The translations under genes and the position numbers were made by a program. DNA of 64,000 nt, taken from Sabellastarte sp. h YS-2021. Taxonomy: Eukaryota > Annelida > Polychaeta > Sabellida > Sabellidae. Location of the stretch: NCBI GenBank assembly GCA_964017235.1, contig OZ024930.1, forward strand, positions 26,478,614-26,542,613. The letters are read 5' to 3'. The notes beneath the pieces were generated by a model, which worked only from the letters and a program-made list of their open reading frames with translations, was not told where the DNA came from and ran no database searches. This document shows, piece after piece, positions 1 to 64,000 of this stretch; the first letter of the stretch is position 1, and each line of letters begins with the position of its first letter.

Positions 1-227
1 GAACCTGAAAAATCAACATCAGACAGTGGCACCCAACCAAGTACTTCTGACAGTACGGCTGAAGTTCAGTCATCAGACCCAAGTTATACAGGAGCAAGGG
101 AAGTGACATCAAACAATGCAGAAATGTCTACAGAAGTGCCTAAAACTGGCAGCAGTGATACAGAGGAATCATCACACAAAGATAGTACAGTAAATGTAAA
201 TATGGAAACAGACCCAGAGGTGAATAG
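1..227 (+). CDS. FBXO7: FBXO7 exon a (linker, 5' end outside window)
   Basis: Frame 1 is open from base 1 and encodes a Ser/Thr/Glu-rich, low-complexity stretch ending in METDPEVN plus two bases of an Arg codon. It stops at a clean donor (AATAG|gtatgt). In the family this is the disordered linker between the N-terminal Ubl domain and the FP domain. The true exon start is before the window. Confidence 0.75.
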
Positions 228-3200
228 GTATGTTAACATGTTGATTTTCTACATCCCCTGTTTTGCTCTTCATGCAAAGTAGTGCTAAGGGCCCATAGTC
301 ATAACACTTCTCAGAATACAGGGATTCTCTGATAAAAAATTCTTATAATAGAAAAAAAAATATGGTCACAATAATTATTCAGAGGTGCCATTGAATTGTG
401 ATATGCGGGTGTATTTACAGCCACAAAGATGTGTACTTTGTGGTTGCCTTAAGCACTTTGGCTTGCTTCAATGAAAATGTAACAGCCTACCTTAAAAGTT
501 ATCTACAAAATTGTAGGCAGTCTAGTCTCCATTTCAAACTCTGTATGTGGGTCTACTTAGGCCAGAGGAAGACATTCACTTTATGCTGACCTTAAAGTAT
601 TAAAGTTAACTTACTAGTAGCAAATTTAAAGTGTCTGCTCTAATGGCTAAAATTCAAAGCTTACTTAATGGATTGCAATCATTTGGCATGTGCGACAAGG
701 TACATCATAGGAAAACTTATTATCTGCATTTATTCCTTTTCTGTAACAATAGCACTTTGTTTTAGGTATCTGCGGTTACCAATGCTGATACGTGAGAGTA
801 CTGAGAATGTGGTACCTGAGGTACTGGAGGTGTTGTACAGAGATACTAGAGTACAGGATATCCATGGGGCCCTGTTTTTGGTACTGCATCGGCTCATGAT
901 AGAGACTGGATTCAAAGTCAAAGTAAATCTTTCAATCTGTTGCCACACAGATTAGGTTCTGTAAATGTCTGAGAAGTTCAAAATTGATAAAATCTAAGCC
1001 TAAATGAGACTGGATTGCTAGAAACCTCCACCCATCTCCATTTTCTTGGATATACTTCTCATATTTGTGATTCTAACTCCAGTCAAATCCTACAAACTGA
1101 TGCACACAAAGGTCAAGAGCTATAAATTTGATTATATTAGAATAAATGTAGCCTTCAAACCCAAGTTTGATTTAGCAATGCAGAAAAGGACTAGACTTGA
1201 ATGAGTTTTAATTCTTGTCAGTTTTGTGGTTACAACTTAAGGTAAATCATAGAATTTCACCATTGCAGAGGTTAACCACTGTAACAGTCTGATGAGAATA
1301 CATTAAATAGAATTTCAAAACAGTTCTCTCATTTCTAGTGGTTGTTATGATAACTTAATTATTTACATGACATATTAGCGTCTGCCAGGTTGTAATGATT
1401 AGTGGAGATGTGAGATGGTATTTGTAGAAGACATGTTAATGTGAAATAAGTTGTATTCTGGCACATAGAAATATAGATCAACGAATGTAATATTTACCAC
1501 AGTGTGCCAATACTTGTGGTCAAGTGTTTGTGCTGAAGTAAGACACCAGCTTCAAATTAACAACTGAAGTTGTGTGCACAAACATTCTTTAATAAGATTA
1601 ACAGTAATTTTGTGAGTCAAATGATTATTCTTTATGCTAAAGAGTTATTGTTATTATGATGAATAATCATGTTCTTCTGGGTGCATCTTGTAGATATGTT
1701 GGATCACACTTGGTTACTTTTACTGCAACGGTTACCATTCTTTCAGGAAATGTTTTACATCTTGGCTCCTGAAATTGTAAAATATGTTTTTTTATTACAA
1801 AAATGTTGTCTGGGAATAGTTTCTGAATCATTTTCTTCTTCCTGGTTGTCATTGTCAAATGTTTCAGGTTAAAAGCTGTTCAAAACTTGAAATTTTCCAA
1901 TATGAGTGATTGTCTTTCGAAGTTTTTAGAACAGGCAGTTTTTATGGTAATGACTTTTTGAAATTTTTTTTTCGTTCTGTAAATATTGTTTTACCCCACA
2001 GCCTTTAAGGACTGTGTGATATGGTTTTCATCCATGGTGTCTGGTTGGGCAAGAAGGCAGGAAGCTGTTCAGGTGGTGGGAAAAGGCTTGTCTGGGCCTG
2101 TATCTCACAAACTATAATGTGTAGGAAGTTTATACTTGCTAGGTATATTAGTTGGAAGGTGTAGGTTTGCAGTGTCATGGTGTGACCTTGATTTGACTTT
2201 TGACCTTGGCATAATGACCTTGAATTTGAAAACTTGTCCAAGCTATATCTCAGAAACCATAATATGTAGGAAGTTGATACTTTGTAGGGACATTGGTTGG
2301 AGTGTGTATGTGTGCAGCACCTTGATTTGACCTTTGACCTTGCTGTAGTGACCATGACCTTTACAATCTTGTCCGGTCTATATATCTGAGACCATAAGGT
2401 GCATTAAGTTGATACTTGGTAGGAACACTGGTTATGGAATGTAGATGTGCAACATCATGGTATAACCTTGATTTGACCTTTGACCTTGCCGTAGTGTCAT
2501 TGACCTTTAAAGTCTTATCTGGGCCATATCTCAGAAACTTTAAGGTATAGGAGGTTTATTCTTGGATGGGTCATTTGTTAGGGAGTGTAGCTTTGCTAAA
2601 CCATGGTCTGACCATTAACATTGGCTAAAGTGCCAATGTGTCTGCCAAAGTATGTTCATCTGCCATATCTGAGAGATATGTATCTTATCACAAAGATATG
2701 TGGATTGCAGTAGCTGATTATTATATATACTTTTACTTAATTGTGCTGTTTCTATTGACACCTTTATTTCAATTAAATTTTACAGCTTCATAATATTTAG
2801 TTTACTGATTAATGCTGTGATCCTTCTATTGAATTGTCATCGCTTTAATACTTTTTGCATACATTTTCTCTCTCATAAATGTTATTTTCTCAATTTAAAC
2901 ATGATTTAAATCTTTACATAACTGACACTGTTTGCTCTGAAAGTCTCTCGATCTTTGTGCTGTGTCACTTCTATATCTCATGGTGTTGACAACTATTTTC
3001 CCGGGCTAAGGGGTACGGACATCTCCGATGCTATTTTAAATGAAAATGGAATCTTTGTGAACACAGCCTGTTTTATATTGGTATTTATAAATAAATAATT
3101 CTGCTAATGCTGTCAGCTTATTTGGAAAATAAAATATGGGATTTAATGGGTGGGGACATGGATAGACGGGGACATGGATAGACATTTTTTTTAAATGTTC

Positions 3201-6200
3201 ATGTAAAATCACTAGCATCACAAATTATTAAAGATGTAGTATATAGATGCTTTTGTATAATCCAATGGATGAAACAATGTATTATTTTTATTTCTACAAA
3301 ATCTCTTGTATTCATAAACACACATTTTCAATTCTTCTTTGTCTTAAAATAACTATGGCAACCAGAATATCTCTTAATAACAAGACATCTTAAAGAATAC
3401 AATTATTATTATTGTTTAGTTAATTTGTTCACATCTTCTTTTGTGTAAAGTGTAAAAAAAGTTATTTTGAAAAAAAAAACCAGGCTATTTGTAATTTCAT
3501 AATGCCCCCTTAAAAGATGAAAACTATCTACCAATATATGAACAAACAGTGCCATGAAATACTAATCAGACTTGATAGCTCAGTAGTAGAGCACTGGACT
3601 CAATCATGAGAGGTTGTGGGTTCAAATCCCTGCAGGGCAGAAGTTTTTTTTTTCTTTCTTTTTTTTTCTTTACATGCATTTCCTTCTTTAAGAGTGTTTG
3701 TGAGTAGGCTAGCTAATCTACACTTTTATTGCGTTAATACATCCTATCCAATGGACAATTGCTTTACCGGTCGGCGCGACCGGTCCCGCCAAACGCCAGA
3801 AAAAGACGTCCTGTATATAATACCGGCAGGACCGGTCAGTAGTGTGCATTCGCTAGGTGGCGCATCATACTTGCTTCCTGTCCAGACAGAGTGACGTCAG
3901 TTCATCTTTTTCGTTTGGCGCGTGTAGTGTGCAGACGCGTTTTGAAGTTACCTCCAAGTTTGAAGAAAACGCGGTTTATTCTACGAATTTAAAGCTTATT
4001 TTCATCTGAGAATATATATTTTGTGTTACATACATATCAGGGCCTCTCCAGGACTTAAACGAGGCATTATCCAGCATTTTATAGCTAGTTTTGAAATTCT
4101 GTGTACTTGTCGTCGAGACGAAGTCGTGGGTGAGAGGTCGTGTGTCGTCCCTGCAGCATTCCTTCTGTTGTTTAGAAAGTGTAGTTTCCACGATTCACCC
4201 TCCTTTATTTCTACCTGGTCGAGTAACACTGAGTGTATGTCGACGAGAAGATATTTGAAGGAAAGAAGAATGCATCGTCTGACTTATGCTTGTCACGTGA
4301 CACGGACCTGGTCACGTGATACGCATTCAACATGGAGGAATCATGTTTTCAACAGAAGTTTTAGAAGAAAAGACGCCCACTTTTTAACTGGCAAGAAGAA
4401 ATCCAGCAACTCGTCTGTTGGCCTGAAGAAGTTAGATGACAAATGGTCATTGAACTCTGCGAATTTTTGCCGGTGCCGGTCATGTGACTTCATAGATCTC
4501 AACACAACTACCGGCAAGCAAATCCCCAGGCGTGACTGGTTCAGCTGACAAGAAGTGATGAGTTTTACCGGTACTAGTTCTGGTCAGACTACCGGTGGGG
4601 AGCACTAGTGATGAGTTTTACCGGTTCCAGTCTGTACAGACTACCGGTGGGTGCTGTTCCTGTGAAGAAACCCCTTCAGTGGTTGCCAGTGATCAGCCCT
4701 GTTGATCCTGGAACCTCCACCAGAGGCCTTTCCACTGGTGGGACTGTTGGGGTACCTGTTCCAGTCATGTTCCTGTGAAGCTGTCAAGAAACCCCCCTTC
4801 AGTGGTTCCAGTGATCAGCCCTGTGTTGATACTGGAACCTTCACCAGAGGCCTTTCCACTGGTGGGACTGTTGGGGGTACCAGTTCCGGTCTGTACAGAC
4901 TACCGGTGGGTGCTGTTCCTGTGAAGAAACCCCTTCAGTGGTTGCCAGTGATCACCCCTTTTGATCCTGGAACCTCCACCAGAGGCCTCCCCACTGGTGG
5001 GACTGTTGGGGTACCGGTTCCAGTCATGTTCCTGTGAAGCTGTCAAGGAACCCCCCTTCAGTGGTTACCAGTGATCAGCCCTGTTTTGATACTGGAACCT
5101 CCACCAGAGGCCTTTCCACTGGTGTGACTGTTGGGGGTACCGGTTCCAGTCTTGTTCAGACCACCGTTGTGGCTGCTCAGAGGGTTCACCTACCAGAAGT
5201 CGCGGTGACCATTGAGACCCTTATCTTCCCTGTGCAGAATTTTGGACCGGTACCGGTCCTGTTCAGGCTACCGGTAGGGTCACTAGCCAGCCAGTGATGA
5301 GGGATACCGGCACCAGTTCTGTTCAGACTGCCGGTTGTGGTCACAGAAATCCAGCAAGGGCTACCGGTTAAACAGGATTACCGGTTACACAGAGTTGCTG
5401 GTGACATACAGCAGGGCTACTGGTTCAGAGAATTACCGGCTCCTGAGTGTTGCCGGTTCCCGAGTGTTGCCGGTAACAGAGGAATCTGTACCCATCCTTA
5501 AGGGCAAGAAACCAGCTTCAAATCCAGTGCTGACAACAGGTTTGTCGGTTACAGAGAATTGCCGGTTCCGGAGTGTTGCTGGTTCCGGAACCGTAGTGCT
5601 GCTGGTTACAAGAAATCTACTGTTCCCATCCGTACTGGCAAGGAACCAGCTTTAAATTCAGTGCTGACAACAGGTTCAACAGTTAGCCTTCTCTCAGAGC
5701 CTACCGGTTTGACCGGTTACAGAGCTTGTTTGATTGCAGAGAAAAGCTGCTGAACCACCACTGTGGACAGGAACAAGGCAACTTCATATTAGGGCTGCAA
5801 GCGAGCCCGAAAATGCGCCTCGATTCCTCGTTTTATAAGAATCGACTCGGACTCGGTTAATCGCTTGATTATCGCCCACGAAATAAACTGCTTCATATTT
5901 TGACATATCACGTCTTATAAAATGGTTACAAACTACACACCAGGAAAGAATTTTGATAATTTATTGAATTTGGGAGAAAAGACGCATGCATAATGCAAAA
6001 TATAAGAAACTTTAACCATCTTTATATTGCGAGATTTGAGGCGCCTTCGAAATACGTTATAATAAAATGCCGTCTTATAAAACGTTGTTACACAAAGAAC
6101 TAAAGCTTGCAAATACTTAAAATATAAAATATTGAAACGGAAATGCCTTATATTTGTAAAATATACAAATATATTTAAATAAAAATTTCAATTTTGTAGT

Positions 6201-9200
6201 AGATTTTACATCTATGCTTAGTTGTTTTCGAAGACCCGGATCACTTTTCCTGCCTCGAGTACTGAACTGAATCGTTTCGTTTCCGAGTAACCGAAGAATC
6301 GTTGCAGCCTTACTTCATATGAGCCTATCCTTGCTAAGAAGTAGTTCACCCAGTTCTGCCAACGCCGGTGAGTTTATGCGGAACTGTGGAGCCACCAGGA
6401 ACCGGTTACAGAGCATTGCCTCACGTATAACCGTTTAAGGCCTGGTACTGGGCAGGTCTCCAGGACTGACTGACAGACCGGCAGAAGTTCCTTAAAGGCC
6501 CAAACAGCTGTTTAGGCCAACCAGTGGCAGCCTAAGGAACTGGTTACAGAGGAATTCTTTGACCAGTCACTGGTCCCGGTGAAATTCCTGTCAAGCTACC
6601 TGACCAGTCAGCCAGCCTACCCTTTCGGGTCCCCGCTGGTCAGACAGTGGCTGGAGATTGAGGGAGGGTTACACTCTCCCCTTCCGGTTCAGACCCCACT
6701 TGACGAGGTCACCGACTGTAATAAGCAACTACCACAATCCAACCAAACAGTCCTTCCCTTTAGAGGCACTGTATCAGCTGATAAACAAGAATGCAGTCGA
6801 ACCGGTGGAAAATCAAAACTCACTGGGGTTTTACAACCGGCTATTTTTGGTACCCAAACCCAACAACCGGTGGAGACCGATCCTAGACCTGAGCACCTTG
6901 AACACCTTTTTAAACACAGGGACGTTCAAGATGGAAACCCCAGAGACAATAAGAACCTCCCTCCAAGCAGGGGAGTGGGTCACATCCATAGATTTCAAAG
7001 ACGCATACTTCCACATACCAATTCACAGTCAGTCCAGGAAGTACATGCACTTTCACCTCCAGGGTCGGTCCAACCAGTTCAAAGCCCTTCCCTTTGGCCT
7101 GTCCACAGCTCCCATGGAGTTCACAGTGGTGGCCAAAGAGGTCAAACTCGTGGCTTTTCAGAAGGGTATAAGGATCCACCAGTACCTAGACGACTGGCTG
7201 GTGAGAGCCTCTACCCACCACACCTGTCTCCAGCATACTCAAACCCTAGTCACACTTTGTCAGGAATTAGGGTGGCTGGTGAACAAGGAAAAGTCAGAGC
7301 TGGTTCCCAAACAGGTCTTCAACTTCGTAGGTTACCAGTTCGACCTGAAAGAGGGCAAGGTCAGACCAACAGAAGAACGTTGGCAGGCCTTGACACACAA
7401 GATCAGATCAATACTGTCGGATCCGCTTTGCCCGGTCCAACAATTCATGTTCCTCATAGGTCTACTCACAGCAACAGAGAAGCAAGTCCACTTAGGGCAA
7501 CTACACATGAGACCCATACAGTGGCACTTGAAAAACAACTGGAGGGTCCCAGAGTCACTGGAAAAGGTGATCCCGGTCCCCAAATCCCTCCACCCCCATC
7601 TAAGGTGGTGGCTGGAGGAAAGCAATGTGCTTCTAGGTCAACCATTACACCCTCTAAAACATGCTCTGCAAATCTTTACAGACGCATCAAAAGAAGGGTG
7701 GGGTGCTCACTTAGACGAGCACACTGCAAGGGGACAGTGGTCCCTACCAGAGAGCAAGTTACACATAAACCACTTGGAGCTGAAAGCAGTATTTCTAGCT
7801 CTAAAAGAGTTTCAAACCCTTGTCTTCAACAAGACAGTGTTGATAGCTACAGACAACACAACAGTGGTTGCCTATATCAACAAAGAAGGGGGGGATGAAA
7901 TCGGGCTCTCTGTGTGCCCTACTGTGGAGAATTCTGTCCTGGTGCACCAGGCAGCAAGTAACCCTCAGGGCACGTCACATCCCCGGCCGGCTGAACGTGA
8001 TAGCAGACAAGCTATCCAGGCCTGGCCAGACCATTCAAACAGAGTGGTCACTTCATCCAGAAGTGTTCCAAGCTGTATGTTCAAGGTGGCATCAGCCACA
8101 AGTGAACCTGTTTGCCACCAGGTTCAACAACAAACTACCACAGTTTGTATCACCGGTACCAGACCCCCAGGCTTGGGCAGTGGATGCACTCAGCCTCTCC
8201 TGGGAGGACCTGGACCCATACGCCTTCCCACCGGCAGCCATCTTGGGCAAAGTGGTGGAGAAGCTCCAGGACTACCCCTGCAACAGAATAATTCTGATTG
8301 CTCCAGGGTGGCCCAACATGCCCTGGTTTTGGGACCTGGTAGCAATATCAAGCCAGATCCCACTGTGTCTGCCCAGCATACCCAACCTAGTGTCTCAGCC
8401 ATTCAACCAGGTCCTTCACAGGAACCTGTCGAATCTGAACCTACATGCCTGGCTCCTAGAGCCTCAGCAATCAAGGAGCAAGGTTTCTCTGAGGCAGTGT
8501 CAGCACGAATTGAGGCTCCTCAAAGAAGATCAACTAGATCTGTCTATGAGGCAAAGTGGACCATTTTTACAAGTGGTGCCTCAGTAATCAGGTTGACTTC
8601 AGGGCACCACCTCTGAAAGCCATTGCTGACTTCCTCCTGCACTTGTTTCAGGAGAAGAAGTTACAACCAAGCACTATTGATGGCTACAGATCCGCCATTG
8701 CTGACAAACTGGGGAATTCCACCATTAATGTCAGCAAAGATGAGAATCACACTCGTCTCCTGGATAGTTTCCATAGAGACAGACCTAAGGGCAGGAGGGG
8801 CATCCCCTCCTGGAACCTTTCACTGGTTTTACATCAGCTCACAAAGGCTCCCTTTGAACCCCTGATAGAGGCCTCCTTGAAACATCTAACTTTCAAGACT
8901 GTTTTCTTGCTGGCTTTGGGTTCAGGTAAACGCAGGAGTGAGATCCATGCTTGGTTACATAAGAACATCAGACACCAGTCAGACTGGTCTAAGGTGTCTT
9001 TGTACCCCTCACCCAGCTTCCTATCCAAGAACCAGCTGGCTAAGGAAGGTCCAGATAGTGTGGCACCAGTGGTCATCCCAGCCCTGGCACCATCTCTGGA
9101 TAGGTCACTCAAGGGTGACAGGTCCCTATGTCCAGTTAGAGCCCTGCGCTACTACTTGGACAGGACTGCAGACCTCAGGCAGAATAAGGAGTTAGTCTTT

Positions 9201-12200
9201 GTCTCCTTCAAGAAGGGTTTTGATAAAGACATCTCACCTGCCACCATCTCCTCATGGATCAAACAGACTGTGGTTCTGTGCTATGAGCTCTCTGACCAGG
9301 AGGCCCTCACCTTACATCAGGTTAAAGCCCATGATGTTAGGGCCTTTGCTGCCTCTAAGGCTTTCCAATCAGGGATTTCCTTAGATCAGATCTTGTCAGC
9401 CTGCCACTGGAAATCTCACAACACCTTCACCCAATTCTATTTGAAGGATGTTGCCTGGGCTGGCTCGGAGCTTTTCCACCTGGGACCTGTAGTGGCTGCC
9501 CAGCAGGTGCACCACCAGGCCCAGAAGTGAGGGGATGTTGTATATATGTAAATATGTACATATTGTAAAAAAAAAAAAACGAAAAAAAAAAACTGTGACT
9601 TGCTTCCCTTGGGAAGTTTATGTCTTCTGGGACTGAACTCAGCCCCTCTCTCTCTATCTTTCCCTTCTCAAACCGACTCTGGAAGGAAAGAAAAAAGGGG
9701 GGGGGGCAACGTCGGTAGACTCCCGGTTAACCGGTGAGTTGGTGGCCGACCTTGACCTGTCAGGGTTCTCTGACCCTAGGTCAAATGGGCCTGTACTTTT
9801 TTGTTTTGTTATGAGTTCACAGAAGTCCCTAGATGCTTACCCGCCTACCAAGCAGTAGTTATTCAGCAATTGTCCGGCCGTGACTGAGCTTTCAACAATT
9901 ATAAAAATTCCACCACAGATCAATACTGTTGTCATTTCTTGTGTTCAGTACTTCAGTTAATCACTAGAGGGCGCTTTTTCATGTTTACATAAAAACTGTC
10001 TATCCATGTCCCCAGTAAGAAAATGGCTGACATGATACATAATATGGTATTGCTATAACAACACAAAAACATTTAAAAATCTAATGTATGTAAATGAAGG
10101 ATATAAACATTGTCTACATTGAGTAAATACAAAATTTTCCTTCCTGAGCTTGACAAATGACTTATTAAACAAATGGATGAAAAAACGTCTATCCATGTCC
10201 CCACCCGTGTACCAGTTTTATTGCAGCATATCCCGAAAGTCCTGGTGGCTGACTGGTTAAGTGTTAACAAAAGCTTGCTGTTGAATCTCTTGACTCTTGC
10301 CTCTGTGTGTGTGTGTGTGGGGAGGGTACAAATCCTTGTGGAATTCACTAAGGATATATCCTGATATCACTGTTGCGTTTGAGAGAGATGTAACATCACA
10401 TCATTAAATTTGCAGGATATGCCAGACAGGGAGGAAGGCTTGCCTTCAGACTGGAAGAAGAAAGGCTTTTGCTCTGTGAAATACACCTCCCACTCAGCTA
10501 CTGATGCATGTGTGGCACTCAAGTATGTCGACCTGGCAGATGTGGCAAAAGTCCATTGTTCAGGTCAGTTTGACATGGAACTGACATTATTTGGTCCATT
10601 CAACTGCGTGAGTCAACAGACTGTTGAGTATTTGTTTGATCTGTTATAATGGAGTAAGAAACGTGAAACTCTCACAATATGTGACATTTGCTTGAGAAGA
10701 AATACCTTCTGTTTCCTTAACTTGTGGAATATTCTTTACACATTTATGACTTTTCTAGCTACATTGTCTCCCCTGCTTCCGAATTTGCTCAAATTTTGTT
10801 TATTTTGACCTACTTTTAAAGGGTGCCCCCAGTGACAAATTACTGTGGTGAATTACCCTGTTCTTACTCAACAATAACAAAAATCAGTGTAATTTGTGGT
10901 TCAAACCTTTTGTGTGGGTTTGAATTCAAATTTGAGGATGAGGATATACCTTGAGTAGGATTTTACTGGGTGATACTAACTTTATGTTTATACTTATGTA
11001 CTTATGTAGGACTCAGTTTCACTTTGAGACTGTGAGTGAGTGAGTTTGAATGGATTTAAGATGTGTCATGAATACTGACCCAAAATGTTTTTATGAAACT
11101 CAAATTTTGCATTAAGGAGCGACGTCCTACCCAAGTATATGCTGGAAGTCAAACTTGAGGCTGAGTTTAATAGAGATTCAGATTTTGTATGAACACCAAC
11201 CCAGTTTTTAGATATTCATTGCAGTTTTCCACCTTGGCCGCACAAAAAGCAGAATACTTGCCTATTGTTTCCTACAAGACCTCTCAAACTGTATTTACAT
11301 ATATTTTGATGATGCTTTGTTTCAGTTGCAGGAAGTGGCGTCAGATGCAGCTGTCAGTTGAAGGTCAAGGACTTTGTAAGAACGGTTACTCAAGGTCAGG
11401 CAATGATGGAATATTCATTCATTAGAATGATTGATTGTCTAATTTGCACTTGACTGACAGGGCTGTGTAGTAATCTGTAATGTACATCTTGCTATCAAAC
11501 TTGCAATTTGGCCCCAAATTCTCTTTCTACTTTTAAATGGTACTCTGTTTAGAATAGTGATCTTTCAATAAAAAAAAAAAGGAGCACTCGGAGAGTGCAT
11601 AAATCTTCCAGCGTCAAACACCTTCAATATTACTTATGGGTACAATGATAAAAAATAGCATCAGAGATGCCTGTATCCTTCAGCCTGGAAAAATAGTTTT
11701 CAACAACATAAGATATAGAAGAAGTGAAACAGTACAAAAATTGGGAGACTTTCAGAGAAAACTGTGTCAGTCATATAAAGGTCCAAGTAGGGTTTAAGTA
11801 GAGAAAATAATGTTCAAGAGAGAAAATATATGTATAGGTAAAGGATTAAAACAAGATGAATAAATAGAAGGATGACAGCATTAATCAGTAAACTAAAACT
11901 TATGAAGCTGTAAAATTTAATTGAAGTATAGCTGGCAATGGAAATAGCCCAGTTAAGTAATAAACAGTTGCAGCAATCATTGTATCTTTGTGATAAGAGA
12001 TTTAGCATACCCACACTCTACAACCACTGACCTATCCAAGAATTAACTACTTCAAAGGTTAACTGAAGGTCAAAGGTCAAATCAAGGCCACATCATGATG
12101 TTGCACACCTACACCTCCTATCATATGTCTGCACAAAGTATCAACTTCCTTCACAGTATTGTTTCCCAGATATAGCCCTCACTAAAGGTCAAGATCACAA

Positions 12201-15200
12201 TGGCAAGGTCAAAGGTCAAATCAAGACAAAATAAGGTTCCACACCGCCAAACTAATGCCCTACCAAGTATCAACTTTCTTCACTGTATTGTTTCCGAGAT
12301 ATGGCCCTTGCCAGTTTTTAAAGGTCAAAGTCACTATGATAAGGTCAAAGGTCAAATCAAGGCCACATCATGAAGTTCCACGCCCTCTAACTAATGCCCT
12401 ACCAAGTATCAATTTCCTACACCCTACGGATTGCGAGATATAGCCTACACAAGATTTTAAGGTCAAAGGTTAAACCAAGGTCACACCATGACATTGCATG
12501 CCTACACCCCCTAAACAATGTCCCTGTCAAGCATCGACTTTCTGTGCTTATGGTTTCTGAGATATAGTCGAGACACAATTTTAAAGGTCGAGGTCACTAC
12601 AGCAAGGTTGAAGGTCAAATCATGGTCACACTATGATGTTGCACACCTACAACATGAAACCAATGTCGCTACCAAGTATCAACTTCTTACACCTTACAGT
12701 TTCTGAGATATAGTATGAACAAGATTTTCAAAATCAAGGTCATCTTAGCAAGTTCAAATCAAGGTCGCACCATAACACTGCACACCTACACCCCCAACCC
12801 ATGTCCCTACCAAGTATCAACATCTTACGGCTCACGGTTTCTGAGATACAGCATGGACAAGCTTTTGTGGCCACCTGCCAGCCAGCCTGAACGCCCACCG
12901 ACCCATTCGGACACCATGGGTGAAAACAATACCCACACAGCACTTAAAGGATGTGGGAAAAAATCCTTTAAAATTTCTAGGTTCTTGCAGTGATCCAAAT
13001 CACCACTAAAATCAAGTAATCTGTTCCTTGTGCCATTATCAACATTTCCTGAAAATTCCATCAAAATCCATCCATAACTTTTTGATTTCTTTTACAAACA
13101 AACAGACTAAAGAAAAATGCATGCTGCCAAAAACAACACCTTCTTGGCGGAGGATATCCATACCAAGACCTGCTTTGAGGAATTATTTCCTCAAAATTAT
13201 GTGATTTTGAAATTCAACTTGACAGGAGTTAACTGCATTTCTATGCAGATATTGACTGTCAAAAGTTAATTGCATTCTTTTGTTAATGTTAATTGATGTG
13301 TTGAGGCTTTATTGTAATGGTAAAAAAAGACTTAAAATATCTTTGCAACTTATGGTCTACTATTCTAATATCTAATTTGATATAAAATAGAATCAAATGT
13401 TGTGTTTTCTTCTGAAGTTTATTCTTCATTTAACAATTCTTTTACATGTTAGACTGGAAAAAGTGCTGTTTTTTAACCCACAGGGTTGAGGACTTGGTAT
13501 CCATATTTTTCTTACAATCTTAAACATCTCGGGAAAAAAGAACCAAAGGAAATTCCTGAAATAGTCCTTGGTTACACATACAGGGCTCTTGTTTTCTGCG
13601 TGTTATTTAGTTCTATCAATGCAAAAACATGGCTCAAGTAGAAATGACCACTGACAGAGTGGTATGAGAGTTAAATTTTCATGGTGACAAAAAGTCTTTT
13701 CGATGTGTAAGTTTCCATCCTCATGCAAATATTTAAATTTTTCACTTTAACTGGCATATGTACCCGGTATAGGAGGTGTGAAGAGTATTCTCTCATTAAT
13801 ATTAAGCCTTTAATAAGGTCTTGATTCAGTGAGTGTTCAAGTACCAGTAGTCTTTTACAGCCCTAATGTGTACTGACATTGGGTCCTATCCCCAGTGGCA
13901 GGCTAAGGGCGTTGATAAATGGTCATCCTTGAGCCTCTATCTTCCAGTTAGGGGAATGTCAGTTACTTGAGAGCTTGGGCTGGTTTAATAGCGCTTTGAG
14001 TCCTGTAGTATATGGAGATATTGCGCTGAGTATAAATACACAATACAATACAGTACTACTGTATCTGTAGATGCCTGCAGTACATACACAAACCTACACA
14101 AACTGTCCATGATGTTCAAAGACAAGGTGAGCTTTCCCATACTGCAGAGCTTACATAGAGGTGAGTACCAATTACAGCTGAAGTTGCTTTTAATCTAACA
14201 AAACCAATTGTAGGCTTTTAAATTACAACAGATACCTGGGAACAAAGAGTTTGAACAAATTTATCAAAAAATGTCTTCAAGAACTATAAATAAAGGGTAT
14301 AGTTTCATAAAGTCTGTAAGTCCCTGTAATAGTTTTAATTCATTTATTTCTTTGGGGTTTTACATTGCTTTCAACACTGTACAGGTCTTAACACGACGGA
14401 TAGTTGGAAGGGCAGAGGAAACCAGTACATACAGTTGGTCAAGGCTCTGTACTATAAACTGCCGACCAATGGCAAGCAACTACCAACTTCCCCACTTGAG
14501 GTCGGGCCAGAAAGCGAACTCCGATCTCACAGGTCGGAGTCGAGATTGTTACCACTCTGTCACCGTGGCCCCCTAGTTTTGATTCAAGTAAAGCCTAAAT
14601 AAACAAACGAGGCTTTTCATCACATAGCTAGCTTTTACAACCTTAAACACTATTTCATAGAAATCTCGAAAGAAACTTGACCAAAAATGGGATTTTTAAT
14701 ACTCAAATCAGTAGCTGATTTGAATGCTTATAACTGCTTATAGAATTTTATGGTAAAAAATCAACCAGTAACTGAATACACCAACTTTCTTTTTACTAGG
14801 CTAGTATACTTATCTAATCCAATCAACATTTTGCAGAGCTTAATCCCTGTGCTAAAAAAATGTGAAGACCAAGAAACAAAAATCATTGTCCAAAAATATG
14901 CAGCCAGTTGACAAACATGGGTTATAAAGTAGTTTTATTCACTCCCCTCCACTGTATAGCTTTTAGAGAGGGCACTATAGTAGATCTCTATTATCCAACC
15001 TTATATTTTCTGAACATTTGACAATGAAGTCATGTCCACAGATTTTTTTTTTTCAAGAAAGCCTAGTGCCAGGTGCAAGTAATGCCAGACTGTGACCTTA
15101 TCAAAAGTAATTAATGGTGAATAAACTTGGTTCTCTGTGGTACCCGTGTAAAGTAAGTAATGTTTTCATATCTGTCAAAAGATTTCTACATTTACAGATA

Positions 15201-18200
15201 GTGTTCCAAGCCTGTTAAATTTGACCACGGAAGTCCAGGTGAGTTGATTTATATAGATAAATTTGTTGTAGTTGAAAAATATTTAACTATAAAGTGCTTA
15301 GAAAGTACATAAAAACTGAAGTGTCATGACTATGAAAAAAAATTAAATTTAAAAATTTAAAATAGATTATAGTATCCAATTATTTTTATAATTTATTTTT
15401 GGGCTAAAGTTAAACATGATTAAAATTAACAGCTCTCTACTTTTATGAAGATCTATCATTACCATTCTCACTTGAACTAGTAAACAGTTCCATCTGTCAT
15501 TGTGAACATATGCCTGAAATTTTGGTATTTTGTTGTTTTACATGTCTTATATCTGGAATGTTTATTCAACACTTTTACTTCTCTCCTTACTTCTCTCCCA
15601 ACCAAGGTGTTTAAGTTGACCTTTCCTGCAATAAATTTAGTCATGTCACACCTTTCTTGCACAAACTACACTGGCTCCCCATTCATTACTGTATATTGTT
15701 CAAGTATAATCTGCTTACTTATAAAGCAATAAATTTTAGCCAACTTCCATATTTTTCCTCTCTAATTAGGCGGAGCTATCTCACACGGGCAAATCGCCTA
15801 TCAATTTCCTCATCTAAACTGAATAAACGATCAAGAGTTGCACAGCTTCACAGTAGCTGCTCCCACCGAGTAGAACAAATAGCAAATTAAGTAATGTTAT
15901 TTATTTATTTATTGATTAGTTTATTAAAGTGATATGGAAGACAAAATTCCGAAACATAATATGGATAACAAAACAAAGATGACAGCTAGCCCCCTTTTTG
16001 GGCTAATTATCCACTATTAACTACAGTATTGTGGTGTCAGACCATGAAGTGAGGTAAATTGTGTTTATATTTATAAGGGAACAAATCCCTTCTGTATTCC
16101 ACCCGGGAAACCAAATAAACCAACTAACAAACATTTTCATATTGCTATATATTCTGGTCGAGTACATTATGAATGATTTGTATGTGTACATTGTCTCACC
16201 TTAGTTTTGGTGTTGTTCCTTTTATCGCTGAGAAAAATAGTTTCTTAGGAAACGAAGAACAAGTTTTTTTCATAAACAATATTTTATTAAAGCAATTAGG
16301 CAAAATCCCAAAACAGATTATATTAAGCCTTCTCGAAGAACAAGTTTCAAGTAATGCTGAACAAATCCTGTAAAAGGAAGAAAAATGAAAGAGTGAATAA
16401 ACATTGTTAAAATAGCTCAAAAGCCTTATATGGTTGTGGCGTCTTGTCTGAAGAGCCAGGTAAGGAAAAGATATTTTGAAATCCTGATTTTAGAAGTTTT
16501 CAAGGTTATAAATGGAAAATCTGTCTACTATTGTTATTGATTGATCTTGTTGAAAACAAAGTCAGTTTTTACAAAGTAAAAAACCAACTGCAGTTCTAGA
16601 AATTTAAGAACAAAGTTATTTTTTTTCTGGCTGCAGCTGATGGTTCTTTCATGCTTACGGCCACCTGACTTGCTGAGGGTCGGCGCCGTATGCAAACAAT
16701 TCCAAACACTCAGCTCTGAGCCAATGCTGTGGAGGAAACTCTACCTCAAGAATTTTGGGAGTAAGTAGAATTTGAATTTACTGTAGTTTTTGGGGGGCAG
16801 TGGGGGTAATGGGCATTGGCGGGGGGTGTCGGGGGAGAGGGGTGTCAGTATGTATCACTTTTAATATTAGGAACAACAATACATATACATTTGGTCAAGT
16901 GCTATGCATGATCTATTTTAATTTTCTCACAATATCATATTCGTGCTGCAAGTTTGTTACCAAAATGCAGACCCAAGTTTTCTTCAAAGTAACAAATGAC
17001 CTTTGATCTTAAATGAGTCATTCAGTCTTTTGGAGTACACACTGTACTGTCAGTGTAAATTCTTCAGATTAGCCCAGAAGGGATGTTAAGGTTTTTTACA
17101 CACATTTGTGAGCTAAACTTTTATGTAAAATAATGAATTTAATCAGCTACAGCATGGTAATTGATTTGTTTAATTTCATGCAACAGTTTGTTGGGTATAC
17201 GGTGGGTTTAGGTAGGACAGGGCCAGTGGCAGATTTTCCTTTTCCAACCAACTGTAAAACTGTCATGATTCCAGGATACCAGAAGAAAATTGAATTCTGG
17301 CCAATCAAATAGACCCACTAACAGGAAGTTAAGTTAAGTTCATGAAAACAAACCACCACAGTTCTTTCCAAAGAAATCCCTATAAAAAAATGTTAAAATA
17401 CACACAAATACAATATAAATGAACATATTTTTTCGGATTTAGGGTTTGTTCCTAATATTTTATGTTTTCCTTCAGTTACATGTGTTTACATTTGATGACT
17501 AGTGACATATTACTGACATGTAAAAAACTCCCAGAATACAATCCTCCTAATACAAAACTCCCAGAGTACAATCCTCATAATACTAGCTTATTAATAAGGA
17601 TTTAAAAAGATGTTTTTGTTTATTCCAAATGTATTATGAAGCATTGTTTTAATATTGGAGGAAACTATTTGTGTGAATTAAACATGTTTTAGACATCTTT
17701 GGAACAAAGCTGATTTGTTAAAAAAAGTAGTTAGTTTTGAGAAGCATAACAAAACAAAATTGTAATTTCTAAAATAAACCCTGATAATAAACAAATGTCT
17801 CCAATTAATGCCTTGTCCATGTACAGGAGTTTGTTAGTAAATATATCGCCCACCCATCTTTTGGCAAAATATGACATAGCTGTATAATTAGAACTTCCAA
17901 TATCCTCAACATTTGCTTCTTGTTATAACTTCTGCTTATGCCAACATAAGTTAAGAAACTGATTCCTTATGGAAAGAATCTGATAGTTTTCTATAAGTAT
18001 GTATAAGTCTAAGAGTATGTTTGAAAAAAAACACAACACAAATTAAAAACCTAGCTCAAAAATTAATCTTCCATGATAGATATTTTTCAAGTTTCCAATA
18101 TCCTCAGCCACTTATTGTCTATGAATATCCATTTTCAAAGCTGATATTAGATCCTGTAAGAGGTATGGCTTGTAGTGTACATACACATTGCCATCAAATA

Positions 18201-21200
18201 AACAGTGGCTTCCTTTCATCAATAGAAAATGAGGAAATATTTTTTAAGAGAAATTATTAACTTGTCAACACTTATGAGCAAAAATTGTCAAATCAGTGAA
18301 GACAATCCATCTACTGTACAGGGGGTGTCAAAGGTTTTGGAGTTAGGAAAAGGAAGTTTGGTCATATGTGTGTAGTACTTGCGTTATTGCTTGTTGCTTG
18401 TAAGTTTCCTGTTTTAGTGTAGGCTGCAAGGTGCGTTATTATTTGCTTTTAAAGAGGTATTTATCTGTTTGTTCATCTGTTTGCTAAAGCCATTACAAGT
18501 GAGGTACACCCACCCAAAGTGTGAAAATTTCAACACTTTATCACAATTTTCTCCTTGACTATTGCATGGATTTCTCTCTGATCTTGCATATATGTACTAG
18601 GCCACAAGTAGATTCCTTTGTGTGAGTATCAGGCCTGGATCTTTCTTAATTATTTTTTTATGAATTTTTAAAATAATTTTTAATTCATTAAAATTCATGG
18701 AATCATGCACTAAATCACTTATTTTCTCATTGACTATTGCAGGGATTTCTCTTATATCTTGCAAATATGACCTAGGCCAAAAGTAAATTCCCTTGTGTGA
18801 GTATTAGGCCTGGATCTGTCTTAATTATTTTGTTTTATGAAATTTTTTGAAATAATTTTAATGCATTAAAATTCATGAAATCATGAACTTTATCACTTAT
18901 AACTTGAAAAGTATTGCATTTACAGCATTTTTTTTAAATATGTCATTCAGCTACTCTTTCTATAGCTACAACATGGGGAGTAACTTGGGAGTCTAGCCCA
19001 ATAGCTGAGTGAGTAATAGCTAGTTTCTGACTTTTAATTACCTTCCATAATGAGTAAAATCACTTGTAACTTGAAAACTATTGCAGTTATTCAGCTACTT
19101 TTGGGTCAGCTATAACATAGTAAAATTGCAGACCTGTAGGTCATTGCATAGCTGAGCGGTAGCTACTTTGAGATTATCACAGTTGAGTAAATCAGTTGTA
19201 GCTTGAAAAGTATTGCATTTACAGTATTTTGTTTAAATATGTTTTCCACCTAGTTTTTACACCTTAACAGCTAACTTTGTATTTACTTCTGAATACCATT
19301 TGCAGGGCACAACTTTTGTGTCCTTTTCCTCTTTTACTTCTACTCTGAAACTCAAAACACACAGTCAGCTGACATAAAGCCGGTTCAAGGGCATTAATTA
19401 CTTGTTTAGCAGTTATTGTTTCCCCAGACAAAAGGCGGGTAAATTTAATTCTAGCACAGTCACACTGCTGCCGCAGTGATTTCCTTTCAATGTGATAACT
19501 TAAAAAATACCTAGACCTTTGAAATTTGTTATGTGGATGTATATGTGTAAAGCCCCATAGCCTACCAGCATGCAGAAAATTGACCTTCAGCCTTTCTTCA
19601 AGGTCATGGCTGACCCTCAAACATTGGCATGTCAGCCTGTTTTTCTTATAGAAGTTTCCTTTCTTACACTATAGCTTAAAAATAGTTTATGTAGACCTTT
19701 TAAATTTGGTTTGTGGTTAATAGGATATACATGGGTAAATCTTTAGAGCCTATTGTTTTGTTGCCTTCTAAATTTCAGATTTAGGTTATTTGTATGATAA
19801 CTTAAAAATATATTATTTAGATCTTTCAAATTTGGTAGGTGGTTATATATGGGTAAGGCCTTGAACCTATTATTTTGTGACCTTGGCCTTCCCCTAGAAG
19901 ATCAATGGGATCCTAGTAAAGGTCAAATTTGGGGGTTTTCTTTGATAACTGAAAAAGGTATTTTATCTAGATCTTTCAAATTTGGTATGTTTGTGTATGT
20001 GGGTAATTCGTCGGAACTTATTGTTTTCAGAGATGCAAATTTCAGGTTATGTAACAACCTTAACCAGACCATTGAATTACTGTTGTCTGTTCTCCTGTCA
20101 GTTTGGTCACATGACCACAAATCTTCAAAGATTTGCTTGAGATACTGAAGAAGCTTTTGGAGGGTATCTGGCAACAAGATTTTGCCAAACGTCAATGTTG
20201 TTGCCCATTTAGTTGTACCTGTGGGTTGGGGATCTTGCCTGCAAAGGCTGGCTAGTTTTCAGTTTATGTTTTATCTCCGAAATACAAGCAGTTTGGCTTT
20301 CTTAGTCTGACACTTTGCTCATTTTCAGGGAGTGGTTGTAGTTTGACTTCACTGAGACTGGCACCATGATTGTTCATTTGTGAAATTGGCTTATGTCTCA
20401 TTAGCTATGCTACTTGCACAGAATGTGGTCAAACTGTGGGTTTTTAAAAAAGAATTTGAGGCTTCAAGTTTCTCAAAGGATCAGGGTGACCTCAGGAATA
20501 AGTTTTCAGAAAAGTTCCTCCAGATAGTGGCAATTTTCTGGTTTTCCATGGAAGTTATATACATTGTGGGAAACTGTTGCCAGTGAATATACATGTTTTT
20601 GAAACTTATTACTGGTTCACCTTTGCAAATCACAAGGCAAACAAGAAAATGGAGAAACAGTTTCTTAATTGCAGATCGGCTAAATCGGAATCTGATTTCA
20701 ATAATGATTTGCTTGATGTACATGAGTGTTTGCAAGTGCTTTCTTCCATCAGTCAGTCTTTTTGGTTAGGCATCAGATTACGTTATGTGGCAGTTGCCAT
20801 GACATTACCCCTCCAATATGTGACCAAATTTGCCGGAGGACGGACTACTGTAACTCAGTGGCCTGGTTTTAAAAGGTTGTTATATAACCGTAAAAATTTG
20901 CATTTCCGCATTGACCAGTTAGTTGGATGGCTCTAAAAAATAACTACTGCTAGGAAATGGTACTATGCAAGTATTTCTAATAAAAACAAGATGCACTCAG
21001 AGAGAGCAAAACGCTCGACTCCATGTGACCAGTCTCTCAAGTGACAGAAATTATTGTAAGGAAGACAATAAAATAAAACCAAACATGTAAATTAATCTTC
21101 ATAGAAATATCAAGTAGAAAGCCAAAGTCATTAGAAATACATTGAAATGGGACCTCTGAAAATTCATGATTTTTTTTTTTGTATCCAAAAGAAGATCCAG

Positions 21201-24200
21201 ATCCTTCTTTTAGTAAGTTCTTCCTTTGGCCAGGTCCTATCCACCAATTTTTAATAAAGATCTGTTCATTACTTCTGGAATAATCTAAACACACACAAAA
21301 AAAATCAGACAAAGAGACAAACAATTAGCAAACAAAAACATAAACTGCAACTGCTGGTGGAGGTAAAAATATTGCTTAAAGATCACTTCTTGGTGAAAAT
21401 CATGCATGGTAATTTTTTGTCAAGGAATTGAAAGAAAAAAAAACAGAAAATAAAAACAGAAATAATAATTGATAAAATGATGAATATACCACCTCCCTCT
21501 CTATTATCTTTATGTCAATTTCAAGACATAAAATGAGAAGAAATATTTTTACTTAAAGACAGCAAGTATCACAACCTAGGTTTGTGACCTCACAATGACA
21601 ATTGTATTGTGACATCACTGAGTAATGACATCATCAAGAGCAAAGTATTGATTTTTTACGTATGGGATGAAGAGAAGCTGTTTCACTGTGTATTCCCAAT
21701 TAGAAATAAGAAAAACTCTCTCCTGACTTTAATTTTCAAACATATTACACCAAATTTGGAAGAATCTGTCTGTACCCCATGAAATACCTCCCCACCAAAT
21801 TTGAGATTGATTGATGTTATAGTTTTTGAGTTATAAGGGCACAACGGTGCACAGACAGACTGACAGACAGACAGACAGAAGCAAACTGATTACAATAACC
21901 TTCTCCTATCGTCGAGCATTAATTAAAATTGCTATAAACTTTTCCAAATTTGGGGTATTTCTTTGATAACTTAAAAACAATATTTTATTTAGACCTGTCA
22001 GATTTGGTGTCTTGGTATATATGGGTAGGTCCTCAGAGCATATTGTTTTGTGGCCTTGGCCTTCCACTAGAAGACCAAGGGCGGTCTTCTCAAGGTCAGA
22101 TTTCGGGTATTTTTTCAATTACTTCCAAAATATTCTATTCTATTGTCTCGTGGACTCGGCCGCACATTTTGGCATGGTACTGACAGAGAAGGACAGAACA
22201 TCCTGTAGCTGATACATATAATCCTATATACCGGTATCCATAAAATGCAGATATTTTGGCTGCATCACCAGTCTTTTTCACTATGGCTGAATTCTCTGTA
22301 TGTTAGGTTATAACCATGTTCCTTCTGGGAATACACAATGTCAAGACACAGTCTCTTGTTTTCATGTAGGGCAGTGATAGAGTGCCCTGGGTACTATTAC
22401 AATATCAAGCATATTTACCCAAGTCTATTTTAGTTTAAGCATATTTGGTATCAAAGTCATTGTCTTATAATATTGAAAGCTTTGGTGAAAAAATTACCAA
22501 AATATTTTTTGGGAAATAAGGAAATTATGGTTTAAAACATATCTATGAATATGACAATAGCCAATCTGGGATTTGCATTTGGTGTTTAGGAAATACAGCC
22601 TCACAACCAATCAGGAAAGCAAAGGGTAGTACATTTAATCTCAGTTTATATCATTTGAAATAACTTATCTGTCATGGAATTACATGGTTTAGATTATTTA
22701 TACTGTTTTAAAAAGAAATGAGAAATAAGACAAATATGACAGAATCCTGCTTAATTGGCTTGTTAAGGTGTGAAATGGTTTGTCTCCAAGATACCTGGTG
22801 ATTTCAGTGTCCCAATGATGTCATGTGAAAAATACATGGACAGGTCTGTTCACTGACACTGTCGTTGAACTTAAATGAGTTTGTAGAGCAAATATCACAA
22901 CCTTGGCTAATGGATCCTAACCACACAATGATTGGCTTTAATGAACTGAAGCTATGAGGAATTCTTACTTTTTCCCGGTGTGACAGTTAATTTCTACCCT
23001 CTGTTGAATTGAACAGGGAAGGGATCATTTATTGCTTTTTCAGTATCGCTCAAAATAGCTCCCGCTTTTCAGTAATAATTCAAAAAATATCATTTTCAGT
23101 ATTGTTTCTGAAGTACTAGCATCATAATTTATTTTATGATGTGGATCGATGTTCAATATTGATTGAGTATGCAAAATCAAATTTAAAATCAAAATTAGAA
23201 TATGATATTGATATAGAGGTTACACCTACATAGAGGTTCTCACTGACCCAGTGGTTTGTAAGTTTTGCATTTATTTTCTGGCTGTCACCTCTGTGTATCC
23301 TGTATCAGCTTTACTGCAAAAAATTGGCAATGAATTAGACCTGTCTCAACATGACCTTGGCTTTGACTTTAATTGCTATACTAAAGTTGAGATGGTTGAG
23401 AAATCTATGAACTCTGAAACGTCACAATAGAATACTTGTTGTCAAAGAGTAAATTGGGTTTCTATGCCCCCTTTACAATTATATAAGATCCCAGTGTTCC
23501 ATCCTTACTGGTTGCCTGTGAGAATACTGTATTATTTTCTGGTATTGCTGTATTTCTTATAGAAGGCCTCTTATACTTATTAATGTTCTCAAGTCTGTTC
23601 ATGTCATTCAGTCAGGCAAGGCCACACATGGTAACTTATTGTCACGTTATTATAATAATGAACAAATAGAAGCTGTTACCCAGTTGCTGCTCTGCATGGG
23701 TCGAATATTAGTTACCAGTCAAAATCCTGAACAATCATTCACAGTTTTTTAGGAGCAAACACAAGATTTTTCTGTTCAGTCTCACCACCACGTTGTGCAT
23801 TCAGCTGGCAGGGCTTTGAATCACTTGGGTGCCTTATAAATCCTTCTACAGTAATAACTAGAAAAGCACTCAGAGAGTACAAAACCTCCTCCAAGGTCCA
23901 ATATTTCCAATATGACTAATGAGTGCAGTGAGAAAAATCCTTTAAAATATTGTTGACATTTGCTGGAAATATACTCAAAATCCGTCCATAACTTTTTGAG
24001 TTATTTTTCAAGTAACACAGACCTAAAGTTCCTGGATCCAGATGGTGATCCTGATGGTCACCAACAAAATTTAACCATCTGTTCATCAGTTTTCGAGTTA
24101 TTTTTAAAAAGAAATGCATGATGTAAAAAATATATACCTGCTTGTCAGAGGTTAACAATAATAATTCGTGGTGTTTCTCATTTCTAAAAATGGGGCTGGA

Positions 24201-27200
24201 TGTAAATCTGTTTTGTGGTAACTGACAGAATCTGGTAGTGTTGTGGTTGAATGCGAATTTTAGAACCGGTTTCCGAAAGCAGAAATTCGACTAAAAACCG
24301 GGTATGTTTGATTTATAAAATGTGTAGAAATAAGTTTTCAAATGTGTACATAAGCTTTAACGCGCATATAAATAAGAACCACGAGGGACTTTTTGAAGAC
24401 TTTCGAGGACAAAATGTGTGATATATCAATAGATTATTATAAAATACTGTGAAGTATTAGTTGTAGTTCAATATTTTGGTAAACTTGAGGTAAAATAATG
24501 AAACGTGAAACAGGTTTTGGTTGGAAGAAAATGAAACGTAACCGGATCACTGTCTTTCGGTCGGCAAATAGGTTTCCAGTTTACTGTCTTCAACACTAGA
24601 ATCTTGGTGTCCGCATGTTAGTACAAATCTGTCTGAATATCAAGTTTTTTTTCCATGATCTTACGGAAGTAAACACTATTTTTTTTACATATTTATAAGT
24701 ACCTGGTTTTGTAGTTTGTTTCTCAACATAATGTGTCTGCTTTCCAGTCACAGCCTACAAGTTGATAATAATTAGGACAGCCTATAAATGGTAAATCATA
24801 GGGGTGTAATTTTTCACAGGGGCTTGGGTTTATCTGTCATACCAGATGTTTTATCTTATTAGAAATAATATGCAGGATATTTACTCACTTTTTTCACACA
24901 TTGGATTAAAAATGTCCCATTTAAGAAAAAAATAACTCTGATAAGACTCGTGTCAACACTGTAAAGAAGTAATTGACACTTGAAATAATAACAGGTCTGT
25001 GGACTGTGTACATCTCAGCTCTGGTGTATTTGTTCTGTGGGTTTCATATAAATATTGTCTATTGAGATCCTACATTGGAGAAAAACCTACCTTGTTAAGA
25101 TTAAGCCACTTGGAAGTCATTGGAATATGTCTTTTATAATCATTCCAATAGAGGTGTCACCTTTTATATACACTGTGATGTAGTGTAATCAGTGTGCTGT
25201 ATAATTCATCCATGGGAACACAAACTAGAAAAGAAGTTTACCTCTTCTAGAAATTCTACCTTAATTTGTATTAATCTATTGGTTTTAACAGTGTGTAGGC
25301 CAAAATCAGGAAGTGACAGTTTAAGTGAAAGTGGAAATTAGTGCAGACTTGTTGGTGAAGATCCTGTACTGTAACTGAAAACCAATGAAATATTTTGACG
25401 TGTACAGTAGAAATCATTGTCTCATGAGATATTCTTTCAATCCAAAACTGTTTTGTTGTTCACCAATGTACAGCTTTACTTAATATTTAAGCGTTCCGTC
25501 AGGGGTGCTTATTTGTTTTCACATAAGTTCGACTGGTCACTGCCGCTGCGGCTGCTGCTGCCGGATTATGGTCTCCCTTGAATAAAACACAAAAATGCTT
25601 GTATCTTGAAAACCATGCTAGATAGAGCGATTTCGACAAAATCTTTGACCCACAGGGTAAAATTGCTGAGTGGCTGACCCAATTTTCAATTTTTTCACAC
25701 AAATTGCAAAACACAAAAATGCTTGTATCTCAAAAACCGTGCAAGATAGAATGATTTCGACAAAATTTTTGACCCACAAGGTAACTATGAAGACTAGCCT
25801 TTCCAAGTTTCAATGAATATCATGCTCGCCAAAAATGGCGGCCATTTTGAATTTTGGAAGTTTTTTAAAAAATGCAAAACATAAAAATGTTTGTATCTCA
25901 AAAACTGTGCTATATACAGTGATTTCGATTAAATTTTTGATCCGCAGCTGCAGGGAAACTGCTGAGTAGCTGACCAAGTTTTCAAAAGAAGTTTTTGTCC
26001 CGTCAAAAATGGTGGCCATTTTGAAGTTTTCGCAAAAATTGCAAAGCACATAAAATGCATTTATCTGGAAAACAGTGTGACATATATTGATTGTTCTTTC
26101 CTTAACCGTACAAGATAGAACAATTTCATCAAAATTTTAGAAACAGAACTTTCTTACACAATTAAACTGCCATTATTTCTCCTTTTCAGGAACGCTTTGT
26201 TTCTGCCATACAAAAACAATTGCTTTGTTTTGGAAGCGATCCTCTAGTTTGTATTCATTTACACGAATATATGACCAATAGATATATTAATATGACAATT
26301 ATGAAATGGAGAATCTGGACTTCTAAGAATTCCTTGCAGTTTCTTTAAGGGTTTGTTTTTGGTGAAAAAGGTAGTTGTTTGAGGATTTTGTATTCACCAG
26401 ATAGCATCCGGTGGATACTATGGATTTTGCTTTGTTACGCCGCCGCCGCCGTCACCGCAGTGTGTAGAGAGATTTCACCATTACCGCTCTAACAAAAAAA
26501 ATATTATAGCTAGACTTCTCAAATTTTCAGGATATATTCATAACCATAAAATCTTGCCTGGGAATATTTTTGGCCTCATTTTGAAAAAATGCGTTTTTTT
26601 GGGCATTTTTTTCGACTTTTACAAGGACTTTTGGTGGCCCTGTAGAGCAAAGGGTATTGTAGCTAGAGATCTCAAATTTGCAGGGTATGTTCCTCATTAC
26701 AAAATCTTGACTGGGAGTATTTTTGGCCTCATTTTGAAAAACAAGATTGCTGCCACGGGCATTTCTTTGTCAGTCATAAAAAGTGCTTATATCTCCATTA
26801 TTGTTGGTCCTAGAGTTTTGGGATGATAAACCAATCTATAGGAAATCATGGGCTGAGAATCTTTTGGTGTGATCAGATTTGACCTTGGACTCCTCCTTCA
26901 AGGTCAAACAAGGATAGCCAAACTTAAAAGTGCTTATAACTCACTTATTATTTGTCATACAGGTTTGGGATGGTAAACCAATCTAGGAAATCATGGGCTG
27001 GGAATTTTTTGGTGTGGTCATATTTGACCTTGGACCTCTCCTTCAAGGTCAAATGAGGATAGCCAAACTTAAAAGTGCTTATACCTCGCTTATTATTGGT
27101 CCTAGAGGTTTGGGATGGTAAACCAACTTATAGGAAATCATGGGCTGGGAATCTTCTAACGTGGTTAGATTTGACCTTGGACCCCTCCTTCAAGGTCAAA

Positions 27201-30200
27201 CAAGGATAGCCAAACTTAAAAGTGCTTATAACTGGCTTTGGCGAGTTGTCTTTTTGGTTGATACAAATTTGCATTGGTTCTCAGATGCGTAGGTCTAGTT
27301 TGTATTTGTATTTTGTGTTTATACACAGCGTGATGTCTACATGTACTACAGGACTCAAAGCACTATAGGACCCATTCGATTGTACAAGTACAGTCCAACT
27401 CGCAAATTACTCACATTCCCCTAACTGAAAGACTGAGCCTCAAGTATGACCATTTTATTAACGTCCTTGAGGTTCTTTAACCTGCCACTGGGGATAGGAC
27501 CTGATGACAGAGGACTGCCATTTTAAGTGGTCATCCAAGCCACTATATAACTGCCTGTACCTGGGATTGAACCCACGTCCTATGTGTTCCTAGGCGAGTG
27601 TGTTACCCACTAGGCCACAGTGGCAGATAGGATGACTAAAATTATTAATTAAAATTCATTATTTGAGAATTTGTTTGTGTTCTGTTTACTAAGTAAAATG
27701 TGTCGTGTAATCTGTTTTGGGTTTTTGACTTCCATTTTGCTGTACAGTTGAAAGTCTTTAACCAGAGGTCTGTTGAGTAGAATTCTCTGTAAAAAGTCTG
27801 TGCACGCCAACCCATCCCCTCCTGTGTGATACAAAACATGCTGTTGTGTATTTACAGAAAGACCTGACTCCAATAGTCTAACCCAGGACTGGCAAAAGGT
27901 ATGTAGATTTATCCAGATTAAAAATCAAATTTCTCGACTTATATGATATTCTCACTGGGACGAAATCTTAAAACTAAGAAACAAGAGGAAAAATGCAAGG
28001 AATTTATTCAACAGATTAGGAGAATGGCCTAGAATTGAAAAAAATCACATAATTAATCTGAAACAATGACCTGAAATTTGAAGAAAAACAAGGGGGTATC
28101 ATCAGGTATTTTACAAACTAATGGGAATTTCCTAAGTAGTAATCCCATGACTGAAATTGGAAACAGCAATGGACTATCTGACCAAATAAATGCAAAAGTT
28201 AGAGATGATCTGTTATGAGAATGAAAACCAGCTGGGTATTTAACATGACAAGAATTTATTTACAAGAATATTTTTCTCAGTAGCTGGAAATGAAGTGCAT
28301 CTGATGTGAACAGGTTTATCATAAATAAAGTTAAAGTAGCTGCTAATATAAGGAAACTTATGTCAAATGCATATGTAGTATAGGTTAATCAAGTGTGACC
28401 TAATATTAGGTTTTATTTAAGTTGATTTACCATGAAAAAAACATATTAGCTATTGGGGGATGCTGCACTAATGAAGACAGAGAATGGTGATGACTAAAGT
28501 GTTGTTTTGTGGCGATGATGTGATTGAAGGAAACAATATGTGATGTTCAATTTTACTTGAACTATATCCTACAATAAAAGAATAATTCCAACACTACAAA
28601 TATATTAATTATGTCCACCCCCCTGGGGGGTGGATATATTATTTTTGCTTTTTTCGCCGTCCGATGTCCGATGTCCGATGTCCGGCGTCCGGCGTCCGGC
28701 GTCCGATGTCCGGCGTCACGCATGGTTTCCGCTCATTTAAAGGAAAAGTATTAGAGCTATTGTCACCAAATTTGGTATGCAGGCTTATTGGGTCAGTAGC
28801 TTGCTTGGGATTGCTTTTGGCTGTTGTACCTCTTTTGCTTACTGAGTAATACTTAAGTACAGCTATTTTCAGTACCCATTGGTTTCCGTGCATTTAAGCC
28901 AAAATAATTAAAGATATTTTACTACAATTTTGAATACAAGATTGTTATGTCCATAGCTCGCTTGGTATTGCATTTGGGACTGATAGCTTTGTCAGTACAT
29001 GAGTAATAGCCATTTAGGTACTTCATTGTGTATTTTCAGTACTACTTTTGAGTAATTTGCTTCTATCTCCTTAACCGTGCGAGATAGAGCGATTTCGGCA
29101 AAATTTTCGACCCGCAGGGTATCTGAGGAGTGTACTCTTTGCAATTTTCAAAAAATTTTCCCCTCCCCAAAAATGGCGGCCATTTTGAATTTTCGAATTT
29201 TTGCCAAAAATGGCAAAACACAAATTTGCTTCTATCTCCTTAACCGTGCGAGATAGAGCGATTTCGTCGAAATTTTCGACCCACAGGGTATCTAAGGAAT
29301 GTAATATTTGCAATTTTCAAAAAAATTTCCCCTCCCCAAAAATGGCGGCCATTTTGAATTTTCGAATTTTTGCCAAAAATGGCAAAACACAAATTTGCTT
29401 CTATCTCCTTAACCGTGCGAGATAGAGCGATTTCGGCAAAATTTTCGACCCACAGGGGATCTAAGGAATGCAATCTTTGCAATTTTCCAAAAATTTTCCC
29501 CTCCCCAAAAATGGCGGCCATTTTGAATTTTCGAATTTTTGCCAAAAATGGCAAAACACTAATTTGCTTCTATCTCCTTAACCGTGCGAGATAGAGCGAT
29601 TTCGGCAAAATTTTCGACCCACAGGGTATCTAAGCAATGCAATCTTTGCAATTTTCAAAATATTTTCCCCTCCCCAAAAATGGCGGCCATTTTGAATTTT
29701 CGAATTTTTGCCAAAAATGGCAAAACACAAATTTGCTTCTATCTCCTTAACCGTGCGAGATAGAGCGATTTCGTCGAAATTTTCGACCCACAGGGTATCT
29801 AAGGAATGTAATATTTGCAATTTTCAAAAAATTTTCCCCTCCCCAAAAATGGCGGCCATTTTGAATTTTCGAATTTTTGCCAAAAATGGCAAAACACAAA
29901 TTTGCTTCTATCTCCTTAACCGTGCGAGATAGAGCGATTTCGTCGAAATTTTCGACCCACAGGGTATCTAAGGAATGCAATCTTTGCAATTTTCCCAAAA
30001 TTTTCCCCTCCCCAAAAATGGCGGCCATTTTGAATTTTCGAATTTTTGCCAAAAATGGCAAAACACAAATTTGCTTCTATCTCCTTAACCGTGCGAGATA
30101 GAGCGATTTCGTCGAAATTTTCGACCCACAGGGTATCTAAGGAATGTAATATTTGCAATTTTCAAAAAAATTTCCCCTCCCCAAAAATGGCGGCCATTTT

Positions 30201-33200
30201 GAATTTTCGAATTTTTGCCAAAAATGGCAAAACACAAATTTGCTTCTATCTCCTTAACCGTGCGAGATAGAGCGATTTCGGCAAAATTTTCGACCCACAG
30301 GGGATCTAAGGAATGCAATCTTTGCAATTTTCAAAAAATTTTCCCCTCCCCAAAAATGGCGGCCATTTTGAATTTTCGAATTTTTGCCAAAAATGGCAAA
30401 ACACTAATTTGCTTCTATCTCCTTAACTGTGCGAGATAGAGCGATTTCGGCAAAATTTTCGACGCACAGGGTATCTAAGGAATGCAATCTTTGCAATTTT
30501 CAAAATATTTTCCCCTCCCCAAAAATGGCGGCCATTTTGAATTTTCGAATTTTTGCCAAAAATGGCAAAACACAAATTTGCTTCTATCTCCTTAACCGTG
30601 CGAGATAGAGCGATTTCGTCGAAATTTTCGACCCACAGGGTATCTAAGGAATGTAATATTTGCAATTTTCCAAAAATTTTCCCCTCCCCAAAAATGGCGG
30701 CCATTTTGAATTTTCGAATTTTTGCCAAAAATGGCAAAACACAAATTTGCTTCTATCTCCTTAACCGTGCGAGATAGAGCGATTTCGTCGAAATTTTCGA
30801 CCCACAGGGTATCTAAGGAATGTAATATTTGCAATTTTCCAAAAATTTTCCCCTCCCCAAAAATGGCGGCCATTTTGAATTTTCGAATTTTTGCCAAAAA
30901 TGGCAAAACACAAATTTGCTTCTATCTCCTTAACCGTGCGAGATAGAGCGATTTCGTCGAAATTTTCGACCCACAGGGTATCTAAGGAATGTAATATTTG
31001 CAATTTTCAAAAAAATTTCCCCTCCCCAAAAATGGCGGCCATTTTGAATTTTCGAATTTTTGCCAAAAATGGCAAAACACAAATTTGCTTCTATCTCCTT
31101 AACCGTGCGAGATAGAGCGATTTCGGCAAAATTTTCGACCCACAGGGGATCTAAGGAATGCAATCTTTGCAATTTTCCAAAAATTTTCCCCTCCCCAAAA
31201 ATGGCGGCCATTTTGAATTTTCGAATTTTTGCCAAAAATGGCAAAACACTAATTTGCTTCTATCTCCTTAACCGTGCGAGATAGAGCGATTTCGGCAAAA
31301 TTTTCGACACACAGGGTATCTAAGCAATGCAATCTTTGCAATTTTCAAAATATTTTCCCCTCCCCAAAAATGGCGGCCATTTTGAATTTTCGAATTTTTG
31401 CCAAAAATGGCAAAACACAAATTTGCTTCTATCTCCTTAACCGTGCGAGATAGAGCGATTTCGTCGAAATTTTCGACCCACAGGGTATCTAAGGAATGTA
31501 ATATTTGCAATTTTCAAAAAATTTTCCCCTCCCCAAAAATGGCGGCCATTTTGAATTTTCGAATTTTTGCCAAAAATGGCAAAACACAAATTTGCTTCTA
31601 TCTCCTTAACCGTGCGAGATAGAGCGATTTCGTCGAAATTTTCGACCCACAGGGTATCTAAGGAATGCAATCTTTGCAATTTTCCAAAAATTTTCCCCTC
31701 CCCAAAAATGGCGGCCATTTTGAATTTTCGAATTTTTGCCAAAAATGGCAAAACACAAATTTGCTTCTATCTCCTTAACCGTGCGAGATAGAGCGATTTC
31801 GTCGAAATTTTCGACCCACAGGGTATCTAAGGAATGTAATATTTGCAATTTTCAAAAAAATTTTCCCCTCCCCAAAAATGGCGGCCATTTTGAATTTTCG
31901 AATTTTTGCCAAAAATGGCAAAACACAAATTTGCTTCTATCTCCTTAACCGTGCGAGATAGAGCGATTTCGTCGAAATTTTCGACCCACAGGGTATCTAA
32001 GGAATGTAATATTTGCAATTTTCCAAAAATTTTCCCCTCCCCAAAAATGGCGGCCATTTTGAATTTTCGAATTTTTGCCAAAAATGGCAAAACACAAATT
32101 TGCTTCTATCTCCTTAACCGTGCGAGATAGAGCGATTTCGTCGAAATTTTCGACCCACAGGGTATCTAAGGAATGTAATATTTGCAATTTTCAAAAAAAT
32201 TTCCCCTCCCCAAAAATGGCGGCCATTTTGAATTTTCGAATTTTTGCCAAAAATGGCAAAACACAAATTTGCTTCTATCTCCTTAACCGTGCGAGATAGA
32301 GCGATTTCGTCGAAATTTTCGACCCACAGGGTATCTAAGGAATGCAATCTTTGCAATTTTCAAAAAATTTTCCCCTCCCCAAAAATGGCGACCATTTTGA
32401 ATTTTCGAATTTTTGCCCAAAATGGCAAAACACAAATTTGCTTCTATCTCCTTAACCGTGCGAGATAGAGCGATTTCGTCGAAATTTTCGACCCACAGGG
32501 TATCTAAGGAATGCAATCTTTGCAATTTTCCAAAAATTTTCCCCTCCCCAAAAATGGCGGCCATTTTGAATTTTCGAATTTTTGCCAAAAATGGCAAAAC
32601 ACAAATTTGCTTCTATCTCCTTAACCGTGCGAGATAGAGCGATTTCGTCGAAATTTTCGACCCACAGGGTATCTAAGGAATGCAATCTTTGCAATTTTCC
32701 AAAAATTTTCCCCTCCCCAAAAATGGCGGCCATTTTGAATTTTCGAATTTTTGCAAAAAATGGCAAAACACAAATTTGCTTCTATCTCCTTAACCGTGCC
32801 AGATAGAGCGATTTCGTCGAAATTTTCGACCCACAGGGTATCTAAGGAATGTAATATTTGCAATTTTCAAAAAATTTTCCCCTCCCCAAAAATGGCAGCC
32901 CTTTTGAATTTTCGAATTTTTGCCCAACATGGAAAAACACAAACTGGCCTTAACCGTGCAAAATAGAGTTATTTTGTTGAAATTTTCGACCCATAGGGTA
33001 TCTAAGAAATGTACTCTTGGCAATTTTCAAAAAAATTTCCTTTTCCCAATAATGGCGGCCATTTTGAATTTTCAAATTTTTGCCAAAAATAGAAAAACAG
33101 GAATTGGCTTCTATCTTCTTAACCGTGCAAGATAGAGTGATTTCGTCAAAATTTTCAACCCAACCAATGCAAAAAGGCATGAAGCGGAAATAAATTACAT

Positions 33201-36200
33201 CTACACTATCAAATATTTAAGCATCATTGATATATTTTACAAATGAAACAGGGTCTTGTAAGACTACTGTACAATTTGGGCAAAAGGTTCATGGGTGGAC
33301 ATTACACATGATAATGTGTGTTCTTCTATGCTATCCTGTTTCTATTCGCATCTACTATCAACAGGGCGGCCTATTTCTAGTTAAGAATTGTACTTTATAT
33401 GCGAGACAGATTCATCTTCATAAAATAGTGACTTGTTAGACTGGGTCAAAGGTCATTTGGTTTTGAGTGTTTTTGTTTGTTTTTTCAAATTTATTTTGAT
33501 TTCATGTAGTCTTAATCTTAGTTGTGCCAACTTTTGAAACTTTAACCTTTCCATATTGCTGAAGTGTTTAACAAGTTTGAATTTAATCACTTGGTTCTCA
33601 TCTATCTGGTCATGGGTCTTAATCCAGTTTATGTGAGACTCACTGAGACTTGGTCCTGATTAGACTTTAGCTGTTCAACAGGACATAAAAACCCTAACCT
33701 TGACTTTGGTTTTGTGGAGATTCATTTCACTACTGAAATCTTAATTACATCTGTTAGACTGAATATTGAAAATGGACTGATATTCTTCCCAACCCTTCAA
33801 CCTAGTGGGCACATTAATGTATTCAAAAGTTAATTCGGTCATTGTTGTTTTAACACCTCAGCGGTACATTAACATACAGTTTATAACAACAACATTTCAT
33901 TGTTAACGCATTGATGATGTTAAATAACGCAAATGTTTAGACACCAAAAGAGAAAAGAAAAAATACTCTTCCCAGAACAATTCCAACTGACGCATGATTA
34001 ATATGCGTTGGGTGAGCAAATCTTATGCTTCAACACTTTGGCCCTTTGTCGTTGAGATTTTGCATGAATGCCTTAATTGTATTTTGATAGTAATCACTGA
34101 AAAAACATCATGGACGGAAACTTCAAAGTAGAAAGAGCATGTTATTAATTGTCTTATTGGATGCAGTGTAGTATTTGCTAGTTAATTATTTTTGTTCTGT
34201 TCAATATCTGCTCATTATTTATGTAGAGCTATTTTGCTAAACTAAGTAATTTGTGTTTCGGCAAAAGTAAAAAACGAAAAATAGGTTGTCCATTTTTGGA
34301 GTGAAGAATGGTGTTATTGTTACAGAAATAGGATTTTTATAATGTTAGTAATTTTATATTCAATAAATCTTTTAATGCAGTATAACCTCTGTTAAACGAC
34401 CACACTAGAAGATTGAACTTGTGTTTGAATAAAAAATAGGTTTTGTAAACTAGAAAAGACATCAAACAATGAGGAAATATAAATTTGGGAGAATGGAAAA
34501 AGAAGAATCTATAATGTAATGTTACAAATATGATGTTATTTCTTTGACTTTTTGAGTGATAAAATTTAAAAATATACATGTACTTGATAAGGGTTATTGT
34601 ATCCACCGGAGGTATCTGGTGGATACTTTGGTTTAGCGTTCACTACACCACCGCCACCATGCGTAGAGATTTTTTGCATTAACGCTCTCAGAGGTAAACT
34701 ACACCAACTAGGTTAAATTTGCAGGATATTTGGGGGGTATATTCTCTGGGACTGAAATTAGCCACATTCTGAAAAACAAGATGGCCACCGTGCAGATTTC
34801 TTTGAAAATTATATACATTATTCTACTGGCTGTTTCTCATAGGTAGAAGGTTGAATCTCTTCATAGGTGATATGTATAACAGATATACATGTCCTTTACA
34901 ACCTTGCAGACATTTGACCTTGAAGCTCTTAATTCAAGGTCATCCATGGAGTGCCAAAGTAACCTACATATCGGACTTAAAAAGTGCTATATCTCCCTTA
35001 TTATTGGTCCAAGAGGTTTGCAATGTGAAACCAACCTATAGGAAATCATGTGCTGTGAATCTTCTGATGTTGTCAGATTTGAATTTGGACCCCGCCTCCA
35101 AGGTCAAATGAGGATAGCCCAACTTAAAAGTGCTTATAACTCGATTATTATTGGTCCTAGAGGTTTGGGATGGTGAACCAAAACTAGTGTTGTTAACGGT
35201 TTTCTGGTATGCAGTATTTCATTTTTTTGGTGGAAAAAACGAAATCCGCAAAGAATATTTGTGAACCGGTTATTGAAAACGTTATTATTTTAGGCTTTCT
35301 AATGGCTGATACTTCATCAAAATGACAAAAAATATACATATTTTGTAAAATATGTCACATTTTTACTTTATATTGAGCAAAAATCATTTTTACGTGCCTA
35401 ATAAAATCTCATGAAAGCCACTTTCATTTGCAAGTTATCGCTCATGTACATTTACGAATAATTTTCAATGCACAGAAGAAGCATACGAAATACCGGATTT
35501 TGTTTCGTTTCAAAGCCCCGGTAACCGGTTTTGATTTCTGTAAGCGATACCACCACTAACATAGGAAATCATGGGCTGAGAATCTTCTGGTGTGGTCGGA
35601 TTTGACCTTGGGCCCCTCCTTCAAGGTCAAACGAGGATAGCCAAACTTAAAAGTGCTTAATTATAACTCGCTTATTATTGGTCATGGAAGTTGGGATGAT
35701 AAACCAACCTATTGGAAATCATGGGCTGGGAATTTTTTGGTATGGTCAGATTTGACCTTGGGAACCTTGTTCAAGGTCAAACGAGGATAGCCAAACTTAA
35801 AAGTGCTTTTAACTCACTTATTATTGGTCCTAGAGGTTTGGGATGGTAAACCAACCTGTAGGAAATCATGGGCTGGGAATCTTCTGGTGTGGTCGGGTTA
35901 GACCTTGGGCCCCCCCTTCAAGGTCAAATGAGGATAGCCGAACTTAAAAGTACTTATAACTTGCTTATTATTGTTCCTAGAGGTTTGGGATGGTAAACCA
36001 ACATATAGGAAATCATGGGCTGGGAATCTTCTGGAATGGACAGATTTGACCTTGGGCCCTTTCTTCAAGGTCAAACAAGGATAGCCAAACTTAAAAGTGC
36101 CCATAACTCGATTATTATTGGTCCTAGAGGTTTGGGATGGTAAACCAACCTATAGGAAATCATGGGCTGGGAATCTTTTGGTGTGGTCAGATTTGACCTT

Positions 36201-39200
36201 GGGCCCCTCCTCCAAGGTCAAATGATGGTTCACTGGCTTTGGTGAGTTGTCCGGTGGATACAAATTTGCATCGGTTTTATGTTTACTGTATACTACTTTG
36301 TTTGAATAATAAGAAAACTAAGTCAGCATGCAACCAAGAAAAGTATCCACAGTAGTGGGCACCAGTGAATATAAAAACCTTCAATATTTACTAGTCTCAG
36401 ACAGTTCTATAGGAATTTATTGGATCAAATACCGTTAGAAGCCCAGTGTAAAGATACCTTTCTTAAGAAACGTATGTGTGACTTCTTTACATACATTTAG
36501 TAATGTTTGTGAAAAATCATCACATGTATGTGTATTTTAAGTGGCAAAGCTTATCCATGATAAGGGGCACCAGGGAATGTCCCACTAGTTAGATGAGACA
36601 AATTGCATGGTGGATAACGAAAATGATTAGTGTACATCGTTTACAGTATTGGACTTGTCTCTGTTCCAATGACAATGACTATATTAAAGTAGAAGTAATT
36701 TTTCTTATCCCTCACAATTGGACCTGAAGCTGAAAGATTAAAGGCACTCCCACTTGATCTTTTGTCAGATATGGGGCTACAGAACCACCCAAGCACTTAC
36801 TGCTTACTTGAGTATCTCACAAATAATGAGCTTATTTTTATTGCAATGGAATGATTTGTAATATTATTAAATATGAAATTTTATTTGTCGGAGTTGATCT
36901 ACCATTTTCCAAAACATTGGTGATGTGCATAGGTTTTTTACTTAGAAGGCAGTACATGGCAATTGCCTCACGTCGAGAATACAATTATATATTCTGCTGA
37001 ATGTACGGAGTCACTGCAATATGAATCAGCTTTAAGGGTCCTTAAATAGGTTAAATAGGTCACATAATCAGCTGATGATGGGCTTTACCTTAACAAAAAT
37101 TAAGTCCAAGACCTTTTGTCACCTTTTATTAATGTACAGTGTACCTTGATGAGATGAAGTATGTTTTCTGTGGTGAGACAAAAACTGCCTTTCTGACAAA
37201 AACTGCTCTAACAATAATGAAACAAAGGGAACAGTCAAAGAAAAAAACAAGGGGTTAATAATTACCCAGACAGGATGACTCATGGATAGTGGTCTTATAT
37301 ATGGTGTATCCTGTGGAAAATAAGTAACAAATCCAGAATTTGCTATTTTTAGTTGATTTACATATCTTGCCTGTAAGACAGAAAATGTTTGTAAATTAGG
37401 GGAAGATATACTATTGAATAAAAGTTATTTTAATAAAAATGATCATGATGGATCATATTTTATGATGTGTTGAAGATAATTTACAGTTATTCTTAAAAGC
37501 TTTTATGATCATGTTTAGAGAGATTTGTCTCCCTATATATTCAGTGGCTGGCTGGTTAATAAATTTGGTATTTATCCACCTTACTCTCATCAGCTTATGG
37601 TAACTTGGGAGATTCACTAAGAGACTGTCCCAATTTGACCTGAGCTCCTGCAATGTATGAAATACCCGAGCTTTGACCCAAATATTCACTGAAAGTCATT
37701 GTTGTTAAATGACTGCAGGTGAAATGAATAGACCAAGTGTACAATAAACACACTTATAAAGTAAGCAAGATTGGGTTGGATGAAAGGCTAATAAGATTTG
37801 GGTATAGATCTGCATTTTTCAGGGAAGGCGCCTGTGCATAGACTTCTATAAAGACTCAGTGCATAAAGGCCCTGTCTACTGATACAGAGTCTGGTGTCCT
37901 GCATCTAGATACCTGTCCCAAATTCTATGATAAATTATTTGCTCTGATTCACCTGTTATCAAACATCTAACCTTATAATTTTTCATAATTTAGCTTTGTC
38001 AAGCATCCAATCTGATTATTTGTACAAATTCACCTGTCCCAAAAGTTCAAGCAGACTATTGGTCCAAATTCCACTCTCCCAAAAGTTTGATCAGACTTTT
38101 GGTCTGTCCCAAAAGTTGAACCTGACCTTTGATCTAAATTCAGTTGCTCAAAAGTAAGACAACATATCCAAATTCTACTGTGACAAAAATCTGGCTGGAT
38201 AATTTGTCCAAATTCAGCTATGCCAAAAATCCAAAAAACAGGGAAGGGTGGTATAGTGACACCAACTATACAATAAGAGGAAAATTATCACACAAATTTT
38301 AAGATAATGCCATTTGGGGCAATGGTAGAGATGTCTCCAAAAATAGTTTAATAATTGGCCCTGCACCTAGATTAATATTTGGGTCATTGTGGTTCCTAAC
38401 CATTGCATTACACAAAATCTTATGTGTATATTTTTGGCACTGTAAGGGGTCAGACAAAACAACCCCCCAGCCTCTGATAAGACTACTTCTAAACCATGAA
38501 GGTCGAAATATATAAAGAATATATATCAGGCCAACAGCTTCTTGATCTGGCATAAGACAAACCCTTTTTTGTATTTGTATGCCAAAAATCCAACCAGGCA
38601 ATTTGTCCTGATCAGGCTTTACCAAAAGTTTAATCAGGCAATTTGCCCTGATTGAGCTATATCAAAAGTTATTGAATCAGTAGGTCCCGAGGAATTCTTT
38701 ATTCAACTGATAATGACACCATAACAAAATCAAAACTTTAGCAGTTTTTGTTGATATTGATTTTTTTTCCATTTACAATATTAAAAGTTATGTAATCATT
38801 ACTTTATAACGTCCGCTGGTTCTGTTTACAAATACATTGTGTTCATCAGTTCTCACCTTTACATTCCCAGGGTTTATCTTTTTATTGCGTTAATACATCC
38901 TATCCAATGGACAATAGCTTATCCGGTCGGCGCGGACCGGCCCGCCAAACGTCAGAAAAAGACGTCCTGTGTCTCCACCGGCTAGGCCGGCCCAGTGGTG
39001 TGCACTCGCCAGATGGCGTGTCGTACTTCCTTCCTGTCTAGACAGAGTGACGTCATAGCATCTTTTTCGTTTGGCGCATGTGTGTTGTGCACGAATTTTA
39101 TGAGTTAACAAATTTTCAAAGATATTCACAGTTTCTTTAGAGGGTGACTTTTATTTTATATATATATTTGTTCAAGAGTGTGTATAGATCATTTTGGACT

Positions 39201-42200
39201 ATCTTTTGTCACGGATCGTCATGTCTTCCCCTGCTCAGAAGCATGGAAGTTGTGGCCATATCATGGCCAGCTTCGACAGTCACAGTTTCTGCGCACGTTG
39301 CAGAGAAAAGGGTAAGGGGTCAGATCCTTGTGTTTTAAAGAATGATTGCAACTCTTGTAACATTTTGTCTGAGGACCAACGCTTGCAGTTGTCCACTCCA
39401 TCTTACAGACTAAAAAAGGAAAAGCGTGATCTCAAGAAATCCGCGGATACTCCTAATAAGGACTCATCCAGTTCCTCTCTCATAGATCCATCTTCAGTGA
39501 TGGTGGTGGGAGTTGTGGACGATCAAGGGATTGTTAAGTCCCCTGGTTCGAGTTCTGAGAAGAAGAAACAGAAAAACAACCAACCTGATAAACCTTCTAA
39601 AGATTCCAAAACTTCTGCTGATAAGCCCTCCAAGTCGCTTTCCAAGACTCACAGATCCTCACCGGATACTAGGATTGAGGAGTTAGACCAGAAATGGTCG
39701 GACAGGTTTAACAGACTGGAGGCTCTCCTTTTATCAAGGTCTTTGGATAAGGAACCTACTTTTTCCTCAGTGAAAGTGGCTCCAGCCCACTCGCCTCCTC
39801 AGAGTTCGGCTATCTCTTCCAGACCGTTCATTGAACCCGGTCAAACTTCAAGTCAGTTGGCTACCGACCTCACCTCTCAGAGACCGGTCACCGACCATAC
39901 CAGGAATTCCCCTTCTGCTCACCGACCCTCAGATTTGCCTGGTGTTACTCAGACTGTCTCCAAGTCGACCGGCAAATTGTCCAAGGGAAAGGTGTCTGCC
40001 GACCAACATTCAGATGTAGCTGGTACCGATTCTCCCTCATCTCAACAGGTACCCAGCAGATCATCAACAGCACCGACCAGGCGGCACAGTGTCTCATCAA
40101 TGGACACGGACTCAGAAACGGACCTTTCGGACCGTCCCCCAGTAGACCTCTTTGTTGCTGAGGAAGGGGAGCTATCTGATCAAGAACTGGAAGCCTCTTT
40201 AAATGATTCAGACCTTACCCTCTCGGAAGAGCAGAGCTACCGTGAAACCATGAGTGGTATCAGGTCGTTTATGGGGTGGACTCACATCCCAGAAGTCGAT
40301 AGCACAGCTTCCAGATCTGAAGATAATCCCTTTGCCGGCCCTAAATCTCAACCGACAGGAAAGGTCTCAGTCACCATGCCCACGGACGAGTGGCTTTGCA
40401 ACAAATTTGGGAAATTAAATGTTACTCTCACAGAAGGGTATCCATCACGCAGCTCAGAGGCTGGAGGGCTCCTCAAGGACCAGTTCGTCCGCCCCCCCAA
40501 AATCGCAAGCGAAATGGTATAGCTTTGCACCTAACCCACAGAAGAGTGATCAGGAAGCGGCACAGACTGTAACTACTTGGAACACGGACGTTTCTAAAGT
40601 TAATAGTTCCTACAGTCGCATAGCCAAGGCGGCCGGCATTGCTTCAACCCCTCCTGCTTCCCGTCAAATATCACAGGATAATTTACGCAGATGGGAAAAG
40701 GCGGCCCGCGAAGCTTCCACCACTTGCAACCAGGCGGCTGCATTCAACAGGTGCCTATACAAGGTCCAGGGAAACATGCAAACAGAACTCAAAACCATTA
40801 GATCAGAGTTGGGTAAAGGGAAATCGGCAGGAAAGATGTCCCGTGCAACAGAGGAAATGCAGTTCCTCTTGAACTTCAATTCAAGCATTACCCAGTCTAT
40901 GGCGAAAACCCTTGAACACTTAACAGACTTTGTTTTTGTGATGGTCGCCAATACTACCCTGATTAGAAGAGATTCGTATCTCTCCCACTTAAAGATGGGT
41001 ATCAAGCCAGACACTCTGTCCGCTTTGAGGACTGGACCTCTTCACACTCCAACCCTGTTTCCAGATGCTGCCTTAAAGCAAGCGGAGCAGGACATTGCCA
41101 ATTTTGAAAACAAGTCTCAACCCCAGTCGGGCAAGAAAGGTCGCTTCCATCCATACGAACGAACCGACAAGCGTTCGGATTACAGGAAATCAGACCGACC
41201 AGCTTGGAAGAATATTGGCAATAAGGGACAGGGCAAGAAGAACAAGGGAAAGGCCTCATTCTATTCCTCGCGACCAGCCAAGGGCCAGCAGTCATATAAA
41301 TGACAGTTATTGTGTAACCAGTTTACCAAAGGGACTGCTGGCCCGGAGCAAGACATTAGTACAAGAAAAGACACTAAATACTGTAAACTTTCATGTTGTA
41401 ACAGGTGTACCTTCTGCTCCCGGGCACTCCCAAAAGAGAGAGTTAAGTCCCGGGGCAGCAGATTGTCAAATATCAGAGTATCACAAATTAAAGTATGTGA
41501 AACTTGCTTCTTGTGTCACTCAGTTGTCTTGTGTCCAATCTGTAAACAGTGCCCCAAATGTTGTACAAAATCTGCCTGTAGGAGCCAGACTCCAAAACTT
41601 TTGGGAAACTTGGTCAAAACTAGGAGCCGGCCCCAAAACCCTTCAAATACTGAAGGAGGGCTATACCCTCCCTTTTCAAACACGACCAAATCTTACAAGG
41701 TCTCCAACTGTCATAAGTTGTTATGCCAATCCCCACAGGAACAGCTACCTGATGGAGGCATTGCATCAGCTTACGGACAAAAACGCAGTCGAGTTGGTCC
41801 GCAATCAAACATCCTTGGGTTTCTTCAACCGACTTTTTCTAGTGCCCAAACCCAACAACAAATGGAGGCCAATACTAGACCTGAGCAAACTAAACCGTTT
41901 CCTCAATATGGAAAAATTCAAAATGGAGACACCGGAAACCATCAGAACATCTCTCCAACAGGGAGAGTGGGTCACCTCAGTAGACTTCAAGGATGCCTAC
42001 TTCCACATACCAATACAGGAACAATCCAAGAAATATCTCAGATTTCATATCCAGGGCCGGACTTATCAGTTCAAAGCTCTTCCCTTTGGCCTGTCCACAG
42101 CCCCCATGGAGTTCACTGTAATAGCCAAAGAGGTGAAACTGATGGCCGCACATCAGGGTATAAGGATCCACCAGTACCTAGACGACTGGTTGGTGAGAGC

Positions 42201-45200
42201 CAGATCCAAGCAGGGTTGCCTCCTCCCTCGGTTGGCTGGTGAATTTAGAAAAATCAGAGCTGGAACCCAAACAAGTCTTTGACTTTGTAGGTTACCAATT
42301 CGACCTCAGGTCCGGCCGGGTCAGACCGACTCCGGACCGGTGGCAAAGCCTTCAGGACAAAATACAAGCATTGCTCTTACTACCGACCTATCCGGTCCGA
42401 CAGTTCATGTCACTAATAGGACTCCTAACGGCCACAGAAAAGCAAGTTCACCTCGGCCGCTTACACATGAGACCCATACAGTGGCATCTCAAAAATCATT
42501 GGAGAGTACCAGAGTCACTCGAAAAGATCATTCCACTACCCAGATCTTTACACCCTCACCTACAATGGTGGCTGGAGGAAGACAATGTCCTCCAAGGTCA
42601 ACCCCTACACCCAATGAAGCATGCTCTGCAGATTTTTACAGACGCATCAAAAGAAGGGTGGAGTGCTCACTTAAACGAGCTCACTGCAAGAGGCTCCTGG
42701 TCAGTTCCAGAAAGCCAGCTTCACATAAATTACCTGGAACTCAAGGCAGTCTTTCTAGCCTTAAAAGAGTTCCAAGATCTGTGTGTAAATCAAATAGTCC
42801 TAGTGGCTACGGACAACACGACAGTCGTAGCATACATAAACAAGGAAGGCGGCATGAGGTCGGGCCCTCTGTGTGCCCTCCTGTGGAGAATCTTGACCTG
42901 GTGTTCCCAGAGACAAGTCACTCTAAAAGCCCGTCATATTCCGGGCAGGCTAAATCTGATAGCCGACAAACTATCCAGACTGGGTCAGACCATCCAGACG
43001 GAGTGGTCCCTTATTCCGGAAGTTTTTCAGAGCCTGTGCAGGAGGTGGCACCAGCCTCAAATAGACCTCTTTGCCACCAGGTTCAACTACAAACTACCTC
43101 AGTTTGTGTCTCCAATTCCGGATCCCCTAGCGGTGGCAGTGGATGCTCTCACCCTGCCATGGGAGGATCTGGATGCTTATGCCTTTCCACCGACCGCCAT
43201 CTTGGGCAAAGTAGTAGAAAAGCTACTGGACACCCCATGCAAAAGATTAATTCTGATCGCTCCGGGGTGGCCCAACATGCCCTGGTTTTGGGACTTAGTG
43301 GCCATGTCCAGCCAAGTTCCCCTGAGCCTACCACAGCTGCCCAACCTGTTGACACAGCCCTTCAACCAGATCCCTCACAGGAATCTGACCAATCTAAATC
43401 TCCACGCTTGGCTCCTAGAGCCACAGCAATCAAGGAGCAGGGCTTCTCTGAAGCAGTGGCAGCAAGAATTGAGGCTCCTCAGAGAAGGTCAACCAGATCA
43501 GTCTATGAGGCAAAGTGGACCATTTTTACGAAATGGTGCATCACTAATCAGGTGGACTTCAGGTCACCACGTATGAATTCAGTGGCTGATTTCCTACTTT
43601 ACCTCTTTGAGGTCAAAAATCTTCAGCCCAGCACCATTGATGGATACAGGTCTGCCATTGCGGATAAACTGGGTAATACCACAGTCAATATCAGCAAGGA
43701 TGAGAATCTCACGCGTCTCCTGGACAGTTTCCACAGAGACAGACCCAAGGGACGGAGGGGTATACCCTCCTGGAACCTTTCACTGGTATTACACCAGCTC
43801 ACAAAGGCCCCCTTTGAACCCCTTTGAGAGGCGTCATTGAAGCATTTAACCTTCAAGACTGTCTTCCTTTTGGCTCTGGGTTCGGGCAAAAGAAGAAGTG
43901 AGATCCATGCTTGGCAGCACAAGAATATCAGACACCAGTCGGACTGGTCCAAGGTGTCTCTGATTCCATCACCCAGCTTTCTTTCCAAGAACCAGCTGGC
44001 CAAAGAGGGTCCAGAGAGTGTAGCCCCAGTGGTCACACCAGCACTGGCTCCTACTCTGGATAGATCCCTCAAGTCTGACAGATCCCTTTGTCCAGTCAGA
44101 GCCCTACGCTATTATTTGGACAGGACTTCAGATCTCAGGCAGCACAAGGAGTTAGTCTTTGTCTCCTTCAAGAAAGGCTTCGACAAAGACATCTCTCCTG
44201 CCACTATCTCCTCATGGATCAAACAGACTGTGATCCTATGCTATGAGCTCTCTGATCAACAGGCTCACACCATACATCAAGTTAAAGCTCATGATGTCAG
44301 GGCCTTTGCTGCTTCCAAGGCCTTCCAGTCGGGAGTCTCCTTGGAACAGATCTTATCAGCCTGCCACTGGAAGTCTCATAACACCTTCACTCAATTTTAC
44401 CTGAAGGATGTGGCTTGGGCCGATTCAGAGCTCTACCATCTTGGCCCTGTTGTGGCTGCTCAGCAGATCCACCAACAGCCGAGGACTTAGAGGAGATCTG
44501 TGCATTTGTAAATAAGTGTACTTATTTGTATATATTGCATATATAGTTAAGCAGCAAGACAAAAAAAAAAAAAAAAATCTCTCACGTACTTCCTCCGGGA
44601 GAGCTAATTTTATGGGACTGAACTCATCCCTCTCTTCCCCTACCTCAGAGCAGGTCTGTTAAAAAAGGGGGGGGGGGCGCAAGGTCCTTAAAGGTATCTG
44701 ACTTCAAAGTCTACCTAGGCTGTAAGGACAGAAGAAATGGTCATTATTTCTAATATGAGTTCAACTTCTTTAGTCCCTAGTAACGCACCCGCCATCCAAG
44801 TGGTAGTTATTCAGCTATTGTCCATTGGATAGGATGTATTAACGCAATAAAATTGCAAATTTAATAGGTAAATTAAATTTTTATAAGTTAATACCCTATC
44901 CAATGGACACACAAGACCCTCCCACCTGACCCCGCTATCAACTTACTAGGGGTCTATATATGTTTAGACAACGAAAAAGATGCTATGACGTCACTCTGTC
45001 TAGACAGGAAGGAAGTACGACACGCCATCTGGCGAGTGCACACCACTGGGCCGGCCTAGCCGGTGGAGACACAGGACGTCTTTTTCTGACGTTTGGCGGG
45101 CCGGTCCGCGCCGACCGGATAAGCTATTGTCCATTGGATAGGGTATTAACTTATAAAAATTTAATTTACCTATTAAATTTGCAATTTTGCTATTTTTTTA

Positions 45201-48200
45201 CCAAATTTGTAAAAAGAGGGTGAATAAAGCTGCTTAAAAAATGTTCTGAGCTTTGGAAAATGTTTTGGCAACTATGATTTATTGTTAAGGTGTTAGTACT
45301 TATCTTTTAGTAGTAAGAGTTTTGGGCACAATAGGAATTTCACACAGTGTTGAGAGAGAACCCCCTTCTATTTCCTTAACATATGGGAAAGGGGTGTGGG
45401 ACGAGTAGCAGCAGTTGTGAATCAGGGAGGTCTTAGGATAAGTAGCAAAAGTAAATCACTGGTATAAACCACTTTCTCAACCAAATAGTTTTCAACTTCA
45501 ACTTTGTAATTGAATCAGACAAAATAGTCTTATGGGTTTTTTTCATATCGTTGTTCCTTTATTCTAATTATGTAGTTTCAAATATACAAAAACAGTCATA
45601 AACTGGATTTAAACTATAGTGGAATATGTTTAAGCCTCTTTTTGTTAGTTGATCATCATATCACAATGATTAATATATTGGTTGTTCTCTCACAATGGCT
45701 TGTTTGGAACATTGGTCATGGTCAAATGGATAATATGTTGACCACAAATACCCTAAATTCAAGTGTTCCAGCACAAAGCTTTTCATTCATTCCAAAAAAT
45801 TTACACACAAAATAGATTGGCAGGATGATCTGGAAGGAATTATGGGATTTTGACATTATTTTTTGATTTCACAATACAATATACAGGTATTCGCTATCGT
45901 GATGGATCAGTAAGGCTGAAAGACATATGCAAGGTATTTGTTGTTTGTTTGAAAGCATTACTATTCAGTTATCAGTTGACAGCAACAAATATTTGGTAAA
46001 TTTTAGTTGCCTGTCGAATTCATTATTCCAATATTGCTGTCTTTAGTATTTTATATTAAAATACAAACTTTGTTATATTAAATCCTGGATGGGTTGTCTG
46101 GCAGGTGGGTGGGTGGCGGTAAAAAGCTTGTCCCGGCTGTTTCTAAGAAACCATGGGGTGTGACCTTGATTTAACCTTTTATCTTGCTGTAGTGACCTTG
46201 ACCTTTAATATATTGTCTGGGCTATATCAGAGACTGTAAGGTATAGGAAGTTGATACTTAGTAGGGACATTAGTTAGCTTGTGTAAGTGTGCTACGTGAT
46301 GATGTGGTCATGGTTTGACCTTTGACCTTGCCATAGTGACTTTGACCTTTCTCATCTATAATTCAGAAACGGTAAGGTGAAGGAAATTGATGCTTGGTAG
46401 GGAAATTATTTTGGGAGTTTAAGTGTGTAACATCATGATATGGCCTGATTTGACCCTGTGACCTTTTTGACCTTTTGACCTCTTTTCTGGGTTATATCTC
46501 AGAAAGCATAAGGTGTAGGGAGTTTATACTTGGCAGGGTTATTGGTTAAGGGATGTAGGTGTGTGACATCATGTCACACTGGTTTCTCTGAAAGTCTCCT
46601 GATCTTTGTACTTAGTACTGTGTAATGTCTATATTTTATTTTGTTGAAAAACTATTTCTACAGGCTGTGGGGTACTTAACTCATCTCTGATGCTATTTTT
46701 GGATTTTGTTTAATAAATCAGCTAAGTTACATAAGCTATAAAGTCAGTACCAAAATTAGAATATTTAAGACCATTACTAAATGGTTGAGTGGTTTTCAGC
46801 CATCTGGTGCTGTGCAGTTTTCACAAAGTATCAATGCCTGATAATACATAAACCTTTGCCTACGGGTTGTGCTGGAAAAGCAATGAAATGATTCTGGATT
46901 CACGATCCAGATCTAGATCCAGACCATCTTTGATCGCGGACTGAGCAAAGGTTAGACTCCACCTTCGTGTTTGTACTATTTAAACAATCAGATGTTTAGT
47001 TTTCAAGTTATGTGTACATAGATTAGAAATAGACTCACAGACCAGATTACAATATGTTCACCACTCCTCCTAGCGTGTGAAGGTAACAACACATGCTTTA
47101 GAATAGCTGTTATATCATTATATCAAAGTGACTGCAGCTGAAAAACTTTTTAAAGCTTGCTCCACAATGGTTCTTGTATGCCACTACCTGGAACCTACCT
47201 GTGATAAAACATGTAAAAGTCTGAAGTTAAATTTTCATGAACACTTGTGTCTTGTTAGAAAGGCTAACAAGTAATAAGCTGACAAGGGAAAAAAGGGTCC
47301 TTTGGCTTCAGAGAATGACTCACACTGACTGGAAACCTGTCTTTATTTATCTTGTGTATTTTTCGCCTGGATTTCTCTGTGGTAGTGACATTGGGCCTCT
47401 GGTTTCTGCTCCTCTTTCCATATTATGGGGTCGTCAGTCTGGCCGGCTGGATATTTTTGTTTGCATGATGTTCCCCTGACACTCACATCAGTGGTCATGG
47501 GTTTGTATCCAAATCACGACAAGAGCACTTTGAGAGCACATACCTTTGCAAGGACATGTAATTATAAATAAATTGGAAAATCGGGATTACATGTTTGTAT
47601 CCAGATGGTGATCCAAATCACTCTCTAAATTTAATGGGGTGTAAGTTGCATCAAGACCCATTTTCTGAATTTTTTATGAGGAAGATCCAACCAGTTATAT
47701 TTGTGCAATCCTGCTAACAAATAAATAAACAGACAAATGGACAAACAGACAAATGGCCATGAAAATAATACCTCTTTGGCGGATTAAGACTGAACTTTGT
47801 AGACCTTTAGTAATAGTATTGTATTTTTCACAAGTCGGTGGTGTAAAACAACACAAACCTCTCATAATTGAGGCCCATTTGGAGGTTATGTTACTGGGAC
47901 TGTAACTGAATATAATCTTCTCTACAGGTTATTAATTTTAAATAACAGAATGTTATGTACCTCATTGTTTGTTTCAATCTCAAAGGTCAAAGTATTTGAC
48001 AGTTTATCACTAAATTTTCATTTGGTGTATATAGAAATAATCTCAAGAGAAATGTAACAATATGTAAACTTTTAACTGATTACTTATAATAATCCAGTAT
48101 TTATTATTTACTTACTAAGTCCATGCCCACATTTTGTGATTGGTGAACAGTATCTTGTGTCTCTTGGGGAAGTGATATGCATAGTAAATCTAAAGAATGA

Positions 48201-51200
48201 TTTGCAATTGACTGATACATCTGCTTTTAACATTAACACATTTTGTAAACCTTCTCATAATGATAGTTACGTGGTTCAAGGAAAGCACTGTATACTAGTA
48301 TAATAGTATACCGAAAGCAATCCAGTATCACCTAGCAACTATCAATTTTCTCACAGCAAGTCAGACCAGGAAACCTAGGACCTAGAATATGGGGGTCAGT
48401 TGGCTACCTCCAGTTTACATAGAGAATCAGATTTACATTATTGCTTACATGGAAATGTTGACTTGGTTTACTGTAGTGTAAAACTAACAGAGAAGCTGAA
48501 TAACAGTGTGTTACTGTATGATTTCAGGCTCTTGGTTTTTTTCTCCAATTTTATACTCATTATTGAGATTTTCAACTTAATATACAAGCACCATGCAGCC
48601 TGTGACACTTTTTGAAGGCAAAAACTCCTTCAAATGAGTGGCTTTATGTGGTAATTTGTTGGATTTATAGTGTAATAAAGCAGGGACTTTGTAGCTGTAA
48701 CAGCAATCTTCCCCAAAGCTTCCATTACAGACTCTCATTATAACTAAGTAATTTGAAGATAAACCTATTATGGGAGAAATTCTGTTTTGACTCAAATGAC
48801 TGTGTTTACAAGGCCAAACATAGTAAGACATTAAATTTGCTCTCAGATTAACATGGATTTGAGGAAAGCGCAAAATAGGGAAAAGTCGACCACACTTAGT
48901 TTTTCATTTAAACTTTATAAATTTTATGACAATTGCCCACAGCCAATGTTATTGCTGAGAAAAGGTTTGCAATAGCTTTGCAATCACTCTTGCCGCATTT
49001 GGTTTTAAACAGGCTGGTGTACATGTTGTTTTAGCTGGTGCTGCATTGCCTGCTGCTGAAGTAGCTGCTGTTGCCAGATCTGTTGTTGGAGTGGTATGGT
49101 CTGTTCCAAAACTAGTGGCTGCGTAAATGTGGTAGTAGGCCCAAATATGGTGCAGATGGCTTTCTGGAGTAAAATCTGTTGCTCCTGTTGCCGCCTGTCC
49201 TTGTATTTAAGGTTATGTGTCAGTGCAAATGTCTTGCTTGAAAATGCTCCCAAGTAAATTCTTATGTTTCAAGCACAGCCATACACAAACCTTGGGTCAC
49301 TCTGGCTATTCTGGTCATGTCTACTAGTGCATTAAAATTTTTGCACTGTTCCTGGACTTTGAGGTAACAATCAGACTCACTCATGGTGGGTATAGCACAT
49401 GGTTGACTAGTGAGGCCAGTTGAGGCCCGGACTTGAGAAGGAGTGGGGGAGATGCCTGAGGGTCTACATGGGCCATCTGTCGATCCATGTGAGGCCCTGC
49501 TGGAAATGCCAGGAGCAAATGTCCACTAAATTGGTCTCTGGTTAGCTGCTCAGATGACTGATTTGCTACAGCCAGCTTCAGGTGGCCTGGAAGCTGTGGT
49601 CTTGGGCGTTGATTTAAAAACACTCACTTTAATGAAAAATGCCTGACAATGTGGGTGGACAGGAAGCCAAAGTTGTCTTTGGTCTGTTGAATAAGGTGCA
49701 CGCTTTCCTGGCTTAATGTGTATCCAGATCAGTTCATTTCCTTCATCAGTAAAAGCATCTCCAGCATTATCCTGTGTAATGTATCCTGTGTATCCTTTGT
49801 AGCCTCAGTAACCTCTGTCACTGTGGCCATTTCATCACCCCCTGTAGCCCCATGACTTGCTGTGATGCTGCTGGTGTCACTCTCTGGGCTCTTGGTGTGT
49901 GAATACTAGCAGGAGCAGGAGTAGCTTCCCTCTGTTGCTTCTTCTTTGGAGACATTTTTGTAGTATGTTTAAAAGCCTATAAAATTATGCTCAGAAAAGT
50001 AAAAATACATATATACATGTAAATCATATTCACTAAAATTGCACAATCTTTCAAAGTATTAAGCCCCATAAAAAGATTTAGTAGTTTTTCACACATCCAT
50101 CCTGTCTCTTCCGAAATCTAGCCATAAAATGAATGCTGAGGTCTGGATCAGGGAGTTTATATACAATATCATGCTGCTTTGATATGATCTTTTAACCCCT
50201 TCCCCATCAGAAAACCATAGTATGAACACATACTTGCTTGATTACTCAAATAGACTGAACTTATTTTCATAAAGTAATGACCCTTGCAATGATTTTTGTA
50301 AAAAAGATACACTTATTATTAAAATTGTTGCTGTTAGTCCTGGCAATCTTGTCCAAGTATAGGGAGTGCCTACATCTCCATCAGTGTCACACAGCAGACA
50401 AAAATCCCTGGCTTTAAAGTCTGAGGATAGTTTGAAATAACTGTGTTTGGAGTGTGATTAATGGGTCTTTTTCTTTTACTTCAAAATATAAAGACATAGA
50501 ATATCTAAGATACTCAGATGTTATACTCATTTTCCCTGGTCATACTGCAGTGGAGTTTGGTGTTCTTTAAGTGTTCTTTCTTTTTTAACCTTCTACGACA
50601 TACATTTTTTAAAGTTATGGTCCTTATAGAAATTTTTTGCAATTTAATTAACAGGTGTGGGTATTCATAGTTAAAAAGTAAATTCCCCGATGACTTTATT
50701 TTTATAAATGGAAGTTAATTATATTAGCCATATTTTCAATTACATTGCTATTAATGTGGAAAGCATAGTTATAATAAACTTCAACCTTTAATCTAAGTAT
50801 CTCATAGTTCAAACACAACCCCTTGAGGGTGTATGGAAATATACATCTGTTTATTAGAGCAAAGGTTCAGGCATTTAGAAAGAGTCTTAAAATTCGATAT
50901 TTGTTGGTTTTAGCCCCAAGTGTATTTAGAATTTGATCCATTTCTTTGTGAATACCTGACCCCAAGTGCTCAACTTGAGGGTACATGCTATTGTGTCCAT
51001 CCAATGAAATATATGATCACATTATGAATTTGCTTTTGAAAACAAATGAACTTTGACTTCAAGAATCATTGTCAATTTGCGCCAAGTGTTCAGTATTTGT
51101 TTGGATATCATGTATAGTTATAAAACATATGTTCTCTCATGTTGAATACAAAGTGAAATCAAAATCAGCGAGGGTTTCAGTAATTAGCTGGAAGCAATGG

Positions 51201-54200
51201 ACAATAATGATGTCACTGGTCCTGTATGTGTAGTATGATCATGTCTTTCTATTGTCAAATTTCAAAAGTAACTCAATCACAGGATTCAAAACATATGAAA
51301 CCACAAGATCAAGTTTTGCATTGGTGGCATTTCAAGTCTTTTTATCAGAATAATTCTGCAGTTTTATAACTGGTAAATACAGTAGTATTTCAACACGTAA
51401 GGTGATAGTCAAACTCGTAACTCATTTATTTTCACAAAAATCTGGCTCATATTTTGCATATTTATGTTTGACTTGAGGGCAAAGCCCCATTCGGCTTATT
51501 ATACTAAAGTATCTGATGATTCAAAAATACACGATCATTTTGAATGTGCAAATAATATTTTATAACATCCAATAACTATGTTGATAAAACAGAAGTATAT
51601 AATCTGTAATTCAGTTTTCAGTGCTGACACACCTTGTGCAGGTGTCATGTGAACTTATATTTGCTCATTAAGCTGTACATAAAAATACATTTGGCCCTAT
51701 TTGGCACTATAAACCATCAGGTGTTGATATGCTGAAACACCAAATTTACCTAACAAATCTAGGATCAGGGTATGGAGTCAGCTAGGATGCCCATGACGCT
51801 AAAATGTCCACTATCTGTAAATTCTGGATGAATTATCACAGGATTGGGGTTTAAGATTGTATGCAAATGGTGGTGGCAACCTATGATTAAACATCTACAT
51901 TGTTGGCAATACTATACAATTAAAATACAGCCATAGCATTACATAGGATATTCTTTTAATAAAATAAGTGAAGGACACATATTGGGCAGCAGGTATTACC
52001 CAGTTAATTGAACTTTGAAGTGCCACCATCAGAAAGTTATCTTTCATAATACAATAAATATGTACATATCCTTAATTATGCCCTATAAAGCACAACAAGT
52101 GGAAATCCCAACAAACACCCATTTCCATCAGATTTTTACACATTATGTGGGGTCTATCTGTGTCTCAGTCCTCCTTAAAAATGATTCAGCACTTTGTCCA
52201 GATCAAGTCAATCTTTCCCTTATTTTTTTTACAAAAGGAGACTGCACAGAAGACTATATAGAAAAGACAGGGGAAGTGTGTATTGGGCTCATTAAACCAA
52301 TTAAAGAGGGAGGAATGAGACGAGATGATGGGTTCAGTCAGAGCATCTTTTTAAAATTTTAAACAACTTGACCAAGGATGCATCTGTTTCATTTTGTGTG
52401 TTTTTTCAGCACTACATGTGGACGAGGGTTGGTGCTTTCTCAGACACTCCCCATTACATTTGTGAATTTTATATGTGACACTTTTTTTGTCAGACAAAAA
52501 ATATATAGTAAAGTCACTATTGAAATATTTGTTCAGGTGTCTGGTATGAATGTTTGAATATTTGATGTCGGTTTTAAAGTTTATGCAACTTAGTTGGTTT
52601 GTTTGACAAAATTATTTCTTGGCTTTAACTGTGCTCATGTAAATTAGAAAAAGACATTCCAAAGTATGAAGTTGAAGATACATTTCAATGTCTCAATTAA
52701 TATAAGCTCAGCTTCATTTCTATCTGCAGTTGATATAATTATCCCTAATTAAAGATTGTACAGAAAACTGGTACCCAAAGACATTTTTATTTAAATTCAA
52801 AGTTTTCATTTTAATACAAAAGATTAAAGGAATGCCTGACAACAAATCCCAACAAGTTAGTTTTAAGTGAGACCAGGCACTTCACATTTGTGGCAAAGGA
52901 AATACCAAATAACAACTCAAATAACCATTGTGTTTTATTATTAGTATAGAATTGGCCACCTGGGTATCATCTTCTGTGCTACATTATATTTTGTAGGGCT
53001 CTCAAAAGCTGTATTCTGCGAAAGCTAACACCAGTGTATTCAGAAAGAATATTCACAATAAGTGAAAAGTTAAAAAAATTGTTAAAGAATTAAAATCTTT
53101 TCTTGTCAAGTGTGTAATAAATAAAATGAAATGAGTTATAGAATTTCCAATTACTTAGATATGACAAAGAAAATTATTATGCTAATATAAGCTAATGTTA
53201 AAGCGATATGTGTGTGGTATTTGGGTTCAAGCATTTAGTCACTCATGAAATCATGGAATATCTCAGAAAGGTTATGCTAAATATGAAAACATTTTATTAT
53301 AATGCTTGTGTATGATGAAAATTCTTGTGTGTAATGAATTTGTGGCTGTTTGGAAAAGTCAGATTTGTTGGTGAAAATACACATCTTAACATTTTTTATA
53401 TGATAAGACTATAAACATACATTCATTGTCCACATGAAACCAGGGTATTATTACTACCAAAACTATTGTTTAGCAGTTGAACAGCTAATTTAAAATGCTA
53501 AAAATCTAGACTAAGTTGTCAAGAACATTGACATAACTAGACATCGTGTCCTGATACGCATATCTCTAGATGGGGTAAATTCACCACAGTATATAGAGAA
53601 TTCCTCCAGTGAGGTAACAAGGCCTCCTATGTACTTTTATTAGTTATTTCACCTTGAAGGAGATGTCACTGGTCAAATCTGACCTTACAATCTGTAGTTG
53701 CTCTATAGATCGTGTTGATTGCCTTTTGTGGAAGGTTTCACATTACAGCAGCAATTCAGTTTTGGAGGTGTTGCAATAAAACAATCACCTCCCACCTGTG
53801 ATGTGATTGGTCCGTCCAGTACTTCAGTGGGAGGTTGGTCGTTCCTTGCTGATGCCTGATGGTTTACCAGCATTATTATTACAAAAAAGGGTGAACGTGT
53901 TGTGTGCACTGGTCTGTCCCCCCCCCCCCCCCTCCACCACCTGTTACAATAATATACATTACAGTATATTGAAAACCATATTAAATTCAATTAAAAGAAT
54001 TTTAATTGACATAGATTTCAGTATTGAGGCAATAAACTCTGTTAATCAATAAATTCCTTTGGAGATTTATTGTTTTTATACAATATATATATTGTTACAA
54101 ATTAGAACCTCTATTAACTCAAAATCGTGGGAGGGAAAACTGTTTTAGGTAATAGAAAGCGCATGAGAAAAGATAATTTCATTTAAAACTGCAATAAACA

Positions 54201-55048
54201 GTTACCGTGTAATGTTTAAATTAATTCTCTCACTCTAGTGTTATTTACCAATTTACCTTAACTTTTATTCACATTTTGCAACAATTGTTTGGTGAATGAG
54301 ATCCAGACTAATAAAAATTAAATTTACCAATTTCTAACCGGACTTTTCACTGGTAAGTATGAACTATGAAGTACTTTATTTCTGAACCATGTTCACTGAA
54401 AATGTGGGGATGGGGGTGTAATTAGAGAGAGGGCTATTATTGCAGAAGTTGTGGTATTTTAATATGTCTAAATACACTAGAATCTCTATTATCCGACCCT
54501 CTATTATCTGAATTTTAGATTATCCAACCTCAAACCCACTCTCTCAACTCTATTTAAAATGGTTAGCTTACCCCTCTGTTATCCAACCTTTCTATTATCA
54601 GACCTAATTGTTATTCTCTCAAGAGGGTTGGATAATAGAGGTTGTCCTGTATTTCTAAGCAGTAGCAAGCCTTTCATATATCTGTGTATAGATGAACCCC
54701 TAATATTGAAACCCTAGTAAGAAGAGTTATGTTTTAAGTAGAAGTATATAAAAGTCCCCAAAACAATATTTTCCTTTGAAATTTATCAGCTTTCTTGAAA
54801 TCATGGTTAAATGCAGTTGTTTTTCTATTTTTTTTCAGTTAGTTGAACCAGAGATTTAACAATATTTTCTTGTTCTCAGTTTTACAGAGAGAAGTTTGAG
54901 GAGCGTGCACGTTTACGTGAGCAGTACACTCTGATGACACAGCCCAACTATCCTGACATACCTTTTCATTTGGGTCCAGACCCTCTCAACCAAGTTATAC
55001 CCCCTGGGGCCATCGGAGGAGACTTTGACAGGGACCCTTTCTTCCAAG
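1..55048 (+). CDS. FBXO7: F-box only protein 7 (FBXO7) orthologue, partial, nine exons seen
   Basis: FBXO7 is the substrate-recognition subunit of an SCF (SKP1-CUL1-F-box) ubiquitin ligase and also binds the proteasome regulator PI31 through its FP domain. Spliced in phase, the exons give an acidic Ser/Thr linker, an FP-like domain (LFLVLHRLMIETGF, LPSDWKKKGF, then NLHKLSMMFKDKVSFPILQS), an F-box (VLSCLRPPDLLRVGAVCKQF, then EPMLWRKLYLKNFG) and a tail with PFHLGPDPLNQVIPPGAIGG, which matches the family signature PG.IGG[DE][YF]D. The order is that of animal FBXO7; PI31 itself has no F-box, so this is not PSMF1. The Ubl domain should lie upstream and the last Pro/Gly-rich exon or exons downstream. 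One exon between 11394 and 14081 is missing by phase. Introns reach 29 kb because of inserted repeats. Family identity rests on remembered motifs, not on an alignment run. Confidence 0.85.
228..765 (+). other. FBXO7 intron, 538 bp
   Basis: AT-rich sequence between a gtatgt donor and a tttgttttag acceptor. No repeat or second gene recognised. Confidence 0.7.
766..922 (+). CDS. FBXO7: FBXO7 exon b (start of FP domain)
   Basis: The first base completes an AGG codon from exon a, then 52 codons follow with phase 0 at the end. It encodes LPMLIRESTENVVPEVLEVL and ends with GALFLVLHRLMIETGFKVK, matching the first helices of the FBXO7/PI31 FP domain. The donor is AAA|gtaaat. Confidence 0.85.
923..1999 (+). 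other. intron sequence, nothing recognised
   Basis: AT-rich intron sequence. Short open frames here carry no family motif and have no plausible splice context. Confidence 0.5.
2000..3045 (+). repeat. TGACC-array dispersed element (copy 1)
   Basis: Four to five tandem units of roughly 145 bp run to about 2640. Each contains parts of 'TTTGACCTTTGACCTTGC', 'ATATCTCAGAAACC' and 'AGGAAGTTGATACTT'. A shared 3' flank (about 2727-3045) includes 'CAGCTTCATAATATTTAGTT' and 'CATCTCCGATGCTATTTT'. The same units and flank recur at 11.6-13.2 kb (reverse), 46.1-46.7 kb and 55.9-57.7 kb, so this is an interspersed element. No coding capacity. Confidence 0.85.
3046..3555 (+). other. intron sequence with a duplicated 16-bp motif
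   Basis: Mostly AT-rich and unrecognised. At about 3149-3184 the motif GGGGACATGGATAGAC is present twice in tandem; its reverse complement occurs at about 9998 and 10187, on the other side of DIRS copy 1. Confidence 0.6.
3560..3633 (+). repeat. tRNA-like sequence (tRNA pseudogene or SINE head)
   Basis: An A-box-like TAGCTCAGTAGTAGAGC and a B-box-like GGTTCAAATCC sit at tRNA spacing. The 5' end (GACTTGA) does not pair with the 3' end (GCAGGGC) and the anticodon stem does not close, so it is not a functional tRNA. A T-rich tract follows. Confidence 0.6.
4560..5160 (+). repeat. ~260-bp tandem duplication, ACCGGT-rich, inside DIRS copy 1
   Basis: The motif CAGTGATCA(G/C)CCC followed by TGGAACCTCCACCAGAGGCC occurs at about 4688, 4808, 4947 and 5068. 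Alternating spacing of ~120 and ~139 bp shows two copies of a ~260-bp unit made of two related halves. Units contain ACCGGT or close variants, which continue less regularly to about 5720. Open frames across it are repeat artefacts. Confidence 0.75.
5790..6312 (+). mobile_element. hAT-type MITE nested in DIRS copy 1
   Basis: The 523-bp insert begins TAGGGCTGCAA and ends TTGCAGCCTTA, imperfect inverted ends typical of one hAT group. It is flanked by a perfect 8-bp target duplication CTTCATAT (5782-5789 and 6313-6320), the length expected for hAT. It is AT-rich and non-coding, so non-autonomous. It inserted after the ACCGGT-rich DIRS segment existed. Confidence 0.88.
6658..8587 (+). pseudogene. 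DIRS copy 1 reverse transcriptase / RNase H / methyltransferase-like ORF, frameshifted
   Basis: Frame 1 carries the RT core (LFLVPKPNNRWRPILDLS, SIDFKDAYFHIPI, LPFGLSTAP, YLDDWL at about 7183-7200) and RNase H (FTDASKEGWGAHL, HLELKAVFLALKEF, ATDNTTVVAYINKEGG). At a run of seven G (7888-7894) reading must move to frame 2, which continues CALLWRILSW through a region with NLFATRFNNKLPQF, PYAFPP and LIAPGWPNMPWFW, resembling the Dam-like methyltransferase domain of DIRS elements. Copy 2 has GGCGGC at the G run, so one extra G explains the shift. The N-terminus is unclear because no gag precedes it. Confidence 0.85.
8431..9530 (+). pseudogene. DIRS copy 1 tyrosine recombinase, N-terminal frameshift
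   Basis: The protein integrates DIRS DNA by tyrosine-recombinase chemistry. The body is open in frame 3 (8556-9530): a first Arg in GSGKRRSEIHAW, the HxxR box as HDVRAFAASKAF (about 9330), ACHWKSHNTF, and the candidate catalytic Tyr in QFYLKD (9438-9440). The N-terminal part (APQRRSTRSVYEAKWTIFT) lies in frame 1; compared with copy 2 (ttttacgaaatgg) one base is missing at about 8570. The N-terminal part overlaps the upstream ORF in another frame, as in copy 2. The stop is at 9528-9530, followed by the tail with its A-rich tract. Confidence 0.87.
9876..10415 (+). other. intron sequence right of DIRS copy 1
   Basis: AT-rich. GTCTATCCATGTCCCC occurs at about 9998 and again at 10187; the second copy extends to a 21-bp exact inverted match with 3147-3167. 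A short TG tract lies near 10305. The intron ends at the tttgcag acceptor. Confidence 0.6.
10416..10563 (+). CDS. FBXO7: FBXO7 exon c (FP domain)
   Basis: Acceptor TTTGCAG, phase 0 in, 49 codons plus one base, donor TCAG|gtcagt. It encodes LPSDWKKKGFCSVKYTSH and ends KYVDLADVAKVHCS, matching the beta-rich part of the FP domain (family pattern: Pro, then W-K, then a Y-rich strand). Confidence 0.85.
10564..11325 (+). other. FBXO7 intron, nothing recognised
   Basis: AT-rich sequence with no repeat recognised. The only long open frame near its start is read-through of exon c. Confidence 0.6.
11326..11394 (+). CDS. FBXO7: FBXO7 exon d (FP domain), acceptor choice tentative
   Basis: With acceptor TTTCAG|TTGCAGG and phase 1, it reads V-AGSGVRCSCQLKVKDFVRTVTQ and ends at CAAG|gtcagg in phase 1. 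This fits the FP strand that follows VHC in the family. Using the second AG (TTGCAG, exon start at 11332) simply drops two codons. The next visible exon expects phase 2, so another exon must follow. Confidence 0.7.
11582..13154. mobile_element. TGACC-array element with hairpin end (copy 2, reverse to copies 1, 3 and 4)
   Basis: The left end has a hairpin GCACTC-gga-GAGTGC (11584-11598). The flank 11600-11960 is the reverse complement of the 3' flank of copies 1 and 4. About 12060-12880 holds six or more ~140-bp units containing AAGGTCAAAGGTCAAATCAA. The right end has CTTCTTGGCGGAGGAT, typical of the right end of the GCACTC-ended family. It has no ORF of note, so it is non-autonomous; the transposon class is not certain. 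Confidence 0.75.
13155..13865 (+). other. intron sequence, nothing recognised
   Basis: AT-rich intron. The missing FBXO7 exon (phase 1 in, phase 2 out) could be here or inside the preceding repeat region; I could not identify it. Confidence 0.4.
13868..14057 (+). repeat. 5'-truncated SINE (family A)
   Basis: It contains the body motif GGTCCTATCCCCAGTGGCAGG and a tail with TAGCGCTTTGAGTCCTGTAG and ATTGCGCTGAGTATAAATAC. The same body follows the tRNA-like head of the copies at 27.3-27.6 kb (minus) and 59.7 kb (plus). The head is absent here. It ends 23 bp before FBXO7 exon e. Confidence 0.7.
14081..14160 (+). CDS. FBXO7: FBXO7 exon e (end of FP domain)
   Basis: Acceptor CCTGCAG; one base completes a codon, then TYTNLHKLSMMFKDKVSFPI and LQSLHR follow; donor AGAG|gtgagt. 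It matches the helix in which human FBXO7 has a K-LS-LFKD-L-YPLL pattern. Phase 2 in, phase 1 out. Confidence 0.85.
14330..14575 (-). repeat. tRNA-derived SINE (family B), minus strand
   Basis: On the minus strand GGCCACGGTGACAGAGTGGT (A-box-like) is followed by GATCGGAGTTCGC (B-box-like). The body contains complements of AACTACCAACTTCCCCACTT and TGGGGTTTTACATTGCTTTC, a dispersed body I associate with mollusc genomes. Confidence 0.6.
14576..15197 (+). other. intron with Tigger-like terminal fragment
   Basis: Mostly unrecognised. AGATCTCTATTATCCAACC at about 14980 matches the inverted ends of the pogo/Tigger-like MITE at 54.5 kb; no partner end was seen. Confidence 0.45.
15198..15238 (+). CDS. 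FBXO7: FBXO7 exon f (FP domain / F-box junction)
   Basis: A 41-bp exon between acceptor TTTACAG and donor CCAG|gtgagt. Phase 1 in, phase 0 out; it encodes DSVPSLLNLTTEVQ, which leads directly into the F-box. The correct phases on both sides support it despite its small size. Confidence 0.8.
15590..15895 (+). pseudogene. LINE 3' fragment (non-LTR retrotransposon, C-terminal region)
   Basis: It reads (H)KLHWLPIHYCILFKYNLLTYKAIN then R-S-YLTRANRLS, the conserved post-RT segment of CR1/RTE-like LINEs (usually LHWLPV-RI-FK-LLLTYKAL). The match moves between frames at about 15655 and no RT core is present, so this is a 5'-truncated dead copy ending in a TTTA-rich tail. Confidence 0.7.
15896..16636 (+). 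other. intron sequence, nothing recognised
   Basis: AT-rich sequence up to the CTGCAG acceptor of the F-box exon. Confidence 0.55.
16637..16760 (+). CDS. FBXO7: FBXO7 exon g (F-box)
   Basis: Phase 0 in; encodes LMVLSCLRPPDLLRVGAVCK, QFQTLSSEP and MLWRKLYLKNFG; donor GGGA|gtaagt with phase 1 out. The LxPxDLLRVGxVCKxF...LWRxLYL layout is a canonical F-box, the part that binds SKP1. Confidence 0.9.
16761..18480 (+). other. start of the 29-kb FBXO7 intron, mostly unrecognised
   Basis: A G-rich patch (about 16790-16850) follows the donor. A ~30-bp tandem duplication (AAAACTCCCAGAATACAATC) lies at about 17526-17583. The rest is AT-rich without recognised repeats. Confidence 0.5.
18480..19260 (+). 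repeat. ~170-bp tandem repeat
   Basis: Two adjacent copies (about 18548-18705 and 18718-18875) share TTGACTATTGCA(T/G)GGATTTC, GGCCTGGATCT and TTAAAATTCATG. Two further diverged units (about 18895-19230) share CTTGAAAAGTATTGCATTTACAG. Confidence 0.7.
19490..20110 (+). repeat. ~140-bp tandem repeat ('TCAAATTTGGTATGT' family)
   Basis: Units at about 19500, 19675, 19797 and 19942 share 'ACTTAAAAA..TA', 'AGATCTTTCAAATTTGGTA', 'ATATGGGTAA' and 'CCTATTGTTTTGT'. A fifth diverged unit is at about 21955-22170. Most units also contain GACCTTGGCCTTCC. Non-coding. Confidence 0.7.
20111..20980 (+). other. intron sequence with one unexplained open frame
   Basis: A 119-codon frame (20577-20936) has no recognised motif and no start or splice context beyond chance. 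I do not call it a gene. Confidence 0.45.
20985..21912. mobile_element. GCACTC-ended dispersed element
   Basis: It starts with ATGCACTCAGAGAGAGCAAA, the same end motif as at 11584, 23866 and 47525. It ends after a GACA microsatellite (about 21850-21880) and ACCTTCTCCTATCG. The stretch GTTTTTGAGTTATAAGGGCA before the GACA tract is typical of this family. Non-coding. Confidence 0.55.
22190..23480 (+). other. intron sequence, nothing recognised
   Basis: AT-rich; no open frame with a motif and no repeat recognised. Confidence 0.5.
23490..23850 (+). pseudogene. degenerate LINE 3' fragment
   Basis: TCCTTACTGGTTGCCTGTGAG reads (P)YWLPVR.L.YF, a decayed form of the LINE LHWLPV-RI-FK segment. Farther on, GTGCATTCAGCTGGCAGGGC reads HSAGRAL, like the usual YG-RAFS segment. 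No continuous frame remains. Confidence 0.5.
23855..24160. mobile_element. short GCACTC-ended element (~300 bp)
   Basis: Begins AAGCACTCAGAGAGTACAAA and CCTCCTCCAAGG; ends CCTGCTTGTCAGAGGTTA. The body has TCCATAACTTTTTGAGTTAT. This is a compact version of the 11.6-13.2 kb element without the TGACC array. Confidence 0.6.
24236..24598. mobile_element. hAT-type MITE
   Basis: The ends TAGTGTTG and CAACACTA are inverted. The 363-bp insert is flanked by GAATCTGG (24228-24235) and GAATCTTG (24599-24606), an 8-bp target duplication with one mismatch. The interior has AACCGG motifs and no ORF. The element at 35.2 kb is related. Confidence 0.75.
24599..25495 (+). other. intron sequence, nothing recognised
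   Basis: AT-rich; no feature identified. Confidence 0.5.
25500..26130 (+). repeat. diverged monomers of the 169-bp satellite
   Basis: Three to four decayed units at ~140-170-bp spacing contain 'GCAAAACACAAAAATGCTTGTATCT', 'GATTTCGACAAAATTTTTGACCCAC' and, in two of them, ATGGYGGCCATTTTGAA (parts quoted are motif fragments). They match the array at 29.0-33.2 kb with many substitutions, so this looks like an older copy of the same repeat. Confidence 0.8.
26390..27264. mobile_element. inverted-end element with internal ~145-bp array (family C, copy 1)
   Basis: The left end GTATTCACC..(CC)GGTGGATAC forms an imperfect hairpin, and the right end is GGTTGATAC. Tandem units share GGTTTGGGATGGTAAACCAA, GGAAATCATGGGCTGGGAAT and AGGATAGCCAAACTTAAAAG. 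A better preserved copy is at 34599-36261. Non-coding; short open frames are array artefacts. Confidence 0.75.
27320..27630 (-). repeat. full-length tRNA-derived SINE (family A)
   Basis: On the minus strand the head CTGCCACTGTGGCCTAGTGG (A box) and GGGTTCAATCCC (B box) is followed by the body with AGGTCCTATCCCCAGTGGCA and a tail with ATAGTGCTTTGAGTCCTGTA. Related copies are at 13.9 kb and 59.7 kb. Confidence 0.75.
27631..28610 (+). other. intron sequence, nothing recognised
   Basis: AT-rich; a few short open frames without motifs. Confidence 0.5.
28659..28714 (+). repeat. 7-bp microsatellite GTCCGRY x 8
   Basis: Eight contiguous units, GTCCGAT or GTCCGGC, in the order AT, AT, AT, GC, GC, GC, AT, GC. 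It lies just inside the left end of the putative transposon. Confidence 0.9.
29040..33170 (+). repeat. 169-bp satellite array, about 24 monomers
   Basis: The block AATGGCGGCCATTTTGAA recurs every 169 bp from 29172 to 33051 (one 170-bp step near 31876). Inner monomers are nearly identical; the first and last few are diverged. Each monomer contains ACCGTGCGAGATAGAGCGAT, a TTTCGACCC block, CCCTCCCC, the palindrome AAAATGGCGGCCATTTT and the hairpin TGCCAAAAATGGCA. All monomers are in the same orientation. Open frames of 74-104 codons on both strands repeat with the array and are not genes. Confidence 0.95.
33303..34590 (+). other. intron sequence, nothing firm
   Basis: AT-rich. ATAACCTCTGTTAAACGACC at about 34382 resembles a pogo/Tigger-like end, without a partner. 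Confidence 0.45.
34599..36261. mobile_element. inverted-end element with internal ~145-bp array (family C, copy 2)
   Basis: Ends GTATCCACCGG (34599-34609) and CCGGTGGATAC (36251-36261) are a perfect 11-bp inverted repeat. The left end also folds on itself (GTATCCACC..GGTGGATAC within 28 bp). The interior carries six or so units with GGTCCTAGAGGTTTGGGATG and TTCAAGGTCAAACGAGGATA. It is interrupted by a hAT-like insert at 35185-35558. Confidence 0.8.
35185..35558. mobile_element. hAT-like MITE nested in family C copy 2
   Basis: It interrupts an array unit between CCAAAAC and ATAGGAAATC, which are adjacent in other units. Ends TAGTGTTGTTAACGG and the complement of CCACTA are similar; AACCGG motifs recur inside, as in the 24.2-kb MITE. 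No clean 8-bp duplication was found. Confidence 0.55.
36262..37960 (+). other. intron sequence, nothing recognised
   Basis: AT-rich; no feature identified. Confidence 0.5.
37970..38670 (+). repeat. degenerate ~45-55-bp minisatellite
   Basis: Units of the type 'CCAAATTCACCTGTCCCAAA' then 'AGTT.AATCAGACTATTTGT' recur from about 37970 to 38240 and again at 38575-38670, with unrelated sequence between. Both blocks alternate a CAAAA(G/A)T core with a TTTGTCC/TTTGGTC core. Confidence 0.6.
39221..41303 (+). pseudogene. DIRS copy 2 gag-like ORF, one frameshift
   Basis: The ATG at 39221 opens frame 2: MSSPAQKHGSCGHIMASFDS then HSFCARCREKGKGSDPC, a Cys/His cluster likely to bind zinc, then a long Ser/Pro-rich linker and an acidic patch. 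Frame 2 stops at 40522, but homologous sequence continues in frame 3 (from about 40499 to 41303) with NFNSSITQSMAKTLEHLTDF and a Lys/Gly-rich basic tail. The switch is at C7 (40492-40498); one extra C would explain it. The full product would be about 690 residues. Gag packages the element RNA. Confidence 0.82.
41310..43576 (+). pseudogene. DIRS copy 2 RT / RNase H / methyltransferase-like ORF, 32-bp deletion
   Basis: Frame 1 (open from 41095, start uncertain) carries FLVPKPNNKWRPILDLSKLN, VDFKDAYFHIPI, LPFGLSTAP and YLDDWLVRA (YLDD at 42175-42186), then ends at 42282. Frame 2 resumes at about 42239 with KSELEPKQVFDFVGYQFDL and runs through RNase H (IFTDASKEGWSAHL, YLELKAVFLALKEF, ATDNTTVVAYINKEGG) and the DLFATRFNYKLPQF / AYAFPP / LIAPGWPNMPWFWDL methyltransferase-like region. 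Between landmarks shared with copy 1 (7201-7303 against 42193-42263) this copy is 32 bp shorter, which breaks the frame just after the RT active site. Confidence 0.88.
43381..44490 (+). pseudogene. DIRS copy 2 tyrosine recombinase with in-frame stop
   Basis: Frame 1 runs from the overlap with the previous ORF (APQRRSTRSVYEAKWTIFTK) through PSTIDGYRSAIADKLGN to the catalytic part: first Arg in GSGKRRSEIHAW, HxxR as HDVRAFAASKAF (about 44290), ACHWKSHNTF and Tyr in QFYLKD (44398-44400). A TGA at 43825-43827 replaces the Ile codon of copy 1 in EPLIEASLK, just before the catalytic core. The start is uncertain because frame 1 is open far upstream over the other ORF. Confidence 0.87.
44849..45188. 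mobile_element. 340-bp fold-back DIRS derivative with perfect 61-bp inverted arms
   Basis: Arms 44849-44909 and 45128-45188 are exact reverse complements. The interior from about 44970 to 45127 is the reverse complement of the leader of DIRS copy 2 (38910-39070), including the block with GACGTCACTCTGTCTAGACA. The outer part of the arm (ATTTAATAGGTAAATTAAAT) is absent from copy 2's own ends, while the inner part (CCTATCCAATGGACA) is shared. It abuts, and overlaps by 4 bp, the right end of copy 2. A 87-codon frame across it is not a gene. Confidence 0.85.
45189..45886 (+). other. end of the 29-kb FBXO7 intron
   Basis: AT-rich, no repeat recognised, ending at the ATATACAG acceptor. Confidence 0.55.
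45887..45933 (+). CDS. FBXO7: FBXO7 exon h (C-terminal side of F-box)
   Basis: A 47-bp exon, phase 1 in and phase 0 out, encoding (S)IRYRDGSVRLKDICK, followed by AAG|gtattt. It continues LYLKNFG of exon g, where human FBXO7 has RDF-DNTVRVQD. The donor lacks G at +5 and is weaker than the others. Confidence 0.82.
46080..46720 (+). repeat. TGACC-array dispersed element (copy 3)
   Basis: Three to four ~140-bp units (GGTTTGACCTTTGACCTTGC, ATATCTCAGAAAGC, GATACTTAGTAGGGACATTA), then a shortened 3' flank with CTGAAAGTCTCCTGATCTTTG and ATCTCTGATGCTATTTTTGG as in copies 1 and 4. Confidence 0.8.
46721..47510 (+). other. intron sequence, partly repeat-like
   Basis: GATTCTGGATTCACGATCCAGATC (near 46900) and TAGATTAGAAATAGACTCAC resemble parts of GCACTC-ended elements, but ends are not clear. 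Otherwise unrecognised. Confidence 0.4.
47518..47790. mobile_element. short GCACTC-ended element (~270 bp)
   Basis: Begins AGAGCACTTTGAGAGCACAT, ACCTTTGCAAGG; ends AATACCTCTTTGGCGGATTA. The body has ATCCAGATGGTGATCCAAAT and a dinucleotide-like run of ACAAACAGACAAATGG. Same family as 23855-24160. Confidence 0.65.
47791..48990 (+). other. intron sequence, nothing recognised
   Basis: AT-rich; two short open frames without motifs. Confidence 0.5.
49005..49962 (-). pseudogene. coding-like region of unknown family, minus strand, broken frames
   Basis: Less AT-rich than its surroundings. Reading leftward from an ATG at about 49955: MSPKKKQQREATPAPAS, then (other frame) GDEMATVTEVTEATKDTQ, then IWIHIKPGKRAPYSTDQRQL, a Pro-rich part, ESDCYLKVQEQCKNFNAL with DMTRIARVTQGL, and finally a Gln-rich segment (RRQQEQQILLQKA, QQQIWQQQLLQQQ). 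Segments are in different frames, and a possible intron or several frameshifts separate them. It looks like a decayed gene or a transposon-encoded protein; I do not recognise the family. Confidence 0.4.
49963..54470 (+). other. long intron stretch, no gene recognised
   Basis: AT-rich. A 115-codon frame at 52015-52362 has no motif or context. A C15 run lies at about 53920. No repeat family from elsewhere in the window was recognised here. Confidence 0.45.
54475..54649. mobile_element. pogo/Tigger-like MITE
   Basis: Ends CACTAGAATCTCTATTATCC and the complement CAGGACAACCTCTATTATCC match at 20 of 25 positions overall and are flanked by TA on both sides (54473-54474, 54650-54651). The CCTCTATTATCC core is the hallmark of pogo/Tigger ends. 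175 bp, non-coding. Confidence 0.75.
54880..55048 (+). CDS. FBXO7: FBXO7 exon i (post-F-box and start of proline-rich tail)
   Basis: Acceptor TTCTCAG, phase 0 in. Encodes FYREKFEERARLREQYTLMT, then PDIPFHLGPDPLNQVIPPGA and IGGDFDRDPFFQ, with one base of a Gly codon before the donor CAAG|gtgtgt. The PPG-IGG-[DE]-[FY]-D signature is shared by FBXO7 and PI31. The final exon or exons, expected to be Pro/Gly/Arg-rich, were not found in the rest of the window. Confidence 0.88.
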
Positions 55049-55920
55049 GTGTGTACACATTGTAAATTCAGTTATCAAAGCGAAATGTTTTACAACAGCC
55101 AGGGACATACCAGGACTGATCCTCACTGGATTGTGCATGTTGTCATGGGCAGGATTGGAAGCCACGAACAGAGAGTGACTACATTCCAAACTTGTCAATC
55201 ACTTGGCCAAAAATTTTTTTTGAGAAGTTTATTATATGGTTCAAAGTTTACTTGATTAATTGTCAGTGTTCATCATTGATATTGTTAAGTAATCAATTAT
55301 TTAACATAAACCTATTTTTTTTACAGATAAAAAAAATGTCCAGACATTTTAGGTGATTTTGTCCTATTTTAAACTATTTCATGCAATTTTAAACATTTTT
55401 TGGAAGACGCTGTGGATTTCCTACATTAAATAACATATGTTTACTGCTTGCAGCCGTAAATCAGCAGAACAGCACAAAAGTTGTTCATTATACCCTCAGA
55501 GGGAGATGTAGGTATATTGGTTTATGAGCTTGTCATACTACCATCACTGCAGAGATTTTCAAATTTTGTGTGTGAAAATGCATAAGTAAGAAGTCGTATT
55601 CTCAGTGACCTTGAGAATGTTAATTTTTTTACCATTTCTTTACATTTAGAGCTGATTCCCATATACAATTGTTTGAATCATATTGTGGTCAATTTGTATA
55701 AAATATATACACCACCTCTATAAACCTGTAAAAAGTTGACCTTGAATCTCTTTGTTTAAGGTTACCAGAGAGTTCAAAACTAACACACCAAGCCATGTTA
55801 TGGCATATTGCAGCATGTAGTTACAAATATACACAATTGAAGCCATTCAAATTGTAATGAAACTTGTAAAAAAAAACATGAATTGATATCCAATACATTG
55901 ACCTTGAGTGTGACCTTATA
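55049..55920 (+). other. intron sequence, nothing recognised
   Basis: AT-rich, leading into the fourth TGACC-array element. Confidence 0.5.
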
Positions 55921-55929
55921 CTACTCAAA

Positions 55930-57740
55930 CAGAGTCTTCATACCAAAAATGCAGTGGGGGATGTAGGTGTGCAAGGTCATGGTGTGACCTTAATTTGACC
56001 TTGCCGTAGTGACCTTTGACCTTTAAAAATTTGTCTGGGCTATATCTCAGAAACAGTAAGGTGAAGGAAGTTTATACCTGGCATTGGCATTGGTTGGGGG
56101 TGTAGGTGTGCAACATCATGGTGTGACCTTGATTTGACCTTTTACCTTGCCATAGTGACCTTGAGTTAGAAAATCTTGACCATCCTATATCTCAGAAACC
56201 GTACAAGTAGGAAGTTGATTCATGATAGGGACATTGGTTGGGGGATGTAAGTGTGCATCATCATTGTGCGACCTTGATTTGACATTTGACCTTGCCATAG
56301 TGACCTTGAGTTTTAAAATCTTGTCTGTCCTATATCTCAAACCATATGGTGTATGGAACTGATATTTGGTAGGGACATTGGTTGATTGCAACGTATAGGT
56401 GTACAATGTTATAAAATCACCTTAATTTGAACTTTGACCTTTCTGTAGAGACCTTTAATATTTTGTCCGGACTTTTTCTTGGAAATCGTAAGGTGTAAGA
56501 AGTTGATACGTAGTGGGGACATTGGTTAAGGAGTGTAGGTGTCAAACATCATGGTGTGATCTTGAATTGACCTTTGACCTTGCTGTAGTGACCTTGAGAT
56601 CTAAAATCTTGTCTTCACTATATCTCAGAATCTGTAAGGTGTAGAAGGTTGATATTTGGTATGGGCATTGGTTAGGGGCTGTAGGTATGCAATGTCATGG
56701 TGTAACCTTGATTTGACCTTTGACCTTGCTGTAGTGACCTTGACCTTTAAACTCTTGTATGGGCTGTATCAGGCAAACCGTAAGTTGTTGAAAGTTGATA
56801 CTTGATAGAGACATTGGTTAGAGGATGTAGGTGTGACCTTGATTTGACCTTTGACATTGCCATAGTGACCTTGACCTTTATAATTTTGTCTGGGCCAAAA
56901 CTCTCAGAAACTGTATTGTGCAGGAAATTGATTTTTGGATGTGTCATTGGTTGGAGAGTGTAGGTATGCTAAACCATGTTGTAACTTTTAACTTTGGCTC
57001 TGCCAAAGTGTGGTTACCTGCAATATTTAAGACATATTTATCTTGTCATAAAGGTGTATGGATTGCTGTAATTGTATCCCCGAAAATCGGGGCTATTATG
57101 GATCATGCCCAGTCATCGTCCGCGTCTGTGTACACATCTGCAGAGATTTCTTATATTCAATGTACAAGCCACATTTTGTTGGGCATTTATTTTAAACTTT
57201 GCAAGTGGCTGTCTGTGGCAGAGATCTGGCCACCCCATTCTTTTGGTAGCCCAGGAGTTGAAATTATCCTCTGGGGGGGGGGGGGGTCAAAAACGTGCAA
57301 AATTTTGGCTAGTATTTGTGTTCAAGCTAAAGGACACAGTTTCTTTCAGATTTATTTTATATTTGGTACATGAATTGGTGGGTATGATGTCTCACCACCC
57401 TATCATTTTTGTAGGCCTTTATATATACTTTTACTTAATTGTGCTATTTCCATTGACAACTCATAAATCTTACAGCTTCATAATCTTTAGTTTACTGATT
57501 AATGCTGTCATCTTCATATTGAATTGTCTTGTGTTTTAGTATTTTAAACAAACATTTTCTCTCATTTCAATATTATTTTCACTACTTAACATCATTTTGA
57601 TCTTCATATAATTAAGACTGTTTGCTCTGAAAGCCTCCTGATCTTTTTCAGTTTCACTTCTTCTATATCTCATGGTGTTAAAAATTATTTCTCGGGGCTG
57701 TTGGGTACGGGCGATCTCCAATGCTATTTTTCCATATTTT
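55930..57740 (+). repeat. TGACC-array dispersed element (copy 4, longest)
   Basis: Seven or so ~145-bp units to about 57000 (GACCTTGATTTGACCTTTGA, CTATATCTCAGAAACCGTA, GTAGGGACATTGGTTGGGGG), then a unique segment with a G run (about 57273) and the shared 3' flank (57420-57735: CAGCTTCATAATCTTTAGTT, CGATCTCCAATGCTATTTTT). Open frames here are repeat artefacts. Confidence 0.85.
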
Positions 57741-59720
57741 TAATCCAGAGTCCATAGTTATGTGTCTAGAATTTAGACTATTAATTATTTATTTTTTTAT
57801 GTTTTTTTAAGTTTCATTAAGATGATTGTAAGTTTGTGTTTTAATTCATAAAGCTGTTGTACAGTTAAACCTCTCTTGAGGCAATCTTTGTAAATAAGAA
57901 ATAAATATCAGTAGCCCTGTTATCTGGAAATTCTGGTTAAGTTACACCATTCCTGTGGTCTCTGGAGATTTTATGTATGAATAATATTGTTTTACAACAG
58001 GTTTCTACATTTTTTGCAATGAAATTTGTTGTGTGTAGACAAGTCTGTTACTGAATATTTCCCTAATAATAAAGCTTAGATGTGAGAATCAATTCATAAA
58101 ATCAGGAATACACACCTGTGTGTCAATGAAATAATGGTCATTGTACTTATGTAAATCTTGCCCTGAAAAGCCCATAGATATATTTCTTTTGATAGATTGA
58201 AAAATATGAACATAAAGAGAAATGTAAGAAAAGCAAATACATAGCCCTAGATTTGGTGGAGGAGCAAATACAATAGATAAAAACCTCGGAGATCTTAGCA
58301 CAAAATTCCATTCAAGTTACAGGTAGTAAACATCGGAAACGGTCGTCTTTCTCTTGAAGTAAGATCCTAGGTGTCATATTAACAACCACACAGATGTGAA
58401 TATTTGATTAATGTATACTTAAGAGAATTACCGTAATTTCTATCCAAAATGCCTCCTCTCTAATTATGCCCCCAAATGTATTCAGTAGAGCAAAGACCAT
58501 CTTTTGAAGTAGCTGTACGAAATTAAGATTAGGTAGTAAAATAACTTACACTGTTAAAATTGTCAGTCATGTCTGTTATCTGTTGCACCAACAAGAAGTA
58601 AGTTCAAAATATACTAGTGATAAACAGACAAGTAATTGTTAACATATTAAGGTAGTTGTTTAATTTTTGTGAAAAGTCTTAACCAGTGCTTTTTGTAGTT
58701 ATAAACACCTGACTTTTGCCAAAAAAATGTGTAGCTGCTAGATGTAAATTACAAACTTTCAGTGTGTGAATATCTGTTGCACAGTGCTCAAAATTTCCCA
58801 CCGAGGAGAGCAAACCTGTTTTGCTTTGAATTCAAATATTCTTATAAATTTGTTGTAAGAATTTGTCTCCGTTGATCTTATGTGTAAAGGAATTTCTGTC
58901 AGTTTTGCTTTAATTGTTTTTGCTTAAATTTTAAGGGAGTATATACGAGTGGCGAATTTTAGATGTTACAGCCAGTTTTATCATTCTTGTTCAATAGTCA
59001 CATTTAGTCTGGCAATGAAATTATTACTAGGTGTTGGGACTCTTTAGAAACGGAAAACAATTGGGCGACAAAGGTCCAAGGGACGAATTACACATATGTG
59101 GGTTACCGTTAAACATGAAGTATTTCATTTCAAGTAAAAATTAAGGTAGTAACAAAAATAGTTGTGGAGTCATTTGATAGATGAAATAAATGATAAATAC
59201 ATTTTTGAGATTTAAAATTACACTTTAAAATTTTTGTTATTTTCCATGAACAAACTAAGAGATGTAACATAAAACTTAGTAACTCTATATTCAGTTACAT
59301 TCTATGCTGATTTTGACTTGCACATGTATTTCATGTTTCTTCTCTCAGGTTTATGCGTGTAAGGATGTCTGAGTGAACATGTGTACATAATGCCACAGAT
59401 GAGGTGTATTTGTAGATTCTATAGACTTAAGGACAGTTTTCTAAAAGAAATGGCATCAGGTTACCTCCGTATTTCTGCTTAATTAAATGGCACTATTGAC
59501 AAGACTTTAATCATATCAAATAATCAGGGTGGCAGCATTGCTAATTTTTTGTCCACTGTGTTATATTTGGTACTGAATGATAAAGCCTTTTGCAGTAACA
59601 TCAGTGTCAGTTCTGCTCGTGTTACAATAACTGTGCTATCTTTTTACACAAAAACGCATGGAGAACATGAAACTCAGACAAACCCCAAATATATTTTATA
59701 TTGTAATATCAATGAATCCT
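57741..59720 (+). other. intron or 3' flank, nothing recognised
   Basis: AT-rich; no repeat or gene recognised. Confidence 0.5.
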
Positions 59721-59721
59721 T

Positions 59722-59940
59722 CTGCCACTTTAAGGCCTAGTGGGTAACACACTTGCCTTGGAACTATGAGGACCTGGGATTAATCCCAGATACAGGCAGA
59801 TACCAGAGTGGATCAAATGACCACTTAAAATGGCGGTCTTTGTTATTGGCTCCTATCCCCAGTAACAGACTAAAGAACCTCAGAGATATTAATAAATACT
59901 TATCCCCAGACTCTGTCTCAGGAGAACTAGTCAGTAACTA
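59722..59940 (+). repeat. tRNA-derived SINE (family A), head and partial body
   Basis: A box TAAGGCCTAGTGGGTAACAC, B box GGGATTAATCCC (diverged), then the body with GGCTCCTATCCCCAGTAACA. Same family as the minus-strand copy at 27.3-27.6 kb; the tail is missing. Confidence 0.72.
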
Positions 59941-59945
59941 GAGGT

Positions 59946-61289
59946 TGGCCAATACTGGTGTGGTTAGGATAGGTCATTATCTTGCCCAAAGTTTAATTAC
60001 CTCTTACTTTGTGAGGCCCTACCAACACAAAACTTCCAGAAAGATGCGCTCATTGATTTCTTTATGGTTTAGGGGCAATCACAAACACTGCCAGACACAG
60101 TGAATACACCCCAAAGCATAACCAGCTTCTCAGAGGTAACAACAGGGAAAGGTGAAAAATGAGTTAAAAATTGAAAAAAAAATCAGATTATAGGTCAGAT
60201 AATACACTCTCCACAGTACTAATATTGCATTCAGGCAGTTTGGCAGAAACCTATCATTTCTCTATCCTCATTCCCATCACATTTAAACTGTAATCAGCTT
60301 CTGATAATGTGATTAAACCTCAATTATTGGACCTTATTAGGAGAACAAGATTTTGATCGAGTAACAGAAGAGTCGTAACATAGAACAAGTATTTTTTTAT
60401 ATAAAACAACAGGGAAATACAAATAATTTAAAACAATGGAAATGAGGTCTTAAAATCAAATACATATATTCATGTAACAGAATGTCAGATATGATAGAGA
60501 TTCTGCTGTAATACCGGGCATTTTATCAATGTTGTCGGCAGTTTGCAGTAATGCTGCCAACAGACAAACAGAGAAATATATGTAAGGGAAACATAACCTC
60601 ACACAGAGAGTAATTATTTCCAATATGATCCCGCTGTATTTAGAATCTAATCTTAAAAACTGCTTTGCAGGCACAATATCTTCCCCCCACAGGAAAAATG
60701 CCTACCTGACCAAAATATGGTCTAAAAGCGATAGTGAAGGGATTTTCTAGCACAGTAACCCAGGGTTTTAGGGGTGGACAAGGGGAAGGAAATGTATCAC
60801 ACAATCACAAAAGGAATGCGCTGATTGTGACACTCCATCACTGGACCCTTATGGGTTTGTGTTAGTTTTACTCAGTTTGCAGCGGTTTTAGTGATCTCTG
60901 AAAATGGATCTAATGTTTCTGACAACTTACTGGTTACAAACTGTTGCATTTCCAAATTTGGGGGCGGTAAGTTTTTCAGACTAAAGTAATGAAGCAAATG
61001 TCAAAGAAAATTTGGTAGGAATAAATTTAAGTAATTTAATGTCAGTTTCAGTGTATTATTAAGGTCATATACTGCCTGGTGCCATATCATGGCACAAACC
61101 TCATCTCGGCACAGAATGAAAGATGAAATATTTAATCATGGTCATTCTATATCGCCCAAACTCGATTCTAACAGGTTTATTTTCTTGACTTTATGTCAGT
61201 AAGATACTTTCATACCATGCCCATGTGTCAATGCATATTTTAATAAAAATAAATCCATGAAGTTACATTTAAAACAAGCAAAAATAAGG
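59946..61289 (+). other. no gene recognised
   Basis: AT-rich, possibly still FBXO7 intron. No motif-bearing open frame. Confidence 0.45.
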
Positions 61290-61574
61290 TTTTTATTGCG
61301 CTACAATAGCTTACCATGTGGGACTGATTGCTGTTCTCGGATGGCTGCGAGGCCCAGCCAATGTCTAAGAAAAACAAACATCTATAGTTGGCTGTAGCTT
61401 CAGGTAGTCATCACGTGATCAACCCCATTTGTCTTCTCCTTTTTCGTTGGCCGCCGCCATATTGGAATCTCTTTTTTCTACCATATCTCAGTTCTTTTTG
61501 CTTGTTGGATGTCTATATTCAGCCATTTTGTTTTTTAATCATTAAAGCACATTTTACATAAATTTCTTTTCATT

Positions 61575-61838
61575 CTAGTCGCGTCGATGACGCCTCGGGT
61601 CAACATCTTAGTCCTGTCGAGGAACCCTCGAGGTTGCCCTCGGCTAAACCTAAGAGATCGTCTCACAGTATGATGTGGTCCTGAGCTCTGCCTCGGACCA
61701 CTACTCTGATCAATCTGAGGATCCTCGGCCTGTTCCTAGCAGAGCCAAGAAAAATACTGATAAGACAAAACACAAATCTAGGTCCAGATATTTACCTTCT
61801 TCAGTGAACTCGTTTACGTTGTCCCCGAGTTGTTAAGG
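61575..61838 (+). pseudogene. gag-like fragment of the third DIRS-like element (left part)
   Basis: Frames read SRVDDASGQHLSPVEEPSRL and, after a frame change, SASDHYSDQSEDPRPVPSRA then KKNTDKTKHKSRS, a Ser/Asp/Lys-rich composition like the linker of DIRS copy 2 gag. A Cys/His cluster is not visible upstream. Confidence 0.45.
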
Positions 61839-62125
61839 ATGCCTGATTGTAGATGCGGATGAAAGAAAACAAGGGCGACTACATTCCGGGGACGAAACGA
61901 CGAATATTCCTGTACTTTTATATAATTAAAATAAGAAAACTTGCGAATTTCTTCAAATTTGCAAATTCCTTTAATATCGCCCACTGCTAATCGCGAGTAA
62001 AAAGCTCGCGAGAACTAACCGCAAGATCTCATACAATCGGGTTCATTATAAACCCGGACTTCCGGAAGGGCGGTCGGACCAGTGCGGTAGGGCGGTAGAA
62101 TTGGGCGGTGGGTAGCAGTTGTACT

Positions 62126-62163
62126 TGGACCAGTATCTGTTTTCTGATTGGCTGGGCGGTGAG
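62126..62163. repeat. direct repeat with CCAAT/GC-box (left copy)
   Basis: TGGACCAGTATCTGTTTTCT followed by GATTGGCTGGGCGGTGAGT. A near-identical copy is at 62700-62737. Together they bracket the 30-bp minisatellite and carry the GC-box/CCAAT pair in the opposite orientation. Confidence 0.8.
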
Positions 62164-62250
62164 TAGGGAGGAGGAGCAGCTGGAATGAAGTCAAGGAAGA
62201 CATTCTGTATGACTTCCTTCAATTGAAGATGGAACAGTATGCCCCTTTCA

Positions 62251-62551
62251 GAAGAAGTCACCGCCCCAGTCAATCAAAGAGTCTAAGTCACCGCCCCAGC
62301 CCATCAAGGAGAAGAGGTCACAGCCCCAGCCCATCAAGGAGAAGAGGTCACCGCCCCAGACAATCAAAGAGACTAAGTCACCGCCCCAGCCAATCAAGGA
62401 GAAGAGGTCACCGCCCCAGCCAATCAAAGAGACTAAATCACCGCCCCAGCCCATCAAGAAGAGGTCACCGCCCCAGCCAATCAAAGAGAAGAGGTCACCG
62501 CCCCAGCCTATCAAAGATACTAGGTCACCGCCCCAACCCCCTCAAGGTTAA
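62251..62551 (+). repeat. 30-bp minisatellite, ten units, GC-box plus CCAAT-like
   Basis: Units of the type AGGTCACCGCCCCAGCCAAT + CAAAGAGACT, one of them 27 bp. Nine of ten keep CCGCCCC (GC box) and three keep an exact CCAATCA. The length of 30 keeps frames open on both strands: + strand decapeptides RGHRPSQSKR, minus strand IGWGGDLFSL. Such frames are expected from any stop-free 3n repeat. Confidence 0.9.
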
Positions 62552-62699
62552 GAGGTACCAGCATTTGATATTTTATTTGTTTTATACTGCCTGAAGAGTT
62601 CAACAGGTGCAGTGACAGTAAAATATTGCTGGATTATATATTTGTAAAATATTGTTAGAAACCCCATCGTAGCCTCACGTTTTTGTCACTCTGTGGGTG

Positions 62700-62737
62700 T
62701 GGACCAGCATCTGTTCTCTGATTGGCTGGGCGGTAAG
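62700..62737. repeat. direct repeat with CCAAT/GC-box (right copy)
   Basis: TGGACCAGCATCTGTTCTCT then GATTGGCTGGGCGGTAAGT; it matches 62126-62163 with three or so substitutions, and lies about 250 bp before the hAT-derived ATG, a promoter-like position. Confidence 0.8.
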
Positions 62738-62984
62738 TTGGGCGGTGGTAAGGGTGGTCCGGAAATTGGTCCGTTTCCGGGTCCGGTTCCGACTTTTATA
62801 AAGTACCGTACAATCGCGAGATCTCATTCCTCTCTGTTTTACCGCGATTTTATGCTAGTTTGACACAGTGATATACCTGAACCATACATTTGTCTGCGTG
62901 AACCATACATTTTACCTCGTTAATCATACATTTTCCAGTGTAAAACATAGCTTTTTCTCTACAGTCTGCTGCAATACTGTAATT

Positions 62985-63631
62985 ATGTCAGAATCACCAG
63001 CTCTCAAGAAAAAAAAATTAGACATTATAACCCATCTTTGTTGCATGATTCAACTTTTAAATCCTGGTTATTTGTTGGAAATCAATCACAGGGTGGAGCT
63101 GAGGCCAGTGCTTCTGCTTGTAGTTCAGATCCAAAAATGTTTAGTTCTGTATGTCAAAAAGCAGGGAAAAGCAACATTTTTACCCAGGGTTGCCAAGATT
63201 ATCAAAGGAGTGCACTGCTTCGTCATATAGCCTCCTCAAGCCACCAAGATGGCCTTAAAATTCTTAAAGGAAGGGAGGAATTTCAAAAGGCCAAAGCTAG
63301 TCAGGTGCTTAAAACCTCAGATGCACTAGAAAGCCAGTTGAAAACTGCTTATTTCATTGCACAAAATCATTTGCCCCTGACAATTTTTCCTGAACTAATT
63401 GGTCTAGTTGTTGTTTTTGCAGAGCTAGCTTTGGTAGTGCCTCTGAACTCTGCATCTTGTGAGCGGGGGTTGTCTGCCCAAAACAAAATCAAGTCCAAAA
63501 GCAGAAATAGGTTGAGAGATGAACAAGTGGACAGGCTAATGAAAATAACAATAAATGGCCCACACTATGCAGAGTACGATTACACTGCAGCCAAGAACAA
63601 TTTTCGGGCCATGAAAGACAGGATTCAGTGA
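62985..63631 (+). pseudogene. short hAT transposase-derived ORF lacking the catalytic core
   Basis: The ATG at 62985 begins MSESPALKKKK in one frame; the main frame (63038-63631) gives HDSTFKSWLFVG, a zinc-finger-like stretch (VCQKAGKSNIFTQGC..RHIASSSH) and a hAT C-terminal dimerisation motif (VVPLNSASCERGLSAQNKIK). The two frames join if one A is added to the A9 run at 63009-63017. The DDE catalytic region normally between these ends is missing; the likely junction is near PELIGL/VVVFAEL. It resembles ZNF862-like hAT proteins. It is either an internally deleted transposon or a domesticated fragment. Confidence 0.7.
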
Positions 63632-63691
63632 ACTTACATTGTTTTAGCCAGTTTTAGCTAGTTACAAAGTGTTGAAATTGACATTTAACAT

Positions 63692-63740
63692 TGAAATTGG
63701 TTTAAGTAATTTACGTGAAATTGGTTTAAGTAATTTACGT
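63692..63740 (+). repeat. 25-bp tandem duplication
   Basis: GAAATTGGTTTAAGTAATTT followed by ACGT is present twice in a row just after the hAT-derived ORF. Confidence 0.85.
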
Positions 63741-63825
63741 TCGAGGAATTGAATAAAATATTGGGACTCCAAAAATGAAACATAGGACTCAAGTCTATTG
63801 AGTCCCAGGGAGTTAACTTTACCAC

Positions 63826-64000
63826 TTCCGAGTGAGCACGCTGACTTCTTCTTCAGAGGAGGATCAGTCCTCTGAACTCAGAAAATAGGTCTCCTAAGCC
63901 TTCTAGGAAGACTTACCCTGATCAAGATCATCCTCAACATGACCCAGACCCTCCTTACTACAGGGAAGTAGCTTTGTCTGGCATCTCCTCTCAGTATGCA
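63826..64000 (+). pseudogene. gag-like fragment of the third DIRS-like element (right part, cut by window end)
   Basis: Reads LTSSSEEDQSSELRK, stop, then in another frame SPKPSRKTYPDQDHPQ and DPPYYREVALSGISSQYA. The last segment resembles SYRETMSGIRSFMGW of the copy 2 gag in residue order and in its position after an acidic Ser-rich patch. Confidence 0.5.

Follow-up and report, generated by a model that had tools for sequence, protein, structure and literature searches.

The 169-bp satellite array described here is very probably the core of a young non-autonomous Helentron-type transposon (HINE), with a three-block array that is older than the insertion. The array holds a genuine higher-order repeat (HOR) built of copied multi-monomer blocks, and this pattern was most likely already in place when the element arrived, rather than forming at the locus where we found it. 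We refer to the whole 64,000-nucleotide stretch of DNA that was analyzed as the window, and the features of the element within it are given in Table 1.

The original prediction was a five-monomer HOR whose diagnostic variants recur every 845 bp. All of these variants were found exactly: CACAGGGGAT at 29451, 30296, and 31141; CACTAATTTGC, one monomer later, at 29557, 30402, and 31247; and TATTTT at 29661, 30506, and 31351. As predicted, ungapped self-identity over about 29207 to 31741 was higher at an offset of 845 (0.991) than at 169 (0.969), and it reached 0.998 at 1690. Over 29225 to 31759, monomers five apart (845 bp) were 99.1% identical, versus 96.9% for neighbors. Among the 15 monomers m02 to m16, neighbors (lag 1) differed on average by 5.29 bases, monomers at lag 5 by 1.50 and those at lag 10 by 0.40, and all remaining lags from 2 to 9 gave 5.0 bases or more. 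The three consecutive blocks are thus closer to each other than adjacent monomers are. Only 2 of 100,000 random orders of these 15 monomers reached the lag-5 value (permutation P = 3.0e-5, computed as (2 + 1)/100,001).

Similarity among the three blocks was unequal. Summed from the monomer matrix over 845 positions, blocks 1 and 3 had 2 differences, versus 8 between blocks 1 and 2 and 7 between blocks 2 and 3, and D-E at the end of block 2 is replaced by two copies of variant F. The array also exceeds the HOR. TRF placed a tandem array of 4.1 kb at 29054 to 33162, in which 23 aligned monomers (29056 to 32943) are followed by degenerate repeats to about 33162, and the lag-5 signal over all 23 monomers was weaker (3.17 versus 5.05 at lag 1). 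The pattern had been said to stop beyond 31.74 kb. This holds for B- and C-type monomers, which are absent from m17 to m23, but the array itself runs on.

Table 1. Features of the element in the window
Feature	Position	Strand	Details
Whole element (HINE)	28610..33381	+	4,772 bp, TATGTCC...CTAGT
Element insertion point	between T 28609 and T 33382		No target site duplication
Element ends			TATGTCCACCC...CTAG
5' subterminal inverted repeat (subTIR) TATGTCCACCCCCC	28610..28623	+	Sequence, repeat search, DNA fold
Inverted copy (IR) of 5' subTIR	28625..28638	+	1 nt from subTIR; 93% complementary over 14 nt
GTCCGAT/GTCCGGC microsatellite, 7-bp unit	28658..28717	+	TRF; length differs among copies
First monomer, edge type S	29056..29224	+	Monomer alignment and typing
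HOR block 1, A-B-C-D-E (m02-m06)	29225..30069	+	Monomer alignment and typing
HOR block 2, A-b-c-F-F (m07-m11)	30070..30914	+	Monomer alignment and typing
HOR block 3, A-B-C-D-E (m12-m16)	30915..31759	+	Monomer alignment and typing
Right array part, m17-m23	31760..32943	+	Without B or C types; m23 divergent
Degenerate terminal monomers	32944..33162	+	Sequence; TRF end 33162
3' subTIR GGGTGGACAT	33293..33302	+	Inverse of 5' subTIR; 79 nt upstream of 3' end
3' hairpin ACACAT-GATA-ATGTGT	33304..33319	+	62 nt upstream of 3' end
3' terminus CTAG(T)	33377..33381	+	CTAGTT in 20/20 right ends covered (the window plus 19 loci)

The ends of the element were defined by comparison with other loci. A sharp break in the alignment marks the 5' end in 20 other loci, 19 of which also show one at the 3' end (that of L035 lay outside the fetched stretch), the window shares both ends, and the DNA beyond them differed between the loci compared. 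A T stood directly 5' of TATG in 23/23 left ends. In a search skipping very common words, the joined flanks of the window matched only its own two sides. The L046 copy interrupts an older satellite array; when joined, its flanks gave a gapless 302-bp alignment to uninterrupted satellite. This implies insertion between two T bases with nothing duplicated; no target site duplication was found at L046, the single empty site examined. This site thus lacks the duplication expected of a TIR transposon or MITE. A symmetric TIR transposon, suggested by the inverted GTCCACCC/GGGTGGAC pair, was rejected, because the 3' copy lies 79 nt inside the element end and L046 has no duplication.

The anatomy agrees with the definition of HINEs in the available portions of PMC7492417 and PMC4067079. 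Each end has a subTIR, with an IR close to the 5' one, and the element further shows a stem-loop in the 3' end region, a microsatellite together with central tandem repeats, and insertion into TT. The 5' subTIR and its IR folded as DNA at -11.2 kcal/mol (z = -2.71), and a 25-nt fold of the 3' hairpin gave -4.4 kcal/mol (z = -2.32). Counting against a HINE, the 95-nt 3' end folded no better than shuffles (z = -0.98). The longest stop-to-stop frame within the element is 109 amino acids and recurs with the monomer.

We searched the genome (1.786 Gb, 647 contigs) for exact matches and found 3,773 5' ends, 7,917 copies of a 3' subterminal 31-mer, and 63,352 monomer cores, with reversed-pattern controls of 0 in each case. 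A 31-mer diagnostic of the B monomer of the HOR had 4,050 exact copies, and the B pattern lay on the element side of 13 of the 100 first listed 3' ends on contig C1. Within the first 28 Mb of C1, paired copies were 2.0 to 18.1 kb long. The Rep domain (PF14214) occurred in at least 24 places in the genome; it matched 0 of 14 control genomes, which carries little weight since the identity of these controls is unstated.

For comparison of the arrays, we used 20 loci on C1 that had been picked for holding the B pattern, so the HOR frequency among them is overstated. One of them, L039, lies on a contig other than that of the window. Its flanks are unrelated, and it has the same three blocks, except that a monomer of type F in the window is typed D there. 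Substitution and gap counts vary with aligner penalties. The window and L039 matched at 4,593 of 4,598 bases (5 substitutions; gaps of 7 and 169); the microsatellite of L039 is 7 bases shorter, and its array lacks a 169-bp monomer. The corresponding values were 3 substitutions in 4,591 bases for L031 (gaps of 14 and 169, the microsatellite differing by 14 bp) and 2 in 3,422 for L044 (gaps of 1,183 and 169). Long stretches of monomer order were also common to the window, L031, and L035. The presence of the same three blocks in unrelated flanks argues that the HOR was inherited with the element and not amplified at the window locus.

Recent block-wise amplification had been proposed for this locus. 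That multi-monomer blocks were copied stands, but their recent amplification here is highly unlikely. The near identity of blocks 1 and 3 would fit local amplification, as would L048, where identical non-array flanks enclose a largely different array, so that arrays can change at or after insertion. Against it are the order and alignment shared with L039, on which we rejected it, the order shared with L031 and L035, and the 4,050 B-type 31-mers across the genome. Local amplification survives only if L039 derives from the window locus, and the array would then still be mobile cargo.

Inheritance with the element was also apparent in the relation of arrays to flanks. A single flank substitution splits the arrays into two groups: 6/6 arrays in the first group and 0/14 in the second start with SABCD, and 7/14 in the second start with S-F-A-B-[C-8]-D-E. 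Across 558 monomers, ABCDE occurred 20 times (18 without the window), compared with a mean of 0.06 and a maximum of 2 in 1,000 shuffles. Gene conversion between loci, rather than transposition, could in principle account for this common order, and it could also yield the 572 bp of non-array sequence that are identical in five copies. However, identity ends exactly at the element termini (20 left and 19 right ends), which conversion tracts are unlikely to do each time, and the array start covaries with the flank variant; we consider gene conversion very improbable. An assembly artefact, with satellite reads collapsed or mis-joined, is the sort of error that near-identical 169-bp monomers invite, and the locus is known from the assembly alone. 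Yet copies in unrelated flanks differ by whole monomers, the edge monomer S leads 20/21 arrays, and the element ends are the same at the loci compared, so that there is hardly any chance of such an artefact.

Arrays of 15 to 33 monomers occur in the five copies whose 572 bp outside the array are identical, implying that array turnover is faster than base change. Two loci count against shared order: L048 had only 5 monomers aligned with the window (gaps of 28 and 18), and so did L036, which is one flank substitution away. With lags up to 15, lag 5 was best in the window and, among the 20 comparison loci, in L034, L039, L043, and L045. Lag 9 was best in 5 of the 20 and was therefore as common as lag 5 among the 21 arrays, and the remaining best lags were 7 (2 loci), 6 (2 loci), and 12, 8, 10, 14, 3, 2, and 1 (1 locus each). 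In L068, an array of 38 monomers chosen because its core spacing resembled another HOR, the strongest lag was 9 and the next 12 (lags 1 to 19). With lag 5 best in only 5/21 arrays, a strict five-monomer HOR across the whole element family is unsupported.

In the mechanism we propose, Helentron Rep/helicase supplied in trans would cut the element ends, rolling-circle replication would copy the element, and the new copy would insert elsewhere, the whole array and its HOR traveling as one unit. In favor of rolling-circle copying, copies are joined head to tail by 14 exact junctions spread over 11 sites, one run holding four of them with units of 4,674, 4,673, and 4,673 bp, and the genome holds the Rep-domain places counted above. 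Such junctions could also be made by insertion into the TT directly behind an older copy or by unequal crossing-over. Between or during such rounds, homologous exchange or slippage among in-phase 169-bp monomers may duplicate or delete monomer runs while the left array edge stays fixed. An older A-B-C-D-E order copied into blocks would give the 845-bp HOR here and different periods in other copies, and the window copy would be a recent insertion of a lineage in which the three-block array was already present.

A more speculative and on balance unlikely idea is that rolling-circle transposition itself generates HORs, each round being able to copy a multi-monomer block via circle or concatemer recombination. 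If the idea were true, Helentrons would be HOR factories independent of centromeres, and the copies with zero non-array substitutions and 15 to 33 monomers would record single transposition steps.

The architecture had been likened to centromeric alpha satellite. In primates, alpha satellite HORs consist of monomers of about 170 bp, with multi-monomer blocks more alike than neighboring monomers, in centromeric megabase arrays. The array here is similar in monomer length and in blocks closer than neighboring monomers, but it is short, spans only 4.1 kb, and is bounded by the ends of the mobile element that carries it; the likeness is an analogy only. The CENP-B-box core motif, TTCGNNNNANNCGGG, was absent on both strands of the window. 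It is very unlikely that the array is an outlying piece of functional centromeric or heterochromatic satellite. The monomer is of nucleosomal size and a HOR is present, the matches listed fall in the first part of C1 so that a long array could lie elsewhere, and oyster HINE-related repeats occur as classical satellite too, according to the available text of PMC7492417. Against this, no array of long centromere type was seen here or among the copies in the first 28 Mb of C1, all 20 fetched arrays are bounded by the element, and the window has no CENP-B-box core.

The array had further been placed within a gene intron, which we could not confirm. None of the 20 open reading frames scanned with Pfam, taken from 83 stop-to-stop frames of at least 85 amino acids (shorter exons would escape), named a host gene with introns: 13 had no match, and 7 had retroelement, tyrosine-recombinase, and zinc-finger or weak hAT matches, along with one match that fell short of its cut-off. 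A tRNA search with the bacterial code found 0.

HORs have mostly been treated as a matter of centromeric satellites, whose age and past are difficult to reconstruct. Here a single family offers a natural series of many arrays, each bounded and anchored at its own site and some having identical sequence outside the array, so that the monomer blocks gained and lost can be tallied relative to a substitution clock. A HOR at a single locus is no evidence of local amplification, as a transposon can bring the pattern in.

Among known systems, DINE-1 and mite HINEs (Thomas et al. 2014, PMC4067079, in the portions available) lack coding capacity and resemble the element in their subTIRs, 3' stem-loop, T-rich or TT insertion, and microsatellites or central repeats. 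The distance to the 3' end is 79 nt here versus 38 to 60 bp in mite HINEs for the 3' subTIR and 62 nt versus 8 to 35 bp for the hairpin; both thus lie farther inside than in mite HINEs, which counts against the assignment. HINEs with satellite cores are already known from oysters, in the available text on Cg_HINE of Crassostrea gigas (Vojvoda Zeljko et al. 2020, PMC7492417). The HOR present here sets the element apart, as "higher-order" or "higher order" occurs 0 times in the main text of that paper; the literature searched gave no account of HORs inside HINEs and no match to the monomer sequence string. Arrays of Cg_HINE have a mean of 3.62 monomers and a maximum of 29.3 in that text, and the longest runs in our 21 marker-picked arrays were 14 to at least 56; since C. 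gigas Helitrons reach about 90 monomers according to a review (PMC10048060), array length is no distinguishing feature. Cg_HINE, as described in the same portions of PMC7492417, shares with the element a 5' subTIR (there with a complementary IR 1 to 12 nt away), a GTCC-type microsatellite, a central satellite-like array (monomers of about 165 bp versus 169 bp here, sequences uncompared), a 3' subTIR with a palindrome, and TT insertion without target site duplication.

The 169-bp array in the window is long and genuine. TRF placed it at 29054-33162 (period 169, 24.4 copies, 95% matches), and we delimited 23 monomers (m01 to m23) from 29056 to 32943, each of 169 bases except m17, which has 170. 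Every string quoted in the original prediction was found at its position exactly; the coordinates used there are offset by 18 bases from our monomer phase, which is of no consequence. Across m02 to m16 (29225-31759), neighboring monomers differed by a mean of 5.29 bases, compared to 1.50 at a distance of five monomers and 0.40 at ten. The observed five-monomer value was attained by 2 of 100,000 random orders of these monomers, and the claim that monomers five apart are closer than neighbors is confirmed. Summed over the pairwise monomer matrix, block 1 (m02 to m06) and block 3 (m12 to m16) of the 845-bp higher-order repeat (HOR) differed at 2 of 845 positions; the differences of block 2 (m07 to m11) from blocks 1 and 3 numbered 8 and 7. 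With letters for monomer types (lower case for variants), the order is S ABCDE AbcFF ABCDE A+FAeEE?, the middle block having F-F instead of D-E. As predicted, the pattern ends past block 3, where neither B nor C was found again.

The array lies within an element that we read as a HINE (Helentron-associated interspersed element). For comparison, we used 20 regions on contig C1 of the same genome, each 10 kb long and picked by the B-monomer pattern; every one held an array of the 169-bp family. The left flank of the window's array matched these loci at 92 to 100% (best match per locus), and the alignments stopped sharply on both sides, at 20 left ends and 19 right ends apart from the window. All 23 left ends (those of 21 arrays and one second element end each in loci L038 and L046) have a T before TATG, and all 20 right ends read CTAGTT. 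The L046 copy interrupts an array of older satellite, and its flanks, once joined, aligned without a gap over 302 bp to uninterrupted satellite; thus, this insertion involved neither duplication nor loss. A search for the empty site of the window copy, skipping very common words, matched the joined flanks only to the window's own two sides. Element parts and other features of the window are tabulated; ARAGORN (bacterial code) found no tRNAs in the window.

Features of the carrier element and of the rest of the window (subTIR, subterminal inverted repeat)
Feature	Position	Remarks
HINE	28610-33381	
5' end of element	28610	begins TATGTCCACCCCCC-T-GGGGGGTGGATATA
7-bp-unit microsatellite	28658-28717	
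Other sequence	between microsatellite and satellite array	about 340 bases
3' subTIR GGGTGGACAT	33293-33302	79 nt from 3' end
3' hairpin	33304-33319	62 nt from 3' end
3' terminus CTAG(T)	ends 33381	
Older, shorter array	25584-26141	best match to 169-bp monomer 83.7%; possible remnant of a related element
147-bp-period arrays	26779-27238 and 35561-36222	flank the element; consensus units similar; might be the central repeats of a different element family
Arrays, periods about 135-146 bp	2185-2590, 12136-12866, 55958-56835	many TGACCTTTGACC-like words
DIRS-like retroelement	6604-9527	reverse transcriptase and RNase H type domains, then tyrosine-recombinase (Phage_integrase) match slightly under cut-off
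DIRS-like retroelement	41077-44487	same domains; Phage_integrase match slightly over cut-off
ORF	62951-63628	zf-C17orf113 zinc-finger match and sub-cut-off hAT dimerisation match; probably a transposase fragment
SINE-like sequence	27560-27630, minus strand	resembles tRNA-derived SINE by eye

The original prediction took the HOR for a recent amplification at this place, and this did not hold, since the order is inherited. Locus L039 on contig C1 has the order SABCDEAbCFDABCDEA+FAeE? and shares 4,593 of 4,598 aligned bases with the window copy on contig C4, with one gap each of 169 bp and 7 bp; its block 2 ends in F-D rather than the F-F of the window. L031 matched at 4,588 of 4,591 bases (gaps of 169 and 14), its first block lacking the E, and L044 matched at 3,420 of 3,422 (gaps of 1,183, i.e., seven monomers, and 169). 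Outside the elements, the DNA of these copies is unlike. Of 581 monomers cut from 21 loci, 558 fell in 24 runs of at least three and were counted, 33 of them without a type; the 23 outside such runs were set aside. For the counts, B was pooled with b, and C with c and with its 161-bp form. The five commonest steps were A-B, B-C, C-D, D-E, and E-A. ABCDE occurred 20 times (18 without the window), compared to a mean of 0.06 and a maximum of 2 in 1,000 shuffles, which shows order but not the number of origins, because related loci are not independent. Of the 21 loci, 12 contain ABCDE and 19 contain ABC. We read the HOR as the inherited cargo of a young HINE, in place of a recent amplification in an intron.

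Excluding the microsatellite, the extreme 5' end, and L035 (right end missing), we compared 20 copies over 572 aligned non-array columns. The window, L031, L039, L044, and L048 were identical, L036 had 1 difference from them, and the remaining 14 copies had 1 to 5. All six arrays of the first group begin SABCD, as does L035, compared to 0 of 14 in the second group. Seven of those 14 begin S-F-A-B-(C-8)-D-E, where C-8 is the 161-bp C monomer that gives rise to an 837-bp spacing (L049 additionally has a 170-bp B), and the other seven (L033, L037, L038, L040, L042, L045, and L050) start differently. The longest runs in the five identical copies were 23, 22, 22, 15, and 33 monomers, so array length shifts by whole monomers faster than bases mutate. 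Monomer-level alignment to the window matched 22 monomers in L039, 22 in L031, 20 in L035, and 15 in L044, but just 5 each in L036 and L048; thus, the same flanks do not guarantee a like array.

Among lags (distances in monomers) up to 15, the best was 5 in the window, L034, L039, L043, and L045; 9 in L031, L032, L036, L038, and L046; 7 in L033 and L041; and 6 in L040 and L049. Single loci gave 12 (L035), 8 (L050), 10 (L047), 14 (L048), 3 (L044), 2 (L037), and 1 (L042). L068, chosen since its core spacing hinted at a further HOR, scored best at 9 and next best at 12, and showed stretches of letter-identical monomers. This variation between copies argues that block copying, whose mechanism we infer, is general. 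ABCDE prevails as the order of neighbors rather than recurring as a fixed unit.

A 31-mer that marks the B monomer has 3 matches in the window and 4,050 across the genome of 1.786 Gb (2,016 forward and 2,034 reverse); its reversed-pattern control has none. The first 100 matches listed (C1) form clusters with spacings such as 845, 837, 676, and 507. The 41-bp monomer core was found 21 times in the window and 63,352 times genome-wide, together with 3,773 exact 5' ends and 7,917 exact 3' subterminal 31-mers. Among the first 100 3' ends listed (C1), just 13 had the B pattern within 12 kb on the element side, so our choice of loci is selective; for 46, an exact 5' end lay close enough (within 20 kb) to make a pair, and some 5' ends served more than one pair.

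We found 14 exact head-to-tail junctions (CTAG-TTATG), spread over 11 sites on contigs C1, C3, C4, C5, C7, and C14. Four junctions lie in a single C1 run of five element copies (G000:C1:17088376 to about 17108822, G000 being this genome), in which the three middle units are of equal size (4,674, 4,673, and 4,673 bp, known by length only) and the two outer ones are shorter. These junctions fit rolling-circle concatemers, but they would look no different had an element inserted behind a copy already in place or had unequal crossing-over occurred. Matches to PF14214, the Helitron-like Rep domain, lie at no fewer than 24 places in the genome, compared to 0 of 14 control genomes of unstated kind. 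Two Rep matches on small contigs (G000:C15:1154270 and G000:C17:59270) have equal scores and the same stops and are possibly alternative copies of one region.

In the literature listings searched for Helentrons or Helitrons with HORs, bivalves included, we found no Helentron HOR, which is weak evidence of novelty. Neither “higher-order” nor “higher order” occurs in the main text of PMC7492417, PMC11136912, or PMC8268682, where the only “HOR” among the matches displayed is a personal name, and the portions consulted of PMC10048060, PMC10218199, PMC7754599, PMC5874043, PMC5139131, and PMC12692304 give no account of Helentron-internal HORs. In the portions consulted, dimeric HORs are described for beetle satellites, with Helentrons mentioned as oyster carriers (PMC10218199), and HOR units are mentioned for a scallop satellite without Helitrons (PMC5874043). 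HINEs with satellite-like arrays are already established from oysters and flies. The architecture of our element matches that of HINEs as described in the portions consulted of PMC4067079 and PMC7492417. However, according to the former, the 3' subTIR of mite HINEs lies 38 to 60 bp from the end and the hairpin 8 to 35 bp, compared to 79 and 62 nt here.
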